From a virus, in the IMG/VR virus record IMGVR_UViG_3300033273_000350, positions 1 to 55,830 of that record: 55,830 bases of DNA, one strand, 5' to 3'. Shown here one piece after another: positions 1-55,830 of the stretch. The notes below the pieces were generated by a model, which worked only from the letters and a program-made list of their open reading frames with translations, was not told where the DNA came from and ran no database searches. Made by a program: the position numbers and the translations under genes. The first letter of the stretch is position 1. The number at the start of each line of letters is the position of its first letter.

Positions 1-130
1 AACCCGCCTCATATTGTTCACAAGCTTTTTCATAGTTGTTTCTATACCCCCATACTTCGTGTCCGTGTTGTAGTAGACGACGGGACATACCTTCTCCCAT
101 CCGCCCCAGTCCAATCATTCCTACTTTCAT
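1..130 (-). CDS. gnd: 6-phosphogluconate dehydrogenase, N-terminal part (cut by window edge)
   Basis: The first 43 residues are visible before the window ends. They open with MKVGMIGLGRMGEGMSRRLL, the N-terminal Rossmann fold of 6-phosphogluconate dehydrogenase: a GxGxMG dinucleotide-binding loop, a following helix, and the second strand HEVWGYRN. The enzyme oxidatively decarboxylates 6-phosphogluconate to ribulose 5-phosphate and makes NAD(P)H. Cyanophages are known to carry gnd to push host carbon into the pentose phosphate pathway for nucleotide synthesis. The start codon overlaps the stop of the PTOX gene (ATGA), so the two are translationally coupled. The catalytic domain lies outside the window, so completeness cannot be judged. 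Another short-chain beta-hydroxyacid dehydrogenase is possible, but the MIGLGRMG motif favours gnd. Confidence 0.85.
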   Translation of the reverse strand, partial: MKVGMIGLGRMGEGMSRRLLQHGHEVWGYRNNYEKACEQYEAG

Positions 131-651
131 TTAATCATCTCCATTGCTTCTTTTAGTTCTTGTGCGTGGTGTATCTCATCGTTCATAATAGCAACAATTT
201 TTTCATCGTCGTGAATTGTTAAGTATTTTGCGTATGTCATAGAAGCGTGCCATTCGACCTCTTCATTCAAGTGATAAGCAGACACAGGAGCAATAGAATA
301 ATAAACCACCATAATCCAATAATAGATGAGAACCAAATGATAAGCGAAAAAGCGATCAATCCAGCGGTCTGCTCCGCCACGCGACTCCATTTCTGTGAGG
401 TGTTCTGTTTCATTGATTGTTTGTGCGAAGTGTTCTTTCATCAAATAGAAGTGTGCTTCTGTTCTTAGACCTAAGCTTTCCTTGAAATGTAAGACGCTCA
501 AAAAAGCAAAATAGGGTGCCCGAGCAATAGTCTCAAGCACCCAAAATCGTTGTATATCCCGACCCCTATAAAGAAAGTCAAGTATTGCCACTGTAAAATT
601 CAGAACAAACGTATTAATAGATTTCATATAAGATGTAAAAACATCTACCAT
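127..651 (-). CDS. ptox: Plastoquinol terminal oxidase (PTOX, alternative-oxidase family)
   Basis: A di-iron membrane quinol oxidase that passes electrons from plastoquinol to oxygen in the thylakoid membrane. The alternative-oxidase signatures are all visible: LETIARAPYFAFLSVLHF with the first iron-ligand Glu, NETEHLTEME with Glu and His ligands, NEEVEWHASMTY, and the C-terminal DEIHHAQEL with Glu-His. Two hydrophobic stretches (FVLNFTVAILDFLY and FFAYHLVLIYYWIMVVYYS) fit the membrane-associated helices. Cyanophage PTOX is thought to relieve over-reduction of the electron chain while photosystem II keeps running during infection. I chose the ATG at 651 (174 aa). An in-frame TTG at 669 has a better Shine-Dalgarno (GAGG followed by AAAA) and would give 180 aa with a short overlap of the upstream gene. 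It is coupled to gnd downstream by ATGA. Confidence 0.93.
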   Translation of the reverse strand: MVDVFTSYMKSINTFVLNFTVAILDFLYRGRDIQRFWVLETIARAPYFAFLSVLHFKESLGLRTEAHFYLMKEHFAQTINETEHLTEMESRGGADRWIDRFFAYHLVLIYYWIMVVYYSIAPVSAYHLNEEVEWHASMTYAKYLTIHDDEKIVAIMNDEIHHAQELKEAMEMIK

Positions 652-653
652 AT

Positions 654-806
654 CTAGTCGCTCACACAATTTTCCTCTTCGTAATATGTCAATTTGGTTA
701 TCAAACGCTCATATTCCTCCCACATGTATTCAGAACCAGTCTGATCCTGATACACTCTACAGGCACGAATAAGTCTAGTGATATCGTCTGAGTTTAGTTT
801 CATCAT
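654..806 (-). CDS. Small acidic protein of unknown function, first gene of the PTOX-gnd operon
   Basis: A 50-residue frame (or 49 if the second ATG at 803 is used) ending two bases before the PTOX ATG. The protein is rich in Glu, Asp and Tyr, with a central EYMWEEYERLITKLTYYEEE helix. There is no signal peptide or membrane segment. I do not recognise a family. The tight packing with PTOX and gnd, and a TATAAT box about 20 bases upstream of the start, make it the likely leader gene of the metabolic operon. Confidence 0.6.
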   Translation of the reverse strand: MMKLNSDDITRLIRACRVYQDQTGSEYMWEEYERLITKLTYYEEENCVSD

Positions 807-826
807 GGTAAAAGAACTCACTTGTA

Positions 827-832
827 ATTATA
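827..832 (-). promoter_or_regulatory. Candidate -10 box (TATAAT) for the PTOX-gnd operon
   Basis: A perfect TATAAT lies on the minus strand in the 36-base gap between the DUF6321-like gene and the small gene that leads the PTOX-gnd operon. No good -35 hexamer is seen 17 bases upstream. There is no NATAAATA late box here, which suggests this operon is read by the host-type RNA polymerase outside late transcription. Confidence 0.4.
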
Positions 833-842
833 CTCAGTTAAC

Positions 843-1280
843 TCAGCAATTCCATGCTCGTAATGATTTGTTAATACGACTATCTTTGTCGTTGGCAGTT
901 TTTTTAGAAGTTAATTTCTTTTTCATTCCTTTCATTCGAGCACAAAAGGATGCCCTACGGGGATTTCCAACCTTCTTGCTTGGTGCTTTAAGGTCAGATC
1001 CAGGATTTTCTCTCTCGTAAGACTTTCTACCTTTCTCGTTAAGTCCACCTTCTTTGTTCTGCCCTGATTTTTTGGTCCAGGCAGCACCTTCTTCTAGCTC
1101 CGTTTCCTCGCGTTTGACGGATCTGATGGGGACAGCGAAACGATCCCAGGCTTTCTCTCCGTAAGAACACTCATCTCTAGTCTCAGGCTTCTGGCAGAGC
1201 TTACAGAAACGCTTTTCCTCCTTCTGCTTTTTCTCCTTGACAGCCTCAGAGAGATGTTTGATTTCTCCGTATGTTCTCAT
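843..1280 (-). CDS. DUF6321-like cyanophage protein with putative zinc site
   Basis: A 145-residue very basic protein. The first half has a CKLCQKPETRDEC cluster that could bind zinc. The second half, from about residue 68, matches from memory the DUF6321 pattern of cyanophages: a WTKKSGQNKEGGLNEKGRKS segment, then NPGSDLKAPSKK, then RRASFCARMKGMKKK, and a C-terminal SRINKSLRAWNC. Function is unknown. The charge suggests nucleic-acid binding (inference). It lies directly after gp16 in transcription order, where T4 would have gp17, and has its own late promoter box at 1306-1313, 26 bases upstream of its ATG. Confidence 0.75.
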   Translation of the reverse strand: MRTYGEIKHLSEAVKEKKQKEEKRFCKLCQKPETRDECSYGEKAWDRFAVPIRSVKREETELEEGAAWTKKSGQNKEGGLNEKGRKSYERENPGSDLKAPSKKVGNPRRASFCARMKGMKKKLTSKKTANDKDSRINKSLRAWNC

Positions 1281-1305
1281 GATAAACGACGAGGGTTTAC
1301 CAATT

Positions 1306-1313
1306 TATTTATC
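1306..1313 (-). promoter_or_regulatory. Late promoter box GATAAATA
   Basis: T4-type late promoter core on the minus strand, overlapping the stop codon of gp16 and 26 bases upstream of the DUF6321-like start codon. NATAAATA is the T4-like late consensus read by the gp55 sigma factor. Confidence 0.65.
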
Positions 1314-1719
1314 GTTTGTTGCCGTTCATTTGCTTCAGCATCTTCTGGAGCTCAGCAGTGCTACCGACAAACATAGCGTTGTTGGTGACCTTGGTTGGAC
1401 CTTTCTTTTCCTCGTCAAGATCCTTCATCTTCTTATGGAGATCCTGTAGTTTCTCAGTCATGTCTGCAACGTGCTTCATCGCCGCTACAGCGACTTCATA
1501 CGCTCTTGGGTGCCCTGACTCCTGGGCGACCTCTAAAGCGCCTCTGACCGCCTCCTGCCCCTGATCTATGAGACTGTATAACTCACCCCTGGTATATTGG
1601 TAATCCTTCTCACGGTCGTCTCTATCGACCTGTGGTGGTTGTGGTTTAGAAGGTTTGCTTTCCTCAACAGGTTCTGCACTGATATTGAGGATCTCCTCCA
1701 TGTTCTCTTCTAAGCTCAT
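1309..1719 (-). CDS. 16: Terminase small subunit, gp16-like
   Basis: A 136-residue homologue of T4 gp16 (164 aa), the small terminase subunit that regulates the gp17 motor during DNA packaging. Conserved features: an N-terminal LEENMEEILNIS element, a YTRGELYSLIDQGQEAVRGA first helix, a second helix from SGHPRAYEVAVAAMKHVADM, a KLQDLHKKMKDL helix, and the C-terminal NNAMFVGSTAELQKML. The pairing of two long central helices is the oligomerising coiled coil of the family. The ATG at 1719 is preferred over the in-frame TTG at 1728. It follows gp15 with a 5-base gap. T4 has gp17 immediately downstream; here a DUF6321-like gene and metabolic genes follow instead. Confidence 0.88.
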   Translation of the reverse strand: MSLEENMEEILNISAEPVEESKPSKPQPPQVDRDDREKDYQYTRGELYSLIDQGQEAVRGALEVAQESGHPRAYEVAVAAMKHVADMTEKLQDLHKKMKDLDEEKKGPTKVTNNAMFVGSTAELQKMLKQMNGNKR

Positions 1720-1724
1720 AGTAA

Positions 1725-2522
1725 TCAATAGAATGTAATACCTTCATTAAATCCAAAATCATCACCAGCTTCAACCAGCGCATCATCATTTACATCAATG
1801 ACACCATCTGTGTTAATATCTGTTTTTGCTTTGGGTGTATATGTTCTTGTGACGGTTCTTCTGCTGACAGATGCATCACCCATTGTTTCATGAATGATTG
1901 CTTTTCTAATAACGTCAGATGTGTTATAAGGACCATAGAGGTAAGACTTCATAGTGAAGTTCAATGTATATGCAATGTATCTACGTTGCATAAAAGTATC
2001 ATCCCACTCATCCTCTCCACTAATGCCATTTAGAACAATAGCAACATCACGTTTCTCATTCATGTCAGGAATCATGTTAAGAGTGATGCTAAAAGATGGT
2101 TGGAAGTAGGGCAAGATCTGCTCCACAATCTGTAGTGCATCATCCTGAGACTTTGCAATAACACCCAGTTCAAAATTTATATTATAAGGAACAGGAACAT
2201 ATTGAACTCTGACCTCATCGCCATTACCATCAATGACTGTTTTGTATTTTTGAATTGGTGATGTCTTACGGGTAGAATCGTAATCAATGCCTGTCATCTC
2301 GAAATAGAGACGTGGTAAAGTGATCGATACTTTAGATGTAGATTGATCAGTTAAACGAACTAAAAACTTTTGCTTAGGTCCGTAAGCAAGGGGAACCTTT
2401 TGTGCTTCTAACACTTCTCCTGTATCAGGATCAGTGCTCTTCATTTCAATATTATTGAAGAGCGTACCAAACGCAATAATGTTCTTACGAACAATTTGAT
2501 TATAAAAATGTGATCCTAACAT
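1725..2522 (-). CDS. 15: Tail sheath stabiliser and completion protein, gp15-like
   Basis: A 265-residue homologue of T4 gp15 (272 aa), which forms the hexameric ring capping the contracted or extended tail tube and sheath and receives the neck. Conserved features: the N-terminal MLGSHFYNQIVRKNIIAFGT with FNNIEM, and the central EQILPYFQPSFSITLNMIP, which is nearly the T4 EQILPYFQPHFNTTM. The C-terminal tail differs from T4 and contains DINTDGVIDVNDDA, a dockerin or EF-hand type calcium loop pattern. Its start overlaps the gp14 stop region, and gp16 follows after 5 bases, so gp13-14-15-16 form one transcription unit. Confidence 0.92.
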   Translation of the reverse strand: MLGSHFYNQIVRKNIIAFGTLFNNIEMKSTDPDTGEVLEAQKVPLAYGPKQKFLVRLTDQSTSKVSITLPRLYFEMTGIDYDSTRKTSPIQKYKTVIDGNGDEVRVQYVPVPYNINFELGVIAKSQDDALQIVEQILPYFQPSFSITLNMIPDMNEKRDVAIVLNGISGEDEWDDTFMQRRYIAYTLNFTMKSYLYGPYNTSDVIRKAIIHETMGDASVSRRTVTRTYTPKAKTDINTDGVIDVNDDALVEAGDDFGFNEGITFY

Positions 2523-3649
2523 TAGATACTACCTGTAAAATTGCCATACTCACCGAATGGGTTGCCCTCAGTCCAGTCAATAATATCATCAGCACTATCT
2601 TCAATCTCCCTGTTCTGGGCATAATATGTTGTGCTCGTATTATTTAGAGTGTCATATGACTCAGGACTCCACTTGGCACCTGAAGTTTGACCAGTAATTA
2701 CTTCAGCGGTAGTGAAGGTTCCTGTTCTATTGATGACTTGGAGAGATCTAGTTGCTGCATCCCAGGACTTGACTTCTGCTCTGTTATCTTTAGGTGAGTA
2801 GTCAATAGTAACAGTAGGAGCAGTTGTATACCCACTGCCCCCGCTAGTAATAAGGATACCAGTAACAAGACCAGTCGAGCTAACCGATGCAGTGGCTGTT
2901 GCTCCATTTCCTCCGCCTCCTGAAATAGTTACCGTTGGTGGTAATGAAGCATTGTAATGCAATCCACTATCAGTAATTGTGATGCTATCTACAGCATCTC
3001 CACTAATTGTTGCTGTTGCTTTAGCAAGGAACTCGTCACCAACAACTTCTTCACCAACAATAAATGTTCCTGTGCCACCAGGATCCATAACAAGTTTGAT
3101 AGCAGCGCCAAACTCTAGTTCGACATCATCAATCTCATCAACACCAGTCTCAAAACTATCACTACCGAGTTCGTAGAGTTCACATGTTAATGTGTAGAAT
3201 TGAATTTTACCAAACTGGAAAAATGGTGATTCTTTCTCTACAAATTTAATTTCGTAAATGTCTTTTGTTAGAGGAAAGTAAAGCAAATCTCCCTCATTAG
3301 GTCTGCCATCATATGTAAGAGTTGGTTGTTCTGCTGCTACAACTTCATCCCATCGTCTAGTAGAGACACGGAATACAACTTCATCTGTGATACGTAGACC
3401 AAACTTGCTGACAAACTCTGCACCTTCAGCAAATCCAGTTACGTTCTGTAGGAGCATTTCAATCTGGAACTGCTCCTGATACTTGGAGTATCTTACCTCT
3501 TCAAGTGTATTATCTTGTAGAAGAGTTCTTGGCAGATAATAGATATCCGATCCGAACAACTTTACTTGTTCGTCCACAAGATCCTGGTAGAGTGTTTGCT
3601 CTCCAGAATCACCTTGATAGTATGTTGGAAAATAAGGACTAGTTGGCAT
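2522..3649 (-). CDS. 14: Neck protein, gp14-like, with inserted Gly-Tyr beta repeats
   Basis: A 375-residue homologue of T4 gp14 (256 aa), part of the neck that joins capsid and tail. The N-terminal part, MPTSPYFPTYYQGDSGEQTL through FGLRITDEVVFRVSTRRWDE, and the segment FFQFGKIQFYTLTCELYEL match the gp14 family. The end, with NREIEDSADDIIDWTEGNPF, also fits. The extra length is an insertion at roughly residues 185-285 holding two copies of the GxxYxxxPTVTI repeat (SGLHYNASLPPTVTI and GSGYTTAPTVTI) joined by glycine-rich linkers. The same repeat occurs in the fibre and baseplate giants of this window. One base separates it from gp13. Confidence 0.9.
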   Translation of the reverse strand: MPTSPYFPTYYQGDSGEQTLYQDLVDEQVKLFGSDIYYLPRTLLQDNTLEEVRYSKYQEQFQIEMLLQNVTGFAEGAEFVSKFGLRITDEVVFRVSTRRWDEVVAAEQPTLTYDGRPNEGDLLYFPLTKDIYEIKFVEKESPFFQFGKIQFYTLTCELYELGSDSFETGVDEIDDVELEFGAAIKLVMDPGGTGTFIVGEEVVGDEFLAKATATISGDAVDSITITDSGLHYNASLPPTVTISGGGGNGATATASVSSTGLVTGILITSGGSGYTTAPTVTIDYSPKDNRAEVKSWDAATRSLQVINRTGTFTTAEVITGQTSGAKWSPESYDTLNNTSTTYYAQNREIEDSADDIIDWTEGNPFGEYGNFTGSI

Positions 3650-3650
3650 C

Positions 3651-4451
3651 TTATCCGATCATATCCATTGGTGGAATAGCATACTTACTGAGAACTTCGG
3701 ATTCTATTTTCTCAATTTCTGCTAGTGCGTCTGTATATAACTCTCTTCCGTTGAGGGTGATACCACCAGGCAACTGAACATTGTTATACTTAATCAGGTT
3801 CTGACCCCACTGCTTCTTCATGAGAGCAGTAGCATACTTCTTGACAAACATATCATTGTACATCTCCGTGGCATCTGTGGGATCAACGAGACGGTGACAC
3901 TCAATCAGGATATTAGATCCTTCTTTGAGGAAGTCTTTGTCTAGATCCATGTAGAGACGATCACGACGCATTGTGTATCTGAACTGCTGGAATGATCCGT
4001 TGTTGAGGACCATATCTAGAGTTTCTAGATACTGCTTGTTCATATAGTAGTTGAGAATATCAAGTGATCCAAACGCATACAGATCGTTTAAGAACAACTG
4101 ATACTCAACGCCAAAGAGGTTGGAACGGATTGAATTGCTGACTAAACCAAATACTCTAGTAATACCAACTACATGATCTGGAACTGGAATGTAATTAGTG
4201 GTTTCTTTCCAGTCGGTTGTACCACTAGATGTTGTTACACTAGCAGCAAACCTTGTCTTATCGTCAGCAGTGATTTCGTGGAATAGATATGCACGCTCCA
4301 TACCATTGTAACAGTTCTCTTGGAAGAACTGGATGGTATCATCAATAACGTTGTTTACCTGCTCGTCGTCAATATTGACCTGAAGGACAGGCTCACCCAA
4401 CTGTCTCTTACAATATGTTATAAGATCAGCTCTTGAGTTTGGAGATGCCAT
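3651..4451 (-). CDS. 13: Neck protein, gp13-like
   Basis: A 266-residue homologue of T4 gp13 (309 aa), the neck protein acting with gp14 to close the filled head. The N-terminus, SRADLITYCKRQLGEPVLQV followed by NIDDEQVNNVIDDTIQFFQE, is the family signature, as is the conserved LEGSNI-like stretch FLKEGSNILIECHRLVDP. The ATG at 4451 is taken as start. An in-frame TTG at 4460 sits closer to the AAGGGA of the upstream hairpin and is a possible alternative. Transcription comes from the late box at 4499-4506, which overlaps a terminator. Confidence 0.92.
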   Translation of the reverse strand: MASPNSRADLITYCKRQLGEPVLQVNIDDEQVNNVIDDTIQFFQENCYNGMERAYLFHEITADDKTRFAASVTTSSGTTDWKETTNYIPVPDHVVGITRVFGLVSNSIRSNLFGVEYQLFLNDLYAFGSLDILNYYMNKQYLETLDMVLNNGSFQQFRYTMRRDRLYMDLDKDFLKEGSNILIECHRLVDPTDATEMYNDMFVKKYATALMKKQWGQNLIKYNNVQLPGGITLNGRELYTDALAEIEKIESEVLSKYAIPPMDMIG

Positions 4452-4460
4452 TACACACAA

Positions 4461-4498
4461 AAAATCCCTTCTATCCTATTTAGGAAGAAGGGATTTAG
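4461..4498 (-). terminator. Factor-independent terminator upstream of gp13
   Basis: On the minus strand an 11-bp stem AAATCCCTTCT / AGAAGGGATTT, extended inward by TCCTA/TAGGA, is followed by a run of six T. It ends transcripts coming from the three small genes at 4502-5284. Its 5' arm lies directly downstream of the late box at 4499-4506, so a transcript starting from that box would lose part or all of the 5' arm and escape termination. Confidence 0.8.
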
Positions 4499-4506
4499 TA
4501 TTTATT
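4499..4506 (-). promoter_or_regulatory. Late promoter box AATAAATA for the gp13-14-15-16 unit
   Basis: T4-type late core on the minus strand overlapping the stop codon of the 64-aa gene, about 48 bases upstream of the gp13 ATG. The expected start site falls inside the 5' arm of the adjacent terminator. Confidence 0.65.
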
Positions 4507-4696
4507 CAGCAGGTGCTTCTTCTACTGGAGCATCTGCTTCTGGTTCACTTTCAAGGAGTCCTAGAGTTTCAAGACCGCCTTGTAGTTTGATCTTGTACTC
4601 TTTTGCCTTAATAAGGTTTTCTTCTAGTTCAGCAATTTGCTTTTCTGTGTTTGCAATTTGCTCTTCAAAGTTTTTCTTTAGTGCTGAGGGGTCCAT
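4502..4696 (-). CDS. Small coiled-coil protein, late gene of unknown function
   Basis: A 64-residue protein starting MDPSALKKNFEEQIANTEKQ. Residues 5-45 form an unbroken heptad-type coiled coil (IANTEKQIAELEENLIKAKE), and the tail is very acidic (ESEPEADAPVEEAPAE). No family recognised. It has its own late box at 4724-4731 and ends at the gp13 terminator and promoter, so it is expressed with virion genes and may be a minor structural or assembly protein (inference). The ATG at 4696 is preferred over the in-frame GTG at 4705. Confidence 0.6.
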   Translation of the reverse strand: MDPSALKKNFEEQIANTEKQIAELEENLIKAKEYKIKLQGGLETLGLLESEPEADAPVEEAPAE

Positions 4697-4723
4697 AGTT
4701 ATCACAATGAATAGTGTGTGTAT

Positions 4724-4731
4724 TATTTATT
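4724..4731 (-). promoter_or_regulatory. Late promoter box AATAAATA
   Basis: T4-type late core on the minus strand, 28 bases upstream of the ATG of the 64-aa coiled-coil gene. Confidence 0.6.
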
Positions 4732-4735
4732 ATAC

Positions 4736-5023
4736 TCAAACTTCGCAGTCTGAGCAAGGGTTTCTTTCTTTATACATTTCAATTTGTCTGACTTCATTAT
4801 AAAAATGAATATCTGTTTTATCTGGGTCGTAGTCTAGTGGGAATCGATATCTACATCCAGGACATTCATACTCCAATAAATTTTCTTTGTCCCAATCCCA
4901 CACTTCTATCAAATAATAATAAAAATATGGAGGACTGTGATTGTGTCTACTTTCTAAAGGTATTGGATTTCCAATCCATTTCTCACCACATTCTGGGCAA
5001 TGTGTGTAATGTTTCGTATTCAT
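4736..5023 (-). CDS. Zinc-ribbon protein of unknown function
   Basis: A 95-residue protein with three Cys-x2-Cys knuckles: CPEC at residues 9-12, CPGC near residue 54, and CSDC near the C-terminus. The first two would form a four-cysteine zinc ribbon. The middle is rich in aromatic residues (PPYFYYYLIEVWDWD). It may bind nucleic acid or protein. I do not recognise a named family. It lies between two small late genes, 6 bases downstream of the 84-aa gene, and is probably cotranscribed with it from the late box at 5316-5323. Confidence 0.65.
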   Translation of the reverse strand: MNTKHYTHCPECGEKWIGNPIPLESRHNHSPPYFYYYLIEVWDWDKENLLEYECPGCRYRFPLDYDPDKTDIHFYNEVRQIEMYKERNPCSDCEV

Positions 5024-5029
5024 AAAAAA

Positions 5030-5284
5030 TTAATTTCTACTTTGAGTATCTGCGCTGTCTACTTTGTACTGATTGATTAATTCTTGCGTCCAGATTGCTC
5101 TAGCAATACCTCGTACCTTTTCGTCAGCTTCTTCAATAGACTCTCCAGGATTATAAGTCCTGACGACTTCTCTGTCACTGATTACTTCCTCACCTTTATA
5201 AATGGTTTCTTTTTTAGTAACTCTAATCTGACCAGCTGGGTAAGTCTCTACTTTAGTTACTTCAACCTCTTCTCTTAAAGACAT
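5030..5284 (-). CDS. Hypothetical late protein, 84 aa
   Basis: Starts MSLREEVEVTKVETYPAGQI and continues as charged beta-type sequence (IRVTKKETIYKGEEVISDRE), then a helix EADEKVRGIARAIWTQELIN. No family recognised. The ATG at 5284 is preferred over the TTG at 5299. A late box lies at 5316-5323, 31 bases upstream. It is divergent from the halogenase operon across an 78-base intergenic region that contains promoters for both directions. Confidence 0.6.
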   Translation of the reverse strand: MSLREEVEVTKVETYPAGQIRVTKKETIYKGEEVISDREVVRTYNPGESIEEADEKVRGIARAIWTQELINQYKVDSADTQSRN

Positions 5285-5315
5285 TTGTTGTAATCTCAAA
5301 TAACTAGTTGTGTAC

Positions 5316-5323
5316 TATTTATT
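5316..5323 (-). promoter_or_regulatory. Late promoter box AATAAATA, divergent to the halogenase operon
   Basis: T4-type late core on the minus strand. Its last bases abut the -35 hexamer of the plus-strand promoter at 5322-5350, so the two promoters overlap back to back. Confidence 0.6.
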
Positions 5324-5350
5324 GACTTTTGAAACTCAATCAAGTATGAT
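5322..5350 (+). promoter_or_regulatory. Sigma70-type promoter of the halogenase operon
   Basis: TTGACT at 5322-5327, an exact 17-base spacer, and TATGAT at 5345-5350. The first gene's ATG is at 5363, giving a leader of only about 6 bases made of A and T with no Shine-Dalgarno. This host-like promoter contrasts with the late boxes on the other strand and suggests early expression of the island (inference). Confidence 0.65.
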
Positions 5351-5362
5351 AAAAATAAAAAA

Positions 5363-5944
5363 ATGTCTGTAGTCGTGAATGGTTGGTTTCCAACGTCTAT
5401 CTACGTTGCTGAATCCATCGTATCTAGTAAGTATAATGATAGTCTTAAACAAAGATCCTTGATGATAGAAGAGGTATCAAAAAATGGAGCTTATAACTGG
5501 AACTGCAACACATACAATACTCTTGGAACTTTTGACTTAAAAACAGATCCTCTTTTTTCTGATCTACTAAAAGAGGTAGAATTTCATGTAAAAAAATTTA
5601 CAGAGATGCATGGGTCTGATTATGAATATCATTGTAAAGATAGTTGGTTGAATGTCAATCATAAAAATTCTTACCAAGAATACCATTGTCATTCCAATTC
5701 AACTTTTAGTGCTGTGTACTATATTTCTACACCACCTGGGTCTGGAAAAATACATTTTGAAAATCCATGCGAACCAGACATGTTACCAATACAAGGAATT
5801 AAAAACCCAACTGAACTTAGTTTCAGAACATGCCACTACGAACCAGAAGAGGGGACATTGTTAATTTTTAGATCATACATGAGACACATGGTAGAGTTAT
5901 GCAAAAACGAATTACCAAGAATAACAGTGGCATTTAATTTTTAA
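5363..5944 (+). CDS. 2-oxoglutarate/Fe(II) oxygenase, TIGR02466-like (island gene 1)
   Basis: A 193-residue protein of the double-stranded beta-helix 2OG-Fe(II) oxygenase superfamily, which couples 2-oxoglutarate decarboxylation to hydroxylation of a substrate. The core SWLNVNHKNSYQEYHCHSNS followed by FSAVYYISTPPGSGKIHF resembles the TIGR02466 type. The iron ligands are probably H108 or H110 with the distal H175 in MRHMVELC, and R186 in PRITVAF would bind 2-oxoglutarate. The opening, NGWFPTSIYVAE, is the usual entry strand. Substrate unknown. It is first in a six-gene plus-strand operon and has a one-base gap to the next gene. A paralogue of the same subfamily is at 7138-7695. Confidence 0.8.
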   Translation: MSVVVNGWFPTSIYVAESIVSSKYNDSLKQRSLMIEEVSKNGAYNWNCNTYNTLGTFDLKTDPLFSDLLKEVEFHVKKFTEMHGSDYEYHCKDSWLNVNHKNSYQEYHCHSNSTFSAVYYISTPPGSGKIHFENPCEPDMLPIQGIKNPTELSFRTCHYEPEEGTLLIFRSYMRHMVELCKNELPRITVAFNF

Positions 5945-5945
5945 A

Positions 5946-6527
5946 ATGAAAGAAAATTTTATAGTAGTAAAAAATTTTTTAGATCTATCTTTTGCTCAAT
6001 CTTTGCATGAGTATCTAAAGTTTTCCACTCAGGTTTCGATCTTGAGAGGAGAAGATATCTACACCAGTAAAAATGTTCCTGGGTGTGTTTGTCAAAAAGC
6101 AAACGACTTGATGCTGGATGCGGTGCTAAAAACATCAAAGAAAAAAATTGAAGACATAACTGGATTAAATTTAGTTCCAACATATTCTATGGCTAGAATA
6201 TACACTAACGGAAATGAGCTCAGGAAACATATAGACAGACCGTCTTGTGAGATTAGTGTAACTGTAAAACTATCAGATACAAAAAATTACAACTATCCAA
6301 TATACATGGATGGTCATGAAGTCTTTTTAGAAGATGGTGATGCGGTTGTGTATAAAGGGACTGAGGTTGAACATTGGAGAAACAAGTGTGAGTTTCCCGA
6401 GAAGTATTTTCTTGGACAGTTGTTTTTGCATTATGTTCAATTAGATGGGTTGCATAGCGATTGTGCTTATGATAGAATAGAAGATAGGAAAAAGGTATTT
6501 GAAGATTTGGTATGGCAGAAACTATGA
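5946..6527 (+). CDS. 2-oxoglutarate/Fe(II) oxygenase, prolyl-hydroxylase-like (island gene 2)
   Basis: A 193-residue protein of the same superfamily but a different branch. The metal triad is visible as H95-x-D97 in LRKHIDRPSCEISVTVKL and H143 in GTEVEHWRN. The segment FLEDGDAVVYKGTEVEHW is the usual beta-turn before the distal His. The 2OG-binding basic residue is not obvious: the strand after the His reads EKYFLGQLFLHYV, with a Lys but no clear Arg. Hydroxylation of a protein or small molecule is the family role; the substrate here is unknown. The stop overlaps the start of the methyltransferase (ATGA at 6524), so translation is coupled. Confidence 0.78.
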   Translation: MKENFIVVKNFLDLSFAQSLHEYLKFSTQVSILRGEDIYTSKNVPGCVCQKANDLMLDAVLKTSKKKIEDITGLNLVPTYSMARIYTNGNELRKHIDRPSCEISVTVKLSDTKNYNYPIYMDGHEVFLEDGDAVVYKGTEVEHWRNKCEFPEKYFLGQLFLHYVQLDGLHSDCAYDRIEDRKKVFEDLVWQKL

Positions 6528-7141
6528 TCATCAGTCAACAACCCTACTACGACTACAAAGATGCTCAGACTGATATTAAAAGTATCATTCATGCTATTAA
6601 TCTTTTGTATAGAGGTTCGGAAGTTCACCCAAATGGATTAGTTGGTGCTGAGATTGGAGTTTTCAGAGCAGACAGTTTTATGACTATTCTGCACAATTGT
6701 CCAAACGTAACAAAATTGCATGGTGTAGATGCATACAAACCCTACGCAGATTTTTTGAAAGACGAACCATCAGATGGACAACCAGCATATGTTGTTGATG
6801 AAAAGCAAATTGAATATGTAAAACTTACTTCATACCATCACCAAAAATATTCTGGATGTCAAGAAAAAATTGTATTCCATGAAATGGATAGTAATGATGC
6901 GGCAAAAGAAATTGAAGATGAAAGTTTAGATTTTATTTTTTTGGATGCTTGTATGACTGGAGAACAAGCATACAATGATATTGAAGTTTGGTATCCAAAA
7001 GTAAAATCAAATGGATTGTTTGCTGGTCATGATTGGAATTCCTTAGATGTTCAATCTGCTGTAGTAAAATTTATAGGGAGAAATCCTAGTATTTCGGATT
7101 GGAGTAGATATGATAATACTTGGGCATGGATTAAACCATGA
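6524..7141 (+). CDS. Class I SAM-dependent methyltransferase (island gene 3)
   Basis: A 205-residue Rossmann-fold methyltransferase of the Methyltransf_24-like type. Motif I is GAEIGVFRADS at residues 41-51, the acidic loop after strand 2 is HGVDAYKPY, and strand 4 is DFIFLDACMTG with the FLDA motif at 139-142. It is followed by the conserved GLFAGHDW (168-171). Family members methylate sugars or small molecules and sometimes sit in glycan or natural-product clusters. The ATG at 6524 overlaps the previous stop as ATGA, like the two downstream junctions of this operon, so I prefer it. The ATG at 6512 would add four residues. Confidence 0.82.
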   Translation: MIISQQPYYDYKDAQTDIKSIIHAINLLYRGSEVHPNGLVGAEIGVFRADSFMTILHNCPNVTKLHGVDAYKPYADFLKDEPSDGQPAYVVDEKQIEYVKLTSYHHQKYSGCQEKIVFHEMDSNDAAKEIEDESLDFIFLDACMTGEQAYNDIEVWYPKVKSNGLFAGHDWNSLDVQSAVVKFIGRNPSISDWSRYDNTWAWIKP

Positions 7142-7695
7142 TAGAAAATTTATATCCAACGCCAATCTATTCTGCTATCGTTGATAATTTTAACGATATC
7201 CAAAAAGAAATGTACTCTACTATTTCTAAATTGACTTTTGAAATGGTAGAGGAATGGGGACAAACACATTTTGTATCTTCATCTACATTCAATGATTCTT
7301 ATAAAATGAGGATCTTTGAAGATGAACTACATAAACATGTAGTAAATTATTGTTCAGAATTAGAATTCCCTGTAAGAGATTACAAACTCAAGTCTTGGTT
7401 TACAAAATTTGAAAAGGGAAACTACGGACACATTCATAGTCATGGTCATCATGACATATCAGTCTGCTATTATGTAAAGACTAAAGGGAGTTCTGGAAGT
7501 ATTTTCTTTGAAACTCCAGTTGAATCTGCTACAACTTCTTTTGTGTATAATAAAAAATATGCTAACAGGTATTGGCACCCACCAGTAGAAGGAAAACTCT
7601 TATTATTTCCTGCGTGGTTGAGACATGGAATTACTACAAACACAACTGATACTGAAAGAATCAGTTTTTCTGCAAATATAGAGTTTAAAAGATGA
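7138..7695 (+). CDS. 2-oxoglutarate/Fe(II) oxygenase, TIGR02466-like (island gene 4)
   Basis: A 185-residue paralogue of island gene 1. It opens with the entry strand NLYPTPIYSAIV and carries KSWFTKFEKGNYGHIHSHGH followed by HDISVCYYVKTKGSSGSIFF. The cluster of histidines at 98, 100, 102, 104 and 105 includes the first metal ligands. The distal H163 is in AWLRHGI, and R174 in ERISFSANI is the likely 2-oxoglutarate-binding Arg. It is coupled on both sides by ATGA overlaps, to the methyltransferase upstream and the halogenase downstream, which implies roughly equal expression of the three. Confidence 0.8.
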   Translation: MIENLYPTPIYSAIVDNFNDIQKEMYSTISKLTFEMVEEWGQTHFVSSSTFNDSYKMRIFEDELHKHVVNYCSELEFPVRDYKLKSWFTKFEKGNYGHIHSHGHHDISVCYYVKTKGSSGSIFFETPVESATTSFVYNKKYANRYWHPPVEGKLLLFPAWLRHGITTNTTDTERISFSANIEFKR

Positions 7696-9185
7696 AAATT
7701 GTAATTGTTGGTGGTGGAACTGTTGGTTGGTTGACTACCTTTGTGATGTCAAAAATTAGACCAAAACATCAGTATATTAATATCACCAGTTCCGACATTC
7801 CAACCATTGGTGTTGGGGAAGGAATTACTGGATTGTTTAGGAGAATTCTGACAGATCCTTTTTATGAAATTGACGAGTATGATTTTTTTGTAAAAACAAA
7901 ATCAGTTCCAAAACTTTCAATTAAATTTGATGGATGGAATAGTAACAACACTTCTTTCTTTCATCCTATTGAAGGAACGATAACATCTGATAAATTTATT
8001 GATACTGCATTATTTTACAGCATTCTAAAAGGATATGATGTTGATGATTGCAGTAAGACTGGGTATCTTTCTAATAGAAATAAAATCAACTTTGAACTTT
8101 CTAACGGCAAAGTAAATATCCATGACCCAGGACTACATGCTTATCATGTTGACAATGAGGAAGTTGGAAAGTATTTTAAAAATCTCTCATTAAAAAATAA
8201 AGTTACTTGTATCGATGCAAAAATCGATGAGGTGATTTGTGAAAATAATAAAATTAAATCAATTATCCTTTCTTCTGGCGAAGAAATAACCGCAGATTTT
8301 TTTGTTGATTGTAGTGGTTCAAAAAAAGTATTAATCAAAAATCTCTCAGATAAAATCGTTGACTACAACAAATATCTGCCTCTAAATGAAGCACTACTTT
8401 ATAGTGTTGATGAGTCTGATAGTGGCATACCTCCATACACATCATCAACAACAATGAATAGTGGATGGAAATTTAAAATACAAAAATCTAATTCTATTGG
8501 CAGAGGATATATTTACTCAAATTCGTTTTCAAATGAAAATAGAGTTTTGCAAGAGTTGAATAATTTTTATGGTAAAAATGTAAAGCATATAAAGACAGTC
8601 AAATTTAATAATACTAGACAGAAAGAATGTTTTTCTGGAAATTGTTTAGCACTGGGTCAATCTAATTACTCTGTCGAACCTCTACAAGCAACTGGAGTTC
8701 ACTGTGCATTAGTTCAATTAAACGATTTTATGAGAAATTGTTTTAGTGATGATATCACTATAATGCTGAATAGTGTTGCTGTAAAAAAGTACAACGAACG
8801 AGTTGCAAAAATTTGTGATGATCTAGTAGATTTTATAATGGTTCATTATACTGGCGGAAAAACCAATACTGATTTTTGGAAATATGTTACATATGATAAA
8901 CCAGTGTCAGATAAAGTTTCTGACATTTTAGATCTGGCAAAAACTAGATTAACTAGGTGGGATGATTTTGATACTTATTATGGATGTGCCAATCAAATTC
9001 TTTGGAATTCAACTCTAGCTGGACTTGGACACTTTAAAAAAGAAACCATACAACAAGTTTTTTCAACTTGGGGATTATATGAAGACATGTTAGAACAAGA
9101 ACTGCAGGAACACATTTTAGAAATGAGAAATCTTAGTTCTGTTTGTTCCAACACAAAATCAGTATTAGAAGTTCTTTTGAAATAA
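7692..9185 (+). CDS. Flavin-dependent halogenase, VirX1/tryptophan-halogenase family (island gene 5)
   Basis: A 497-residue flavoprotein. The N-terminal FAD site is IVGGGTVGWLTT (family consensus GGGxAGW). The second signature IGVGEGITGLFRRIL matches the halogenase IGVGEATxPxxR. K74 in VPKLSIKFDGW aligns with the catalytic lysine of PrnA-type enzymes (FKLGIRFxxW). The C-terminal FAD contact, GNCLALGQSNYSVEPLQATG, matches the family's EPLxSTG. The WxWxIP motif that usually marks halogenases reads GWKFKIQ here, near residue 258. The family oxidises chloride, bromide or iodide with FADH2 and oxygen and places it on an electron-rich aromatic. A cyanophage relative, VirX1 of phage Syn10, was reported to prefer iodide. 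The substrate here is unknown, and no flavin reductase is seen in the window. Confidence 0.9.
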   Translation: MKIVIVGGGTVGWLTTFVMSKIRPKHQYINITSSDIPTIGVGEGITGLFRRILTDPFYEIDEYDFFVKTKSVPKLSIKFDGWNSNNTSFFHPIEGTITSDKFIDTALFYSILKGYDVDDCSKTGYLSNRNKINFELSNGKVNIHDPGLHAYHVDNEEVGKYFKNLSLKNKVTCIDAKIDEVICENNKIKSIILSSGEEITADFFVDCSGSKKVLIKNLSDKIVDYNKYLPLNEALLYSVDESDSGIPPYTSSTTMNSGWKFKIQKSNSIGRGYIYSNSFSNENRVLQELNNFYGKNVKHIKTVKFNNTRQKECFSGNCLALGQSNYSVEPLQATGVHCALVQLNDFMRNCFSDDITIMLNSVAVKKYNERVAKICDDLVDFIMVHYTGGKTNTDFWKYVTYDKPVSDKVSDILDLAKTRLTRWDDFDTYYGCANQILWNSTLAGLGHFKKETIQQVFSTWGLYEDMLEQELQEHILEMRNLSSVCSNTKSVLEVLLK

Positions 9186-9186
9186 T

Positions 9187-9777
9187 ATGGAATATCAGTG
9201 GTATCTAAATGTAGAAAATAATGTACCTTGGGTAAAAGCAGAATCTGTATTTACAGATTTTGAAATAAAAAAAATTATAGAGATTGGTAAAGACCCAGAA
9301 AGATCAACACCAACAGAAGCAAAACTTGGACTTGATGGCACTAAAGATTCAAAATATAGAAAATGCAATCTGTCATGGATACGTTCTGACCTAAAGGATA
9401 ATCAATGGATCTTTAGGCACCTTTCAGATGTTCTAAATGAAATAAACAAATTTCATTTTAAGTTTGATGTTGATATGATACAAAATCTTCAATTCACAGA
9501 ATATACTTCAGACGGAGATTTTTATGGAAAACATTTAGATCTTGGTTATGAAGAATCTAGACCAAGAAAAATCAGTTTTAGTATTCAACTTTCAGATCCA
9601 TCTGAATATTCTGGTGGTGAATTAAATTTATACTACGAAAACTCCCCAGAAATTGCAGATAAAAAAAGGGGATGCCTTACAGCATTCCCCTCTTATGTTC
9701 TTCATGAAGTAACACCAGTTACACAAGGAACCAGATATGCTCTAGTTGGTTGGGTATCTGGTCCTAAATTTAAATAA
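9187..9777 (+). CDS. 2-oxoglutarate/Fe(II) oxygenase, PKHD/PiuC-like (island gene 6)
   Basis: A 196-residue member of the PKHD-type branch. The opening VPWVKAESVFTDFEIKKIIE is typical, and the catalytic core reads QFTEYTSDGDFYGKHLDLGY with H116-x-D118. It continues with SGGELNLYY, FPSYVLHEVTPVTQGTRYAL with the distal H173, and the 2-oxoglutarate-binding R183. All catalytic residues are present. Relatives hydroxylate proteins or siderophore-type molecules. It starts one base after the halogenase stop and ends immediately against the stop of the convergent glycine-rich fibre gene. A minus-strand terminator is embedded in its codons at 9661-9690. Confidence 0.85.
   Translation: MEYQWYLNVENNVPWVKAESVFTDFEIKKIIEIGKDPERSTPTEAKLGLDGTKDSKYRKCNLSWIRSDLKDNQWIFRHLSDVLNEINKFHFKFDVDMIQNLQFTEYTSDGDFYGKHLDLGYEESRPRKISFSIQLSDPSEYSGGELNLYYENSPEIADKKRGCLTAFPSYVLHEVTPVTQGTRYALVGWVSGPKFK
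9661..9690 (-). terminator. Minus-strand terminator inside the plus-strand oxygenase gene
   Basis: Read on the minus strand, GGGGAATGC, a short loop, GCATCCCC (one bulged base) and seven T. It lies about 90 bases past the stop of the glycine-rich fibre gene and so ends the long late fibre transcript before it runs antisense into the halogenase island. The same bases encode KKRGCLTAFPS of island gene 6. Confidence 0.72.
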
Positions 9778-10803
9778 TCAATAAGGCCAAGAGATAACAA
9801 TTCTTCCAGGGGATCCTGTAGCATCTGTGTTTCCTCCAGTTCCTGCACCTTGGTTGTCAACATCTGCATTATTACCAGGGCTTCCAGGATTAGATCCACC
9901 ACTACCACCACTAATTAGAACTGCTGATGTAACGGAACCAGCGGTATATCCTGATCCACCACCGCCGCCACCCATGTCGAGTGGTTCTTGATAGCAACCT
10001 GCACCACCGCCGTAGTATCCTCCTCCACCACCAGCTCCATATCCAGAAGTGCAATCTCCTCCACTTAACTGACCAGCATTAGCTGTACAGTTACTGCTTC
10101 CAGCACTTCCCTGAGATCCACCACCACCGTTGTTGTTTGAATAATTAGATGTTCCAGAAGCACCATTGGTGCCACCACCGCCTCCACCGTTACAGGAGTT
10201 TGGGTTTCTAGTAGCACCACCGCCACCGCCTCCACCAGCGACTAGTAGTGCTCTAGAGAAAGAACCAGTTTGTGGATTAGATCCAGAGAATACTGAGTTA
10301 CCACCAGTAAATAAACCAGAAAGACCACCACCAGATCCAGGACCCCAAGTATTTTTTGCTTTACCTCCACCACCATACGTTCTCGATGGAGACCTTTGAA
10401 TTCCAGCTTGACCAACAACAATGGTGTATGCAGTTCCTGGTACAACATCAAGGTTTCCAGAACAATGCCCACCGCCACCAGCTCTTCCACCATCAGACCA
10501 TCCAGAGGTGCCGCCGCCTCCGCCGCCGCCTCCCCAGACTTTAACTTTAATCTTGGTGACAGAATCTGGAACAGTCCAAGATTGATCTGATCCAGTATAA
10601 ACAAATGCTTGTGATCCAACTGGGTGATCTTCTTGTCCAGGGACATCAACCCAATCAGCGCCATTATAAATTTTTAATTTTCCATCATCACTGTCCCAAA
10701 CAGTCAATCCAACCTCACCTGTTGGTAAGTTTGCAGTTGTATAAGAGGGGAATTTTACACCAGTTCCAGTGGCGTTTAATCTTCCAACATTTAGTTCCGA
10801 CAT
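9778..10803 (-). CDS. Glycine-rich fibre/adhesin protein
   Basis: A 341-residue protein. It starts MSELNVGRLNATGTGVKFPS, then a short fibre-type domain with VWDSDDGKLKIYNGADWVDV. From about residue 75 follows a glycine-rich sandwich domain opening SWTVPDSVTKIKVKVWGGGG, and then repeated runs of Gly broken by Asn, Ser, Tyr and Cys (GAGGGGGYYGGGAGCYQEPL). Such domains resemble polyglycine-rich phage tip adhesins, so a role in host recognition at the end of a fibre is likely (inference). It lies downstream of the 3573-aa fibre with a 25-base gap and no late box, so it is cotranscribed with it. Its stop abuts the convergent oxygenase stop. Confidence 0.75.
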   Translation of the reverse strand: MSELNVGRLNATGTGVKFPSYTTANLPTGEVGLTVWDSDDGKLKIYNGADWVDVPGQEDHPVGSQAFVYTGSDQSWTVPDSVTKIKVKVWGGGGGGGGTSGWSDGGRAGGGGHCSGNLDVVPGTAYTIVVGQAGIQRSPSRTYGGGGKAKNTWGPGSGGGLSGLFTGGNSVFSGSNPQTGSFSRALLVAGGGGGGGATRNPNSCNGGGGGGTNGASGTSNYSNNNGGGGSQGSAGSSNCTANAGQLSGGDCTSGYGAGGGGGYYGGGAGCYQEPLDMGGGGGGSGYTAGSVTSAVLISGGSGGSNPGSPGNNADVDNQGAGTGGNTDATGSPGRIVISWPY

Positions 10804-10828
10804 AGTTTTAAAGAAAAAGTTTTACAAC

Positions 10829-13800
10829 TTAGTAAATTGTCCAAGAAGTACCAGCACCAACTGTTACTACATTTCCACTATTTATAGTGATTTGACCGTA
10901 ACTGTATAGAATTGAGTTCTGTGGTGTGGTTAAAGTTTCATTGATGGATGTTCCAGCAATATTTATAATTCCGCTAGCATCAATCCACTTAACAATGCCA
11001 TTGACATAGAGAGCACCAGTAACGTTGAAGTCTCCATCAACATCTAATGTGTAAGCAGGATCTGCTTTATTAATACCGACAGCAGACAATCTGTAGATAT
11101 CATTGCCATTAGACGCTTCTGTCCATCTTGAAGTAACGAATTCTGCATTATCTTGGAATAGTTGACCATTGATATTGACATCACCCTGAACATTTAAAAT
11201 ATAGTCTCTATTGACTGGGTTTGATGGATCAGTATTATCTACACCAGAGAATGCAGTTGTGTTTATAGCAGTAGCATTGGTAGAACCATTAAATGCAAGA
11301 ACTGGTGCTTGTGGAGTTGCTAGAGCAGTTCTCCAATCAACTCCACCAAGAGAATCGGAAGCGGAGATCTCGAATACATCAGCACCAGAGTTTAGTGCGT
11401 TACCAAATCTCCAGCTTCTACCGCCACCTGCTCCAGATCCTGCGCCCAAGAACTGAACTTCAGCACCATTATTTCCACTACCATCACTAATCTTGACAGA
11501 ATCTTTTGCATCAATAACAGCACCAAAAATAGTTGCCCAACGTTTTGAAACAGTACCTAAATGCTGTGTCTCTGTTGCTCCAGGGTACGTGTCACCAGAG
11601 TTGCTAATTCTGAGTCTTTCTGCGTTTGAAGAAATGCCAGTCTTAGTTCTGAAAATTAGGTCACCAACATTTGCTGAGCCTCTTTCAGCTGAAATTCCCC
11701 ATTCTGCTGGATCTCCAGCAGTAGTTCCATGACGGAGAACCATACCAGATTCACCACCGTTGGCAGCATTCCAAACAGTAAACTTGTATTGTGAAGTTTG
11801 TACCGCAAGTGCATTATTTGCTACATATGTGCCGCTGCCATCATCTGAATATACATTGAATATAGAGGGACCACTAGTTGTACTTCCGACAGTTGTTTTA
11901 GCATTAGTAGAATCTACATATAAAGTTCCAGCATTAACAGTTAAATCATCTTCTACCGTTACAGAAGCAAGGAAATCTGATCTACCAGAAACACTAAGTG
12001 CCTGGTCTGCTTCGGCAACATTAGTGATCAGGAGAGCACCAGTCATAGTGTCTCCAGTCTTCAATACGTTATCTGAAGCAGCACCTGTTAGATCTGCTGT
12101 GATTGTTCCAGCAGCAAAATCGCCATTGGTGTCTCTCATTACAGCAGACTTGAGAGATGCTGTAGATGCTACGTTGGTGGAATTGAAATTAACGTTGCCT
12201 GCGTTCCAAATAATAGATGAATTTACAGTGAATTCATTTTCATCTACAACAATAACATTAATTGAGCCAGAACCTTCGGTCGCATCACCACCACTTGCAA
12301 CAATTGCAGAGTTAAATGTCGGTGCATTGTTGTTATCTAAAGCAGGAGCAGCAGAAGAATTAAAATGAATGTAGGGAGTAGATGCAATGTTATTTCTTCT
12401 ACCCAATCTTACAAATCCATTACCAGCATTATTACCAATTTCTGCTGGTGTATACATGTTATTGTCTTCATTCAATGCATATGCATCAAATCGTCTTTGG
12501 ATATTTGCAGTTCCAAGAAAAACAGCATTGGTGAAGCTACCACCAGAAGACAACCTCCCTTCTAAGATAGTATAACTTTCTGCCGAATCATTTGCATCAA
12601 TGTGTTGGATAGCATTGTCAACAAAGAAATCACCAACGTTACCAGCGCCAGTGTTGTCGTATAGATTGATGCCACCAGGATATCCAATTCTATAAATTCC
12701 AGTTGCACTGATATCTAATACGTCTCTAAAGAAGATTCTATAAGAAGTATCTGTTCCATTATAAGATTTAAGTTCAATTTTATTTCTAAATTTGGTTGTA
12801 TCTAAGAATCTTGGTAAATACGTTTCCCAGAGTTGCTGAGGATCATTAGTTTTTGGATCATTAATATTGAGGTTCCATGGTTGCTGATACCAAGTTCCTT
12901 GTTTTGTGTCAAGTAAGTCAGCATTTGGACCTAAACCAGATACAGCATTTCCAGGACCATCATTTTCAGAAGTCCAGACTTTCGCCCAGTTACCAAATTG
13001 GTTCAGTACAGCACCAGAACCACGGAGGTAGATGTTATCATCATTACCAAATGCAAGTTGTCTTACACCACCGCCATTAACAGTTGAAGTATCACCAGCA
13101 GTTCTGATTGACATTACCAAATGCTTATTTGCATTTTGGATTCCAGAAACAACTTGAGGATATGCTGTGGAAAGACCGTCAGCAGTATCAAAAACGGTTC
13201 TCATTGTTAAACCGTTTGTAAATTCAAATGGAGCTCCATTTGAATTGGGGTTTTGGTCATTGGTGTTTACTTTGTCCGTTTCACCAGAACTACCAAGGAC
13301 ATTAAAGTCATAATCAACTTTTTTCTGCATTTGCAGAGGTCCGATGGAATCTTGGTAGAAGTTTTGTCCATCCAGATAAACCGAACCTTGTGCGCCGTCA
13401 AGTAAGTCAGCGTCTAGTCCACTAGCAATTGTATTTGACTGATCTTTCAGTGTAACTGAACCATTTGATCCAATTTCAAACTGAACTTTATTAAATCTAG
13501 CAACACCTGCAGTACCAAATGGATCTGCTGAAATTGTTGCGTCAGTTACTCTATCAACATCAAGACCAATGAAACCATGAGATCTTGTTGAGGTAGTTGT
13601 TTTTGCTTCTAATACAGCGTTACTTCCTGGTCCAATTTCTGTTGGAATAGTAATAGTAAAATCGCCATTTAGTGAAGCACTTTCATACTTCTGGAAGTTA
13701 GAACCAGCATTTGTAATGGTTACACTTTCGATAGAACCATTTGAATCTACGACAATATTAGCTTCAAGTCCGATACCATTTCCAACATTTGCACCCGTAA

Positions 13801-16800
13801 GTTCAATGTTTTTATAATCTCCAGGAGTGTATCCAGTACCAGCATTTGCAATTAAAATCTCGGCAACAAAGTCACTCTTAGTTTGTAATGAATCAATCTT
13901 GACTGGAGATGGATTGCGGAAAAACTCGATAAAAGTTCCTGCCGTAATTGTTACACCACTAGTGATTGGGTTGTTTAGAGCAATTGTTGTCAAACCACCC
14001 GTGCTGGCAATACCATTGATTGTTGTACCAGCAGGAATACCTGTAACACTTTCACTTACATCATGTCCAACAACAGCATCATCAATAATATCTGCTTCAT
14101 TAAAAATTAACTGACTAGAACCTCCAACTGCGTTTGCTACAATAGGAGCGAAGTATCTTCTTTCAGCACCTTTAACAGTTTGTACTGCTGGAGCATATCT
14201 GGTGTCGCCACGCAAGAATGTAAAGGAGTTTGCTGATCCTGTACCCAGAAGCGTAGAACTAATAACATTACCAGCAGTCGCTGTAAGATCTCCAATATTA
14301 ACAGCTTGGGCAGAAAGAGATACCCAGTTAGCATTATCAAAAGCGGATGTGTTAACAGCTCTATTGATGTTGATAACATTTGCTGGTACTGAATTGTCAT
14401 CAATAGAATCAGTATCTTCAATTTTAATATTATTGATGATATCACCATACAGTCTACTTTCAATAAACGCATCTGCTGTTGCTTGGGTGCCACTACCAGG
14501 AGGTGCAGCAATGGTAACAGTTGGTGCTGAGGTATAACCATAACCACCATAATATCCAGCATTCTCTGTGATGGTTAGTGTGACAACTTCACCACCAGCA
14601 ATTGTACAAACTGCAGTTGCTAGAACTCCAGTTCCACCTGGGGAAGCAATCGTTACTGTTGGAGCAGTTGTATATCCAGATCCACCATTTGTAATGTTAA
14701 GTTGATATACAACACCTTGTCTATATTCAGTTGCTTGGATTCTTCCTCCAGTTGGAGTTCCTGTATAAACTCCACCAACTCCGTTGTTGCTAAATGTTAG
14801 GGTTGGATCTACGGGGAATCCAAGGAACAAACTATCATTGTCATTGTTCAGAATGAATGAAGCTTGTGTGTCTTGCTGAATTGCGATATCACCAGCAAGT
14901 GCTCCTTCTAGAGCAAGTCTTCCCGCTTGATCGGCAACTGTGTAGACACTGAATGGTCTGAGTGCTGGGATCTGATCTAGAGAAATCTTACCAGAATCTG
15001 TAAGTTCAACCAGAGATCTTGGAACAGCATTTGTAGAGTATGGTTTGTTGATGTATGCACCAAGATTGTTGGTGATAAAATCTCTAACTGCCTTTTGTGT
15101 TGGTAGTTTAGAGTCAGATGTATTTGCTCCACCAAGGGTGTTATCAGCAGAGAATCCAGTAACAACAACAGTACCACCCTTCAATTTCAAGAATTCAACT
15201 TCAGAGATGGTAACTGTACCCGTGAAGGTAATAGCACCAGTTCTGTTTTCGATTCTTGCAAATGTACCAACCTTAAAGTCTCCAAGTTCATCAGTACCAG
15301 AGACATAAACACGACCATAGTTTTGATTGGGTCCGTCCACTTGTTCATACGCTTCAATCTTGGTGCCACCATTTTCTGGTAGTGCATTATATGAAATACC
15401 TGCACCAGCATATTCCCATGTGTGGGAAGAAGAGTTAACAATAGAAGGTCTATGGAAAGCAATTGTGGAATTAGCAGAACCAGCAGGTGTTAACTCTTGC
15501 TGTAGTGCTGTTAAACCACTAATGGTTGCTCCATCAGAATCTCTAACCAGTACAAGAGGATCATTACCATCACCATTTGCTAATGTGATAGTTGCTGTAA
15601 ATGGTGCTGCAACAGAGACAGCACTTACATCATCAATAAAGAATTCAATGTTGCTTGCCTGTGTTGAGTAACCAGGAATCTTGGCAATGTAATGCTCCAG
15701 CGGAGCTCTACCAAGACCAGTGAGAATCATGGTAGTTCTACCAGCAGCAGTCTGACTAATTGATTGAATCGTTGCTTGGTCAAAAGAATAAGCATCTCTT
15801 CTAAATCCGTTTGCTCTCAGTGCATATACACCAAAGTTTGTTGCAGAGTTGGTAATAGATGCATAACCACCACTCTCAGCTAAGACACCATCTTGACAGA
15901 AGATACAGAAAACCGAAACCAACTGAACATATCCATCATTCTTAATACGATATCCAGTTCCACCTTGAGACACAATAGTGAATGCTGCAGCAACCATGGA
16001 TTTACCTTGGTTGGGGAATGATGCAGAACCGTCGTCTTCTAGACCAGGGAAAGGACAGTTAGGTTGCTTAACCTTATCTCCATCAATTTCAGCGCCGCTA
16101 CCACCAGCAGAAGAGATTACAGAAGCATTCTGAGTGTATGGTGATGCTTCAATGATTGGGTAGTCATCGTAGTCGGCACGAACTGCCATTCTGGTTCCCT
16201 GTGTATCGTAGATATAACTATCTGGATACGTAATAATCTGTACGGTATCGTATAGAGTTCCGAAAGTTTGCGTAGTAGATCCAGGAACAATAGCAGTTCC
16301 ACTTGATGGATTTTCTGCATATTCCAAAATACCATCCAACAATGCCATCTCTGTATTGATGGTTGATTCAACATTAGCACAAGCAAGAGCAGGAGTGCTG
16401 GAAGAATAAGCAGTTACAGAATCTGCGCTTGTTCTTACAAATGTATGTACAGATTGTGGAGAATGTGATACAGCGTTATTGGTAGCACCCTCAAAATAAT
16501 GTGTAGATTGTGGTTCGTGCTTGATTGCTTGTGCTGTAGCACTAACAAATGTATGTACAGAACCAGCAGCAGTGCCAGCACCGCCAACATTGATAGTAAA
16601 TGTACCATCTTGACGCTCAAGACCATTAGCAGATGCACTTACAAACGTATGAGTACCAGTGTAAGAAGAAGGACCAATGTTAATATCAAACGTATTTGTG
16701 GTGACGTTAGAAATTTCTAACCAGCGACCCGATGGGTAATCATATCCAGCACGAGGATAAGACTTCTGTACTGTATTGCCATCTAGAACACATGTATATG

Positions 16801-19800
16801 TCAAAGATCCGTCAGCAACCTTGACATAATCACCATTGCTAAATCCATGACCAGCAACAGTAAGTGTTACAAGACCAGTTGCTGCGTTATATGGAGCATC
16901 TGTGACTGTGTGTGATGTGCTACCAACAGCAGTAATTTCAATGGACTTACCAGCCATTGGATCAGTGCCAGGACGTGGATATGTGTGCTGAGTAGCATTT
17001 CCATCCTGATCACAAGTGAAGGTGAAGGAGTTATCTTCCAGAACAACATGGCGTCCAACACCCAATCCATGCTGACCAACTGTGACAGTCATATCACCAG
17101 TTGTTGAGTTATAATTTACTGCAGATGGTTGGAAATACTTATTGGCAGCAGAAACACCAGCATTGACGGTGATTGTAGTTGCTGTCTTGCTGGTGATCTT
17201 CATAGAACGACCAGCATATGGGTCGATACCAGGACGTGGATATGTCTTAACCGAATCACGATTATCCATGTCGCAAGTGAACGACAAGGAATTGTCAGCA
17301 ATAACAATACCCTCACCAACCGATAGCGTATGAGTGCCAATCGTTAGTTCTAATGCTCCAGTAGCGGGGTTGTATGTTGCATCAGTTGGTGTAAACTGTA
17401 CGTTAGGACCAGAAGCACCAACATTAACAGTAACTGTATTTGTTGTTGTTCCAGTAATTTGAAGAGCATTACCATATGCTGCTTGACCAGGAGCTGGCAA
17501 TGCATGTTCAGTCTTGTTACCATCCATGGTACAAGTGAACACAAATGATTCTGGTTGTAAACGAATAGAATTGGATGTTGTTAATCCATGACTATTCATT
17601 GTTAATACAAAATCTCCAGTTGCTGGATCATAAGTAGCATCAGATGGAGTGAAGATACCAGCAGGTGTAGAAGCAGAAGAATCTGTTAGAATATTCCAAT
17701 CTTCAAATTTAGGAATTGATGAAGTAGTTGTAATTGGACTATAAATGATCTTAGTTCCATTTGCCAGAGCAGATACAAATGTGTGCGCTACACCAGCAGC
17801 AGTTCCAGCATTTCCAACATTACAACTAATTGTGGTTGTTGCTCCAAGGTTGACTACATCAATAATTGCATAACTCTTTCCAAAATTTGAATCAAAGCGA
17901 TCTGGACTTGCGTGGTCTCCGCCACCATTAGAAGAACAGTTAAATGTAATTGCTCCTTCAGCAAAAGCAATTCTGTCATTTGAACTTTGTGTTAGACCTT
18001 GTGGAAGTGTTCCTGGTGTTGGAATAGTAATCTCGACTACTCCAGTAGTTGAATTGTATGTTGCTGTGCTTGGAGTAACTTGTAAAACGTTTCCATCAGT
18101 CCAATTACGCATAGCAGCAGCTGCGTAATATTCTGCTCTCTGGAAAGCATATCTAGTAGCACCCAACTCAGCTGGAGGTACACCAACTAACGACGTACCA
18201 CTGTAATAACTTTCTGCGGCGGTTACAATACCAGAGTTGCCACCCAATGAAAGGTCCCTAATCAAACCACCAATGATATAGTTAATATCTCTACGACACT
18301 TTCTCTCATCAACGTTGCTGAGTCCAAGACCAGGATATGCTGCAATAGCATCTAGGTATGCTTGATCAGCAATGAGATCTCTGTTGCGAGCAATTAGATA
18401 TGCTGCATCGAGATATGTTCCTGATGTGTTGTTAGCAACAACATCAATATAAAGATATGCAAGAGTATCGATAGCAGATCTTACATCATCACAAGCAACG
18501 CCAGTTACTGGATCTGGAGCAGTAGAAGTGATTACACTGTCATCGAAATATCTTGCAACCGAAGAATACTCGGGAGCATAAACTGAATCACTTGGAGTTC
18601 TGTTGCCAGTTCTCCAATTACACATTGCAAAGATTGCTAGTTCTCTAGCATATTCAATTGCACGTACAGTCTGGATGATTTCATTGTCTACATAATCAAT
18701 TTTTGCACCAACAATATATTTCTTACCAGCTTCAATAATATTATGATTGGTTCCAAATTCCAAGTCTCTTACTAGAGCATTCAGGAAGTGTACAATATCC
18801 TGACGGCATTGCTCGTCATCTACTGGGATGCTAAAACTTGGATAAATCTTTTGACCATTTGCACAAGAAATCAGTAGATCTGCCAGTTTTACGGTATCAT
18901 CTTCACTGACTCCAGCAGCAGTTGCTGTAGTAACTGTAGCAACGCCAGTAACCGCATTATCCCAAGTAAATCCAGTAATATTGACTGTAGATCCACCAAA
19001 GGTTACTGTTCCTCCACTTACATAAGTATGTGGATATGCACTCAATCCAAGGTAGATGTCAAAAGAATTTCCAGATACGTTGTATACAGAATAATATTCT
19101 TTTGCAAACTCTGCATTAATTTTTCCTACAACTTCATCTGCAATAAAGTCTCTGTTGTTACGAATGAAGGTGACAGCATCTTGGTATCTTCTGTCTACAG
19201 GGGTTGCAAGAGGGAACTTACTTGGAGAGTTTCTAAGAGATAAAGTGATGCTCTTAGAGTATGATTTTACCTTTGCAAACTGTCCTGGGTCAAAATTACC
19301 AGTTGTGATTGATGGAGCTTTCTTTGGAATTACAAATCTTCTAGCACGACCATCAGCGTCCTCTAATACTTTGTAAATTCTTTGTTTTCCATTCAAGAAA
19401 CTTAAATCTGGATTTAAAGTTGGTAAACCAGAAAGTTCAATTTCTTGACCTTCTTTAAATTCATGAGTATTACTAGCACCAGCAAGTGGGTTTGTATAGA
19501 ATACAATACCACCAAGATCTTCTGAGTTGCCAAACTGCTCATTTTGGAAACCACCAGTAGCAATACTTGCGTCTCCCTGTAAAGAGAAATCAATTTTAGT
19601 AATTGGAAGTTCTGTTGTTACATCATAGTCAACTGAAACGACTTCACCTTCTGCTCTAATAGATGTTGAAGATGTTGAATTAAAACCTGCGGTTGTTGCA
19701 CTAGCAGCGTATACATCAACACCACCAGTAAATGCCTCAAGACTATTAAATGTTGGTGCTCCTAGCAAACCACCAATTCTAACATCCCAATATGCAGGTG

Positions 19801-21550
19801 CTTGTTCAGTAAAAATACCAGTGACTTCATAGAAACCAGCGGTAAAAATATCATCATTTAGATCATCAAGATAAACGAGTGATCCTGCAGGAATTAATGT
19901 AGTTGGATCTGTTGTAAATCTAATTAAATTTTCACCTGCTGCTTGTGTAGCAGTAAGTCCACTTATTTGTGCTCCTTGTGCAGCACTAGTATAATATGTA
20001 AATCCTTCTGAGTTTGAGAAACCACCACTAACAATCTCTACATCAACAGAACCTGTTAAGAATGCAGATGGTCCAGTAATTTGATCAAATGATACAGCAA
20101 TAATTTTAGTTCTAGCACCTAAAATATCGGAAATAGCATCAAGACCAGGAACAAGTTGATTACCACCAGTGTTAGAGTCAAACGTTAATCTGAATCTATC
20201 TGGTCCAATGATTTTATGACCAATTGGGAAGTCAACTCCAAAGTCCCCATTAACTTCATTGTCAATGATTACTCTTTGCTTATCGTCGAACACCATGGCA
20301 TATCGCCATGTTGCAGTACCTTGACCAGTAACAGGGTCAACTTGGTCACGATATGTTACTCCAGTAACATAGTTTTTATCACCGAATTTAAAGATGTCCT
20401 TTCCTGGGTTTTGAGGACGAATAATTACAAGACGGAGGTTATCACCAACAACTGAACAATCTGGTGGCAGAGAGATTGGGTTATCTTCTACATAATCTCC
20501 ACCAGCAACAATAATTGTTTCTTTTACTCCAGGTGTACTCCAAGCAATTTGTGCTGCTCTTTTAATTGTCTGTACAGGAGCAACAGCAGAACGACCATCG
20601 TTTAAGTTAGAACCAATCTGCTCAGAAACATAGATACGTCCACCAACGTCATTTGTCGCTAGATTGAGGACATATTCAGTAGTAGCAATCTTATCGGATC
20701 TATCACCAAGCAAAGGAGTAATAGAACGTGGATATGCACCTGCATTGCCAGTCTGATTGTATTGGAATCCTTCTGGATCATTAACTCTATATCCAATGTG
20801 CTTTAACTGCACACCAGGATCGACAGGTGCGTCTAGAGCATTTCCACTTACAACAATGCCATCTGTATGTGTGGGGAAAGTACCACCAGTTTTACCGTCG
20901 TTTAAAATCTGGTATACATTTGCATCAGCGTATACAAATTCGTCTTTATTGACAATATCATTTGGAGTAAATAGAACTCCAGTATTGTTCGCAAAAGTTT
21001 TTAAGTTAGGAGCTCTTAGCTCCAAGTCAGGAGTAACAAAGTTATCAATATCGAGGTTTAAAACTCTCGCTGTATCTGAAATGATAGACGTTGAGGTTCT
21101 AATGGCACCATTAATGTCAAGTTCATATTCAACTGTATCTAGAGTAGCGGTTGCTGAAGCACCTGCACCGCCACCACCAGAAAATGTAACGTTAGGAGCA
21201 GTAGTATATCCACTACCTGGATCATTAACAGCAACGTTTGAAACTTGACCATTAATGCCAACAAACGCTGTTGCTAGTGCTTGTGTACCACCAGCTGGTG
21301 GTGGATCAATATTAACGGTTGGAATTGATGTATAACCAGAACCACCAGTAACAACACTAATAGTATCTACTCGCTGACCTGTTCTGTTGATGCCAATTCG
21401 TGGCAATCCACTCAGGGAATCTAGTTCTGCTCGGAAAACTTCTCGTTCATCCGAACCAGTACCGATCCTGATTGTAGCTTCATTATCACCGATAAGTTTA
21501 GGGTTTACGCCTCTAATCTTTTCTTTATCGGAATTAATATGAAAACTCAT
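10829..21550 (-). CDS. Giant tail fibre protein (3573 aa) with split beta-helix domain
   Basis: A 3573-residue fibre, among the largest genes here. Order: an attachment segment MSFHINSDKEKIRGVNPKLI; two GSGYTxxPxVxI repeats (about 65-125); the first half of a right-handed beta-helix (about 305-420, with GRIYVSEQIGSNLNDGRS and LPPDCSVVGDNLRLVIIRP). Next come two helical modules with CRRDINYIIGGLIRDL-type signatures (about 790-1155), then about seven 65-70-residue repeats with FTCxxD (about 1155-1705). The second half of the beta-helix follows (about 1795-1925, QNASVISSAGGSGAEIDGDK and GYASITNSATNFGVYALRA). The C-terminal shaft has the DSKLPTQKAVRDFITNN motif and a tail ending GTSWTIY. No late box is seen in the 45-base upstream gap; a Shine-Dalgarno GGAG is present. 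Probable host-receptor fibre. Confidence 0.82.
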   Translation of the reverse strand: MSFHINSDKEKIRGVNPKLIGDNEATIRIGTGSDEREVFRAELDSLSGLPRIGINRTGQRVDTISVVTGGSGYTSIPTVNIDPPPAGGTQALATAFVGINGQVSNVAVNDPGSGYTTAPNVTFSGGGGAGASATATLDTVEYELDINGAIRTSTSIISDTARVLNLDIDNFVTPDLELRAPNLKTFANNTGVLFTPNDIVNKDEFVYADANVYQILNDGKTGGTFPTHTDGIVVSGNALDAPVDPGVQLKHIGYRVNDPEGFQYNQTGNAGAYPRSITPLLGDRSDKIATTEYVLNLATNDVGGRIYVSEQIGSNLNDGRSAVAPVQTIKRAAQIAWSTPGVKETIIVAGGDYVEDNPISLPPDCSVVGDNLRLVIIRPQNPGKDIFKFGDKNYVTGVTYRDQVDPVTGQGTATWRYAMVFDDKQRVIIDNEVNGDFGVDFPIGHKIIGPDRFRLTFDSNTGGNQLVPGLDAISDILGARTKIIAVSFDQITGPSAFLTGSVDVEIVSGGFSNSEGFTYYTSAAQGAQISGLTATQAAGENLIRFTTDPTTLIPAGSLVYLDDLNDDIFTAGFYEVTGIFTEQAPAYWDVRIGGLLGAPTFNSLEAFTGGVDVYAASATTAGFNSTSSTSIRAEGEVVSVDYDVTTELPITKIDFSLQGDASIATGGFQNEQFGNSEDLGGIVFYTNPLAGASNTHEFKEGQEIELSGLPTLNPDLSFLNGKQRIYKVLEDADGRARRFVIPKKAPSITTGNFDPGQFAKVKSYSKSITLSLRNSPSKFPLATPVDRRYQDAVTFIRNNRDFIADEVVGKINAEFAKEYYSVYNVSGNSFDIYLGLSAYPHTYVSGGTVTFGGSTVNITGFTWDNAVTGVATVTTATAAGVSEDDTVKLADLLISCANGQKIYPSFSIPVDDEQCRQDIVHFLNALVRDLEFGTNHNIIEAGKKYIVGAKIDYVDNEIIQTVRAIEYARELAIFAMCNWRTGNRTPSDSVYAPEYSSVARYFDDSVITSTAPDPVTGVACDDVRSAIDTLAYLYIDVVANNTSGTYLDAAYLIARNRDLIADQAYLDAIAAYPGLGLSNVDERKCRRDINYIIGGLIRDLSLGGNSGIVTAAESYYSGTSLVGVPPAELGATRYAFQRAEYYAAAAMRNWTDGNVLQVTPSTATYNSTTGVVEITIPTPGTLPQGLTQSSNDRIAFAEGAITFNCSSNGGGDHASPDRFDSNFGKSYAIIDVVNLGATTTISCNVGNAGTAAGVAHTFVSALANGTKIIYSPITTTSSIPKFEDWNILTDSSASTPAGIFTPSDATYDPATGDFVLTMNSHGLTTSNSIRLQPESFVFTCTMDGNKTEHALPAPGQAAYGNALQITGTTTNTVTVNVGASGPNVQFTPTDATYNPATGALELTIGTHTLSVGEGIVIADNSLSFTCDMDNRDSVKTYPRPGIDPYAGRSMKITSKTATTITVNAGVSAANKYFQPSAVNYNSTTGDMTVTVGQHGLGVGRHVVLEDNSFTFTCDQDGNATQHTYPRPGTDPMAGKSIEITAVGSTSHTVTDAPYNAATGLVTLTVAGHGFSNGDYVKVADGSLTYTCVLDGNTVQKSYPRAGYDYPSGRWLEISNVTTNTFDINIGPSSYTGTHTFVSASANGLERQDGTFTINVGGAGTAAGSVHTFVSATAQAIKHEPQSTHYFEGATNNAVSHSPQSVHTFVRTSADSVTAYSSSTPALACANVESTINTEMALLDGILEYAENPSSGTAIVPGSTTQTFGTLYDTVQIITYPDSYIYDTQGTRMAVRADYDDYPIIEASPYTQNASVISSAGGSGAEIDGDKVKQPNCPFPGLEDDGSASFPNQGKSMVAAAFTIVSQGGTGYRIKNDGYVQLVSVFCIFCQDGVLAESGGYASITNSATNFGVYALRANGFRRDAYSFDQATIQSISQTAAGRTTMILTGLGRAPLEHYIAKIPGYSTQASNIEFFIDDVSAVSVAAPFTATITLANGDGNDPLVLVRDSDGATISGLTALQQELTPAGSANSTIAFHRPSIVNSSSHTWEYAGAGISYNALPENGGTKIEAYEQVDGPNQNYGRVYVSGTDELGDFKVGTFARIENRTGAITFTGTVTISEVEFLKLKGGTVVVTGFSADNTLGGANTSDSKLPTQKAVRDFITNNLGAYINKPYSTNAVPRSLVELTDSGKISLDQIPALRPFSVYTVADQAGRLALEGALAGDIAIQQDTQASFILNNDNDSLFLGFPVDPTLTFSNNGVGGVYTGTPTGGRIQATEYRQGVVYQLNITNGGSGYTTAPTVTIASPGGTGVLATAVCTIAGGEVVTLTITENAGYYGGYGYTSAPTVTIAAPPGSGTQATADAFIESRLYGDIINNIKIEDTDSIDDNSVPANVININRAVNTSAFDNANWVSLSAQAVNIGDLTATAGNVISSTLLGTGSANSFTFLRGDTRYAPAVQTVKGAERRYFAPIVANAVGGSSQLIFNEADIIDDAVVGHDVSESVTGIPAGTTINGIASTGGLTTIALNNPITSGVTITAGTFIEFFRNPSPVKIDSLQTKSDFVAEILIANAGTGYTPGDYKNIELTGANVGNGIGLEANIVVDSNGSIESVTITNAGSNFQKYESASLNGDFTITIPTEIGPGSNAVLEAKTTTSTRSHGFIGLDVDRVTDATISADPFGTAGVARFNKVQFEIGSNGSVTLKDQSNTIASGLDADLLDGAQGSVYLDGQNFYQDSIGPLQMQKKVDYDFNVLGSSGETDKVNTNDQNPNSNGAPFEFTNGLTMRTVFDTADGLSTAYPQVVSGIQNANKHLVMSIRTAGDTSTVNGGGVRQLAFGNDDNIYLRGSGAVLNQFGNWAKVWTSENDGPGNAVSGLGPNADLLDTKQGTWYQQPWNLNINDPKTNDPQQLWETYLPRFLDTTKFRNKIELKSYNGTDTSYRIFFRDVLDISATGIYRIGYPGGINLYDNTGAGNVGDFFVDNAIQHIDANDSAESYTILEGRLSSGGSFTNAVFLGTANIQRRFDAYALNEDNNMYTPAEIGNNAGNGFVRLGRRNNIASTPYIHFNSSAAPALDNNNAPTFNSAIVASGGDATEGSGSINVIVVDENEFTVNSSIIWNAGNVNFNSTNVASTASLKSAVMRDTNGDFAAGTITADLTGAASDNVLKTGDTMTGALLITNVAEADQALSVSGRSDFLASVTVEDDLTVNAGTLYVDSTNAKTTVGSTTSGPSIFNVYSDDGSGTYVANNALAVQTSQYKFTVWNAANGGESGMVLRHGTTAGDPAEWGISAERGSANVGDLIFRTKTGISSNAERLRISNSGDTYPGATETQHLGTVSKRWATIFGAVIDAKDSVKISDGSGNNGAEVQFLGAGSGAGGGRSWRFGNALNSGADVFEISASDSLGGVDWRTALATPQAPVLAFNGSTNATAINTTAFSGVDNTDPSNPVNRDYILNVQGDVNINGQLFQDNAEFVTSRWTEASNGNDIYRLSAVGINKADPAYTLDVDGDFNVTGALYVNGIVKWIDASGIINIAGTSINETLTTPQNSILYSYGQITINSGNVVTVGAGTSWTIY
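16430..18080 (-). repeat. Tandem protein-repeat array in the giant fibre (FTCxxD repeats)
   Basis: About seven degenerate tandem copies of a 65-70-residue unit: an ATYNPATGxxxLTI strand, a GxGxxVxxxD turn, SFTCDMDG, YPRPGxDPxxGxxxxI, then a VNxG strand. Each full copy has one conserved Cys followed by an acidic residue. Later copies decay into short HTFVSA units. It is the most repetitive stretch of the gene and sits inside the insertion that splits the beta-helix. Confidence 0.75.
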
Positions 21551-21595
21551 GGTGCTACCTAGCTCCGCCGTTAAAATCCTCTGTTATATTTAGCA

Positions 21596-22096
21596 TCAAG
21601 ACCAAGCAATACTAATTACTTCAGTAGATACAGCCCATTTAATAAGTTGTGTAGTTCCTGTTCTAATAGTAGAATAACTAAATCTGTTAGTAGCAGTGAA
21701 TGTGTCAATGGTCCAAGATTCTCCTGTTGGAACATCATGTTTGATGATTGTTAGCATACTGGAAAGAACTGTTGTTAGTCCAGAAGAATTGCAATTTACT
21801 GCACTCTCAATTTTTCCTGAGTAAACAGTTCCATTTGGATTTACACCAATGAAATGACCAGTAATAAAATTCATTGTACCACTGGTCAAAGGAATAGTGG
21901 TTCCAACATCATCAATCGCTAAAGTAGCAGTATTACTACCCCTTAAAATATAATTAATTTTATTGCTATCACTAAAGAATCTATTTTTTAATTCAATGGT
22001 GTTTAAATCTTTAGCATTTCTAGATTCATCTACAACAACTGTTTCATCAACAGAAAATCCGCCTAATGAATCAAATTCTTTTAAATTACTTGCCAT
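21596..22096 (-). CDS. Small virion-associated protein of unknown function
   Basis: A 166-residue, beta-rich protein starting MASNLKEFDSLGGFSVDETV, with Asn, Thr and Ser prominent and few charges after residue 60. It contains a single Cys (VNCNSSGLTT) and ends WAVSTEVISIAWS. No named family recognised. Its place between two giant fibre genes, with a one-base gap to the upstream gene, points to a small structural or fibre-associated protein expressed in the same late transcript (inference). Confidence 0.65.
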   Translation of the reverse strand: MASNLKEFDSLGGFSVDETVVVDESRNAKDLNTIELKNRFFSDSNKINYILRGSNTATLAIDDVGTTIPLTSGTMNFITGHFIGVNPNGTVYSGKIESAVNCNSSGLTTVLSSMLTIIKHDVPTGESWTIDTFTATNRFSYSTIRTGTTQLIKWAVSTEVISIAWS

Positions 22097-22097
22097 T

Positions 22098-25000
22098 TTA
22101 CTTAATAGTTTGTGTTACTAGGGTGAACGAAACCACGTCTCCATTAGAATGATCATCGGAAAGAGTTAAACTAATTCTAGTTTCATTTAATGCAGTAATA
22201 TCAAAACTTGCAGTAAATCCATCCGCAGAAGTATTTAACGATCCAATCTCTGTGAAGTAAATATCGGTGCCATCATCAATGACAGAATACTTTGCCATAG
22301 ATTTTTTACCACTACTCGACTTACAAACAACAGTAACATCACAACCTTTAGCAGATGCAATACTATAGAGAATTGTAGAAGAATTATTAGTAGATCCTTT
22401 GGTTAAATCAAAAGTTTTTGTAGCAACAGCGTAATCTGCTAGTTCAAAATCTTTTAGGTCACCATCAAAAATTTTAACTCCACTGAAATTTCCTGTACCA
22501 AATCCAGTGTTAAGGTATACATCACCTTGATCATCAAGTCTTAATACTGGATCTACATTCAGTCCACTTGAAAGTCCTAAATCAAGATATTGTTTTGTTG
22601 TGCTAATAAAAGTTGAAGTTGCACTAGTATTATCAATAGTCGTAGCAGAACTATCTAAAGTTAAAATATCCGTATTCAGTGCTAAAGAATTACCGCCACT
22701 AGTTGTGATTGTATCAATGTTTGTAAAGTCAAGTTCAGTCGAAGAAAGTTGAATTGTATTTACATTATCATTATAGAAGTATAAAATATTTTCATTTGCT
22801 GCTGGTGCAGTCTCTGGGATAATATATGTGTTTCCATCAACGTCTCTAACTCCACCAAGAGAAGACCAGTTAGATCCACTATATCCTTCAAACTGTGATA
22901 TCGTTGTATTGTATCTAATCGATCCCTGAGAAGCAGAACCTCTTTGATTTGTATTACCAACAGGAATTACAAGCGAAGTCGGAGCATCAATACTTACTTT
23001 CTTACCAGCGTTTGGAGTTAATACTAAATCCTGAACTAGAGTAGAAATTACATTGTCTAGAATTTTTGTTTCTGCGCTAACAATTAAAGGACAATCTTTA
23101 TTTGGTCCTACTCGCAATTCTTCTACTTCTGTAAACTCAATTGGAGATACTGCAAGAGAATACCAAGTTAATTGTGCAGTTCCGTTATTTAAAACTCCAG
23201 AAGTATGTGTTGGTTCACTTCCTGATGTTGCTGTTGTTCCAGCACCAGTGACTTCATATAAGTTGTTTCTGTACTTTAAGTATTGACCAATAGAAACAGG
23301 AGTATTTGCTGCCCATTCAGTAAAAGATGGAATGCCAAGTCTTCCAGAAGATATTTTCTTTACAGACCTAAAATCCAAATAATTAGGCGTAACTCTGAGC
23401 GTATTGTTGTTATCATTATAGAACCATAATGTATTGTCATTTGCGCCTGGGGATAATTCTGCTAAAATGTAAGTATTTCCATCAATGTCTCTAACACCAC
23501 CCAGAGAAGACCATGATGTTGTAGAAGCATTGTATCCTTCATATTGACCATTTGTTGTATTGAATCTAATAGATCCATTTACTGCATTTGATGGTCTTTC
23601 TAGTGTAGTACCAGTTGGAAGATCTAAAGATGTTACACTATTAACCTTAAGACTTCTTCCAGCAGCAGGTGTAAAAGTAATATCATTAGGACCAGATGTT
23701 GCAATAACCGATCCTGTTATTGTCAGAACATCGCTTACACTGAGAGAATTGGTTGTCTTTAAAATTCCAGCTGTAGTAATGTTTCCATTGGATTCCGCAA
23801 TTGTAATCGTAGAACCAATATTTAAATCTCCACTGAGACTTACTGGAGCAACAATTGAAAGCGCACTAGACGTGATATTAGTTACAGTTAATGTGTTTAC
23901 TGTAGCAGTGTCTGTGCTTACATCTCCACTAACAACAATATCAGAAAGTGAAGCATTAGTTCCAGTAAAAGATACTGCACTAATATCTCCCGTCAGAATA
24001 TTGTTGCGAATAATATTTTGTTGTGTAGTAGATGATACTAATAATTCAAATCCAGATCCAAAAACTTTTGGATTATTGGGATCAATCGTTATTACAGCTT
24101 CATTACCATCCGATCCTCCCATGTCTACATGGTTTGGGCAGTAGTAAAAAAGTGGTGGTGTGGAAGCACTAATTGAAATTTCTACGTAGTTTTGAGATCT
24201 AACAACTCCGTCTGTATAAGGAACACCAGTAAAATTGACATCAGTTGCTCCAGGTGCAATAGGAAACTCAGTTAGTGTAATGGTAGTAGCATCAACAACT
24301 ACATCAACATAAGTGTTTGGTGGAAGAAGACCAACACCAGAAGATACTACAACTTCCATTCCTGCTACAATACCAGTAGTAGAAGCAACTGTAATGTTTT
24401 TACTGGTTAGTGAAAATACGGTACTTACATTTTCTACCAACGTTGGAGAGAACGGACCATCTCTAAATTGAGAGAAAGTAAAATCGTGTCCAGAATTTGA
24501 AGAATTGGAAACATTAAATCTATACTTATTTCCAACATACAAATTTAAATCTGGTGTGATGGAAAATCCACTTCCTGTATTGATAAAATATCTGTATCCT
24601 TGGGCACTTCCAGTATTAATTGTTGCTGTTGTAGAACTTCCTACTTTAATAATAGTGTCTCCTTGAGCAAATCCCAATCCAATATATTCGCATGTAATTG
24701 AAGTAATCAATCCACCAGATTCAATTACTTCAAAAATTTCAGATTGTTGATTTGTTGATACTGTAGTTAACGTTAACTCAACGTCATCTGTTGGTGAAGA
24801 TCCACCAACCAAATTTCCTGGGATAGTTACAGTTTCATTTGCTACGTAATCAACACCACCATTAGTAATAGTGACAGTTCCTACAGATCCTCCTAATACT
24901 CTTTCAACAGAGACAACTAATCCACTCCCAGAACCACCAACTGGTGAAAGATTTGAATATGTATTTCCTTCTTCTGATTGCAATGGAGTTGAACCAGAAA

Positions 25001-26954
25001 CAAAAACAGCACTTACTTCACCATCTCTAACTTTTATGAAATCTCCCACTGAGAAATTAGATGCTGGTGTATTTCCAGTAAATGTAATATCTTGCGTAGA
25101 TTCTACAGTTACATCATATACAATTGGTTGTGTTAATGAAGATGATTCAACAGTTAATACATCTTGATCAGAATATCCATTTCCAGGATTGCTAATGTTA
25201 TACTCACTGACAGGACCTAAAACATTAACTTGATAAACCATCGGAACAGTTGGTGTTCCATATGGAGGAATGAAAGTCAATGTAGCAGATCCACTAGTTT
25301 GTGGAGCACCTGTTAGAATTACAGACGAGTTGATAGAGTCTACTGTTTGTACCGTAATGCCGCTTCCAAGTACACCCGTTCCCGCAGTTTGCGATACTAC
25401 CATTCCAGCAGTAATTCCAGATACACTAGAAACAACAATGGTAGAAGAAAGGTCATCTAAAGTGGTAGTAACACCAGATACTTCTTGTGGAAGAGAAAGT
25501 TGATCTCCCACTTGATTTCCAGACCCTCTACTATTAAAAGTTAAATTTTTAATTATACCAGGATCAGTTGAAACATCAAACTGGAATCCAGATCCAAAAC
25601 CTCCAATAGAACTGTTACTAAAAGATAAAGAATCTCCATTTTGATAATCTTGTCCAGAATCTGCAATTACAAAGTTAGATACAACACCATCATATGCAAC
25701 GTTGGAGATGGTATATTCAAACCCACTACCAGTTCCTCCAACATCTCCAGGATAAACTGAAAATACTTGATTAGCAATATAATCAGATCCTGTTGCATCG
25801 ATTTGTACAGAAGTTACTACATTTCCAGAAACTTCAATAGTAGCTCTTAATCCTGTTCCATATTCTCCAGCAGCACCAGTAGTAATATTAATATTAGCAC
25901 CCATGCCAGCATGAGAGGAACAATCATATTTGATAGTTTCAGTTGGTGCTGTTGGTTTAATTACCAAATAAACAACTGCGCCTGCTGTTCCAGCAATACC
26001 CTTTGTTATTGTGATATAATCTGAAATACTTAAAAATCCTGATAATGCATCAAAATAAAATGGATGAGTCGCCATAGATGCATCAGAAACATCAAAAGCG
26101 TAAGTATTTCCCTTGATTAAATTTAAAACAGGTTGAACACTTCCATCGATATTATATACGTGATTTGGAGGTGGAGTTCCTGGATTTGTAACTGCAGTTA
26201 CGACAAATGTTTGTAGTGGATCATTTAATAATTCGACATTTGGATATGTACCATCAGTATATGAAGATCCAGGGTTTGTAATAGAACCAGTAATAGTTGT
26301 GGTTCCTGTCGTGGTTATATCAGCTAATGCTCCACTACCAGATCCTCCAGTCAATGGAACTGATGTATAAAATCCTGGTACATATCCAGTTCCTTGGTCA
26401 GCAACAATACCATCTACAGGATCTACTGTAAAATCCACAAAGGAATCAGAACCATTGCCATATGTTAAAGCAATACTGCTATATGATCCTGGGTTGTAAT
26501 TTGCTCCAGCATTTGTTAATTGACCATCAAATTCTAAAACAGTTAAATTAATTGTTGCTAAATCACCAGTTCCACCTAACAATCTAATGTCTGCATATGT
26601 GCCAGCATCATAATTAGATCCTTGTGTCTGAATTGATGATCCAGAATCTGTTACTGTTCTTTTTTGTAAAACAACATCTTTATATGAATATAAAGTTTCA
26701 ATGTTAAAATCTGCTAAGATTTTTGAGTCAGCAACATATCCAATTGTACTATTACTTGCTTTGTAGATACCTAAGGATGGATCTGTAGTAAAAGCTAATG
26801 ATGGGACAGCTTTTGTTCCATCCCCCAATTTCAAATTACCAGTAGCAAGATCACTGCCACCTTGTGTGATACTGAATATCTGAGATCCAATATCATTAAT
26901 CTTGACCCTTTGCTGCTCAAAGGTATCAGTTCTTGCGACGTTAATTGCTGGCAT
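22098..26954 (-). CDS. Tail fibre-like virion protein (1618 aa) with two cupredoxin-like domains
   Basis: The start MPAINVARTDTFEQQRVKIN is the entry domain of a cyanophage fibre family, followed by KAVPSLAFTTDPSLGIYKAS. Residues about 100-260 hold PGSYSSIxLTGGSGSG beta repeats. A first cupredoxin-like domain (about 260-355) has HPFYFD and then IKYDCSSHAGMGANI. A second (about 786-950) has SGHDFTFS and PLFYYCPNHVDMGG. Each thus has the His plus Cys-x2-His-x2-Met set of a type 1 copper site. The C-terminal half has two copies of an RPSNAVNGSIRFNTTNGQYE-type fibre module, with SSLGGVRDIDGNTYI, and the tail GKKSMAKYSVIDDGTDIY. It starts inside the 68-aa gene's end (14-base overlap). Confidence 0.78.
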   Translation of the reverse strand: MPAINVARTDTFEQQRVKINDIGSQIFSITQGGSDLATGNLKLGDGTKAVPSLAFTTDPSLGIYKASNSTIGYVADSKILADFNIETLYSYKDVVLQKRTVTDSGSSIQTQGSNYDAGTYADIRLLGGTGDLATINLTVLEFDGQLTNAGANYNPGSYSSIALTYGNGSDSFVDFTVDPVDGIVADQGTGYVPGFYTSVPLTGGSGSGALADITTTGTTTITGSITNPGSSYTDGTYPNVELLNDPLQTFVVTAVTNPGTPPPNHVYNIDGSVQPVLNLIKGNTYAFDVSDASMATHPFYFDALSGFLSISDYITITKGIAGTAGAVVYLVIKPTAPTETIKYDCSSHAGMGANINITTGAAGEYGTGLRATIEVSGNVVTSVQIDATGSDYIANQVFSVYPGDVGGTGSGFEYTISNVAYDGVVSNFVIADSGQDYQNGDSLSFSNSSIGGFGSGFQFDVSTDPGIIKNLTFNSRGSGNQVGDQLSLPQEVSGVTTTLDDLSSTIVVSSVSGITAGMVVSQTAGTGVLGSGITVQTVDSINSSVILTGAPQTSGSATLTFIPPYGTPTVPMVYQVNVLGPVSEYNISNPGNGYSDQDVLTVESSSLTQPIVYDVTVESTQDITFTGNTPASNFSVGDFIKVRDGEVSAVFVSGSTPLQSEEGNTYSNLSPVGGSGSGLVVSVERVLGGSVGTVTITNGGVDYVANETVTIPGNLVGGSSPTDDVELTLTTVSTNQQSEIFEVIESGGLITSITCEYIGLGFAQGDTIIKVGSSTTATINTGSAQGYRYFINTGSGFSITPDLNLYVGNKYRFNVSNSSNSGHDFTFSQFRDGPFSPTLVENVSTVFSLTSKNITVASTTGIVAGMEVVVSSGVGLLPPNTYVDVVVDATTITLTEFPIAPGATDVNFTGVPYTDGVVRSQNYVEISISASTPPLFYYCPNHVDMGGSDGNEAVITIDPNNPKVFGSGFELLVSSTTQQNIIRNNILTGDISAVSFTGTNASLSDIVVSGDVSTDTATVNTLTVTNITSSALSIVAPVSLSGDLNIGSTITIAESNGNITTAGILKTTNSLSVSDVLTITGSVIATSGPNDITFTPAAGRSLKVNSVTSLDLPTGTTLERPSNAVNGSIRFNTTNGQYEGYNASTTSWSSLGGVRDIDGNTYILAELSPGANDNTLWFYNDNNNTLRVTPNYLDFRSVKKISSGRLGIPSFTEWAANTPVSIGQYLKYRNNLYEVTGAGTTATSGSEPTHTSGVLNNGTAQLTWYSLAVSPIEFTEVEELRVGPNKDCPLIVSAETKILDNVISTLVQDLVLTPNAGKKVSIDAPTSLVIPVGNTNQRGSASQGSIRYNTTISQFEGYSGSNWSSLGGVRDVDGNTYIIPETAPAANENILYFYNDNVNTIQLSSTELDFTNIDTITTSGGNSLALNTDILTLDSSATTIDNTSATSTFISTTKQYLDLGLSSGLNVDPVLRLDDQGDVYLNTGFGTGNFSGVKIFDGDLKDFELADYAVATKTFDLTKGSTNNSSTILYSIASAKGCDVTVVCKSSSGKKSMAKYSVIDDGTDIYFTEIGSLNTSADGFTASFDITALNETRISLTLSDDHSNGDVVSFTLVTQTIK

Positions 26955-27147
26955 TTCTTATTAACTCTCTAAGTAGGGATTTGATTTCAGAGACTTCATC
27001 CTTCAACATATTTATGTCTTGCAACGCGGAATTCAACTGTTTTGATTTACGCCTTGCTTCGATAGCAGAATTGTCCACATTGATGATGGCACCTGTGTTT
27101 TCGTCCCTTACGAGACCATCATGTCCAGAAACTTTGATATATGACAT
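26941..27147 (-). CDS. Small coiled-coil protein between structural genes
   Basis: A 68-residue protein: a beta N-terminus (MSYIKVSGHDGLVRDENTGA) and a C-terminal coiled coil (ALQDINMLKDEVSEIKSLLR). No named family recognised. The length, late operon position and coiled coil suggest a small virion or assembly factor. Its stop overlaps the start of the 1618-aa fibre gene by 14 bases, and it begins 9 bases after the stop of the 2827-aa gene. Confidence 0.65.
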   Translation of the reverse strand: MSYIKVSGHDGLVRDENTGAIINVDNSAIEARRKSKQLNSALQDINMLKDEVSEIKSLLRELIRNASN

Positions 27148-27156
27148 ACGCGGAAA

Positions 27157-30100
27157 TCAATATGAAGCAACAGCACGTAAATCTTGAACTTTTGGTACAA
27201 AAACAGGATCATCAGATCTCATTACAATCTTGACACCAAAGGAAGAAAATTCTGGGAGGTTAGCAACACTAAATTTGAGTTCTTGATAAGAACTTTGCTT
27301 TTCAACAATTCCAGAAATGCTGTTTTCACTGGTTGGGAATTCCTCAGTATCTGGTAAACCAGTGCCGTTGAAATACTCCCATTCAATGTTATCAAATGCT
27401 TCTTGACTTGAAGATCTCTTATATCTATAGAGAACCTGAATGTCGTTGATGTTCTTGACATTTGCAGTCAATCTTACATCAATAGAAGTTCCTGGGTTTC
27501 CAATAGAAATTTCCTTACTTACATATTTTGCAATAGAAGAACTATCACTGAAAGTAATTTCTGGTCTAAATTCAATACCATCTGTGTATTCTATTGATTT
27601 GATTTCCCAATAACCAGCGGTTTCTGATGCTTGATCAGGATAGGAAATAATATCTCCAACCCTAAAGATATCTTCTACACCTTCACCAGATCTTGCATTT
27701 CCAGAAGATGACGATTCTAATAGAGACTCAGTGTAACCAAGATTGCCATAGGGTTTCTTATCATTCTTAAGAGTAATTGTTTGATTCTTGGAATCAAAGA
27801 ACTGAACTTTACCATCAATCTTATTATCAAAGGTTGATGTTAGTAGACTTGGGTTTCTTGCAACAATCAAGTCAGCAACATTTACAGAGAAGATTTCTCT
27901 GGTTGGATCAGATCCAACTGCTCCTCCTCCACCTGCTCCAGCATTTGCTGCTGGATCCCATGAGACACTAGCATTTGCTCCACCAAAAATAATACCTTCA
28001 TTCTTCTGGAATCCATTTGTAGTAGAAACTTTTACCCAAATATTAGTGGTTCCACTAACAACAGTCTTTCTAATAATCGTTCCCTTTGCTTTACTCTCAT
28101 AACCTTCAATTGCTTGGTTGTTATCAGCATCAATATCTGTTCCAACAGGAATATTCGCAAGAGAGAAATAGTAGACATCTTTGAACTTCAAGATTTGATC
28201 TCTTCTACCATATCTGTCTTCTTGTCCAACAGATTTTTCAATTCTATTTGACAAGTATTTGACAGAAGCAGAAGAAAGATCAATTACTGGAGACAGATAA
28301 GAGACTGTAGATGAAAGATCAATCTTCAACTCAAAAGATCTGTCTAGATTATTTGAAGTCTGGTTAATCTTGGATGCCAATACTTTCTGATTATTAAAGT
28401 AGTGAATTTCATTCAAGAAAGTCTTTTCATAATCTGTTTGTGAGTAAGAAACATAGTTTGTAGTATTTGAGTCTACAGGAACAATATTAGTTGACTTAAC
28501 TTTAGTTTCAACCTTAGTTGCACTGAAAGTTAGATAATTGACCTGTGGATACATACGCTCATATTTCTTGTTTGTTGCAACAAGAATATTTCCACCACCG
28601 CCACGAAGAGTATTTGCAGCAACAGTTGCGTTTTCAATGTGGTAGTAATCAACACCAGCACCTTTTACCTCAAAGAGTGTTGTGTTCAGTTGTGTAGCAG
28701 TTACACCAGCAACCTCTGTTGCATTTCTGAAGAATACATATGACTTACCACGATCTTCAAAACCATGGTTTGGATGTAGGATTCTTAGGATCTTATTGTT
28801 GTTTCTAAACAAGTCCGAAGTTGCGCCAGCGTTTGAGGTGCCATCAGTTTGAATTGGATTTGTTCCTAGTAACTGATAACCAAGATCTTCATTTTCAACC
28901 TTCAAACTTCCAACTCTACTGATATCAAATTCAGCACGGTTGATGGTAAATTTGATATCTTCAAATAGATCTTCTGCCCAAGTATCAACGTTCTGAGATC
29001 TGAATACAGATCCAAGTAGAGGTTGAGTAGTAACAGGTGTACTGGTAGCAATCTCAATCTCTCCAAGGCGAGATGTCCAAATTGCATATTCGGTTGAGTC
29101 TGTTTCGATTACTAGAGCATACTTAGAGTTGTTCTGTAAGTAAACGGGGTTTGCAAACTTAAACTTAGTTGGTGTAGTTGACTGTGTAACACCCGTAGGA
29201 TCGATTGCAACACCCATTCTTACCGCAGGGGTATCGATAGTCAACTTTGCCTCAATAACGGCACCAGAAGCGCCATTACCAATGCCTTTGACGACGATAG
29301 ATGGAGGAGCAGTGTACTCGGATCCAAACAGCGTCACATCTGTGTTGTAAATTTCTCCACCAGAGATACTAACACTACCATTTGCAACACTTCCTCCAGG
29401 AAGTTGTGGACTTTCTACAGAGAGAATTGCAGAATCATAGTTTGATCCTGTTTCCTTAACAACTAGTTCAGAAACCTTACCAGCGTCTTTTGCAATAGTA
29501 ATTGAAAGGTCTGTGTTGTTCGTTGCATTATATGTCGTCAAAGATCCAATGATCAGAGTTTCATTTTGTACAAACTCTTTTCCATTATGATTGTCCAGAA
29601 CAAATGTGTATACTTGTTCGTTGGTTAAAGTAACAACGCCGCTGCTGGAAGCAGTAACTTCATTGTTATTTCTATCAAGAACTTTAGCGAGTGGACCACT
29701 GCAGTTTGATCTAGCACCAGTAATAGTTTCACCAATCGTAACTGTTAGAGTTCCGCTAGTAAATACACGAATTCTTGTATTTGGAACAAGTGATACTTCT
29801 GTTCCAGGAACAATATATTTTCCTGGTTTGTCGCTTTCTGTATTTGTTAGATAAACTCTGATTGGAATATTAGTTGATTTTTTGTTAAAGTAGAGGTCAA
29901 CACTGGTAGCAAAGCAACCACCTTCAAAGTTTTCAATCTTGAATGTTTGTGCAAGTGGATTTGGTCTTGCTTCAACATCAGTTACACTATCGATAATTTG
30001 GACACCTTCATTCGCCTTAAAGATTGCTGGTGAAGTTGAGTTGATTGTTGCTGGATTCTCAGGGAGTCTTCCGATAGCATAGTATTTGATTTCTGCATAA

Positions 30101-33100
30101 GTATCAACTTCTTCTTTAGCAGCATTAGAAGCACTAGAGGTAAACCTGAAAGTTTTAATTCCAGTCGTTACTCTTACTTGTTCAGAAGTTGCATCATAAT
30201 CAATGGTATTGGGATTTCCTGTCCAGGTAGCATTTTGAAGTGGCGCATATCCACCAGGGATGAGAATTAATCCACTAGCATTACCATTTTCGTCTGTGAT
30301 AATTGGACCGTTAAATCCCTGAAGAGAACTTCCAGCAATTCCAGTAAATCTGTTATCTGGATTGACCCATCTGGAAATATCCTTTCCTTCTAAGAAAGGA
30401 TGTAGTTTTGTAGAAGGCTTGAGTCTTCTTAGGACATACTTAACTGCAATACTTCTTGCAAAGAATCTCAGTGAAGTAGCTACTGTTCCCTTATCAGAGG
30501 AGTCGGTTGATAGACCCTTGCCAATCTCGTTATTCTGAGGACTTACATTAGAAGAACTAGCAACAGATGCTTGCTGAACTTTTGATCCAGCAGAGTCTGA
30601 GTTGATGCTTCCGAAAGAAGTAATCTCACCAGATACATCTTTAGATCCAACCCAATTGATTACAAACGAGTTGAATAGACTTGAGAATGAATCTCTAATT
30701 TCATTTTTAGCAATGAAAATAGAATACAGTTGTGTATTGTTATCTACGATGAGAGGTTCAACCGTCTTGTCATACCAAGGATCAATTCTTGGAGATAGTT
30801 GACCTTCTCCAACGTATTGAAGTGCTACAAATGGATTTGGATTAATTGTCTTTGTAGCAAAGTCATTTCCTAGAAGAGGAAGTGTTGTATATGGTAGAGT
30901 GACAATATCACCAGTCTTCTGGTATCCATCAATAACTCTCTGGTCATCTCTACTGTTTACTTCTCTTAGTCCAAATGATTCTTCATTACTTTGAGATCTG
31001 AGTACAGATTGTTGAGTATCGATAGCACAGAGATAGTCTGCGGAAGAAATGTCACCAATCTTATGAGTCTCAAAATTATCAACGATAAATCCAGTCTTAA
31101 ATCTATCAAAACCAATGTCATCACGAATCTGCATTCCTAGTGCTTGCTGCTCAAGAATACTGAGGGTAGTGTAATACTCAAGACGCTCAATACGCTTCTC
31201 AAGTTTACCAATATCTTTCATCGTATATCTACGATTATCAACAGGAGTAATTCTTACATCCTTACTGGTTGTAGTAAATGCTGGGATATAGAGATAATAT
31301 AGAGCGATTGCGTCATCCAGTGGTTCTGGACGTGTTGGATTCTGTGAAGAGTTGCCTTCCTTGAGTACGAATTGTCCTTTCTTGTTAAGGAAGATGCCAT
31401 CAATTCTATTAAGGAATTCTGATTGACTAAAGCTGAATGTATATTCAAGGTTACTATCAGGAGCAGGAGTTACAGAAACAACCCCACCCTCTCCAGTGAA
31501 TGTTGTTGTTGGTTCTTGTCTCGAAGAAACGTTTGCAAATCCAGAAATATATGCAGAAGAGTCTACCTTTGGTCTGAAGTCAAGAACGTTCTTGAGTGAA
31601 ACAATACCATGGACAGATGAGTTAAATGATGGGATTTCTTCTAGAGTTACACCAGCTTCGTGGGAGTAACTATCAACTGTGCAGAAATCTCCTTGGGAGT
31701 GCTCGAAGTAATCAAAAGCAATAACAATCTGACCAGTTGGAGCAGGGTATCCTGGTTTTAGAACAAGTCTGGATACATCATAATAAGTATCTCTTTGTCC
31801 ATCATCGAATGTAAATCTATCACTGATATCAGTTCCATTACCAACTAGATTACCAGCAGTATCTACATCTGGTGCAGCAACTGATGTTCCTTCATAGACA
31901 TACCTAACACGGAAAGCATCAGAGTAAGAGGAAATGGTAGTGGATTCATCATCAAAGTTTTCTCCTCTGATTGGGATTACTCTATCACCAACAGACTTGA
32001 TAAGAATTCTCTTATTCTTTACAGCAGTCTTAATTCTAGGACGTGCTTTACTTAATTCTAAAGTAGCAGATAGTTTTAATTTGGGGAAATTAGCTGTAGC
32101 GTTGAATACACTAGTTGGCAATGTAATGATAACAGAACCAGCATTTAATCCACTTGCTTGATCAGTAGTGTTTGATGTGGCAATATTATCACTGGTTAAG
32201 TAAATAATGTCACCAGTTTTTACGTTAGTAGAATCACCTGGATCAAGAACACTCATGATAAAGTTTGACTCATCAAAAGTAACAAACCTTTGTGTTCCAA
32301 ATGGCAACTGAGCGGTAAACGTAATGAAGTTACCACTGGTGGTAGACGTGGTAACAAAATCTCTTCTATAGTAGTATTTGATCTTAGAGTCTTCAGATCC
32401 CCTAGAGATAGAAGAAACTTGACCACTACCTGTTGGATAAATTAAAGTTCCTTGTGCGAAATTATCAATCTTGGGAACAATCTTGACAATGTTTCCATTT
32501 ACTACTTCTTCTGGTAAACACTTATCAAGATAGATTCTTGACTTGATTGTTCCTTCTGGTTCAGTTGCATATTGAACCATTCCTTTTACAGAAAGACCAT
32601 CTGTTCCAGTATATTGGACATAATCACCTTGCTTGACGAATTGTGTAGCATCTCCACCAAATCCATTACACTCAAGGAACTTAAATCCTTTTTTACCTGA
32701 GAAAGTAAATTCCGTGATGGATACAAGATTTACATATTCTGTCTTTTCATCTTCAATGTCAGCAGTAAACTTGTTTGCACCAAGAGATCCAAATGCGGCA
32801 CCAAAAGACTTAACGTCTTGAGGATTGTAATTGACAACTGTATTTCTATACAAGATAGCATCAACTCTTGCAGCAAGTGAAATATTGCTGAGACCAGTAG
32901 TTACTGTAATAACAGGTGGTTGAGAATATGTTTGAGTAAACGAAGCTCTGTCACGAATATCAACATACATTACCTCACCAGCAGCATTTGTAGATACAGT
33001 GACTTTTGAGGTATCAAATAATTGACCGTTAATGCTAATAGTAACAACAGAATTTGATGGACCACTGCTAGCAGTATATCCACCCGTTGATCTGTACTTG

Positions 33101-35640
33101 GTTACGAAATGAGAGATCGTATTTTCTGTTGCGATTTTTGCAGAGTTATCGTTCTCATCTTTTAGAACTTCTCCTGATTTAAACTCACCAGAGAGTTTAC
33201 GAATCATTAGAATTCCAGAACTACTAAATGCAGACTGTGTTGTTCCCTCTACGATACCATATGCTCCACTGGTTGCACCAATAATATAATCACCAGGACC
33301 AAATCCATTTTCTGGTTGACTCTCTAGAATAATCTTAGTAAAGAATTGAGGACCAAAGTATGATAATCCAAAAATACTATTGTATGCTTTGCTTCCATCA
33401 GACAGAGTACCTTTAGATACAACTACATCGGTATCTGAGTTAAAACCAAATCCTTTTTCTTTTAGTGTAAAGTTACTTGGTTTTGTTGTACCAATAAGTG
33501 GTGTTACAACTTCACTGTAGTCAACAATGTATCCTAACTTTTCTACAGGTATAATACTAGCAACTGTGATAACAATGTCATCAGTTGTATCTGCACCACC
33601 AATAGAACTTCCAAGAATGGTAATTGTTTCTGTTGGAGTATACCCAGATCCAGCATCAGCAATTGTTACGGATGAGATTGCACCAGTTCCATCTCTTACG
33701 ACATCAAACTTTGCATTGACACCATTAGCAGATGTGACACCAGTTACATCACTGTAAGTTTGTGAAGATTGACCAGCAAGAATTGTTCCGTTAGTCTTTG
33801 TGAAAGTTGCAATTGGACCTTGACCAGCACCAGTTGTTGTACCTAAGAACAAAAATCTTCTTGATCCATCATCTTCTGGGTCATATTCTAGTAGAGCAGA
33901 TAGTTCTGCTTTGTTACCAAGAAGTGTAATTTCAGCAAAGTTTTTATTGGGATCACCAGGGCTAGCATCTGCTCTCTTTACAATACTAAAACCAACTACC
34001 TTAAATGAGTTATATGCTTCTGGTAAACCAGATGCTCTAGTCGAAACAGCGTGTAATTCACCATTAGAATCACAGATGTCACTGAAGACTAGTGTTGGAC
34101 TTGCATTATTTATTGGGTTTGCTTTAAGAACTAAATTCTGTTGGCTAACTTCTACGGTTACGGTTTTAATACCATCAGAATCGGTAAAAAGAGATCCTCT
34201 GCGATTAATAGTATTGATTCTGCCATCAGCATCTTCGGTAGATCTTTGTGTTGATGTAAAATCAATCGCTCTTCCTACAACAGCATCATTGTATACGTTG
34301 TACAATTCTACATCTGGATATGCAGTAAGATCAGATCCTTCGGCATTTAGAGGAATAGAACCAGATACGTTCTTTACAGAATATGTTGGAAGACCTCTGG
34401 TTTTAATTGTAACATTGTCACTATCTAGAGTTTCTCTTGCCTTGCTTACTTCTAGTTCTTTAGTTTCTTTGTTTACAATTTCATATCCTCTAATGTATGC
34501 CTTTCCAGGTCCAACATTAGCAAGCATCTTTTCTGATGCATCTTGCTCAGAAAGTCCGTTATAATTTCCTTCACTGTCAGCGGCATAAACACCGTTGTTT
34601 CCTTCCTTCTGTGCGTATTCTCTTACATCTACAGAAAAGTTATCAACAACATAATCGCCAGACTCATCATAAGTTCTTCTAGCAAGTGTTTGCTCTAGAA
34701 GTGAATAGTCTGCTTGTACTACTTTTTTCTCAATTACTCCTCTTCTAACACGTAGTAATTGAATAAAGTTCTTATCAGTTTGAGTATCTAAAGAATACTG
34801 CTTGAGTGATAGAGAAATTTTTAGTCTGTGTGCTCCAGGAGCAGAGAAGTTTGAAGACCCAATTGCATTATCGTAGAGCGATGCATCTTCTTCTGGAGTT
34901 ACAATATCTTCCTCTACCAGGAATCCAATTTTTGCACTGGGTGCATTATAGTATGGATCGATTACTAGTAGTTGCTCGTCATTGCGAACAAAATAACCAT
35001 TTACAAAATAGATACCCTCTTCAACTTTTACCGCTGAAGCAAAACCCATTGCTGGACTTACAATAGAAGATTCTTCTTGCGTGTCTGGGTCTACAACAGT
35101 TAGTGCAGTCGGAAGAACAGATCCGTCTGTTCCAACAACCATTAATGGAGTGTTGATGCCATTAATGACTTCTAGAGTTTCACCTTGTCTAAAAGTAGTC
35201 TCATTATTAGCATTACCACTGGTTGTGTATACAACAAACAGAGTATCTGAATTGGTTTCTGTTGCTCCTTTACTAGAAACTACATTACCGATGACACCAG
35301 AAGTTAAACCACGAATTTGTTGCCCAACCAACGCTGAAATATCATACTTTTTGTATACGATATTTCCAGCACCATCATTTACTGCAACTTCTGATACAGA
35401 AGACAACTTAACAAAATCTAATTTGTTATTGAGTCCTACTTCACCAGGAATTACAAGTTCACCTTGCTTGAAAGAATACTTACCAAAACTTTCAATCTGA
35501 TTTTGAAGAATTGATTGAAGTTGCGTTAGCTCTCTTCCTTGAATGGAGTATCCAGGACGGAAAAGAACTTTATAAAAATTCTTGTTCGCGTCAAAGTCCT
35601 CGAAATAAGGATTTACATTAAGGTTCGTCTTCTGAGGCAT
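27157..35640 (-). CDS. Giant baseplate/fibre protein, DUF4815 family (gp10 position, 2827 aa)
   Basis: The N-terminus is the cyanophage DUF4815 signature: NPYFEDFDANKNFYKVLFRP, GYSIQGRELTQLQSILQNQI, ESFGKYSFKQGELVIPG. Further on are a long beta-rich body with at least one GSGYTPTETITI repeat, the segment RRYTMKDIGKLEKRIERLEY, a C-terminal region with NPLAQTFKIENFEGGCFATS, and DLYFNKKSTNIPIRVYL. That last part is the usual DUF4815-family C-terminal jelly-roll-like region in tail proteins. By T4 gene order it occupies the gp9/gp10 place, so it probably joins the baseplate wedge to fibres (inference). It has a perfect late box at 35675-35682 after the gp8 terminator. Confidence 0.82.
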   Translation of the reverse strand: MPQKTNLNVNPYFEDFDANKNFYKVLFRPGYSIQGRELTQLQSILQNQIESFGKYSFKQGELVIPGEVGLNNKLDFVKLSSVSEVAVNDGAGNIVYKKYDISALVGQQIRGLTSGVIGNVVSSKGATETNSDTLFVVYTTSGNANNETTFRQGETLEVINGINTPLMVVGTDGSVLPTALTVVDPDTQEESSIVSPAMGFASAVKVEEGIYFVNGYFVRNDEQLLVIDPYYNAPSAKIGFLVEEDIVTPEEDASLYDNAIGSSNFSAPGAHRLKISLSLKQYSLDTQTDKNFIQLLRVRRGVIEKKVVQADYSLLEQTLARRTYDESGDYVVDNFSVDVREYAQKEGNNGVYAADSEGNYNGLSEQDASEKMLANVGPGKAYIRGYEIVNKETKELEVSKARETLDSDNVTIKTRGLPTYSVKNVSGSIPLNAEGSDLTAYPDVELYNVYNDAVVGRAIDFTSTQRSTEDADGRINTINRRGSLFTDSDGIKTVTVEVSQQNLVLKANPINNASPTLVFSDICDSNGELHAVSTRASGLPEAYNSFKVVGFSIVKRADASPGDPNKNFAEITLLGNKAELSALLEYDPEDDGSRRFLFLGTTTGAGQGPIATFTKTNGTILAGQSSQTYSDVTGVTSANGVNAKFDVVRDGTGAISSVTIADAGSGYTPTETITILGSSIGGADTTDDIVITVASIIPVEKLGYIVDYSEVVTPLIGTTKPSNFTLKEKGFGFNSDTDVVVSKGTLSDGSKAYNSIFGLSYFGPQFFTKIILESQPENGFGPGDYIIGATSGAYGIVEGTTQSAFSSSGILMIRKLSGEFKSGEVLKDENDNSAKIATENTISHFVTKYRSTGGYTASSGPSNSVVTISINGQLFDTSKVTVSTNAAGEVMYVDIRDRASFTQTYSQPPVITVTTGLSNISLAARVDAILYRNTVVNYNPQDVKSFGAAFGSLGANKFTADIEDEKTEYVNLVSITEFTFSGKKGFKFLECNGFGGDATQFVKQGDYVQYTGTDGLSVKGMVQYATEPEGTIKSRIYLDKCLPEEVVNGNIVKIVPKIDNFAQGTLIYPTGSGQVSSISRGSEDSKIKYYYRRDFVTTSTTSGNFITFTAQLPFGTQRFVTFDESNFIMSVLDPGDSTNVKTGDIIYLTSDNIATSNTTDQASGLNAGSVIITLPTSVFNATANFPKLKLSATLELSKARPRIKTAVKNKRILIKSVGDRVIPIRGENFDDESTTISSYSDAFRVRYVYEGTSVAAPDVDTAGNLVGNGTDISDRFTFDDGQRDTYYDVSRLVLKPGYPAPTGQIVIAFDYFEHSQGDFCTVDSYSHEAGVTLEEIPSFNSSVHGIVSLKNVLDFRPKVDSSAYISGFANVSSRQEPTTTFTGEGGVVSVTPAPDSNLEYTFSFSQSEFLNRIDGIFLNKKGQFVLKEGNSSQNPTRPEPLDDAIALYYLYIPAFTTTSKDVRITPVDNRRYTMKDIGKLEKRIERLEYYTTLSILEQQALGMQIRDDIGFDRFKTGFIVDNFETHKIGDISSADYLCAIDTQQSVLRSQSNEESFGLREVNSRDDQRVIDGYQKTGDIVTLPYTTLPLLGNDFATKTINPNPFVALQYVGEGQLSPRIDPWYDKTVEPLIVDNNTQLYSIFIAKNEIRDSFSSLFNSFVINWVGSKDVSGEITSFGSINSDSAGSKVQQASVASSSNVSPQNNEIGKGLSTDSSDKGTVATSLRFFARSIAVKYVLRRLKPSTKLHPFLEGKDISRWVNPDNRFTGIAGSSLQGFNGPIITDENGNASGLILIPGGYAPLQNATWTGNPNTIDYDATSEQVRVTTGIKTFRFTSSASNAAKEEVDTYAEIKYYAIGRLPENPATINSTSPAIFKANEGVQIIDSVTDVEARPNPLAQTFKIENFEGGCFATSVDLYFNKKSTNIPIRVYLTNTESDKPGKYIVPGTEVSLVPNTRIRVFTSGTLTVTIGETITGARSNCSGPLAKVLDRNNNEVTASSSGVVTLTNEQVYTFVLDNHNGKEFVQNETLIIGSLTTYNATNNTDLSITIAKDAGKVSELVVKETGSNYDSAILSVESPQLPGGSVANGSVSISGGEIYNTDVTLFGSEYTAPPSIVVKGIGNGASGAVIEAKLTIDTPAVRMGVAIDPTGVTQSTTPTKFKFANPVYLQNNSKYALVIETDSTEYAIWTSRLGEIEIATSTPVTTQPLLGSVFRSQNVDTWAEDLFEDIKFTINRAEFDISRVGSLKVENEDLGYQLLGTNPIQTDGTSNAGATSDLFRNNNKILRILHPNHGFEDRGKSYVFFRNATEVAGVTATQLNTTLFEVKGAGVDYYHIENATVAANTLRGGGGNILVATNKKYERMYPQVNYLTFSATKVETKVKSTNIVPVDSNTTNYVSYSQTDYEKTFLNEIHYFNNQKVLASKINQTSNNLDRSFELKIDLSSTVSYLSPVIDLSSASVKYLSNRIEKSVGQEDRYGRRDQILKFKDVYYFSLANIPVGTDIDADNNQAIEGYESKAKGTIIRKTVVSGTTNIWVKVSTTNGFQKNEGIIFGGANASVSWDPAANAGAGGGGAVGSDPTREIFSVNVADLIVARNPSLLTSTFDNKIDGKVQFFDSKNQTITLKNDKKPYGNLGYTESLLESSSSGNARSGEGVEDIFRVGDIISYPDQASETAGYWEIKSIEYTDGIEFRPEITFSDSSSIAKYVSKEISIGNPGTSIDVRLTANVKNINDIQVLYRYKRSSSQEAFDNIEWEYFNGTGLPDTEEFPTSENSISGIVEKQSSYQELKFSVANLPEFSSFGVKIVMRSDDPVFVPKVQDLRAVASY

Positions 35641-35674
35641 CTTACTCCGCCAAATACTAGTATCTAGTCCCTAG

Positions 35675-35682
35675 TATTTATA
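35675..35682 (-). promoter_or_regulatory. Late promoter box TATAAATA
   Basis: Perfect T4 late consensus on the minus strand, just past the gp8 terminator and 35 bases upstream of the DUF4815 gene. No other late box is seen in the gaps down to 9778, so one transcript of about 26 kb may carry all the fibre genes. Confidence 0.75.
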
Positions 35683-35686
35683 GAGA

Positions 35687-35716
35687 TAAAAAAAATCCCC
35701 CGATTGCTCGGGGGAC
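35687..35716 (-). terminator. Factor-independent terminator after gp8
   Basis: Minus-strand stem CCCCCGA / TCGGGGG with a GCAA tetraloop, followed by eight T. It is the strongest terminator in the window and sits directly between the gp8 stop and the next late promoter. Confidence 0.88.
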
Positions 35717-35735
35717 CTAAATTATCTAATTTTGA

Positions 35736-37550
35736 TCAGAATTCGATAACAAGTTTGATATCTTCAATTTGGTCAGGAGCACGAGTGATTAGTCTTCTGT
35801 TCTCAACGTAAATGATGTCTCCTGAGTTGTTATCAATTTCAGGAGAAGCAAGACCGTTAGTTAGTTGTACACCTTCAACAACTGCGTTGTTGGTTGTGTC
35901 TGGAGCTCCTCCTGCTTGTGAGTCAGCACCTGTGACTGCTTGAGCACCATTTGCCTCAAAAGCATAAACCTTACCATCAGCATCAGTGTGCTGAGAAGGT
36001 GACTGATAATACTTGAGGATGCCATCGGTTGTTGAACCGCTGTCAAGAACCCAAGAAACTACAGTACCATATGCAGTATTAGCGCCATTATTTACAGTTT
36101 GACTGATAACTTCATCTGCAATGTAGTCAGTACCACCAGTACCAGTAATCTTAACTGAGAATAAACCTGAAAGTGTGCTTGCTGTCGCAAAAGCTGTTGT
36201 TGCAGCATCAAGAGGATCTTTGATAATACCGATTCTACGGAAGTCGTTGTCTACGGGGAAGTCACCAGAACCTTCTGCATAAGTTAAACGAATGTTAGTC
36301 ATAACACGCTTTGCATTGAGTTCTAGTTCCATATCAGAACCATGACCACCTCTAGGAGGTAGTACAACTTCTAGGTGTGAACGCTGACCAGTGGTTGAAA
36401 CTGGGCTAGTTAGGTTTGGTTGACCGAAGCAATTGCCGTCTGAAAGATCAACAGTTGCATAAGTGTAACCAGATCCTTTTGTAACAACAGTGAGGGTGTC
36501 AATAGCACCACCAGCAGTTGTGGTAATCTGAACAACACCACCAGATCCATCACCACGAATAGCACTATAGAGAGTAGAAGCAGCAGGAAGACCTGCGCCA
36601 TCATCAATTCTTAGTACAACATCAATTTCGCCATCTACTGCAGCTGCTGCAGTTGCAATTCTAGATGCTTCAGTTGGAAGAACTACAGGCAAGAAGTCAG
36701 AAGATAGGAAGCGTAGTACATCATCAGTTGGGAGTGTGTACATGTACTTCCAAATATATCCAGCACCAGCAGACTCAGTAAAGATTCCGTTGCTGTAGTT
36801 ACCAGAAGTTGTTAGTGGTTCTTGAGTTGCGTTCTGACCACCTGGGTTTGATGGGTTCTGACCGTTGTAAAGGCACTTGAATACTTCATAGTTGCTGTTC
36901 ATGACATAGAACTTAGCATCACCAATTGCAGTTGCACCAGTAGATGCTGCTTTACCAACTTGTCCACCACCCGCTGGGGTTGATGAATAATCTGGTTTCC
37001 ACATGTCAAAGATTGGGTTAGCAACCAAATCCCAGTTATAACGTCTTACAACGGCACGGGCATATTCGTCAGTGATTCTCTTTGCTGCAATGATGTCGTC
37101 GAAAACATCAAACTTCTCTGTTTGGTTATCTAGAGGTAGGGGTGGTTCGTTCTCTGTTCCGTAACGATATACACCAGCACTTGCAGTTACGCCAGTTGCA
37201 GCTGCGCCGTCCCACTCGACAAGACTTGCGCCAATTGCACCAGGAGTTGAGTTAACACCTTGTGATCCAAAGACTCCAGTTACGAGGATTGCATTGCTGT
37301 AAACTGCAGCAATCGTTGCTCTAAACGTTGCGTTAGCGTAAGCAGATCCAACATAGACCTCGTTACCAACAGTGAAACTTCCGCCAACAATGGAGTAAGT
37401 TTCGATGTAACCTGCCCATGCTTGGGGTCTTCCTACGAAGAAGTACATTCTTGTACGATCGGCGCTAGTATCATTAGCACCCTCAGAAAGCGATTCTAGG
37501 AATTGCTTAGCATTAAAAATTCTAAACTTATCAGAGATAATAGCAGCCAT
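35736..37550 (-). CDS. 8: Baseplate wedge protein, gp8-like
   Basis: A 604-residue homologue of T4 gp8 (334 aa), the dimeric wedge protein of the baseplate. Matching parts: the start SDKFRIFNAKQFLESL with MYFFVGRPQAW; the middle EVFKCLYNGQNP with GAGYIWKYMYTLPTDDVLRF (T4 GDGYVWEYLFEIPPDV); and the C-terminus DIIYVENRRLITRAPDQIED ending IKLVIEF (T4 MIYMENRPPIIMAMDQTEEI). The extra length is in the second half, which has one GSGYTYATVDL repeat. It is transcribed from a tandem late box at 37585-37598 and closed by its own terminator, so it forms a monocistronic late unit. Confidence 0.88.
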   Translation of the reverse strand: MAAIISDKFRIFNAKQFLESLSEGANDTSADRTRMYFFVGRPQAWAGYIETYSIVGGSFTVGNEVYVGSAYANATFRATIAAVYSNAILVTGVFGSQGVNSTPGAIGASLVEWDGAAATGVTASAGVYRYGTENEPPLPLDNQTEKFDVFDDIIAAKRITDEYARAVVRRYNWDLVANPIFDMWKPDYSSTPAGGGQVGKAASTGATAIGDAKFYVMNSNYEVFKCLYNGQNPSNPGGQNATQEPLTTSGNYSNGIFTESAGAGYIWKYMYTLPTDDVLRFLSSDFLPVVLPTEASRIATAAAAVDGEIDVVLRIDDGAGLPAASTLYSAIRGDGSGGVVQITTTAGGAIDTLTVVTKGSGYTYATVDLSDGNCFGQPNLTSPVSTTGQRSHLEVVLPPRGGHGSDMELELNAKRVMTNIRLTYAEGSGDFPVDNDFRRIGIIKDPLDAATTAFATASTLSGLFSVKITGTGGTDYIADEVISQTVNNGANTAYGTVVSWVLDSGSTTDGILKYYQSPSQHTDADGKVYAFEANGAQAVTGADSQAGGAPDTTNNAVVEGVQLTNGLASPEIDNNSGDIIYVENRRLITRAPDQIEDIKLVIEF

Positions 37551-37584
37551 TTGTTTTTCGTTCCGACGTGGGTTGTGCCTGAGT

Positions 37585-37598
37585 TATTTATATTTATA
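37585..37598 (-). promoter_or_regulatory. Tandem overlapping late promoter boxes TATAAATATAAATA
   Basis: Two TATAAATA cores, offset by 6 bases and sharing two, lie on the minus strand 35 bases upstream of the gp8 ATG. Both match the T4 late consensus exactly. Confidence 0.78.
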
Positions 37599-37605
37599 GC
37601 AATAT

Positions 37606-40600
37606 TTAGGAAATTACATGAGGGACAATTTCATCGCCATTTGTGACGACAGATGCGCCCCTAATAACAGTACATCCTGTAAATGATGTTGCTGTTTTTC
37701 CAGTATACTGAATAACAGATCCAGCAGAAGTGAATAAGTATCCAGAGGATGGGAAATATGTTGTGTCTTGTACGAATACAGTTGGTACTACAGCACCAGT
37801 GGATTGTACAATTCCAACTGGATTTTGGAATGAGGTATTTGCCATATTCCAATAAACTCCAGATCTTGTAAAGTTAGATTCTGCGCGATCAGTAAAGTCT
37901 TTGAGTGTGACATCAGCAAAATATCTATCAAATTCTGCCAAGGTCATACCAGACACGTTTGCTGCTCCATCATCAAGAGATGCATTAAATCTTCCAATAT
38001 TATGTCCAAGGTTGCCAACTTTATATCTACCAGTATAAGTTAGAACTCCAAAGTTTTGGTTCTTAACGTTAATAATATTTCCAGATCTCTGTGTCACAGT
38101 TTTTGAAACCAAGGTTACATTACCATTATTTCTAGTGACCACAGGGTTTGTCCAGAATACATCCTCAACAAAATAATCAACTAATCCAGAATCAGGAGTA
38201 AAGATTAGTAGTTCTGTCTTAGTAGTGTCTGGCAGAGTTACAACTGCAAGAGGTTCTAGTGCAGATCCAGAAGCACTAGTTTGTCTAAAGATTTCTGCTC
38301 CTGGTTGTGCAGTTGGACCAGCAGTAGAAGAAGAACTACTGATAACGTTGACACCACCAGGAACAACGGATACGTAATCTTCGATCTGGCGGATAAATGT
38401 TCCTGCTGACCAATTTTGTTCAGTAGTTCCATCAACTCCTCTCTTACAGAAGAGGAAACGATCGTCATACTTGCGTGGGTAGTAGATGACTTCATTTCCA
38501 ACAAGAAGTTTTCCACTGCTGTCAAACTTGCTTGTATCTGGGATGTATACAATAGTATCTCCAATACTGAGAGGAATTTGTAGTGTAGCAGCAGGTGCGT
38601 TATATACAACATTTTCAATGCGTGTATTGTCAATCTCACGAACAACAGATGTTGTGATTTCTTTGTTTGTAGTGAGAGTAGAAGATGTGAGTACGTTGAC
38701 AGCAGAAGTAAACAACAGTGAAGTGAGTTCTTTTACAACTCTCTTCTGCTCACCAACATCAATAGTTTCTACTCTATCAATAGATCTGTAAACTCCTTGT
38801 GCCCCTGGTTGCTCAGCACCAACAGGCATTTCAACATCTTCTGCCTCTGGCCAAATATTTTCAACAACATTGTCTTGGATATCCTGTACAGAGTCTAAAA
38901 CAATAGTAGAAACGAGAGCAAGTCCTGGTGGTGGTAGAGAAATACTATCAATGGTGCTGGAAATTGTAAGAGACTGCTTGATAACTTTGTTGATACCAAC
39001 CTTGATCACGTTGACTTCAACATCATTGTCTCGTACAATTTTGTACTGTCTTGTTACTACAACTTTTGGCGCTTCTGCATATCCACTTCCACCATCTAGA
39101 AGTTCAACAGAAACGACATGACCATTACTTACAATTACTTGTGCTTTTGCACCACCGCCACTACCACTCTTTGGTCTAAACTCAAGAAGTGGAGCAGTAT
39201 AATACTGATAAGCAGTTGGTTCACTAAAAGTTCCGTCTGCACGTTGAACTTTTTTATTCCAAGTTAATGTATGAACATAAGCATCAATTAAACTACTAAT
39301 TCTAAAAGTAGCTTCACCATTAGAACCTGTTTGTGGGATAGTAATTTCATCACCAATAGTATAATCAGATCCTTTGTTTACTACAGTAATGGTGTCAACT
39401 TCTCCATTGTTAACTGTAATATTAACAGTTAATCCAGATCCAGTGCCTCCAGTACATGTAATTCCATTCTCATCAGAATAATTTTCGCCACGATCAGCTC
39501 TCGAAATGAGGTTTGCAGAACCTCTCATATTGGCAACTACACTAAGTCCTTCACCACGGGTAATATCATTATATGGAGTTACTGTATAATCGCCATAATG
39601 ATCAGAAGTTACGTCCTTATTAGTTCTATACTCTTTTGCATAGATACTATCAGCAACTTTCTTGATAGTTCTGAAAGTTTTTTCACCGTCAATCTTAACT
39701 TTATCACCAGGGGCAATCTTAAAGAATCCTTTTTTCTGTAGAGCATCCTTTGTAAATGCTACATCATTTTTATACCAAGTTTGAGACTCTCTGCTCAACT
39801 CAGTAATGCCATCTGATCCAACATTTTCAGTTGTCAATGCAAATGCATTTGATAAAGGATTGATTGTAAATACAGGACCATTTGGACTTTGAAGTACGCC
39901 AAATGATAGAAGTTCAGATTCTAAAATGTTGTTGTTAGATCTGGTGCTTACGTAGAAGTAACCACCGTTCCACCAATAATTGATAAGTTTTCCAATTGGA
40001 TTTTGTGATCCATTGGATCTTTGTTGATAGATGTATACATTACTCCAATCAGTAGGAACTGGTTTTTTGGCATTCCACCAATTATTAAACTCATAATAAA
40101 CAGATCTGTTAGAATCATCGACACGAATAGTTTTTTCTAGTAAGTAACTTCCTGGTTCATGGTCATAGAAAGTTACTGTTTTTTCATATTCTTTGCCATA
40201 AAGTAATCTGATATCAACAACGTCTTCTTTCCTTAGTGGATATTTGAATGTAATTGCAGGTCCGCTCACAGTAAATGCAGATCCATATTCTTGAATTACA
40301 CCATTGACCAAAACAACTAAGAAGTCTTCATCATCAACATTAAGAACTTTGCCATCTTCAATTGAAACAATTAAGAATGGTCCTGCAAAAGAACTGTCAG
40401 CAACAGAGATGAGGGACTTATCTGTTGTAAATCTTCTGTAAGATCCAACATTATAAGCAAAGAATTTTTCTACTGCTGTTGCCTCTCCAATTGTTAGAGC
40501 AGAGAAATCTTGATCCCAAATTGGTGGAGAATCAAATACAATTTGATTTGGAGTTTTAGTTCTATCGATAAAATATGCATCAAAAGCAGGATCATCTAGA

Positions 40601-43600
40601 GCAAACTGTGGTCTCTGTAATACTCCATTCAGAGCAACGAATAAATTATCTTCTGGACCATCCAATAGAACATCACTTCCATCTTCCCAATATAGATCAA
40701 AGATCTTAGTTTCTCCATCGATGTAATCGGGTGTTGTTCTTGTTACAGACTGCTTATCAATAGCATTACTAATATTTGCTTGTAGAGAAGCAACAGCAGA
40801 AATAACATCTTCGCATTCTTGGAATGGAAGCAGAGTATCTGGAATAATATTGTAATTTGTGATTGGAGTTAGAGCTGTAAATCTTCCTGCCTTATTCTGA
40901 TTCAACGAGGTTGGTTGAATTACAGAAGGTCCAGTATTAAAGATGGTCTCGATAATATCATAGAAAGTATTGAGTGTAGACTCAACTTCTGCACAGGTTG
41001 GTGACAAAGCATCCGTAATAATATTATTATCAATTACTGGAGTGATATTAGTATATGGATTGCTACCACTCAAGGTTTGACGCATTGCTTGAACACAGAG
41101 TTCAACAATAACCTTTCTAAATGTTGCTAGAGTTTCTGTTAGTTGATTATTAACATACTGCAGTTGACTTCCAAGGAAATACAATTCTGCAAATTCAACA
41201 AGATCTGCATTTCCACCAAATCTCAAATGCTTAATAACTGCATCCAGTAAGAATCCAATATCTCTACGACACTTAGTTTCTTTTGAAGTCCAGTTGATAG
41301 CAGGATAAGTTGCCTTTGCCCAGTTTACAGCATAGTCTGTAATATATGGTCTGTTTGCATTAATGATATTTGATGCATCATAGAAAGTACCATTATTAAT
41401 ACCAGACATGATAAAGGTAACTTGGTCTAAGACAGTAAACAATGGTGGTACTGTAAATGTAAGTCCAGGTCCAATGCCGTAGCTATTGGGTGGTTGAACA
41501 CCAGCAATAGCAGTAGGACTAGTTACGTTACCAGTTTGTGTTCCACTGTAGAGTGTTATACCAGGACCAGCAGTGTTTGTTGGTGGTACACCACTATCAA
41601 ACAAAGCAGTAGCAGACATTCTAATCTCTGTTGAAGAAATTATTTCTTCAACAGTAACATTGTTTGCCCAAGGAATTGCTTTACCAGCACTAATTTTTGC
41701 TCCAACTGGAACTCTACTAGTGTCTGGAACTCTGAGTAAGTTGCTTCCTGCTGTGAATGAAGCATTTTTGGTTGTCCAATCCCAGTTTAATGTTGCAAAC
41801 TTTGCAAGTCTGATTGCATAATCAAACGCAGATTTGATATATGTTTCATATCCACTATATGTGTCAGAATAGTTTGCAGCATAATCAACTGATTTTGCAT
41901 TACCACCAAATCTAATATCATGCTCAACTGCTTGTAAAATCAATCTTACATCGTCTTTGAATCTCTGTTCTAAGATATTCCAAGGAATTGTATTGTTATT
42001 GATGATGGTAGAGTTTGTTGTTTCAAACCAACCAACAGTTTCTAGAACAATAAAATCTGTATTGAGTCTAATTTGATTTGCTGCATCTAACCATCTACCA
42101 TTCCTCTGATAGATATTTTTAACTTTTTTGAGTACCTTAGCATTCTCAGCATTTGATCTGAAACCAAATACTTTACCCAAGAATTTTTGTTGGGGAACAA
42201 GTTGTCCCTCAACAGTTTTCTGACCTAAAGGTGGCGCGGCAAAAGTAATAGAACTTCCAGAAACTGTAAATGCAACTCCTGGTTCTTGAATTACACCATC
42301 TAGTGTAATAACAAGTGCTTGATCGTTGTATGGAACAACGGGATTGTTTGAAGGATCTACTAATTGGAAAGTTTTTGTTCCTACCAGTTGACCATTAGAA
42401 TTAAACTCACCATCAAAGTTAGCACTAAGTTTTACTTCTGAAGCAAGTAAATCTGTAAAATTAAACTCCTGAACTGATACAGAACCTGTGCCTTCTCTAG
42501 ATCTATAATCCTCTACTCTTTGAATGCTCTGGGTAATAACTCTTCGCGTATTCTGAGAAACAATAGAAGCGTTAGCACCCAACTCAAGAACAGTAAAGTG
42601 ACTTGCTTTTGGAGAAGTTACTGGCATCTCTGCAGATGCTTTCGGATCTACAATAACTTCACCAAACAGTTTCATACCTGCTGGGTGAGTTGTACTCTTA
42701 ATTAAGTCTCTCCAAACATTGATTGATGTTCTAGACTTAATTACATACGAATAATCTTGATAGAAGAAGGAATCAGTAATTCTCTGGTTAGAGTTACCAA
42801 TTCGTCCCTTATCTGAGGTGTAGTATCCTTGATTATCATAAGTAGAAGTAATATCTGGATTGAATAGAGTTACAAAAGTTCCTGTAATCAAACCAGAATT
42901 TCCTGTCTTCAAACTCTGAATTGTAAAATTCTCTCTAAACTTACCTTGGACTCTTTCGACCTTCAATAAGTTAGATCCTTCACGCCATCCACCAATAGCA
43001 ACATATCCTCTGGCAACTTCTACATTGTTAATTCTTTGAATTACTACCTCACCTTGCTTGAATGCATTATCGGGATAATTATTTAAAATGAATGTATATG
43101 GAGAACTGTAATCAGAATATAGGGTTTTATCTTTGTGGAAAGAACCACCATTTCTGACAATAGAGACATTCTTAGGAACACCAATTTTTGCACCTCTTGT
43201 ATAGATAAATGCATCACTCTCTACAATAGCAATAGATGGTGCAGCAGTATATCCTTTGCCTCTATTCTTAACTCTAATATCTAAAATTTCTCCATTTCTA
43301 GAAATTACATTGAATGTAGCATCTCTTCCATCACCATCAGTAATTACAACTTTTGGATTTGAATAATTTGCACCCTTTGTGTCTACTCTAACTCCAACAA
43401 TAGTCTTTGTGTAATCATCATACAATACTGTTGCAGTTGCAATATTATCTGGTGCGGGAAGAACACCAGTTACAATTGGGGTCTTTTGGTAATTGTCTCC
43501 AATATTTGTAATTGATACTGAAGCAATTTCTCCAACAGCAAAAGCAGATGACGTTGTGTAAGTAATAGATCCACTACCATCCCATTGTGGCAACTTGTCT

Positions 43601-46600
43601 AAAGAATAACAGAATCTAGTTGGGGTTACATAATTTACAACTTTTCTTCCAACCAAAGGATCATTGATTACTTTTAGATAAGATCCTTCGGATTCACAAA
43701 TTCCATTTTTATCAAAATAGTAGTAATTACTAAAATCTGTAGAGGTTTTAGTATTATATTGATTTGCTGCGTTTCTAACACCAAATCCAAACTTAACATC
43801 AATAAATGCACCTGCCGCTCCTGGCAGAACAAAAGATTCAACCCTCTCTACAGGAATGAGGTTAAAGTTTTTACTTGGGCTAAAGTCAAGATAAGTTCCA
43901 GATAGCGATGAATCTGAAGTATCAAATTTATACTTGTAATACTCTTGAACTTCAATAATTGGATTTGTTACATAGTCAGTTGTGCCATTCTTTCTAAATT
44001 CAAATTTGTTAACAGCATCAGATGCTTCTACGATGTCAACAAATCTTTGTGGAGTGCTATTATCAAAGAAAGAGAATAGATCTGTAATTGGTTGTAATCC
44101 AGATAAGTTGGTGGTAGAAGGATACACAACAAATAGCATTTGTGTATCTGCATCATAAGTTACAGACTCACAACCATTAATAGTAAAGTTTGCATTAAAA
44201 TTATATCTTCCATTATAAAGAGATACCGTTGCGTTATCATAGTGGTCTACAGCAGTGGTATTATTTTGTGCTCTTTCTACTGTTACAGTATTGCTACTAA
44301 TAGAGACAATCTTGATAATCTCTTCATCTAGTTTAAATAGATCGTTTTGTACAAATTTTGATGCATCATCTAAAACAATTTTAGTAGATTCTCTCGAAAC
44401 TCCAACATGATCCACTACTAATTTAACTCTTTGTGTGCTAGTAGAAGCAACAGATCTTGAGAGGGAAGCATCATCTACTGATAAAACATCTTCTCTCTTA
44501 TATCCCGTTCCACCATCACTAATTTGAACATCGGTAACATATCCATCAGATCCAACAACAATATTTGCTTTAGCACCAGATCCAGAACCACCTGTCAAAG
44601 GAACATTAGTATAACTACCAGTCGTATAGTCCCATCCAACATTTAGGTTTAGCAGTCTACCAACACCACTATAATTTACAGCAGTCTTAATAGATGGTTG
44701 TGATAATTTGAGGTTTTGATAGATTCTCTTTCTTACAAAATATGTTTGTGTAGTTGTAGAATCATCTGGGTTAATAGAAACATTAACAATATCATCTAAA
44801 CCAACGCCATGATTTTGTGCTGTTTCTATTAGTGCTACATTTTGGTTTACATCGAATGGTTCTAGACCATCACTCAAAGAATTGATGCTGACAATTTTTG
44901 ATCCAGATGTGTCCGATAGACTATTACTTTGTAGGAAGTGATCTGCTAAATTATCTTCAGTTTCAAAGTAATATGGTGCAGTTCCAGTTGGAATATCAAA
45001 TGGTGTAGATGGGTTACCATCAAAGTCTATATTTTGTGTAAGAACCTTTACAATTACCAAATTGGATTCCGATGTTGTTTCTAGAACTTCACCAAAAGCA
45101 ACTTTTGCGATAGCACCATCAGTTAGCTTTAAAATCGAACCAGCAGCATAAGAAGATGGTTTGTCTAGAAGCAAACTCAATACTTTAATAGATGCCGAGA
45201 AAGTATTACTTGTGTCAAAGACACCATTAACATCCCTTAAAACAACGGTATTGTCATTCAAAACATCTCCAACAATTTCTCCATAAGAACCTGTTGCTGG
45301 TTGAGTCAGTCTATCTCCAGCGAACAAAAATGCTGGACGTACAATTTCAAGTCTAGTTGCCTTTGTTTGCTGTGACTCCAAGAAGTTTACAGTCTTTCCT
45401 TTTACAGATGATACACTTGCTTCTGCACCAAATCCATTTGTTCCAGAATTATCAAAGAATAATTCAGATCCAACACTAAAGTTTGAGGATGAAGAACTGA
45501 TTTCAATAGAATCAATGCTTCCAGAAGTTACGTCTTTAATTTTTGCAATAACGTTTCCACCGTTAGTTGGAATTCCTGGTAAAGAAAGTCTCCTAGCATC
45601 TAGTGGCAAATCATCTTGGGAGAGATTTGAGTTGTAATTAGAATCTACTGGTAGTGAATAGTAATTTTCTCCAATAATGTATGGATATACAGGATTCTGT
45701 GATGAATCGATTGTCAAGAAATATGCATACGTTCCTTGTGGAAAGTCAGGAGTTACGCAGAATCTACCATTGTTTTGATCTAGGGATCCGTTACGATGGC
45801 GATACTCGAAGTCATCAATAAAAGTTCCAAGAGGATAAGTTGCTGTAGATGGACCTTCCTGTCTAGAATTTTTAGCAACGTAACTAGAAGTCATCCTAAC
45901 AATAGGAGACTGTTGATCTAATGGGTTCTCATGTGCAAATGGACCATAGATTGGGTTGCCATCATATGCAAAACCAAGAATTGGTGAGTGTACTTTAGTT
46001 GCAGGTTCTGTAAATGTTGATGATAAGTTATCATTCAACCCAACACGCAGTGTTTTTGGATTAGCAACATGTCCATATCCATTTTCTAGTGCTTCATTGT
46101 AATTTTCAAATAGATACCCATTTTCATCATCTAGTTTGTTTTCTAATAGAGTGTATCTGTTCTTCACCCATATTTTTAGAGAAGCAGTTGCAGTTGCTCC
46201 CTCACCAACAGGAGAAACAATTACTTCAATATTATCCTGAGAATAAAACTCGCCTTCATTAACAGTTTCAAATCCTACAATTTTTCCACCTTCTACAATA
46301 GCATTGTATTCTGCAAATCTTCCTCTTCCTAATCTGTCTCTAATGACAATAACTGGAGGTGCTGAATAATATTCTCCAGCATTATCAATAACAAGACTTG
46401 TGACTGCTCCAAGTGTTACAATCGCTCTAACAACAGCATTTCTTCCAGAAAGAATCTCTACAGTTGGTTTTGATGGATATAGAGACTTTCCTACTAACTC
46501 AACAGACTCTACAAATTCTCCAGAGAGTTTTGCAATCGCCTTCCCTGGTACACCATCAACTAAAACAAAAGGAGGTAGTGTGTATTTTGATCCTTGTGAC

Positions 46601-48249
46601 TGGATGTCAATGCTTTCTAAAACACCAAACTCAACAGATGTTTTGTCTTTGTAACCATAAACTCTAGTTCCATTGACTAAAACACCAACATCTGTATTTG
46701 GAGTCTTGTAAACTTCAGTGCTTCTAGTTGCTTCTTTTCTGATCAACTTAAGAAGTTTTTGGTCTCTTACATTCGTAGGAAGATTAGTTGCACCATCTAA
46801 AATTGGATAAGATGGATAACCAGATGATGCAATATAAAAATACTGCTCATCTTCAAAGACTGCAGATACATCAGTTGATAAGTTTGCAAGACTTTGTTGA
46901 ATTGTTGGATGTCCTGGAGTTTGAACTACAGAACCAGTAAAAAGTTTCCATCTGACAGAATTATTAGATGGATTAATGACTTTGGCATTAGATGTGATAA
47001 AACCAGATACACCAATTTCTACGTTATCACCAGTAAAAGAGTTTGGTTGTCCTTCGGATACATTTAAGTTGTATACGAGACCAAAAGAAAGTAAGGATAC
47101 ACCCTCGCCAGAAAGTTCAATCGGTTCGTAAACTTCAGTTCCAACTGGATGAACAGAATTGTTCTGTCTGGTTAAAATTTTAAATTGAGTGATGTTCTTT
47201 TCTTGGAAAGTAAAAGTTTCACCGCCAATCAATAAAGATCCTGACTTACCCCATCCAAGTGTTGAGAAAACACCAATAAAATCACCAGCATCGTCAGATG
47301 CTTCGATTTGTTTAGTTAATTCTGTTTTTGATGTAATTTTAAATTCACCATTAATGGTTTCCTGTGCTAGAAAAATATTGTAAATTGCTTCACCATCAAC
47401 AGTGCTATCAAACTTTACGTTATCTACAGTTGCAGAAGCAAATGGAATGTTGCCACTTGCTGGTTGTGTAATTACTTTTCCAATTAGATCATCAGGATTG
47501 CCACTCAATACTTTTACTTTGAGTGCATAACCCTTGATCCAGTCAGACTCAGAAGACTTATATGTAAAGTCTTTTGGATTGTATAGTGTTGGTGTGTTCT
47601 CTTCTCCACCAGCAACTAGAGTGTTAAAAATGAATCTTACAGAGGCATCTGTACCCTTTGCCTTGTAAAATTTACGAATATTCTTGATAAGTGTTCTCTT
47701 ATCAACCTCTCCCTTCAAAAATTTTTCGGGGAATGCTCCAAGGTACTGTGACTCAAAGCTCTTGACTAGAGCATAGAGGAAAAGATTACTGACATTGTGT
47801 ACTTGAGATCCACCACTATGAAATGCTGCTTCTGTTGTAGTGAAAATGCTTGCAGCATACAGATCGCCAAGTTTTGTGTTTCCACTGACTCCACGGGAAA
47901 CTTCTAAAAATTGAGTATCTGTTCTTTCCTTGTAAAAACAAATTTCATCTCCAATACGAATATATCCGTTCTTCTCTGGAAATGAAGTTGCATCAGCAAC
48001 AGTAATTGTTGTGTCTGATACTGCAACATCAGACGCTAGCGTAGAATTCTGCTTGAGAATATTTTTCTCATAATAATCGATGTCAGCATAAGTCTGTAAG
48101 TTACTAAGAACATCTAGAGGTTGTCCCTGCAACTCTTGCTGCTCATAGTATTTTGATACGAACTTACTAAAAAGCTCGTACTCAGAAGAGATAAACTCTG
48201 GGAGTTGAGACTCGATCAGAGTTGAAATTGACTTCTTCGTTACAGACAT
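37606..48249 (-). CDS. Giant baseplate wedge protein in the gp7 position (3547 aa)
   Basis: By order (gp25, gp6, this, gp8) it replaces T4 gp7 (1032 aa). Recognisable parts: an N-terminal helical domain SVTKKSISTLIESQLPEFIS through KTLIKNIRKFYKAKGTDASV-like sequence (about 1-215); many GxxYxxxPxVxI beta repeats (for example about 545-680 and 1680-1770); a YHYH-type domain at about 750-870 (HSPILGFAYDGNPIYG, then NGRFCVTPDFPQGTYAYFLT); and two helical CRRDIGFLLDAVIKHL modules at about 2045-2410. The C-terminal third has several QVFNxP-like fibre strands and ends GDEIVPHVIS. Direct similarity to T4 gp7 is not visible by eye, so the assignment is by position. It is probably translated from the gp25-gp6 late transcript (5-base gap). 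Confidence 0.75.
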   Translation of the reverse strand: MSVTKKSISTLIESQLPEFISSEYELFSKFVSKYYEQQELQGQPLDVLSNLQTYADIDYYEKNILKQNSTLASDVAVSDTTITVADATSFPEKNGYIRIGDEICFYKERTDTQFLEVSRGVSGNTKLGDLYAASIFTTTEAAFHSGGSQVHNVSNLFLYALVKSFESQYLGAFPEKFLKGEVDKRTLIKNIRKFYKAKGTDASVRFIFNTLVAGGEENTPTLYNPKDFTYKSSESDWIKGYALKVKVLSGNPDDLIGKVITQPASGNIPFASATVDNVKFDSTVDGEAIYNIFLAQETINGEFKITSKTELTKQIEASDDAGDFIGVFSTLGWGKSGSLLIGGETFTFQEKNITQFKILTRQNNSVHPVGTEVYEPIELSGEGVSLLSFGLVYNLNVSEGQPNSFTGDNVEIGVSGFITSNAKVINPSNNSVRWKLFTGSVVQTPGHPTIQQSLANLSTDVSAVFEDEQYFYIASSGYPSYPILDGATNLPTNVRDQKLLKLIRKEATRSTEVYKTPNTDVGVLVNGTRVYGYKDKTSVEFGVLESIDIQSQGSKYTLPPFVLVDGVPGKAIAKLSGEFVESVELVGKSLYPSKPTVEILSGRNAVVRAIVTLGAVTSLVIDNAGEYYSAPPVIVIRDRLGRGRFAEYNAIVEGGKIVGFETVNEGEFYSQDNIEVIVSPVGEGATATASLKIWVKNRYTLLENKLDDENGYLFENYNEALENGYGHVANPKTLRVGLNDNLSSTFTEPATKVHSPILGFAYDGNPIYGPFAHENPLDQQSPIVRMTSSYVAKNSRQEGPSTATYPLGTFIDDFEYRHRNGSLDQNNGRFCVTPDFPQGTYAYFLTIDSSQNPVYPYIIGENYYSLPVDSNYNSNLSQDDLPLDARRLSLPGIPTNGGNVIAKIKDVTSGSIDSIEISSSSSNFSVGSELFFDNSGTNGFGAEASVSSVKGKTVNFLESQQTKATRLEIVRPAFLFAGDRLTQPATGSYGEIVGDVLNDNTVVLRDVNGVFDTSNTFSASIKVLSLLLDKPSSYAAGSILKLTDGAIAKVAFGEVLETTSESNLVIVKVLTQNIDFDGNPSTPFDIPTGTAPYYFETEDNLADHFLQSNSLSDTSGSKIVSINSLSDGLEPFDVNQNVALIETAQNHGVGLDDIVNVSINPDDSTTTQTYFVRKRIYQNLKLSQPSIKTAVNYSGVGRLLNLNVGWDYTTGSYTNVPLTGGSGSGAKANIVVGSDGYVTDVQISDGGTGYKREDVLSVDDASLSRSVASTSTQRVKLVVDHVGVSRESTKIVLDDASKFVQNDLFKLDEEIIKIVSISSNTVTVERAQNNTTAVDHYDNATVSLYNGRYNFNANFTINGCESVTYDADTQMLFVVYPSTTNLSGLQPITDLFSFFDNSTPQRFVDIVEASDAVNKFEFRKNGTTDYVTNPIIEVQEYYKYKFDTSDSSLSGTYLDFSPSKNFNLIPVERVESFVLPGAAGAFIDVKFGFGVRNAANQYNTKTSTDFSNYYYFDKNGICESEGSYLKVINDPLVGRKVVNYVTPTRFCYSLDKLPQWDGSGSITYTTSSAFAVGEIASVSITNIGDNYQKTPIVTGVLPAPDNIATATVLYDDYTKTIVGVRVDTKGANYSNPKVVITDGDGRDATFNVISRNGEILDIRVKNRGKGYTAAPSIAIVESDAFIYTRGAKIGVPKNVSIVRNGGSFHKDKTLYSDYSSPYTFILNNYPDNAFKQGEVVIQRINNVEVARGYVAIGGWREGSNLLKVERVQGKFRENFTIQSLKTGNSGLITGTFVTLFNPDITSTYDNQGYYTSDKGRIGNSNQRITDSFFYQDYSYVIKSRTSINVWRDLIKSTTHPAGMKLFGEVIVDPKASAEMPVTSPKASHFTVLELGANASIVSQNTRRVITQSIQRVEDYRSREGTGSVSVQEFNFTDLLASEVKLSANFDGEFNSNGQLVGTKTFQLVDPSNNPVVPYNDQALVITLDGVIQEPGVAFTVSGSSITFAAPPLGQKTVEGQLVPQQKFLGKVFGFRSNAENAKVLKKVKNIYQRNGRWLDAANQIRLNTDFIVLETVGWFETTNSTIINNNTIPWNILEQRFKDDVRLILQAVEHDIRFGGNAKSVDYAANYSDTYSGYETYIKSAFDYAIRLAKFATLNWDWTTKNASFTAGSNLLRVPDTSRVPVGAKISAGKAIPWANNVTVEEIISSTEIRMSATALFDSGVPPTNTAGPGITLYSGTQTGNVTSPTAIAGVQPPNSYGIGPGLTFTVPPLFTVLDQVTFIMSGINNGTFYDASNIINANRPYITDYAVNWAKATYPAINWTSKETKCRRDIGFLLDAVIKHLRFGGNADLVEFAELYFLGSQLQYVNNQLTETLATFRKVIVELCVQAMRQTLSGSNPYTNITPVIDNNIITDALSPTCAEVESTLNTFYDIIETIFNTGPSVIQPTSLNQNKAGRFTALTPITNYNIIPDTLLPFQECEDVISAVASLQANISNAIDKQSVTRTTPDYIDGETKIFDLYWEDGSDVLLDGPEDNLFVALNGVLQRPQFALDDPAFDAYFIDRTKTPNQIVFDSPPIWDQDFSALTIGEATAVEKFFAYNVGSYRRFTTDKSLISVADSSFAGPFLIVSIEDGKVLNVDDEDFLVVLVNGVIQEYGSAFTVSGPAITFKYPLRKEDVVDIRLLYGKEYEKTVTFYDHEPGSYLLEKTIRVDDSNRSVYYEFNNWWNAKKPVPTDWSNVYIYQQRSNGSQNPIGKLINYWWNGGYFYVSTRSNNNILESELLSFGVLQSPNGPVFTINPLSNAFALTTENVGSDGITELSRESQTWYKNDVAFTKDALQKKGFFKIAPGDKVKIDGEKTFRTIKKVADSIYAKEYRTNKDVTSDHYGDYTVTPYNDITRGEGLSVVANMRGSANLISRADRGENYSDENGITCTGGTGSGLTVNITVNNGEVDTITVVNKGSDYTIGDEITIPQTGSNGEATFRISSLIDAYVHTLTWNKKVQRADGTFSEPTAYQYYTAPLLEFRPKSGSGGGAKAQVIVSNGHVVSVELLDGGSGYAEAPKVVVTRQYKIVRDNDVEVNVIKVGINKVIKQSLTISSTIDSISLPPPGLALVSTIVLDSVQDIQDNVVENIWPEAEDVEMPVGAEQPGAQGVYRSIDRVETIDVGEQKRVVKELTSLLFTSAVNVLTSSTLTTNKEITTSVVREIDNTRIENVVYNAPAATLQIPLSIGDTIVYIPDTSKFDSSGKLLVGNEVIYYPRKYDDRFLFCKRGVDGTTEQNWSAGTFIRQIEDYVSVVPGGVNVISSSSSTAGPTAQPGAEIFRQTSASGSALEPLAVVTLPDTTKTELLIFTPDSGLVDYFVEDVFWTNPVVTRNNGNVTLVSKTVTQRSGNIINVKNQNFGVLTYTGRYKVGNLGHNIGRFNASLDDGAANVSGMTLAEFDRYFADVTLKDFTDRAESNFTRSGVYWNMANTSFQNPVGIVQSTGAVVPTVFVQDTTYFPSSGYLFTSAGSVIQYTGKTATSFTGCTVIRGASVVTNGDEIVPHVIS
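45640..46010 (-). other. YHYH-like domain inside the giant wedge protein
   Basis: About 120 codons encode HSPILGFAYDGNPIYGPFAH, an FIDDFEYRHRNGSLDQNNGR stretch, then FCVTPDFPQGTYAYFLTID. These are the characteristic parts of the YHYH domain (PF14240), a domain of unknown function found in secreted bacterial and cyanophage proteins. Confidence 0.7.
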
Positions 48250-48254
48250 CTAAA

Positions 48255-50057
48255 TTACTCTGCTACAGCAACAAAACTACTTTTTGCTACATCAACATCT
48301 AAGTAAACCTCTCTCTTAGCAATAATATCATTTTCGAGAGGTTTTACTCTTAGTTCAATGCGGTTATCACCAAATGTACCCTTAATAATAGTTACATCGT
48401 ATAATTTAATCTCGCCTTTTGCATAATAAATATCACCGATGTTATCGTCCAAAAGGATCTTGTCACCAGTGATGCTATCTAGTGTATATAGGATGATTTT
48501 ACCTGCCCTATCTTCAAGATAGACAGTCAATTCTGGATATTCTGTAACAATGAAACCGCTTGATGACACTACAGGGTCGTCATCATCTAGGAATGCATTT
48601 TGATAACAAATTTCGTAGTATGAGGTAGAGTTAATTTGAGCATAAAAATCCTTTCTCATCGTAACAGAAGTTAAGTTAGAATTGATCGCTCTTTCTGCGT
48701 TGTCAATTACTGCAACTGCTTTACTGTATCTAAATTTACCATTAAACTTCTCAGTGTCAGAAGTAAGGACATAATCTTGGAATTCCTTGATTGCAAGGTC
48801 TCTAATCTGAGTTGCTCCTAGTTCAGTTTTAGACTGTGAGTAAAAAATTCTACTATTTACTTCGACATAGAGAATAGAAGGATCGATCAATTCAGGAGTA
48901 ATTGCTGCAACTCTGTATTCCTTCAATTTTTGTTTAATATCATTTTTAGTAACTGATGTTAGACGTGCCGCATCAGTTGGTTTTACAGAAATGAATACTT
49001 TGCCATATGCTGGTGGGTCTTGCTCCTCTCCGCCAAATACGATAATGTCACTTACTGCTGGATACAGGTTCCTAACGATTGATCCATAGTCCTGAGCAGT
49101 CACTGCACGGTCCTGTGCGGCGAACATCTTTGGTGCTTGGAACTTTACCTTATCGACGGACTCAATGTCTGCTCCACCCGCAGCAACGACGGTTGCAGAA
49201 GATGTAACTGCCGTCGTGAAGTTGACAGGAACATTTCCAGATTGGTTCTCAAGATTACCAGAGAATGTAAATGTCTTTGCTCCATTTGCATCTGGACCAG
49301 ATGTAACGAGATAAGAAATTTCAATCTTATTTCCATTCTCTAGATTCTTACCCATTACACCATCACCAAAGATAATTTCGTATCTCTCTTCTGAAATTTC
49401 TTCTAAGAAATAGATTTCAGAGGTTGGTTTTGCCTCAAGGATATTTTCTGAAAGGGTATACTCTTGATTTAATGTAGAATTTGTCGAAGGATAAACCCTT
49501 ACTTGAATTGTTGAGGTGTCTACACCAGGGTTATCGATAATAAATTTTTGACTTTTGAGAGCACTGTTGAAAGTATATGTATTCGTAACAATGCTTCCCT
49601 CTTTAATTGGAATATTCGTGAACGTAGCAACACCATTTACTACCTGTGCTTTGGTGTCTCTAGTCGTAACAAATTGATAAAGGGTATTGTCCCAGGAACT
49701 TAAAAATCCAGATCCTGCTTTTAGTGATACTTCTGTGTCTGTCGTAGGGTTGTTATAAGACACTGAGAAGGTCACATATGCCGTTGAGGCAGTCTTTGAC
49801 TTAGGACGATACCCTAACTGCTTGGCAAGTGATACAACGTTGTCTCTGAGCGATGCTGAGTCGATGAACAACTCATTGACAACCATGTTGGCATTGAATG
49901 CCGTGTAGTAAGTATTGTATGCCAATACATCAAGAAGGTTTGCTAAAGCAGAGCCTTCAAAATCATAATCGGTAAAATCCGAATTTGCCCTAAGATAATC
50001 TTTTAGAGCAGTCTTGATCTGTGCAAAATCTAGATTTGCTACCTGAGTGTATGGCAT
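48255..50057 (-). CDS. 6: Baseplate wedge protein, gp6-like
   Basis: A 600-residue homologue of T4 gp6 (660 aa), the protein that forms the continuous ring linking baseplate wedges (baseplate J family). The N-terminus has QIKTALKDYLRANSDFTDYD followed by FEGSALANLLDVLAYNTYYT and SLAKQLGYRPKSKTAS, the family signature. The middle has FGDGVMGKNLENGNKIEISY. The C-terminal part has VTAQDYGSIVRNLYPAVSDI and EYRVAAITPELIDPSILYVE. All conserved regions are present. It begins one base after gp25 and is 5 bases from the giant wedge gene. Confidence 0.95.
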   Translation of the reverse strand: MPYTQVANLDFAQIKTALKDYLRANSDFTDYDFEGSALANLLDVLAYNTYYTAFNANMVVNELFIDSASLRDNVVSLAKQLGYRPKSKTASTAYVTFSVSYNNPTTDTEVSLKAGSGFLSSWDNTLYQFVTTRDTKAQVVNGVATFTNIPIKEGSIVTNTYTFNSALKSQKFIIDNPGVDTSTIQVRVYPSTNSTLNQEYTLSENILEAKPTSEIYFLEEISEERYEIIFGDGVMGKNLENGNKIEISYLVTSGPDANGAKTFTFSGNLENQSGNVPVNFTTAVTSSATVVAAGGADIESVDKVKFQAPKMFAAQDRAVTAQDYGSIVRNLYPAVSDIIVFGGEEQDPPAYGKVFISVKPTDAARLTSVTKNDIKQKLKEYRVAAITPELIDPSILYVEVNSRIFYSQSKTELGATQIRDLAIKEFQDYVLTSDTEKFNGKFRYSKAVAVIDNAERAINSNLTSVTMRKDFYAQINSTSYYEICYQNAFLDDDDPVVSSSGFIVTEYPELTVYLEDRAGKIILYTLDSITGDKILLDDNIGDIYYAKGEIKLYDVTIIKGTFGDNRIELRVKPLENDIIAKREVYLDVDVAKSSFVAVAE

Positions 50058-50450
50058 TTATCGTGTGCTCTCTAGGAAAAAGTCAACATTTACTGGTTGA
50101 TCATCTCTTCCAACAATAATATACGAGATTTCTACTTGATATCCATTATTTTCAACATCAGGTTCAACCAAGACACTATCAACACTGATTCTTGGTTCAT
50201 AATTTCCAAGAGTTTCAAAAATTGCCTGTTTGATTAAAGCACCAGAAACATAATCTAATGGTTCAAACAGTGTCCTGTAAATATTTGAACCAAGATCAGG
50301 TTGAAACGGTCTTTCTCCTCTTTGAGTCAGAAGAAGGTTACGGATTGACTGAACGATGGCTGCCTTATCCTTAACGACAACAAGGTCGTCAGTGACAGGA
50401 TGTTTTTTGAAAGTGACGCTCAAATCCTTGAACGTCTGAAACTCAGCCAT
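50058..50450 (-). CDS. 25: Baseplate wedge protein, gp25-like
   Basis: A 130-residue homologue of T4 gp25 (132 aa), the small lysozyme-like-fold wedge protein that contacts gp6 and the sheath. The family core AAIVQSIRNLLLTQRGERPF with DLGSNIYRTLFEPLDYVSGA is intact, as is the VEISYIIVGRD strand. It starts the gp25-gp6-giant wedge operon, with a late box at 50473-50480, 22 bases upstream of the ATG. Confidence 0.95.
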   Translation of the reverse strand: MAEFQTFKDLSVTFKKHPVTDDLVVVKDKAAIVQSIRNLLLTQRGERPFQPDLGSNIYRTLFEPLDYVSGALIKQAIFETLGNYEPRISVDSVLVEPDVENNGYQVEISYIIVGRDDQPVNVDFFLESTR

Positions 50451-50472
50451 TGGAGAGATAATTAGCTGTTAT

Positions 50473-50480
50473 TATTTATT
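50473..50480 (-). promoter_or_regulatory. Late promoter box AATAAATA for gp25-gp6
   Basis: T4-type late core on the minus strand, overlapping the last base of the upstream 71-aa gene and 22 bases before the gp25 ATG. Confidence 0.65.
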
Positions 50481-50695
50481 CAGTCGCTCCAACGCTCTAC
50501 GAAGTCATCAAATCCACCTGCCCCCCCACAATGACGCTCAAGGCGATCTTCAGGCATTGGGTATAGTTCTTCCTTCATCTTTGCCCTACGGCGCTTTGCA
50601 GCGGCGTCTAGGTATCTGTCACTGTCTGTTTCTGTAATCAGTGTCATACCTTCTTCAATAAATTCTTCACTTTTGTCTACTGGAAAGAGTCCCAT
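50480..50695 (-). CDS. Hypothetical late protein, 71 aa
   Basis: Starts MGLFPVDKSEEFIEEGMTLI, then a basic helical middle (LDAAAKRRRAKMKEELYPMP) and a glycine-containing end (CGGAGGFDDFVERWSD). No family recognised. Its Shine-Dalgarno (GGGAGG, 7 bases before the ATG) lies in the 3' arm of the hairpin at 50697-50740, so translation could depend on that hairpin. Late boxes lie both upstream (50755-50762) and at its end (50473-50480). Confidence 0.6.
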   Translation of the reverse strand: MGLFPVDKSEEFIEEGMTLITETDSDRYLDAAAKRRRAKMKEELYPMPEDRLERHCGGAGGFDDFVERWSD

Positions 50696-50696
50696 T

Positions 50697-50740
50697 AAAA
50701 AACCTCCCTAAAGTCTGTTTCCAGAACTTTTAGAGAGGTT
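50697..50740 (-). terminator. Terminator-like leader hairpin that covers a Shine-Dalgarno
   Basis: Minus-strand stem AACCTCTCTAAA / TTTAGGGAGGTT (one T-G pair), followed by six T that run to two bases before the ATG of the 71-aa gene. It looks like a factor-independent terminator for the 48-aa gene. Its 3' arm also carries the GGGAGG ribosome-binding site of the next gene, and the late box at 50755-50762 is upstream of it, so late transcripts would begin with this hairpin. Confidence 0.7.
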
Positions 50741-50754
50741 GCTATCTCTAAGAA

Positions 50755-50762
50755 TATTTATC
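50755..50762 (-). promoter_or_regulatory. Late promoter box GATAAATA
   Basis: T4-type late core on the minus strand overlapping the stop codon of the 48-aa basic gene. The predicted start site is about 9 bases upstream of the leader hairpin at 50697-50740. Confidence 0.65.
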
Positions 50763-50904
50763 GACCTTGACCGCGATACTTCTTCTTTGCTTTGTTACGA
50801 CTGGTGGCAGCATACATAGTGTTCTTAGAACTGCCCTGACGAGTCTTCTTGGGGTTCGACTCAATAATCTTCTTGCCGCTCAGTCCGACTTTTGCTCGTG
50901 CCAT
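50758..50904 (-). CDS. Very basic small protein, 48 aa
   Basis: A short frame encoding MARAKVGLSGKKIIESNPKK and ending SRNKAKKKYRGQGR, with about one third Lys and Arg and no acidic stretch. Small proteins starting MARAKVGLSGKK are, from memory, conserved in many T4-like cyanophages beside baseplate genes, but no function is known to me. The charge suggests DNA or RNA binding. A TATAAT at 50929-50934 and a weak late-like CATAAATG at 50938-50945 lie in the 36-base gap upstream. Confidence 0.75.
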   Translation of the reverse strand: MARAKVGLSGKKIIESNPKKTRQGSSKNTMYAATSRNKAKKKYRGQGR

Positions 50905-50940
50905 AGTTTAAAATTGATTGACTTGAATATTATATCACAT

Positions 50941-51354
50941 TTATGGTGCTGGTGGGGGTGGTTGTGTGACTTCCCCACTTTCGCTAACTGTTGCAGCAAC
51001 TAATGGAGCACCACCCATGAATACCGTATGACTAAACTGTCCTAATACAGGAGCACCAAAGTTTGTTACAGATCCTGTCGTTGCTGCTGCACCACCATTG
51101 ATTCTAACCGTAGGGTGACCAGTAATTAAAACGTCTGGATGTGGTGGTGGAGGAGGAAAAATTGGTATGGTATGGGGAACGCACATATTGCCCGTAGAAT
51201 GCGCTGGAAGACCATTGATAAACACGTTAGATGAATACCCACCTGTAGGAGGGTGAACGGGACTAGGAGGCGTAGGAACGGGGATAGGGACAGGGTGAAT
51301 GTCATGGTTGCCATACGTCAACCCAGCAAATCTAGCAATCGGTAGTGCTGCCAT
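50941..51354 (-). CDS. PAAR-repeat protein, tail spike tip
   Basis: A 137-residue PAAR protein, the cone that sharpens the central spike beneath the baseplate and may hold a metal ion. The PAAR units read NVFINGLPAHSTGN, then VLITGHPTVRINGGAAATTG and HTVFMGGAPLVAA. There is a His- and Pro-rich stretch near the start (NHDIHPVPIPVPTPPSPVHP) and PPPPPHP in the middle. His and Cys residues around STGNMCVPH fit metal binding. Its ATG overlaps the last base of the upstream structural gene, and it has a late box inside that gene at 51377-51384. Confidence 0.88.
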   Translation of the reverse strand: MAALPIARFAGLTYGNHDIHPVPIPVPTPPSPVHPPTGGYSSNVFINGLPAHSTGNMCVPHTIPIFPPPPPHPDVLITGHPTVRINGGAAATTGSVTNFGAPVLGQFSHTVFMGGAPLVAATVSESGEVTQPPPPAP

Positions 51355-52514
51355 TACTCTACACTAGTGTTCACGTTATTTATTCCTGCCTGCTCATACA
51401 GGAACTGGATTCTCTCGTTTGGAATCTCAGCATTATACCTCACAGGCAAATAGAAATACCAAATATTATTAAGTACATTACTCGCAAACGTCTGGATTGC
51501 CGCCGCTGCTAAACTATCACGTACTAGTTCATCAGGTCCCGTAATAAAATCTGGTGCTACAATCGTGGTACATGCAACTTTGATCGTATACACGATTGCG
51601 TCCATTTCAGAAGTCTTCACCTCTGCAATCATTCCAGCACGAGAGTTACCAGATTCTTCAATCTTTGTTCTGTTCTCCCAATATGCATTACCAAATGTAC
51701 TTGCAATGGTTGGGTCATCATCATAGAGTGCGCTATTAAGATACGATGAGTTTTCAACAAAAGGTTCGTATAAAGTTGCATTGTCATCATACATCGGGAT
51801 CGCGCCCTCGGTGATTTCGGCGTCACGGTACACCCAAATCCCATCAGGTCTTACTTGCAATACCTCGGTGTACTCGTATCCTAACGCATCAGCACCTCCT
51901 GCACCATACTGAGGTTGTCCGTAATTAGTACCGTTAACAATCGTCAACTCCTGATCATAAAACCCCCACTCGGAGCAGTACCCTGAAATTTCAGAAATAC
52001 CTAAAAATCCATTCGTGATGATCGGGGGAATGTAGTTGAGGTTCTGGGCGATCTCTACAGCAGGATCCAAACTACCGTTGAAAGATGGTAATAGATTCAA
52101 CTGCCCCCATGCCTTCTCAATAATATCCCCTCCATACTGTTTGGGTTCATAATTTACTAAGTCGTTCACAGTTTGCTCATCCATGCCTTCGTAATCTGCT
52201 AATTCACGAGGCCACAGGTCAATCCGCTCAATCGTTACATTCATCGTGACAATCCGTTCATCGCTATTGATCGGAACCATCCAAATCTGCGTTGGTTGGA
52301 TCTGTTCATATGTTAACCACGGAGGGGTCTGTGAGATTAACCCTAACTGGAATCCATCGATAATCGCTTGATTGTCCTTTGGATAAAATCGACCAGCATA
52401 AAATGGTACACCGTTCTGACTCTGTAACGTCTGAAGTTTACTGAAGTCCGCTAATTCAATCGGACCAATACCCCCCATCGATGGCGCTAAGAAGTTAATG
52501 AACGGTACTGCCAT
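51354..52514 (-). CDS. Putative virion structural protein, 386 aa
   Basis: Starts MAVPFINFLAPSMGGIGPIE, then YAGRFYPKDNQAIIDGFQLG and TPPWLTYEQIQPTQIWMVPI. The rest is mixed alpha-beta and rich in Tyr, Asn and Pro, ending FYLPVRYNAEIPNERIQFLY. There is no signal peptide, membrane segment or catalytic motif. It lies directly before the PAAR tip gene, which suggests a baseplate hub or spike-region protein (inference). It does not look like T4 gp5 (no lysozyme domain) or gp53. It starts by TAATG overlap with the 92-aa gene. Confidence 0.65.
   Translation of the reverse strand: MAVPFINFLAPSMGGIGPIELADFSKLQTLQSQNGVPFYAGRFYPKDNQAIIDGFQLGLISQTPPWLTYEQIQPTQIWMVPINSDERIVTMNVTIERIDLWPRELADYEGMDEQTVNDLVNYEPKQYGGDIIEKAWGQLNLLPSFNGSLDPAVEIAQNLNYIPPIITNGFLGISEISGYCSEWGFYDQELTIVNGTNYGQPQYGAGGADALGYEYTEVLQVRPDGIWVYRDAEITEGAIPMYDDNATLYEPFVENSSYLNSALYDDDPTIASTFGNAYWENRTKIEESGNSRAGMIAEVKTSEMDAIVYTIKVACTTIVAPDFITGPDELVRDSLAAAAIQTFASNVLNNIWYFYLPVRYNAEIPNERIQFLYEQAGINNVNTSVE
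51377..51384 (-). promoter_or_regulatory. Late promoter box AATAAATA within a coding region
   Basis: T4-type late core on the minus strand inside the last codons of the 386-aa gene (it encodes Ile-Asn within GINN), 22 bases upstream of the PAAR gene ATG. Confidence 0.6.
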
Positions 52515-52792
52515 TATCGCGTCGATGCAAATTTATACAAGTCTTTCTTAAGACCTTCTACATTGTTGTGTAGATAATCTAAAGTATCACTGATCTTCTC
52601 GTACTCCGTCGCTGTCGGACGCTTGTACATCAATTGTGGATTCTCTAACTGGGAGACCCTCTGTTCCAAGTTCACTAACCTCTGTGACAGCACGAGGAGT
52701 AGCTCCTCTGTGCTTATCGGCGTATCGGGAGAGGATTGGGGATTCTTCATTTCCTCTGAGGAATCGCTCTGCTGCTTGTTGTTCAAATCCAT
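52514..52792 (-). CDS. Coiled-coil protein overlapping the preceding gene in another frame
   Basis: A 92-residue frame in the +1 register relative to the gene at 52587-52856, overlapping it by about 206 bases. From about residue 30 it is a convincing coiled coil (TEELLLVLSQRLVNLEQRVS) and then a helix (YEKISDTLDYLHNNVEGLKK). The first 25 residues look disordered. It ends at TAATG with the 386-aa gene start. There is no good Shine-Dalgarno before its ATG, so it may be read instead by +1 frameshifting from the overlapping gene, or be a plain overlapping gene. Confidence 0.6.
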   Translation of the reverse strand: MDLNNKQQSDSSEEMKNPQSSPDTPISTEELLLVLSQRLVNLEQRVSQLENPQLMYKRPTATEYEKISDTLDYLHNNVEGLKKDLYKFASTR

Positions 52793-52856
52793 CACAAAAT
52801 GCGTCGAAGTTATCTAAGATCTGTTGATACATGTTTAGGTCGGGTTTTTCAGTCAT
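52587..52856 (-). CDS. Hypothetical protein, 89 aa, overlapping the coiled-coil gene
   Basis: Starts MTEKPDLNMYQQILDNFDAF and continues CDGFEQQAAERFLRGNEESP, a well-formed acidic helical region. The second half (VTEVSELGTEGLPVRESTID) is less convincing and lies in the overlap with the coiled-coil frame. The late box at 52914-52921 is 58 bases upstream. It may be an independent protein, or the 0-frame part of a frameshifted pair. Confidence 0.55.
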   Translation of the reverse strand: MTEKPDLNMYQQILDNFDAFCDGFEQQAAERFLRGNEESPILSRYADKHRGATPRAVTEVSELGTEGLPVRESTIDVQASDSDGVREDQ

Positions 52857-52913
52857 TTTTTTGCTGGGAAATTTTTTTCGATTTCAAGGTTTTGAAAAAC
52901 CGATTTTCAAAAT

Positions 52914-52921
52914 TATTTATC
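52914..52921 (-). promoter_or_regulatory. Late promoter box GATAAATA
   Basis: T4-type late core on the minus strand. It marks the switch from the GC-rich small-gene cluster to the late structural region. The leader between it and the ATG at 52856 contains GGTTTT/AAAACC, a weak hairpin. Confidence 0.65.
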
Positions 52922-52983
52922 GGTCGTCTGGATACTTTTGTAGGTTAGGAAGGACCCACGTTTTTCGCTTGGCGACCACTTAT

Positions 52984-53023
52984 AAAATCGGCACACCCCC
53001 AAACACTGTCGGGGGTGGGTGCC
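52984..53023 (-). terminator. GC-rich hairpin ending the small-gene cluster
   Basis: Minus-strand GGCA-(3 nt)-ACCCCC, a loop of about 10 bases, GGGGGT-(1 nt)-TGCC, followed by GATTTTAT. It lies just past the stop of the HicA-like gene and is a probable terminator for the small-gene cluster. The rest of 52857-53032 holds only this hairpin and the late promoter. Confidence 0.65.
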
Positions 53024-53025
53024 GT

Positions 53026-53041
53026 GGGGGTGCTATGCTGC
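53026..53041. repeat. 16-bp direct repeat, copy 1
   Basis: The plus-strand sequence GGGGGTGCTATGCTGC occurs here, overlapping the 3' end of the HicA-like gene, and again at 53468-53483. The two copies are identical. Confidence 0.7.
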
Positions 53042-53203
53042 TGTGAGTTGCTTAGCGATGTTGCGGGCGACGAAGGGGCGGCATCGGTAGGGGATGGTGA
53101 CCTGCTCGCTGTCGCCTCGTCTCCAAATCTCATGCTTGCCGCCGTTGCGGTGCTTAATCCATCCCTGATGCTTGGCGAGTTTCCTGAGTTGCTTGTCGGT
53201 CAT
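53033..53203 (-). CDS. HicA-like (YcfA fold) small protein
   Basis: A 56-residue frame: MTDKQLRKLAKHQGWIKHRN, then GGKHEIWRRGDSEQVTIPYR, then a helix ARNIAKQL. The order helix, GW, strand, G-K-H-x-x-x, turn, VTIP, helix is the double-stranded-RNA-binding-like fold of HicA mRNA interferases. Their catalytic His sits in a GSHHxY motif, here GGKHEIW (H24). The first gene of the pair is joined by ATGA, as in toxin-antitoxin operons, but its product does not look like HicB. It may be a toxin, an RNA-binding protein, or a domesticated HicA relative. Confidence 0.55.
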   Translation of the reverse strand: MTDKQLRKLAKHQGWIKHRNGGKHEIWRRGDSEQVTIPYRCRPFVARNIAKQLTAA

Positions 53204-53433
53204 GCTTTGCGGGTTGCTTGCTTAGTGGATCGCTTGCCCTGTAGTCTCTGCCCTTGTGCGCCTCGTGCTGCCCTGCTGCTATCCCTCACGCTTTTATAGG
53301 ATGGGAGAGCGAAGGACTTACCAGCGGCAACTCGGGTCATGACCAGATCGCGGCGGCGTGGTTTGGCAGGTGCTAGGCGGGTCACCGTGTAGGTGCCGTC
53401 AGCGATGCCCTGCTCTAAGGTCTTCAGATCCAT
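53200..53433 (-). CDS. Basic hypothetical protein, 77 aa
   Basis: Starts MDLKTLEQGIADGTYTVTRL, then APAKPRRRDLVMTRVAAGKS, FALPSYKSVRDSSRAARGAQ and a very basic tail. The order VAAGKSFALP, SVRDSSRAA and a lysine/arginine-rich end resembles small phage proteins with GxSFxxP followed by xxR helices, thought to bind nucleic acid. That link is weak. It is coupled by ATGA to the HicA-like gene. Base composition is more GC-rich than the structural genes. Confidence 0.6.
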   Translation of the reverse strand: MDLKTLEQGIADGTYTVTRLAPAKPRRRDLVMTRVAAGKSFALPSYKSVRDSSRAARGAQGQRLQGKRSTKQATRKA

Positions 53434-53467
53434 GGGTTGTGGGTTGATGTGGTTAGTCTACATGGGA

Positions 53468-53483
53468 GGGGGTGCTATGCTGC
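53468..53483. repeat. 16-bp direct repeat, copy 2
   Basis: Second copy of GGGGGTGCTATGCTGC, here in the 67-base gap after the NYETWN-type gene. With the following CCCCCC it forms a GC-rich hairpin that may work as a terminator or RNA stabiliser. Confidence 0.65.
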
Positions 53484-53500
53484 CCCCCTGTTGCATTAGT

Positions 53501-53764
53501 TCACAGATCGCTCAGAAGTTCGTTCATCTCTACGGCATCGATGGCAGGGTCATCCCAACGCACGCCGTCGCCAGTCTCACCGATGAACCGACCGACCACG
53601 CCGTCGGTCATGCAGCGAACGAACTTCTGCCAAGGGGTCTCGGTAACATCGCAGAACTCGACGCACGCCTTAGCGGTGTTGTAGAGGAACTCGTCGTTGC
53701 CAACCCAGAGGGCAGCGTTCCACGTTTCGTAGTTGGCGAATCCGTTGTAGGTCGTTGCGGTCAT
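53501..53764 (-). CDS. NYETWN-type small protein (DUF7249-like)
   Basis: An 87-residue protein starting MTATTYNGFANYETWNAALW, followed by VGNDEFLYNTAKACVEFCDV. The signature NYETWNxALW and the following (N/D)-E-x-LY define a small family widespread in phages and cyanobacteria, which I recall as DUF7249; function unknown. I start at the ATG at 53764. An in-frame ATG at 53788 is part of the TATAAT-G promoter sequence shared with two other genes and is therefore unlikely to be the start. Confidence 0.75.
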   Translation of the reverse strand: MTATTYNGFANYETWNAALWVGNDEFLYNTAKACVEFCDVTETPWQKFVRCMTDGVVGRFIGETGDGVRWDDPAIDAVEMNELLSDL

Positions 53765-53771
53765 GTCGTTT

Positions 53772-53808
53772 GTTTGAACTGAAGTCATTATAAGGGGTCA
53801 GCGGCGGA
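53772..53808 (-). promoter_or_regulatory. 37-bp promoter cassette, copy 1
   Basis: Identical over 37 bases to 54008-54044. On the minus strand it contains GCTGACCCC, then TATAAT at 53787-53792, then GACTTCAGTTCAAAC leading to the ATG about 20 bases on. No -35 hexamer is seen. A diverged third copy is at 55414-55450. Confidence 0.65.
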
Positions 53809-53841
53809 GTCTGGGGGTGATGGTGGACACCCCCTCAACCG

Positions 53842-54000
53842 TCACTCCTCGGAGCACTCGAAGTCATCCTGCAGGTAGTAGGGCAGGGCGTCACGCTTGA
53901 CGAGTTCATCGTAGCAGGCGTCGAACTGCACGTCGTCGTGGTTCACGTTGGCGTCATCCAACAGGGAGAGCACTTCGTCGTTGGAGAGGGTGGCGAACAT
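53842..54000 (-). CDS. Small acidic protein, 52 aa
   Basis: Starts MFATLSNDEVLSLLDDANVN and ends DALPYYLQDDFECSEE. It is acidic and helical. The segment NDEVLSLLDDANVNHDDVQF followed by ACYDELVKRDALP resembles many small phage early proteins but no named family. Start chosen at 54000; the in-frame ATG at 54024 lies in the promoter cassette. Confidence 0.65.
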   Translation of the reverse strand: MFATLSNDEVLSLLDDANVNHDDVQFDACYDELVKRDALPYYLQDDFECSEE

Positions 54001-54007
54001 CGGTTTC

Positions 54008-54044
54008 GTTTGAACTGAAGTCATTATAAGGGGTCAGCGGCGGA
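54008..54044 (-). promoter_or_regulatory. 37-bp promoter cassette, copy 2
   Basis: Identical 37-base copy with TATAAT at 54023-54028. Its upstream end also encodes the last residues (VRR and stop) of the 38-aa membrane peptide. Confidence 0.65.
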
Positions 54045-54150
54045 CTTGTGCCGCGATGGTGTCCAGTACGTCTGCTGTCACAACCCGAACGGGTCGGATC
54101 GGTTCCCACAGCAGATAGAGCAGACCAGCGGCAACGATCAACTTAAGCAT
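54034..54150 (-). CDS. Single-pass membrane peptide, 38 aa
   Basis: A short frame encoding MLKLIVAAGLLYLLWEPIRP followed by VRVVTADVLDTIAAQVRR. Residues 2-15 form a hydrophobic membrane helix, and the C-terminal part is amphipathic. There is no recognised family. It sits between the 52-aa and 60-aa genes and ends inside the promoter cassette. It is probably a small early protein acting at the host membrane (inference). Confidence 0.55.
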   Translation of the reverse strand: MLKLIVAAGLLYLLWEPIRPVRVVTADVLDTIAAQVRR

Positions 54151-54203
54151 GGTGCGTCTGTGGTAGGATGGAGAGCGGGGTTTGCTCAGTGCTGCCCACA
54201 TGA

Positions 54204-54386
54204 TCAGTACCCGTAACGCTGGCGGCGTCGCTCGGTCTCGTAGCGGCGGCGGTCGTAATCCTCAGCGGTGAAGTAGTCGTCGAAGTCACCGTCGCCCATG
54301 TCGTTGGCGTAGTTGGCGGGTTGCTGCCCTGCACGACCAGCGAGGGCGGCGAAGGTGAAGCGGTCGAAGTTGGGTTGTTTGTTCAT
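54204..54386 (-). CDS. Small hypothetical protein, 60 aa
   Basis: MNKQPNFDRFTFAALAGRAG, then a linker with NDMGDGDFDDYFTAEDYDRR and a very basic end RRYETERRRQRYGY. It splits into a hydrophobic first third, an acidic middle and an arginine/tyrosine-rich tail. No family recognised. A good sigma70 promoter lies directly upstream (54393-54421), and its start site would almost coincide with the ATG, so the mRNA may be leaderless. Confidence 0.6.
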   Translation of the reverse strand: MNKQPNFDRFTFAALAGRAGQQPANYANDMGDGDFDDYFTAEDYDRRRYETERRRQRYGY

Positions 54387-54392
54387 GCTCTT

Positions 54393-54421
54393 AATATGGC
54401 ACAGAATCGGGCAAAAGTCAA
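54393..54421 (-). promoter_or_regulatory. Sigma70-type promoter of the 60-aa gene
   Basis: Minus strand: TTGACT (54416-54421), a 17-base spacer, CATATT (54393-54398), then AAGAGC and the ATG at 54386. The -35 overlaps the stop of the upstream 78-aa gene. Confidence 0.65.
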
Positions 54422-54654
54422 GCGATGGTGGACACTGCCTCAGGTGTCACAGTCTCGTCCTTGTGGACCCGCACCCAGCGGATAGGATCGCCACCTGGGG
54501 TCACTCGCCAGATCATCATTTCCTCGCCGTGGTTCATCTCCTGCCACAGGGCAGCGATCTTATAGGCGTGGGACATATCTACCGCCCAGTCGCACCCGTA
54601 GGAATCGAAGTTGCCCCAGGCGGCAGGTTGAACGGCGAAGGTCGGTTTGGTCAT
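54418..54654 (-). CDS. Hypothetical protein, 78 aa
   Basis: Starts MTKPTFAVQPAAWGNFDSYG, then CDWAVDMSHAYKIAALWQEM and EMMIWRVTPGGDPIRWVRVH. It is rich in Trp (five residues) and has one Cys. No family recognised. A TTGTGG-16-TACAAT pair lies upstream of the gene. Its last codons (VTPEAVSTIA) resemble, at DNA level, a short stretch in the gap at 53809-53841, a possible trace of duplication. Confidence 0.65.
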   Translation of the reverse strand: MTKPTFAVQPAAWGNFDSYGCDWAVDMSHAYKIAALWQEMNHGEEMMIWRVTPGGDPIRWVRVHKDETVTPEAVSTIA

Positions 54655-54685
54655 GTGCTTTGCTTTGTTCCCTGTATTGTAGACC

Positions 54686-54781
54686 CTAGCGGCGACCCCA
54701 CAACCACTTGAGGGCCAGTTTCCAGATCGTCACACCCTGGTGGCGATAGATGGGATGATGGGGCAGACTAGCGGATGCCAT
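54686..54781 (-). CDS. Possible tiny basic peptide, 31 aa
   Basis: A frame encoding MASASLPHHPIYRHQGVTIW followed by KLALKWLWGRR. It has a Trp-rich, basic amphipathic C-terminus. Short and without known relatives, it is supported mainly by filling the gap between two small genes with tight spacing (6 bases after the upstream stop) in a cluster with no other long gaps. Confidence 0.4.
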   Translation of the reverse strand: MASASLPHHPIYRHQGVTIWKLALKWLWGRR

Positions 54782-54787
54782 TTGTCT

Positions 54788-54994
54788 TTAGTTAGCGTCA
54801 GGGATTAGATCGATCAAAGTATCTTCGTCGTATAATTCTACGATCTCATCAGTGATCTCGTCCCATGTCAATCTATCGTATTCACGATCTAACAAATCAG
54901 CACACATATGCACGAGGGAATCAGTATCCATCCCCTCTATAATATGCCAAACATAGTTCTCAACAAGTTGGCGGCGGTCTGCTTCGGAAGGCAT
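54788..54994 (-). CDS. Acidic hypothetical protein, 68 aa
   Basis: Starts MPSEADRRQLVENYVWHIIE and ends IVELYDEDTLIDLIPDAN. Helical and acidic throughout, with the SLVHMCADLLDREYDRLTWD segment typical of a small cyanophage family whose function I do not know. The ATG at 54994 is preferred over an in-frame TTG at 55000. Confidence 0.68.
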   Translation of the reverse strand: MPSEADRRQLVENYVWHIIEGMDTDSLVHMCADLLDREYDRLTWDEITDEIVELYDEDTLIDLIPDAN

Positions 54995-55030
54995 AATCAA
55001 ATGATGATGAATGTGTGGACTAAATGTTGC

Positions 55031-55399
55031 TCAGACGAGCAGGTCAGATGCAGTCAGAGCACCCAATCGCATACCAGAGCGAAACTCAGTGACGAAGAAT
55101 TCAGTGCCATTGTAGAGACGAATGAACCACTGATAGTTCTTCTGGAAGATACCCTCACCAGAAATACCATGCTCGGTGAGAATAGCATTCAGGCGAGATT
55201 TGGTGGTGTTAGATTGATGCCCACCATCAAACAATTTGATGAAGTCATCACCAACCTCAGCAATCTTGTTGCCGTAGAGGTACACATGAGACACGGGAGG
55301 GTTCACATTGTCGCAAGTGTGGATCACCTCAGTATTAGACATTTGCCAGTCAGTATTGTTGCTGATAGCGTTGTTCATCTGCTGTTCGATCTTACGCAT
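55031..55399 (-). CDS. Hypothetical protein, 122 aa, of a small cyanophage/bacterial family
   Basis: Starts MRKIEQQMNNAISNNTDWQM. The core VYLYGNKIAEVGDDFIKLFD with GGHQSNTTKSRLNAIL, then GISGEGIFQKNYQWFIRLYN and a C-terminal EFFVTEF strand, recalls a family seen in phages and bacteria (pattern HGNxIAxx, WQSxTTKSRLNAI, FQKxxxWF). No function is known to me. The promoter is the diverged third copy of the 37-bp cassette at 55414-55450. Here the ATG within TATAATG is out of frame with the gene, which shows the cassette is regulatory and not coding. Confidence 0.72.
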   Translation of the reverse strand: MRKIEQQMNNAISNNTDWQMSNTEVIHTCDNVNPPVSHVYLYGNKIAEVGDDFIKLFDGGHQSNTTKSRLNAILTEHGISGEGIFQKNYQWFIRLYNGTEFFVTEFRSGMRLGALTASDLLV

Positions 55400-55413
55400 G
55401 ATTTGAAGCGGTT

Positions 55414-55450
55414 TGGTTGAACTGAAATCATTATAGGCACAGGGTCAGCG
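55414..55450 (-). promoter_or_regulatory. 37-bp promoter cassette, diverged copy 3
   Basis: Shares CGCTGACCC, TATAATGA and TTTCAGTTCAA with the two identical copies, with a slightly longer middle. TATAAT is at 55430-55435. It drives the 122-aa gene. Confidence 0.6.
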
Positions 55451-55488
55451 AGAATGCTGGGGTCACTGTGCCACTAGTCCGACTGTCC

Positions 55489-55665
55489 CTAGTAGCGAAG
55501 GTCAGTCAAGTTTTGATGGTAGATCACCTCTACCTGGTCCCATTGTTCCTCAGTCAGCGCACCACAATGCGCCTCCATGTAATCATAAACCATACACCAA
55601 TCAGCGTCCATATCATCAATGAACTGTTGGAGAGATTCGAGAACAGAGTTAAACATGTCAGACAT
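55489..55665 (-). CDS. Small acidic protein, 58 aa
   Basis: A frame encoding MSDMFNSVLESLQQFIDDMD, then ADWCMVYDYMEAHCGALTEE and a C-terminal QWDQVEVIYHQNLTDLRY. It is acidic and helical with two Cys. No family recognised. It overlaps the end of the next upstream gene by 8 bases, which supports both frames being real. The 38 bases downstream, before the promoter cassette, hold nothing else. Confidence 0.65.
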   Translation of the reverse strand: MSDMFNSVLESLQQFIDDMDADWCMVYDYMEAHCGALTEEQWDQVEVIYHQNLTDLRY

Positions 55666-55830
55666 AGTTTCGGAGACCGTTGAGGAAATCTGCCATCGCT
55701 TCCTCGTATTCTTCGTAGGTAGCGAAGCGATCAGCGAAGCGAGCGGGCACCTTACCCGTAGAGGGTTGTGCCTTGGGCAGGTCCCGACCCTTGGCGAGGA
55801 TCTGCTGAGCGTAGGGGTTGTTCGTTTGAT
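55658..55830 (-). CDS. Hypothetical protein, C-terminal part (cut by window edge)
   Basis: The last 56 residues of a frame open to the window end: QTNNPYAQQILAKGRDLPKA, then QPSTGKVPARFADRFATYEE and YEEAMADFLNGLRNYV. The middle is basic and the end acidic and helical. The start lies outside the window, and no family can be named. The 8-base overlap with the 58-aa gene and a cyanobacteria-like codon use (GC-rich third positions) support it as a real gene. Confidence 0.6.
   Translation of the reverse strand, partial: QTNNPYAQQILAKGRDLPKAQPSTGKVPARFADRFATYEEYEEAMADFLNGLRNYV

Follow-up and report, generated by a model that had tools for sequence, protein, structure and literature searches.

What six adjacent plus-strand genes for putative tailoring enzymes accomplish in a phage whose late structural genes run in the opposite direction is the question raised by this locus. 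The window, i.e. the whole analyzed stretch of 55,830 nucleotides, originates from a marine cyanobacterial virus, a member of the Kyanoviridae whose structural region is 84% identical to that of Synechococcus phage S-RSM4 at the nucleotide level. A first-pass annotation had read the genes as a complete oxidative-halogenating modification pathway with a halogenase of the VirX1 type, for which fibre modification was one option. Judged from the sequences, the island is best explained as a self-contained tailoring cassette at the host-recognition locus, which most likely (probability of roughly 0.4) modifies a tail-fibre (adhesin) protein post-translationally.

Gene content and coherence of the island

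All six open reading frames were confirmed at the annotated place on the plus strand, with junctions of +1, -16, -4, -4 and +1 bp in gene order. Two of the ATGA overlaps described before, at 7138 and 7692, correspond to the junctions of -4 bp. A third one, at 6524, probably does not mark where gene 3 starts, because the copy of this gene on the independent contig L002 (84% identical) begins with MAET... like the product of the start at 6512 and lacks a Met at codon 5. The start at 6512 is preferred, which results in the overlap of 16 bp.

The presence of four 2OG/Fe(II) oxygenases of three kinds was confirmed by Pfam for genes 1, 4 and 6 and by the predicted fold for gene 2. Gene 1 (5363-5944; PF13759, 2.9e-22; HxH...H...R) and gene 4 (7138-7695; PF13759, 4.9e-17) both exceed the cut-off of NCBIfam TIGR02466, and their HxH...H metal pattern was read from the sequence only. 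Gene 6 (OXY3, 9187-9777; PF13640, 7e-15) codes for a PKHD-type hydroxylase with PDB matches at 1e-6 to the PKHD hydroxylases PiuC and Sbal_3634; its metal triad and arginine (H116xD118...H173...R183) are invariant in four relatives. Gene 2 (5946-6527; PHROG 2954, labelled 'ferrochelatase') yielded no match in the Pfam search and none to PDB sequences, even by profile, so that only its fold is informative. The AlphaFold2 model (pLDDT 92.6) comes closest to the prolyl-4-hydroxylase P4H of P. putida, PHD and the collagen prolyl hydroxylase vCPH of PBCV-1, a match that is unspecific at a TM of about 0.6, with the small-molecule enzymes SnoN and AsqJ scoring nearly equally. Because the model matches prolyl-4-hydroxylases and the HxD...H triad (H95, D97, H143) is invariant in 16 relatives, gene 2 is counted as the fourth oxygenase. 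A family profile or the jelly-roll fold was thus found together with the metal triad. The expected methyltransferase is encoded by gene 3 (6512-7141), a SAM-dependent enzyme of the Methyltransf_24 family (PF13578, 4e-13; aligned with three relatives).

A sigma70-type promoter (TTGACT-17-TATGAT; 5322-5350, plus strand) lies in the divergent gap of 63 bp upstream of the island, 12 bp before gene 1. Nowhere else in the 55.8 kb does TTGACW-N16-18-TATRAT occur (0.31 matches expected), and L002 and contig L016 retain both hexamers in the corresponding position, the spacer being different in L016. A late T4-type promoter on the plus strand was rejected, as TATAAATA is absent there. The shared promoter, the overlaps and the gene order conserved in L002 and L016 support the view that the genes form one unit.

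L002 carries all six genes in unchanged order (82-90% protein identity) plus one extra oxygenase, and L016 contains five of the six genes, gene 4 being absent. At the sequence level the set is therefore more than a chance assembly. All six genes are under purifying selection (dN/dS 0.07-0.17 between the window and L002). The island has a GC content of 32% vs 41% for gp13-16, and its dS values (0.45-1.3, simple Nei-Gojobori method) are lower than those of gp13-15 (1.5-2.2); since saturation is approached above about 1, the difference in dS is supportive only. Low GC and lower dS point to a cassette exchanged as a unit, and the sequences indicate that its genes are kept or exchanged together.

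The halogenase-family flavoprotein

Gene 5 (7692-9185, plus strand) codes for a protein of the flavin-dependent halogenase family PF04820 (Trp_halogenase, 259 bits at a Pfam cut-off of 21 bits, residues 2-447). Its AlphaFold2 model (pLDDT 93.4) superimposes on PyrH with a TM of 0.90. The annotation as a VirX1-type halogenase did not hold: in a quick maximum likelihood tree, gene 5 falls into another clade than VirX1 (CPUG_00131 of phage Syn10), and two catalytic hallmarks are altered. Among the known halogenases, VirX1 also scored lower with gene 5 than PrnA, PyrH and RebH. Membership in the VirX1 subfamily was rejected on the basis of the tree and the active-site residues.

The glycines of the FAD motif GxGxxG (G7, G9, G12) are invariant, and K74, which corresponds to the catalytic lysine K79 of PrnA, is kept in all aligned proteins covering this position. 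The position of the catalytic glutamate E346 of PrnA is occupied by Q332 (EPLQATG), and glutamine occurs here in all 26 near relatives in which the lysine was readable. The WxWxIP motif is replaced by WKFKIQ in gene 5 and by WMFEIF in L016. Because of the glutamine and the broken motif, halogenation by this protein appears doubtful. The exchange E346Q makes PrnA two orders of magnitude slower (PMC5727139), and it is quite conceivable, although somewhat against the odds, that the gene 5 protein no longer halogenates and acts as a flavin hydroxylase or as a poor halogenase limited to activated substrates. However, the retained lysine and FAD motif and a dN/dS of 0.12 suggest an active, selected enzyme, and E346, which aids the chlorination of indole, may be dispensable for phenolic substrates. 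A loss of halogenation would be compatible with fibre tailoring.

The fibre locus and the candidate substrates

At its lower edge the site is bounded by the head-tail adaptor gene gp13 (3651-4460, minus strand; 93% identical to gp13 of Sf-CH1b), followed by three small genes (4502-5299, minus strand), which are kept in L002 and L016. Downstream, no gap separates OXY3 from the gene of a glycine-rich fibre-like protein (9778-10803, minus strand; PF21722 and PF12810 over cut-off, PHROG 1589), which it meets stop to stop. Next to it lies a giant tail-fibre/structural ORF of 3573 aa (10829-21550, minus strand) in the position of the tail-fibre gene of S-RSM4 and Sf-CH1b. In all six contigs covering the OXY3/fibre junction (the window, L016, L017, L018, L110 and L121), 0-1 bp separates the two stops, and in L017, L018 and L121 the halogenase module has the reverse orientation with respect to this pair. 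The junction could be a linkage inherited from a common ancestor.

Of 20 isolates, 10 have a 2OG gene within 3 kb upstream of gp13, against an expectation of 2.5 (p=0.0002), which makes the interval from the tail fibre to gp13 a hotspot of 2OG oxygenases in this phage family. S-RSM4, S-RIM44 and Sf-CH3 possess many oxygenases there, Sf-CH1b only one, and S-H9-1 and ACG-2014h none. The 20 genomes contain 217 such oxygenases, which are scattered and mostly located away from fibres. The gene of VirX1 follows tail-fibre, glycine-rich (PHROG 1589) and two tail-fibre-assembly genes and has a 2OG cluster nearby, and halogenase arrays elsewhere adjoin tail-fibre, fibre-assembly and GroEL/ES genes. Fibre modification has thus gained support from the hotspot, the fixed OXY3/fibre pair and the tail-fibre surroundings in which VirX1 and the modules of S-RIM44 and Sf-CH3 are found. 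The predicted fold of gene 2 and a JmjC_2 protein in the S-RIM44 module also speak for it. It is the gene pairing from which oxidative fibre tailoring is inferred: the oxygenases would hydroxylate side chains of the fibre, the methyltransferase might cap a product or an acceptor, and the flavoprotein might oxidize or halogenate an electron-rich aromatic residue. Reduced flavin and 2-oxoglutarate would be drawn from the host, and the outcome would be a chemically varied adhesin surface.

The sigma70-type promoter of the island is of the early type, unlike what a late virion-processing gene needs. The equivalent genes of S-RIM44, Sf-CH3 and S-RSM4 are co-directional with the late genes, so that timing is inconsistent across these phages. 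A host-like promoter of this kind, typical of early phage genes, would fit enzymes which act early on a small molecule of the host, such as an aromatic metabolite, an amino acid or a natural product, and for which the site was just a convenient integration spot. Small molecules are the substrates of PF04820 proteins and of many 2OG enzymes with this fold, and VirX1 is reported to iodinate many small aromatics in vitro (Gkotsi 2019). This explanation is nevertheless unlikely, as relatives occur repeatedly in fibre modules, OXY3 is paired with a fibre gene, and the island lacks a gene for scaffold synthesis, a precursor peptide and a flavin reductase. These three were not found in the annotated window either, and between the flanking gaps of 63 bp and zero the six ORFs abut without room for a precursor peptide; the idea of a complete pathway could therefore not be upheld. 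Inspection of the ORF lists likewise led to rejection of a RiPP or natural-product cluster, and a role in defence or counter-defence was rejected since PADLOC yielded generic 2OG matches only.

Somewhat less probable still is that the genes are unrelated morons gathered at a permissive site. Their content does differ between phages, and relatives of the methyltransferase (51%) occur in the SbcD operon of Syn30. The first-pass annotation had itself named halogenase relatives mostly on their own, with scattered oxygenases, as evidence against a joint pathway. This picture applies by half: a 2OG oxygenase lies within 4 kb at 28 of the 81 halogenase loci in IMG/VR and is missing at the others. Halogenase pairs without oxygenases make up 37 of the 81 loci, located near gp15, the profile of which drifted to a larger relative (two of its matches are tail sheath or sheath stabiliser in PHROGs); the similarity in gene order among these pairs points to a single lineage. 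Among isolates, 8 of 15 halogenase loci have a 2OG oxygenase within 3 kb (3.9 expected), a modest association (p=0.02). With a limit of 5 kb it loses significance (p=0.12 when loci are counted, p=0.065 when genes are counted) and is for this reason not used as main evidence. A scan of bacterial genome contigs gave one 29% match among the matches listed, with an unspecific query peptide. The moron reading is opposed by the set and order shared with L002 and, minus one gene, with L016, by the single promoter and overlapping genes, and by oxygenase-methyltransferase modules recurring in other phages. As oxygenases and methyltransferase also cluster without a halogenase, the latter looks like an optional member of the set.

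It is improbable that the enzymes modify host proteins, e.g. translation factors, ribosomal or surface proteins, for takeover of the cell. The JmjC_2 fold is known for ribosomal hydroxylases, and a JmjC_2 protein belongs to the related module of S-RIM44. P4H of P. putida, the nearest fold to gene 2, was solved in complex with EF-Tu, and the early-type promoter would also suit this role. Such targets leave the fibre linkage and the hotspot at the fibre locus unexplained, however, and with a set so variable from phage to phage, there is no obvious conserved target in the host. Sullivan et al. 2010 (PMC3037559) proposed that phages exploit the NtcA-driven regulation of nitrogen, and on this view 2OG oxygenases would serve mainly to reduce or adjust the pool of 2-oxoglutarate. 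This reading is very improbable: many copies occur per genome (24 in S-SCSM1, PMC9602691), but a catalytic sink requires neither subfamily diversity nor a halogenase, a methyltransferase or a fibre linkage.

Tailoring of the tail fibre remains the preferred reading. More tentatively, marine T4-like phages might possess a transferable system that post-translationally oxidizes and, in some lineages, also halogenates their own tail-fibre adhesins; the native substrate of VirX1, for which no report was found in the literature searched, would then be a fibre protein, and the window would carry a version with a glutamine-type flavoenzyme. If true, phages would have chemistry in addition to sequence as a means of varying their receptor binding, and the tail-fibre link offers a direct test of the VirX1 substrate in cultured phages (Syn10, S-RIM44, Sf-CH3).

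Comparison with known systems

This kind of island is already known, since the isolate S-RIM44 carries an analogous module in this position. Like the island, the modules of S-RIM44 and Sf-CH3 are flanked by tail-fibre genes and gp13 and combine one or more halogenases with several 2OG oxygenases and with the oxygenase family labelled 'ferrochelatase'. Unlike it, they lie on the late-gene strand, their halogenases belong to the VirX1 clade with Glu at the E346 position, and they include JmjC_2, DUF6445 and PHROG 7084 genes, while no Methyltransf_24 gene was seen in them. S-RIM44 also has a halogenase of the glutamine clade, encoded elsewhere in the genome. S-RSM4 is the closest relative in the structural region. 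Its block upstream of g13 occupies the same site and contains about nine genes for oxygenases as well as a homologue of the glycine-rich fibre, but no halogenase or methyltransferase is annotated there and it is co-directional with the late genes.

As described for Millard 2009 in PMC2984593, the cyanomyovirus hyperplastic region g15-g18, with photosynthesis and carbon genes, is likewise a variable cassette inside the structural module. From that description, the island differs in its location on the opposite side, where it is enclosed by tail fibre and gp13, and in having oxygenases as cargo; its assignment to that region was rejected because of this position.

Among single enzymes, P4H of P. 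putida and vCPH of PBCV-1 share the predicted fold and the HxD...H metal site with gene 2, but not a detectable sequence match. PrnA, PyrH and RebH have the fold, FAD motif and catalytic lysine in common with gene 5 at 22-24% identity and differ from it in the catalytic glutamate and the intact WxWxIP motif. VirX1 (PDB 6qgm) is, like gene 5, a PF04820 phage enzyme adjoining fibre genes and a 2OG cluster, but it belongs to a different clade (<30% identity) and has kept the catalytic glutamate.

The island and its virus

The structural genes of this 55.8-kb virus record had their nearest match in Synechococcus phage S-RSM4, with 84% nucleotide identity across 98% of positions 1-4500 of the window, and gp13 (3651-4460, minus strand) was 93% identical to that of Sf-CH1b. 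These matches identify the virus, on sequence grounds, as a Kyanoviridae cyanophage. The region from gp13 to a glycine-rich fibre gene (9778-10803, minus strand) contains six plus-strand ORFs (5363-9777), joined by junctions of +1, -16, -4, -4 and +1 bp. Five were named by Pfam (PF13759 twice, Methyltransf_24, Trp_halogenase with 259 bits, and PF13640). For the second ORF (5946-6527), the Pfam search gave no match and its PHROG carries the label 'ferrochelatase'; the nearest folds of its AlphaFold2 model (pLDDT 92.6) were Pseudomonas putida prolyl-4-hydroxylase, PHD and PBCV-1 collagen prolyl hydroxylase, and its HxD...H site is common to 16 relatives. The count of the first-pass annotation (four 2OG/Fe(II) oxygenases, one methyltransferase and one halogenase) is therefore correct. 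In cyanophage annotations, 'ferrochelatase' and 'DNA endonuclease V' are often labels on 2OG oxygenases.

The island's gene content, order and position recur in an independent 13-kb contig (L002), which has one further PF13759-like oxygenase; another contig (L016) carries five of the six genes. The dN/dS ratios between the window and L002 were 0.07-0.17 for all six genes. A sigma70-type promoter (TTGACT-17-TATGAT) is located 12 bp upstream of the first gene and is the single match to TTGACW-N16-18-TATRAT in the whole window; both boxes are kept in L002 and L016, with a different spacer in L016. The low GC content (32% vs 41% in gp13-16), together with a synonymous divergence from L002 below that of gp13-15, suggests that the island was exchanged as one cassette.

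The tail fibre-gp13 interval and the hydroxylase/fibre pair

Isolates differ in what lies between the tail-fibre gene and gp13. This interval holds about nine oxygenase genes in S-RSM4, four in HTVC008M (opposite strand), three in S-CAM4, one each in S-WAM2, S-RIM32 and Sf-CH1b, and none in S-H9-1 and ACG-2014h; S-RIM44 and Sf-CH3 possess halogenases and oxygenases there. A PF13640 or PF13759 gene was found ≤3 kb upstream of gp13 in 10 of 20 genomes (2.5 expected under random rotation, p=2e-4), a value that is somewhat optimistic because inclusion depended on a halogenase being present or on similarity of gp13, and the set contains genomes related to one another. In L018, a ferredoxin-dependent bilin reductase gene (PF05996, 12820-13503) lies between an island variant and gp13.

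The last island gene, encoding a PKHD-type hydroxylase (9187-9777), and the glycine-rich fibre gene stand stop-to-stop, 0-1 bp apart. This junction was present in all six contigs covering the point (window, L016, L017, L018, L110 and L121), with fibre proteins 49-77% identical to that of the window where measured. The halogenase module is oppositely oriented relative to the pair in L017, L018 and L121, so the pair persists in altered surroundings. The hydroxylase relative in L122, which is more distant (46%), and the relatives below 45% did not adjoin this fibre gene.

The halogenase-family protein and its relatives

The model of the halogenase-family protein shows a tryptophan-halogenase fold (TM 0.90 to PyrH, predicted structure). 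The FAD motif is kept, as is the catalytic lysine (K74, corresponding to PrnA K79). The position of PrnA E346, the substrate-deprotonating glutamate, is occupied by glutamine in the window and all near relatives, and the WxWxIP motif reads WKFKIQ. In PrnA, the E346Q mutant was slowed hundredfold and K79A was inactive (PMC5727139). Sequence and predicted fold thus place the protein in the family, but it lacks two tryptophan-halogenase features, and halogenation by it is putative. VirX1, confirmed as CPUG_00131 of Syn10, falls in a different clade, and the earlier designation 'VirX1-type' was not borne out.

A 2OG oxygenase occurred ≤4 kb from the halogenase in 28 of 81 IMG/VR halogenase loci, and three or more in 22; 37 of the 81 are halogenase pairs near gp15 with no 2OG oxygenase within 4 kb. 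Such pairs follow a gp15-like tail gene in many loci among L043-L092; in the one checked (L044), the pair comes after a NUDIX gene and before one encoding a heptose kinase/adenylyltransferase-like domain. Among isolates the enrichment was modest (8 of 15 halogenase loci with an oxygenase ≤3 kb, 3.9 expected, p=0.02). A methyltransferase-based search yielded oxygenase-methyltransferase modules without halogenase in several phages.

In Syn10 (L010 1-9863), VirX1 is preceded by tail-fibre, glycine-rich and two tail-fibre-assembly genes, the glycine-rich one belonging to PHROG 1589, the family of the window's fibre. This module also contains a second halogenase, and 2OG oxygenases then follow. Arrays more extreme than the island, with 3-5 halogenase-family genes and 6-11 2OG oxygenases, occur in L027, L028, L031, L032, L035, L047, L053, L063 and L065; their halogenases span different clades and, for the contigs included in the tree, are not recent duplicates. 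Phage GroEL was present in all three arrays checked (L027, L032, L035) and tail-fibre genes in L027 and L035, the latter also with fibre-assembly and GroES genes. PHROG 7084 members adjoin halogenases in several phages (L010 9075-9863, L104 14804-15511, L105 6080-6808, L027 17790-18518). In S-PM2, Syn1, S-RIM44 and Sf-CH3 (L003-L006, ~11714-12004), an overlapping gene of ~95 aa (T4-GC 860 in S-PM2 and Syn1) precedes a Gln-type halogenase located away from gp13.

Possible targets and comparison with known systems

The gene set, promoter, selection, site hotspot and fibre pair form the established part of the case. The island enzymes may hydroxylate, methylate and perhaps halogenate exposed fibre residues, and this modification would vary receptor binding. 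The early-type promoter and the oxygenases scattered elsewhere speak against tailoring of the fibre, and a host metabolite or host protein is a possible target instead. Nol-like carbamoyltransferase genes accompany halogenases and oxygenases in L019 (5777-7417) and L011 (2063-5438), a hint at glycan-type tailoring in some lineages. The published 2OG-pool idea for phage 2OG oxygenases (PMC3037559) accounts poorly for the fibre linkage.

No description of the oxygenase/halogenase modules as a fibre-linked unit was found in the open-access literature searched. Cyanophage halogenases and 2OG oxygenases are each already known, from 20 and 76 of 153 genomes respectively (PMC10452541), and analogous modules are present in sequenced isolates.
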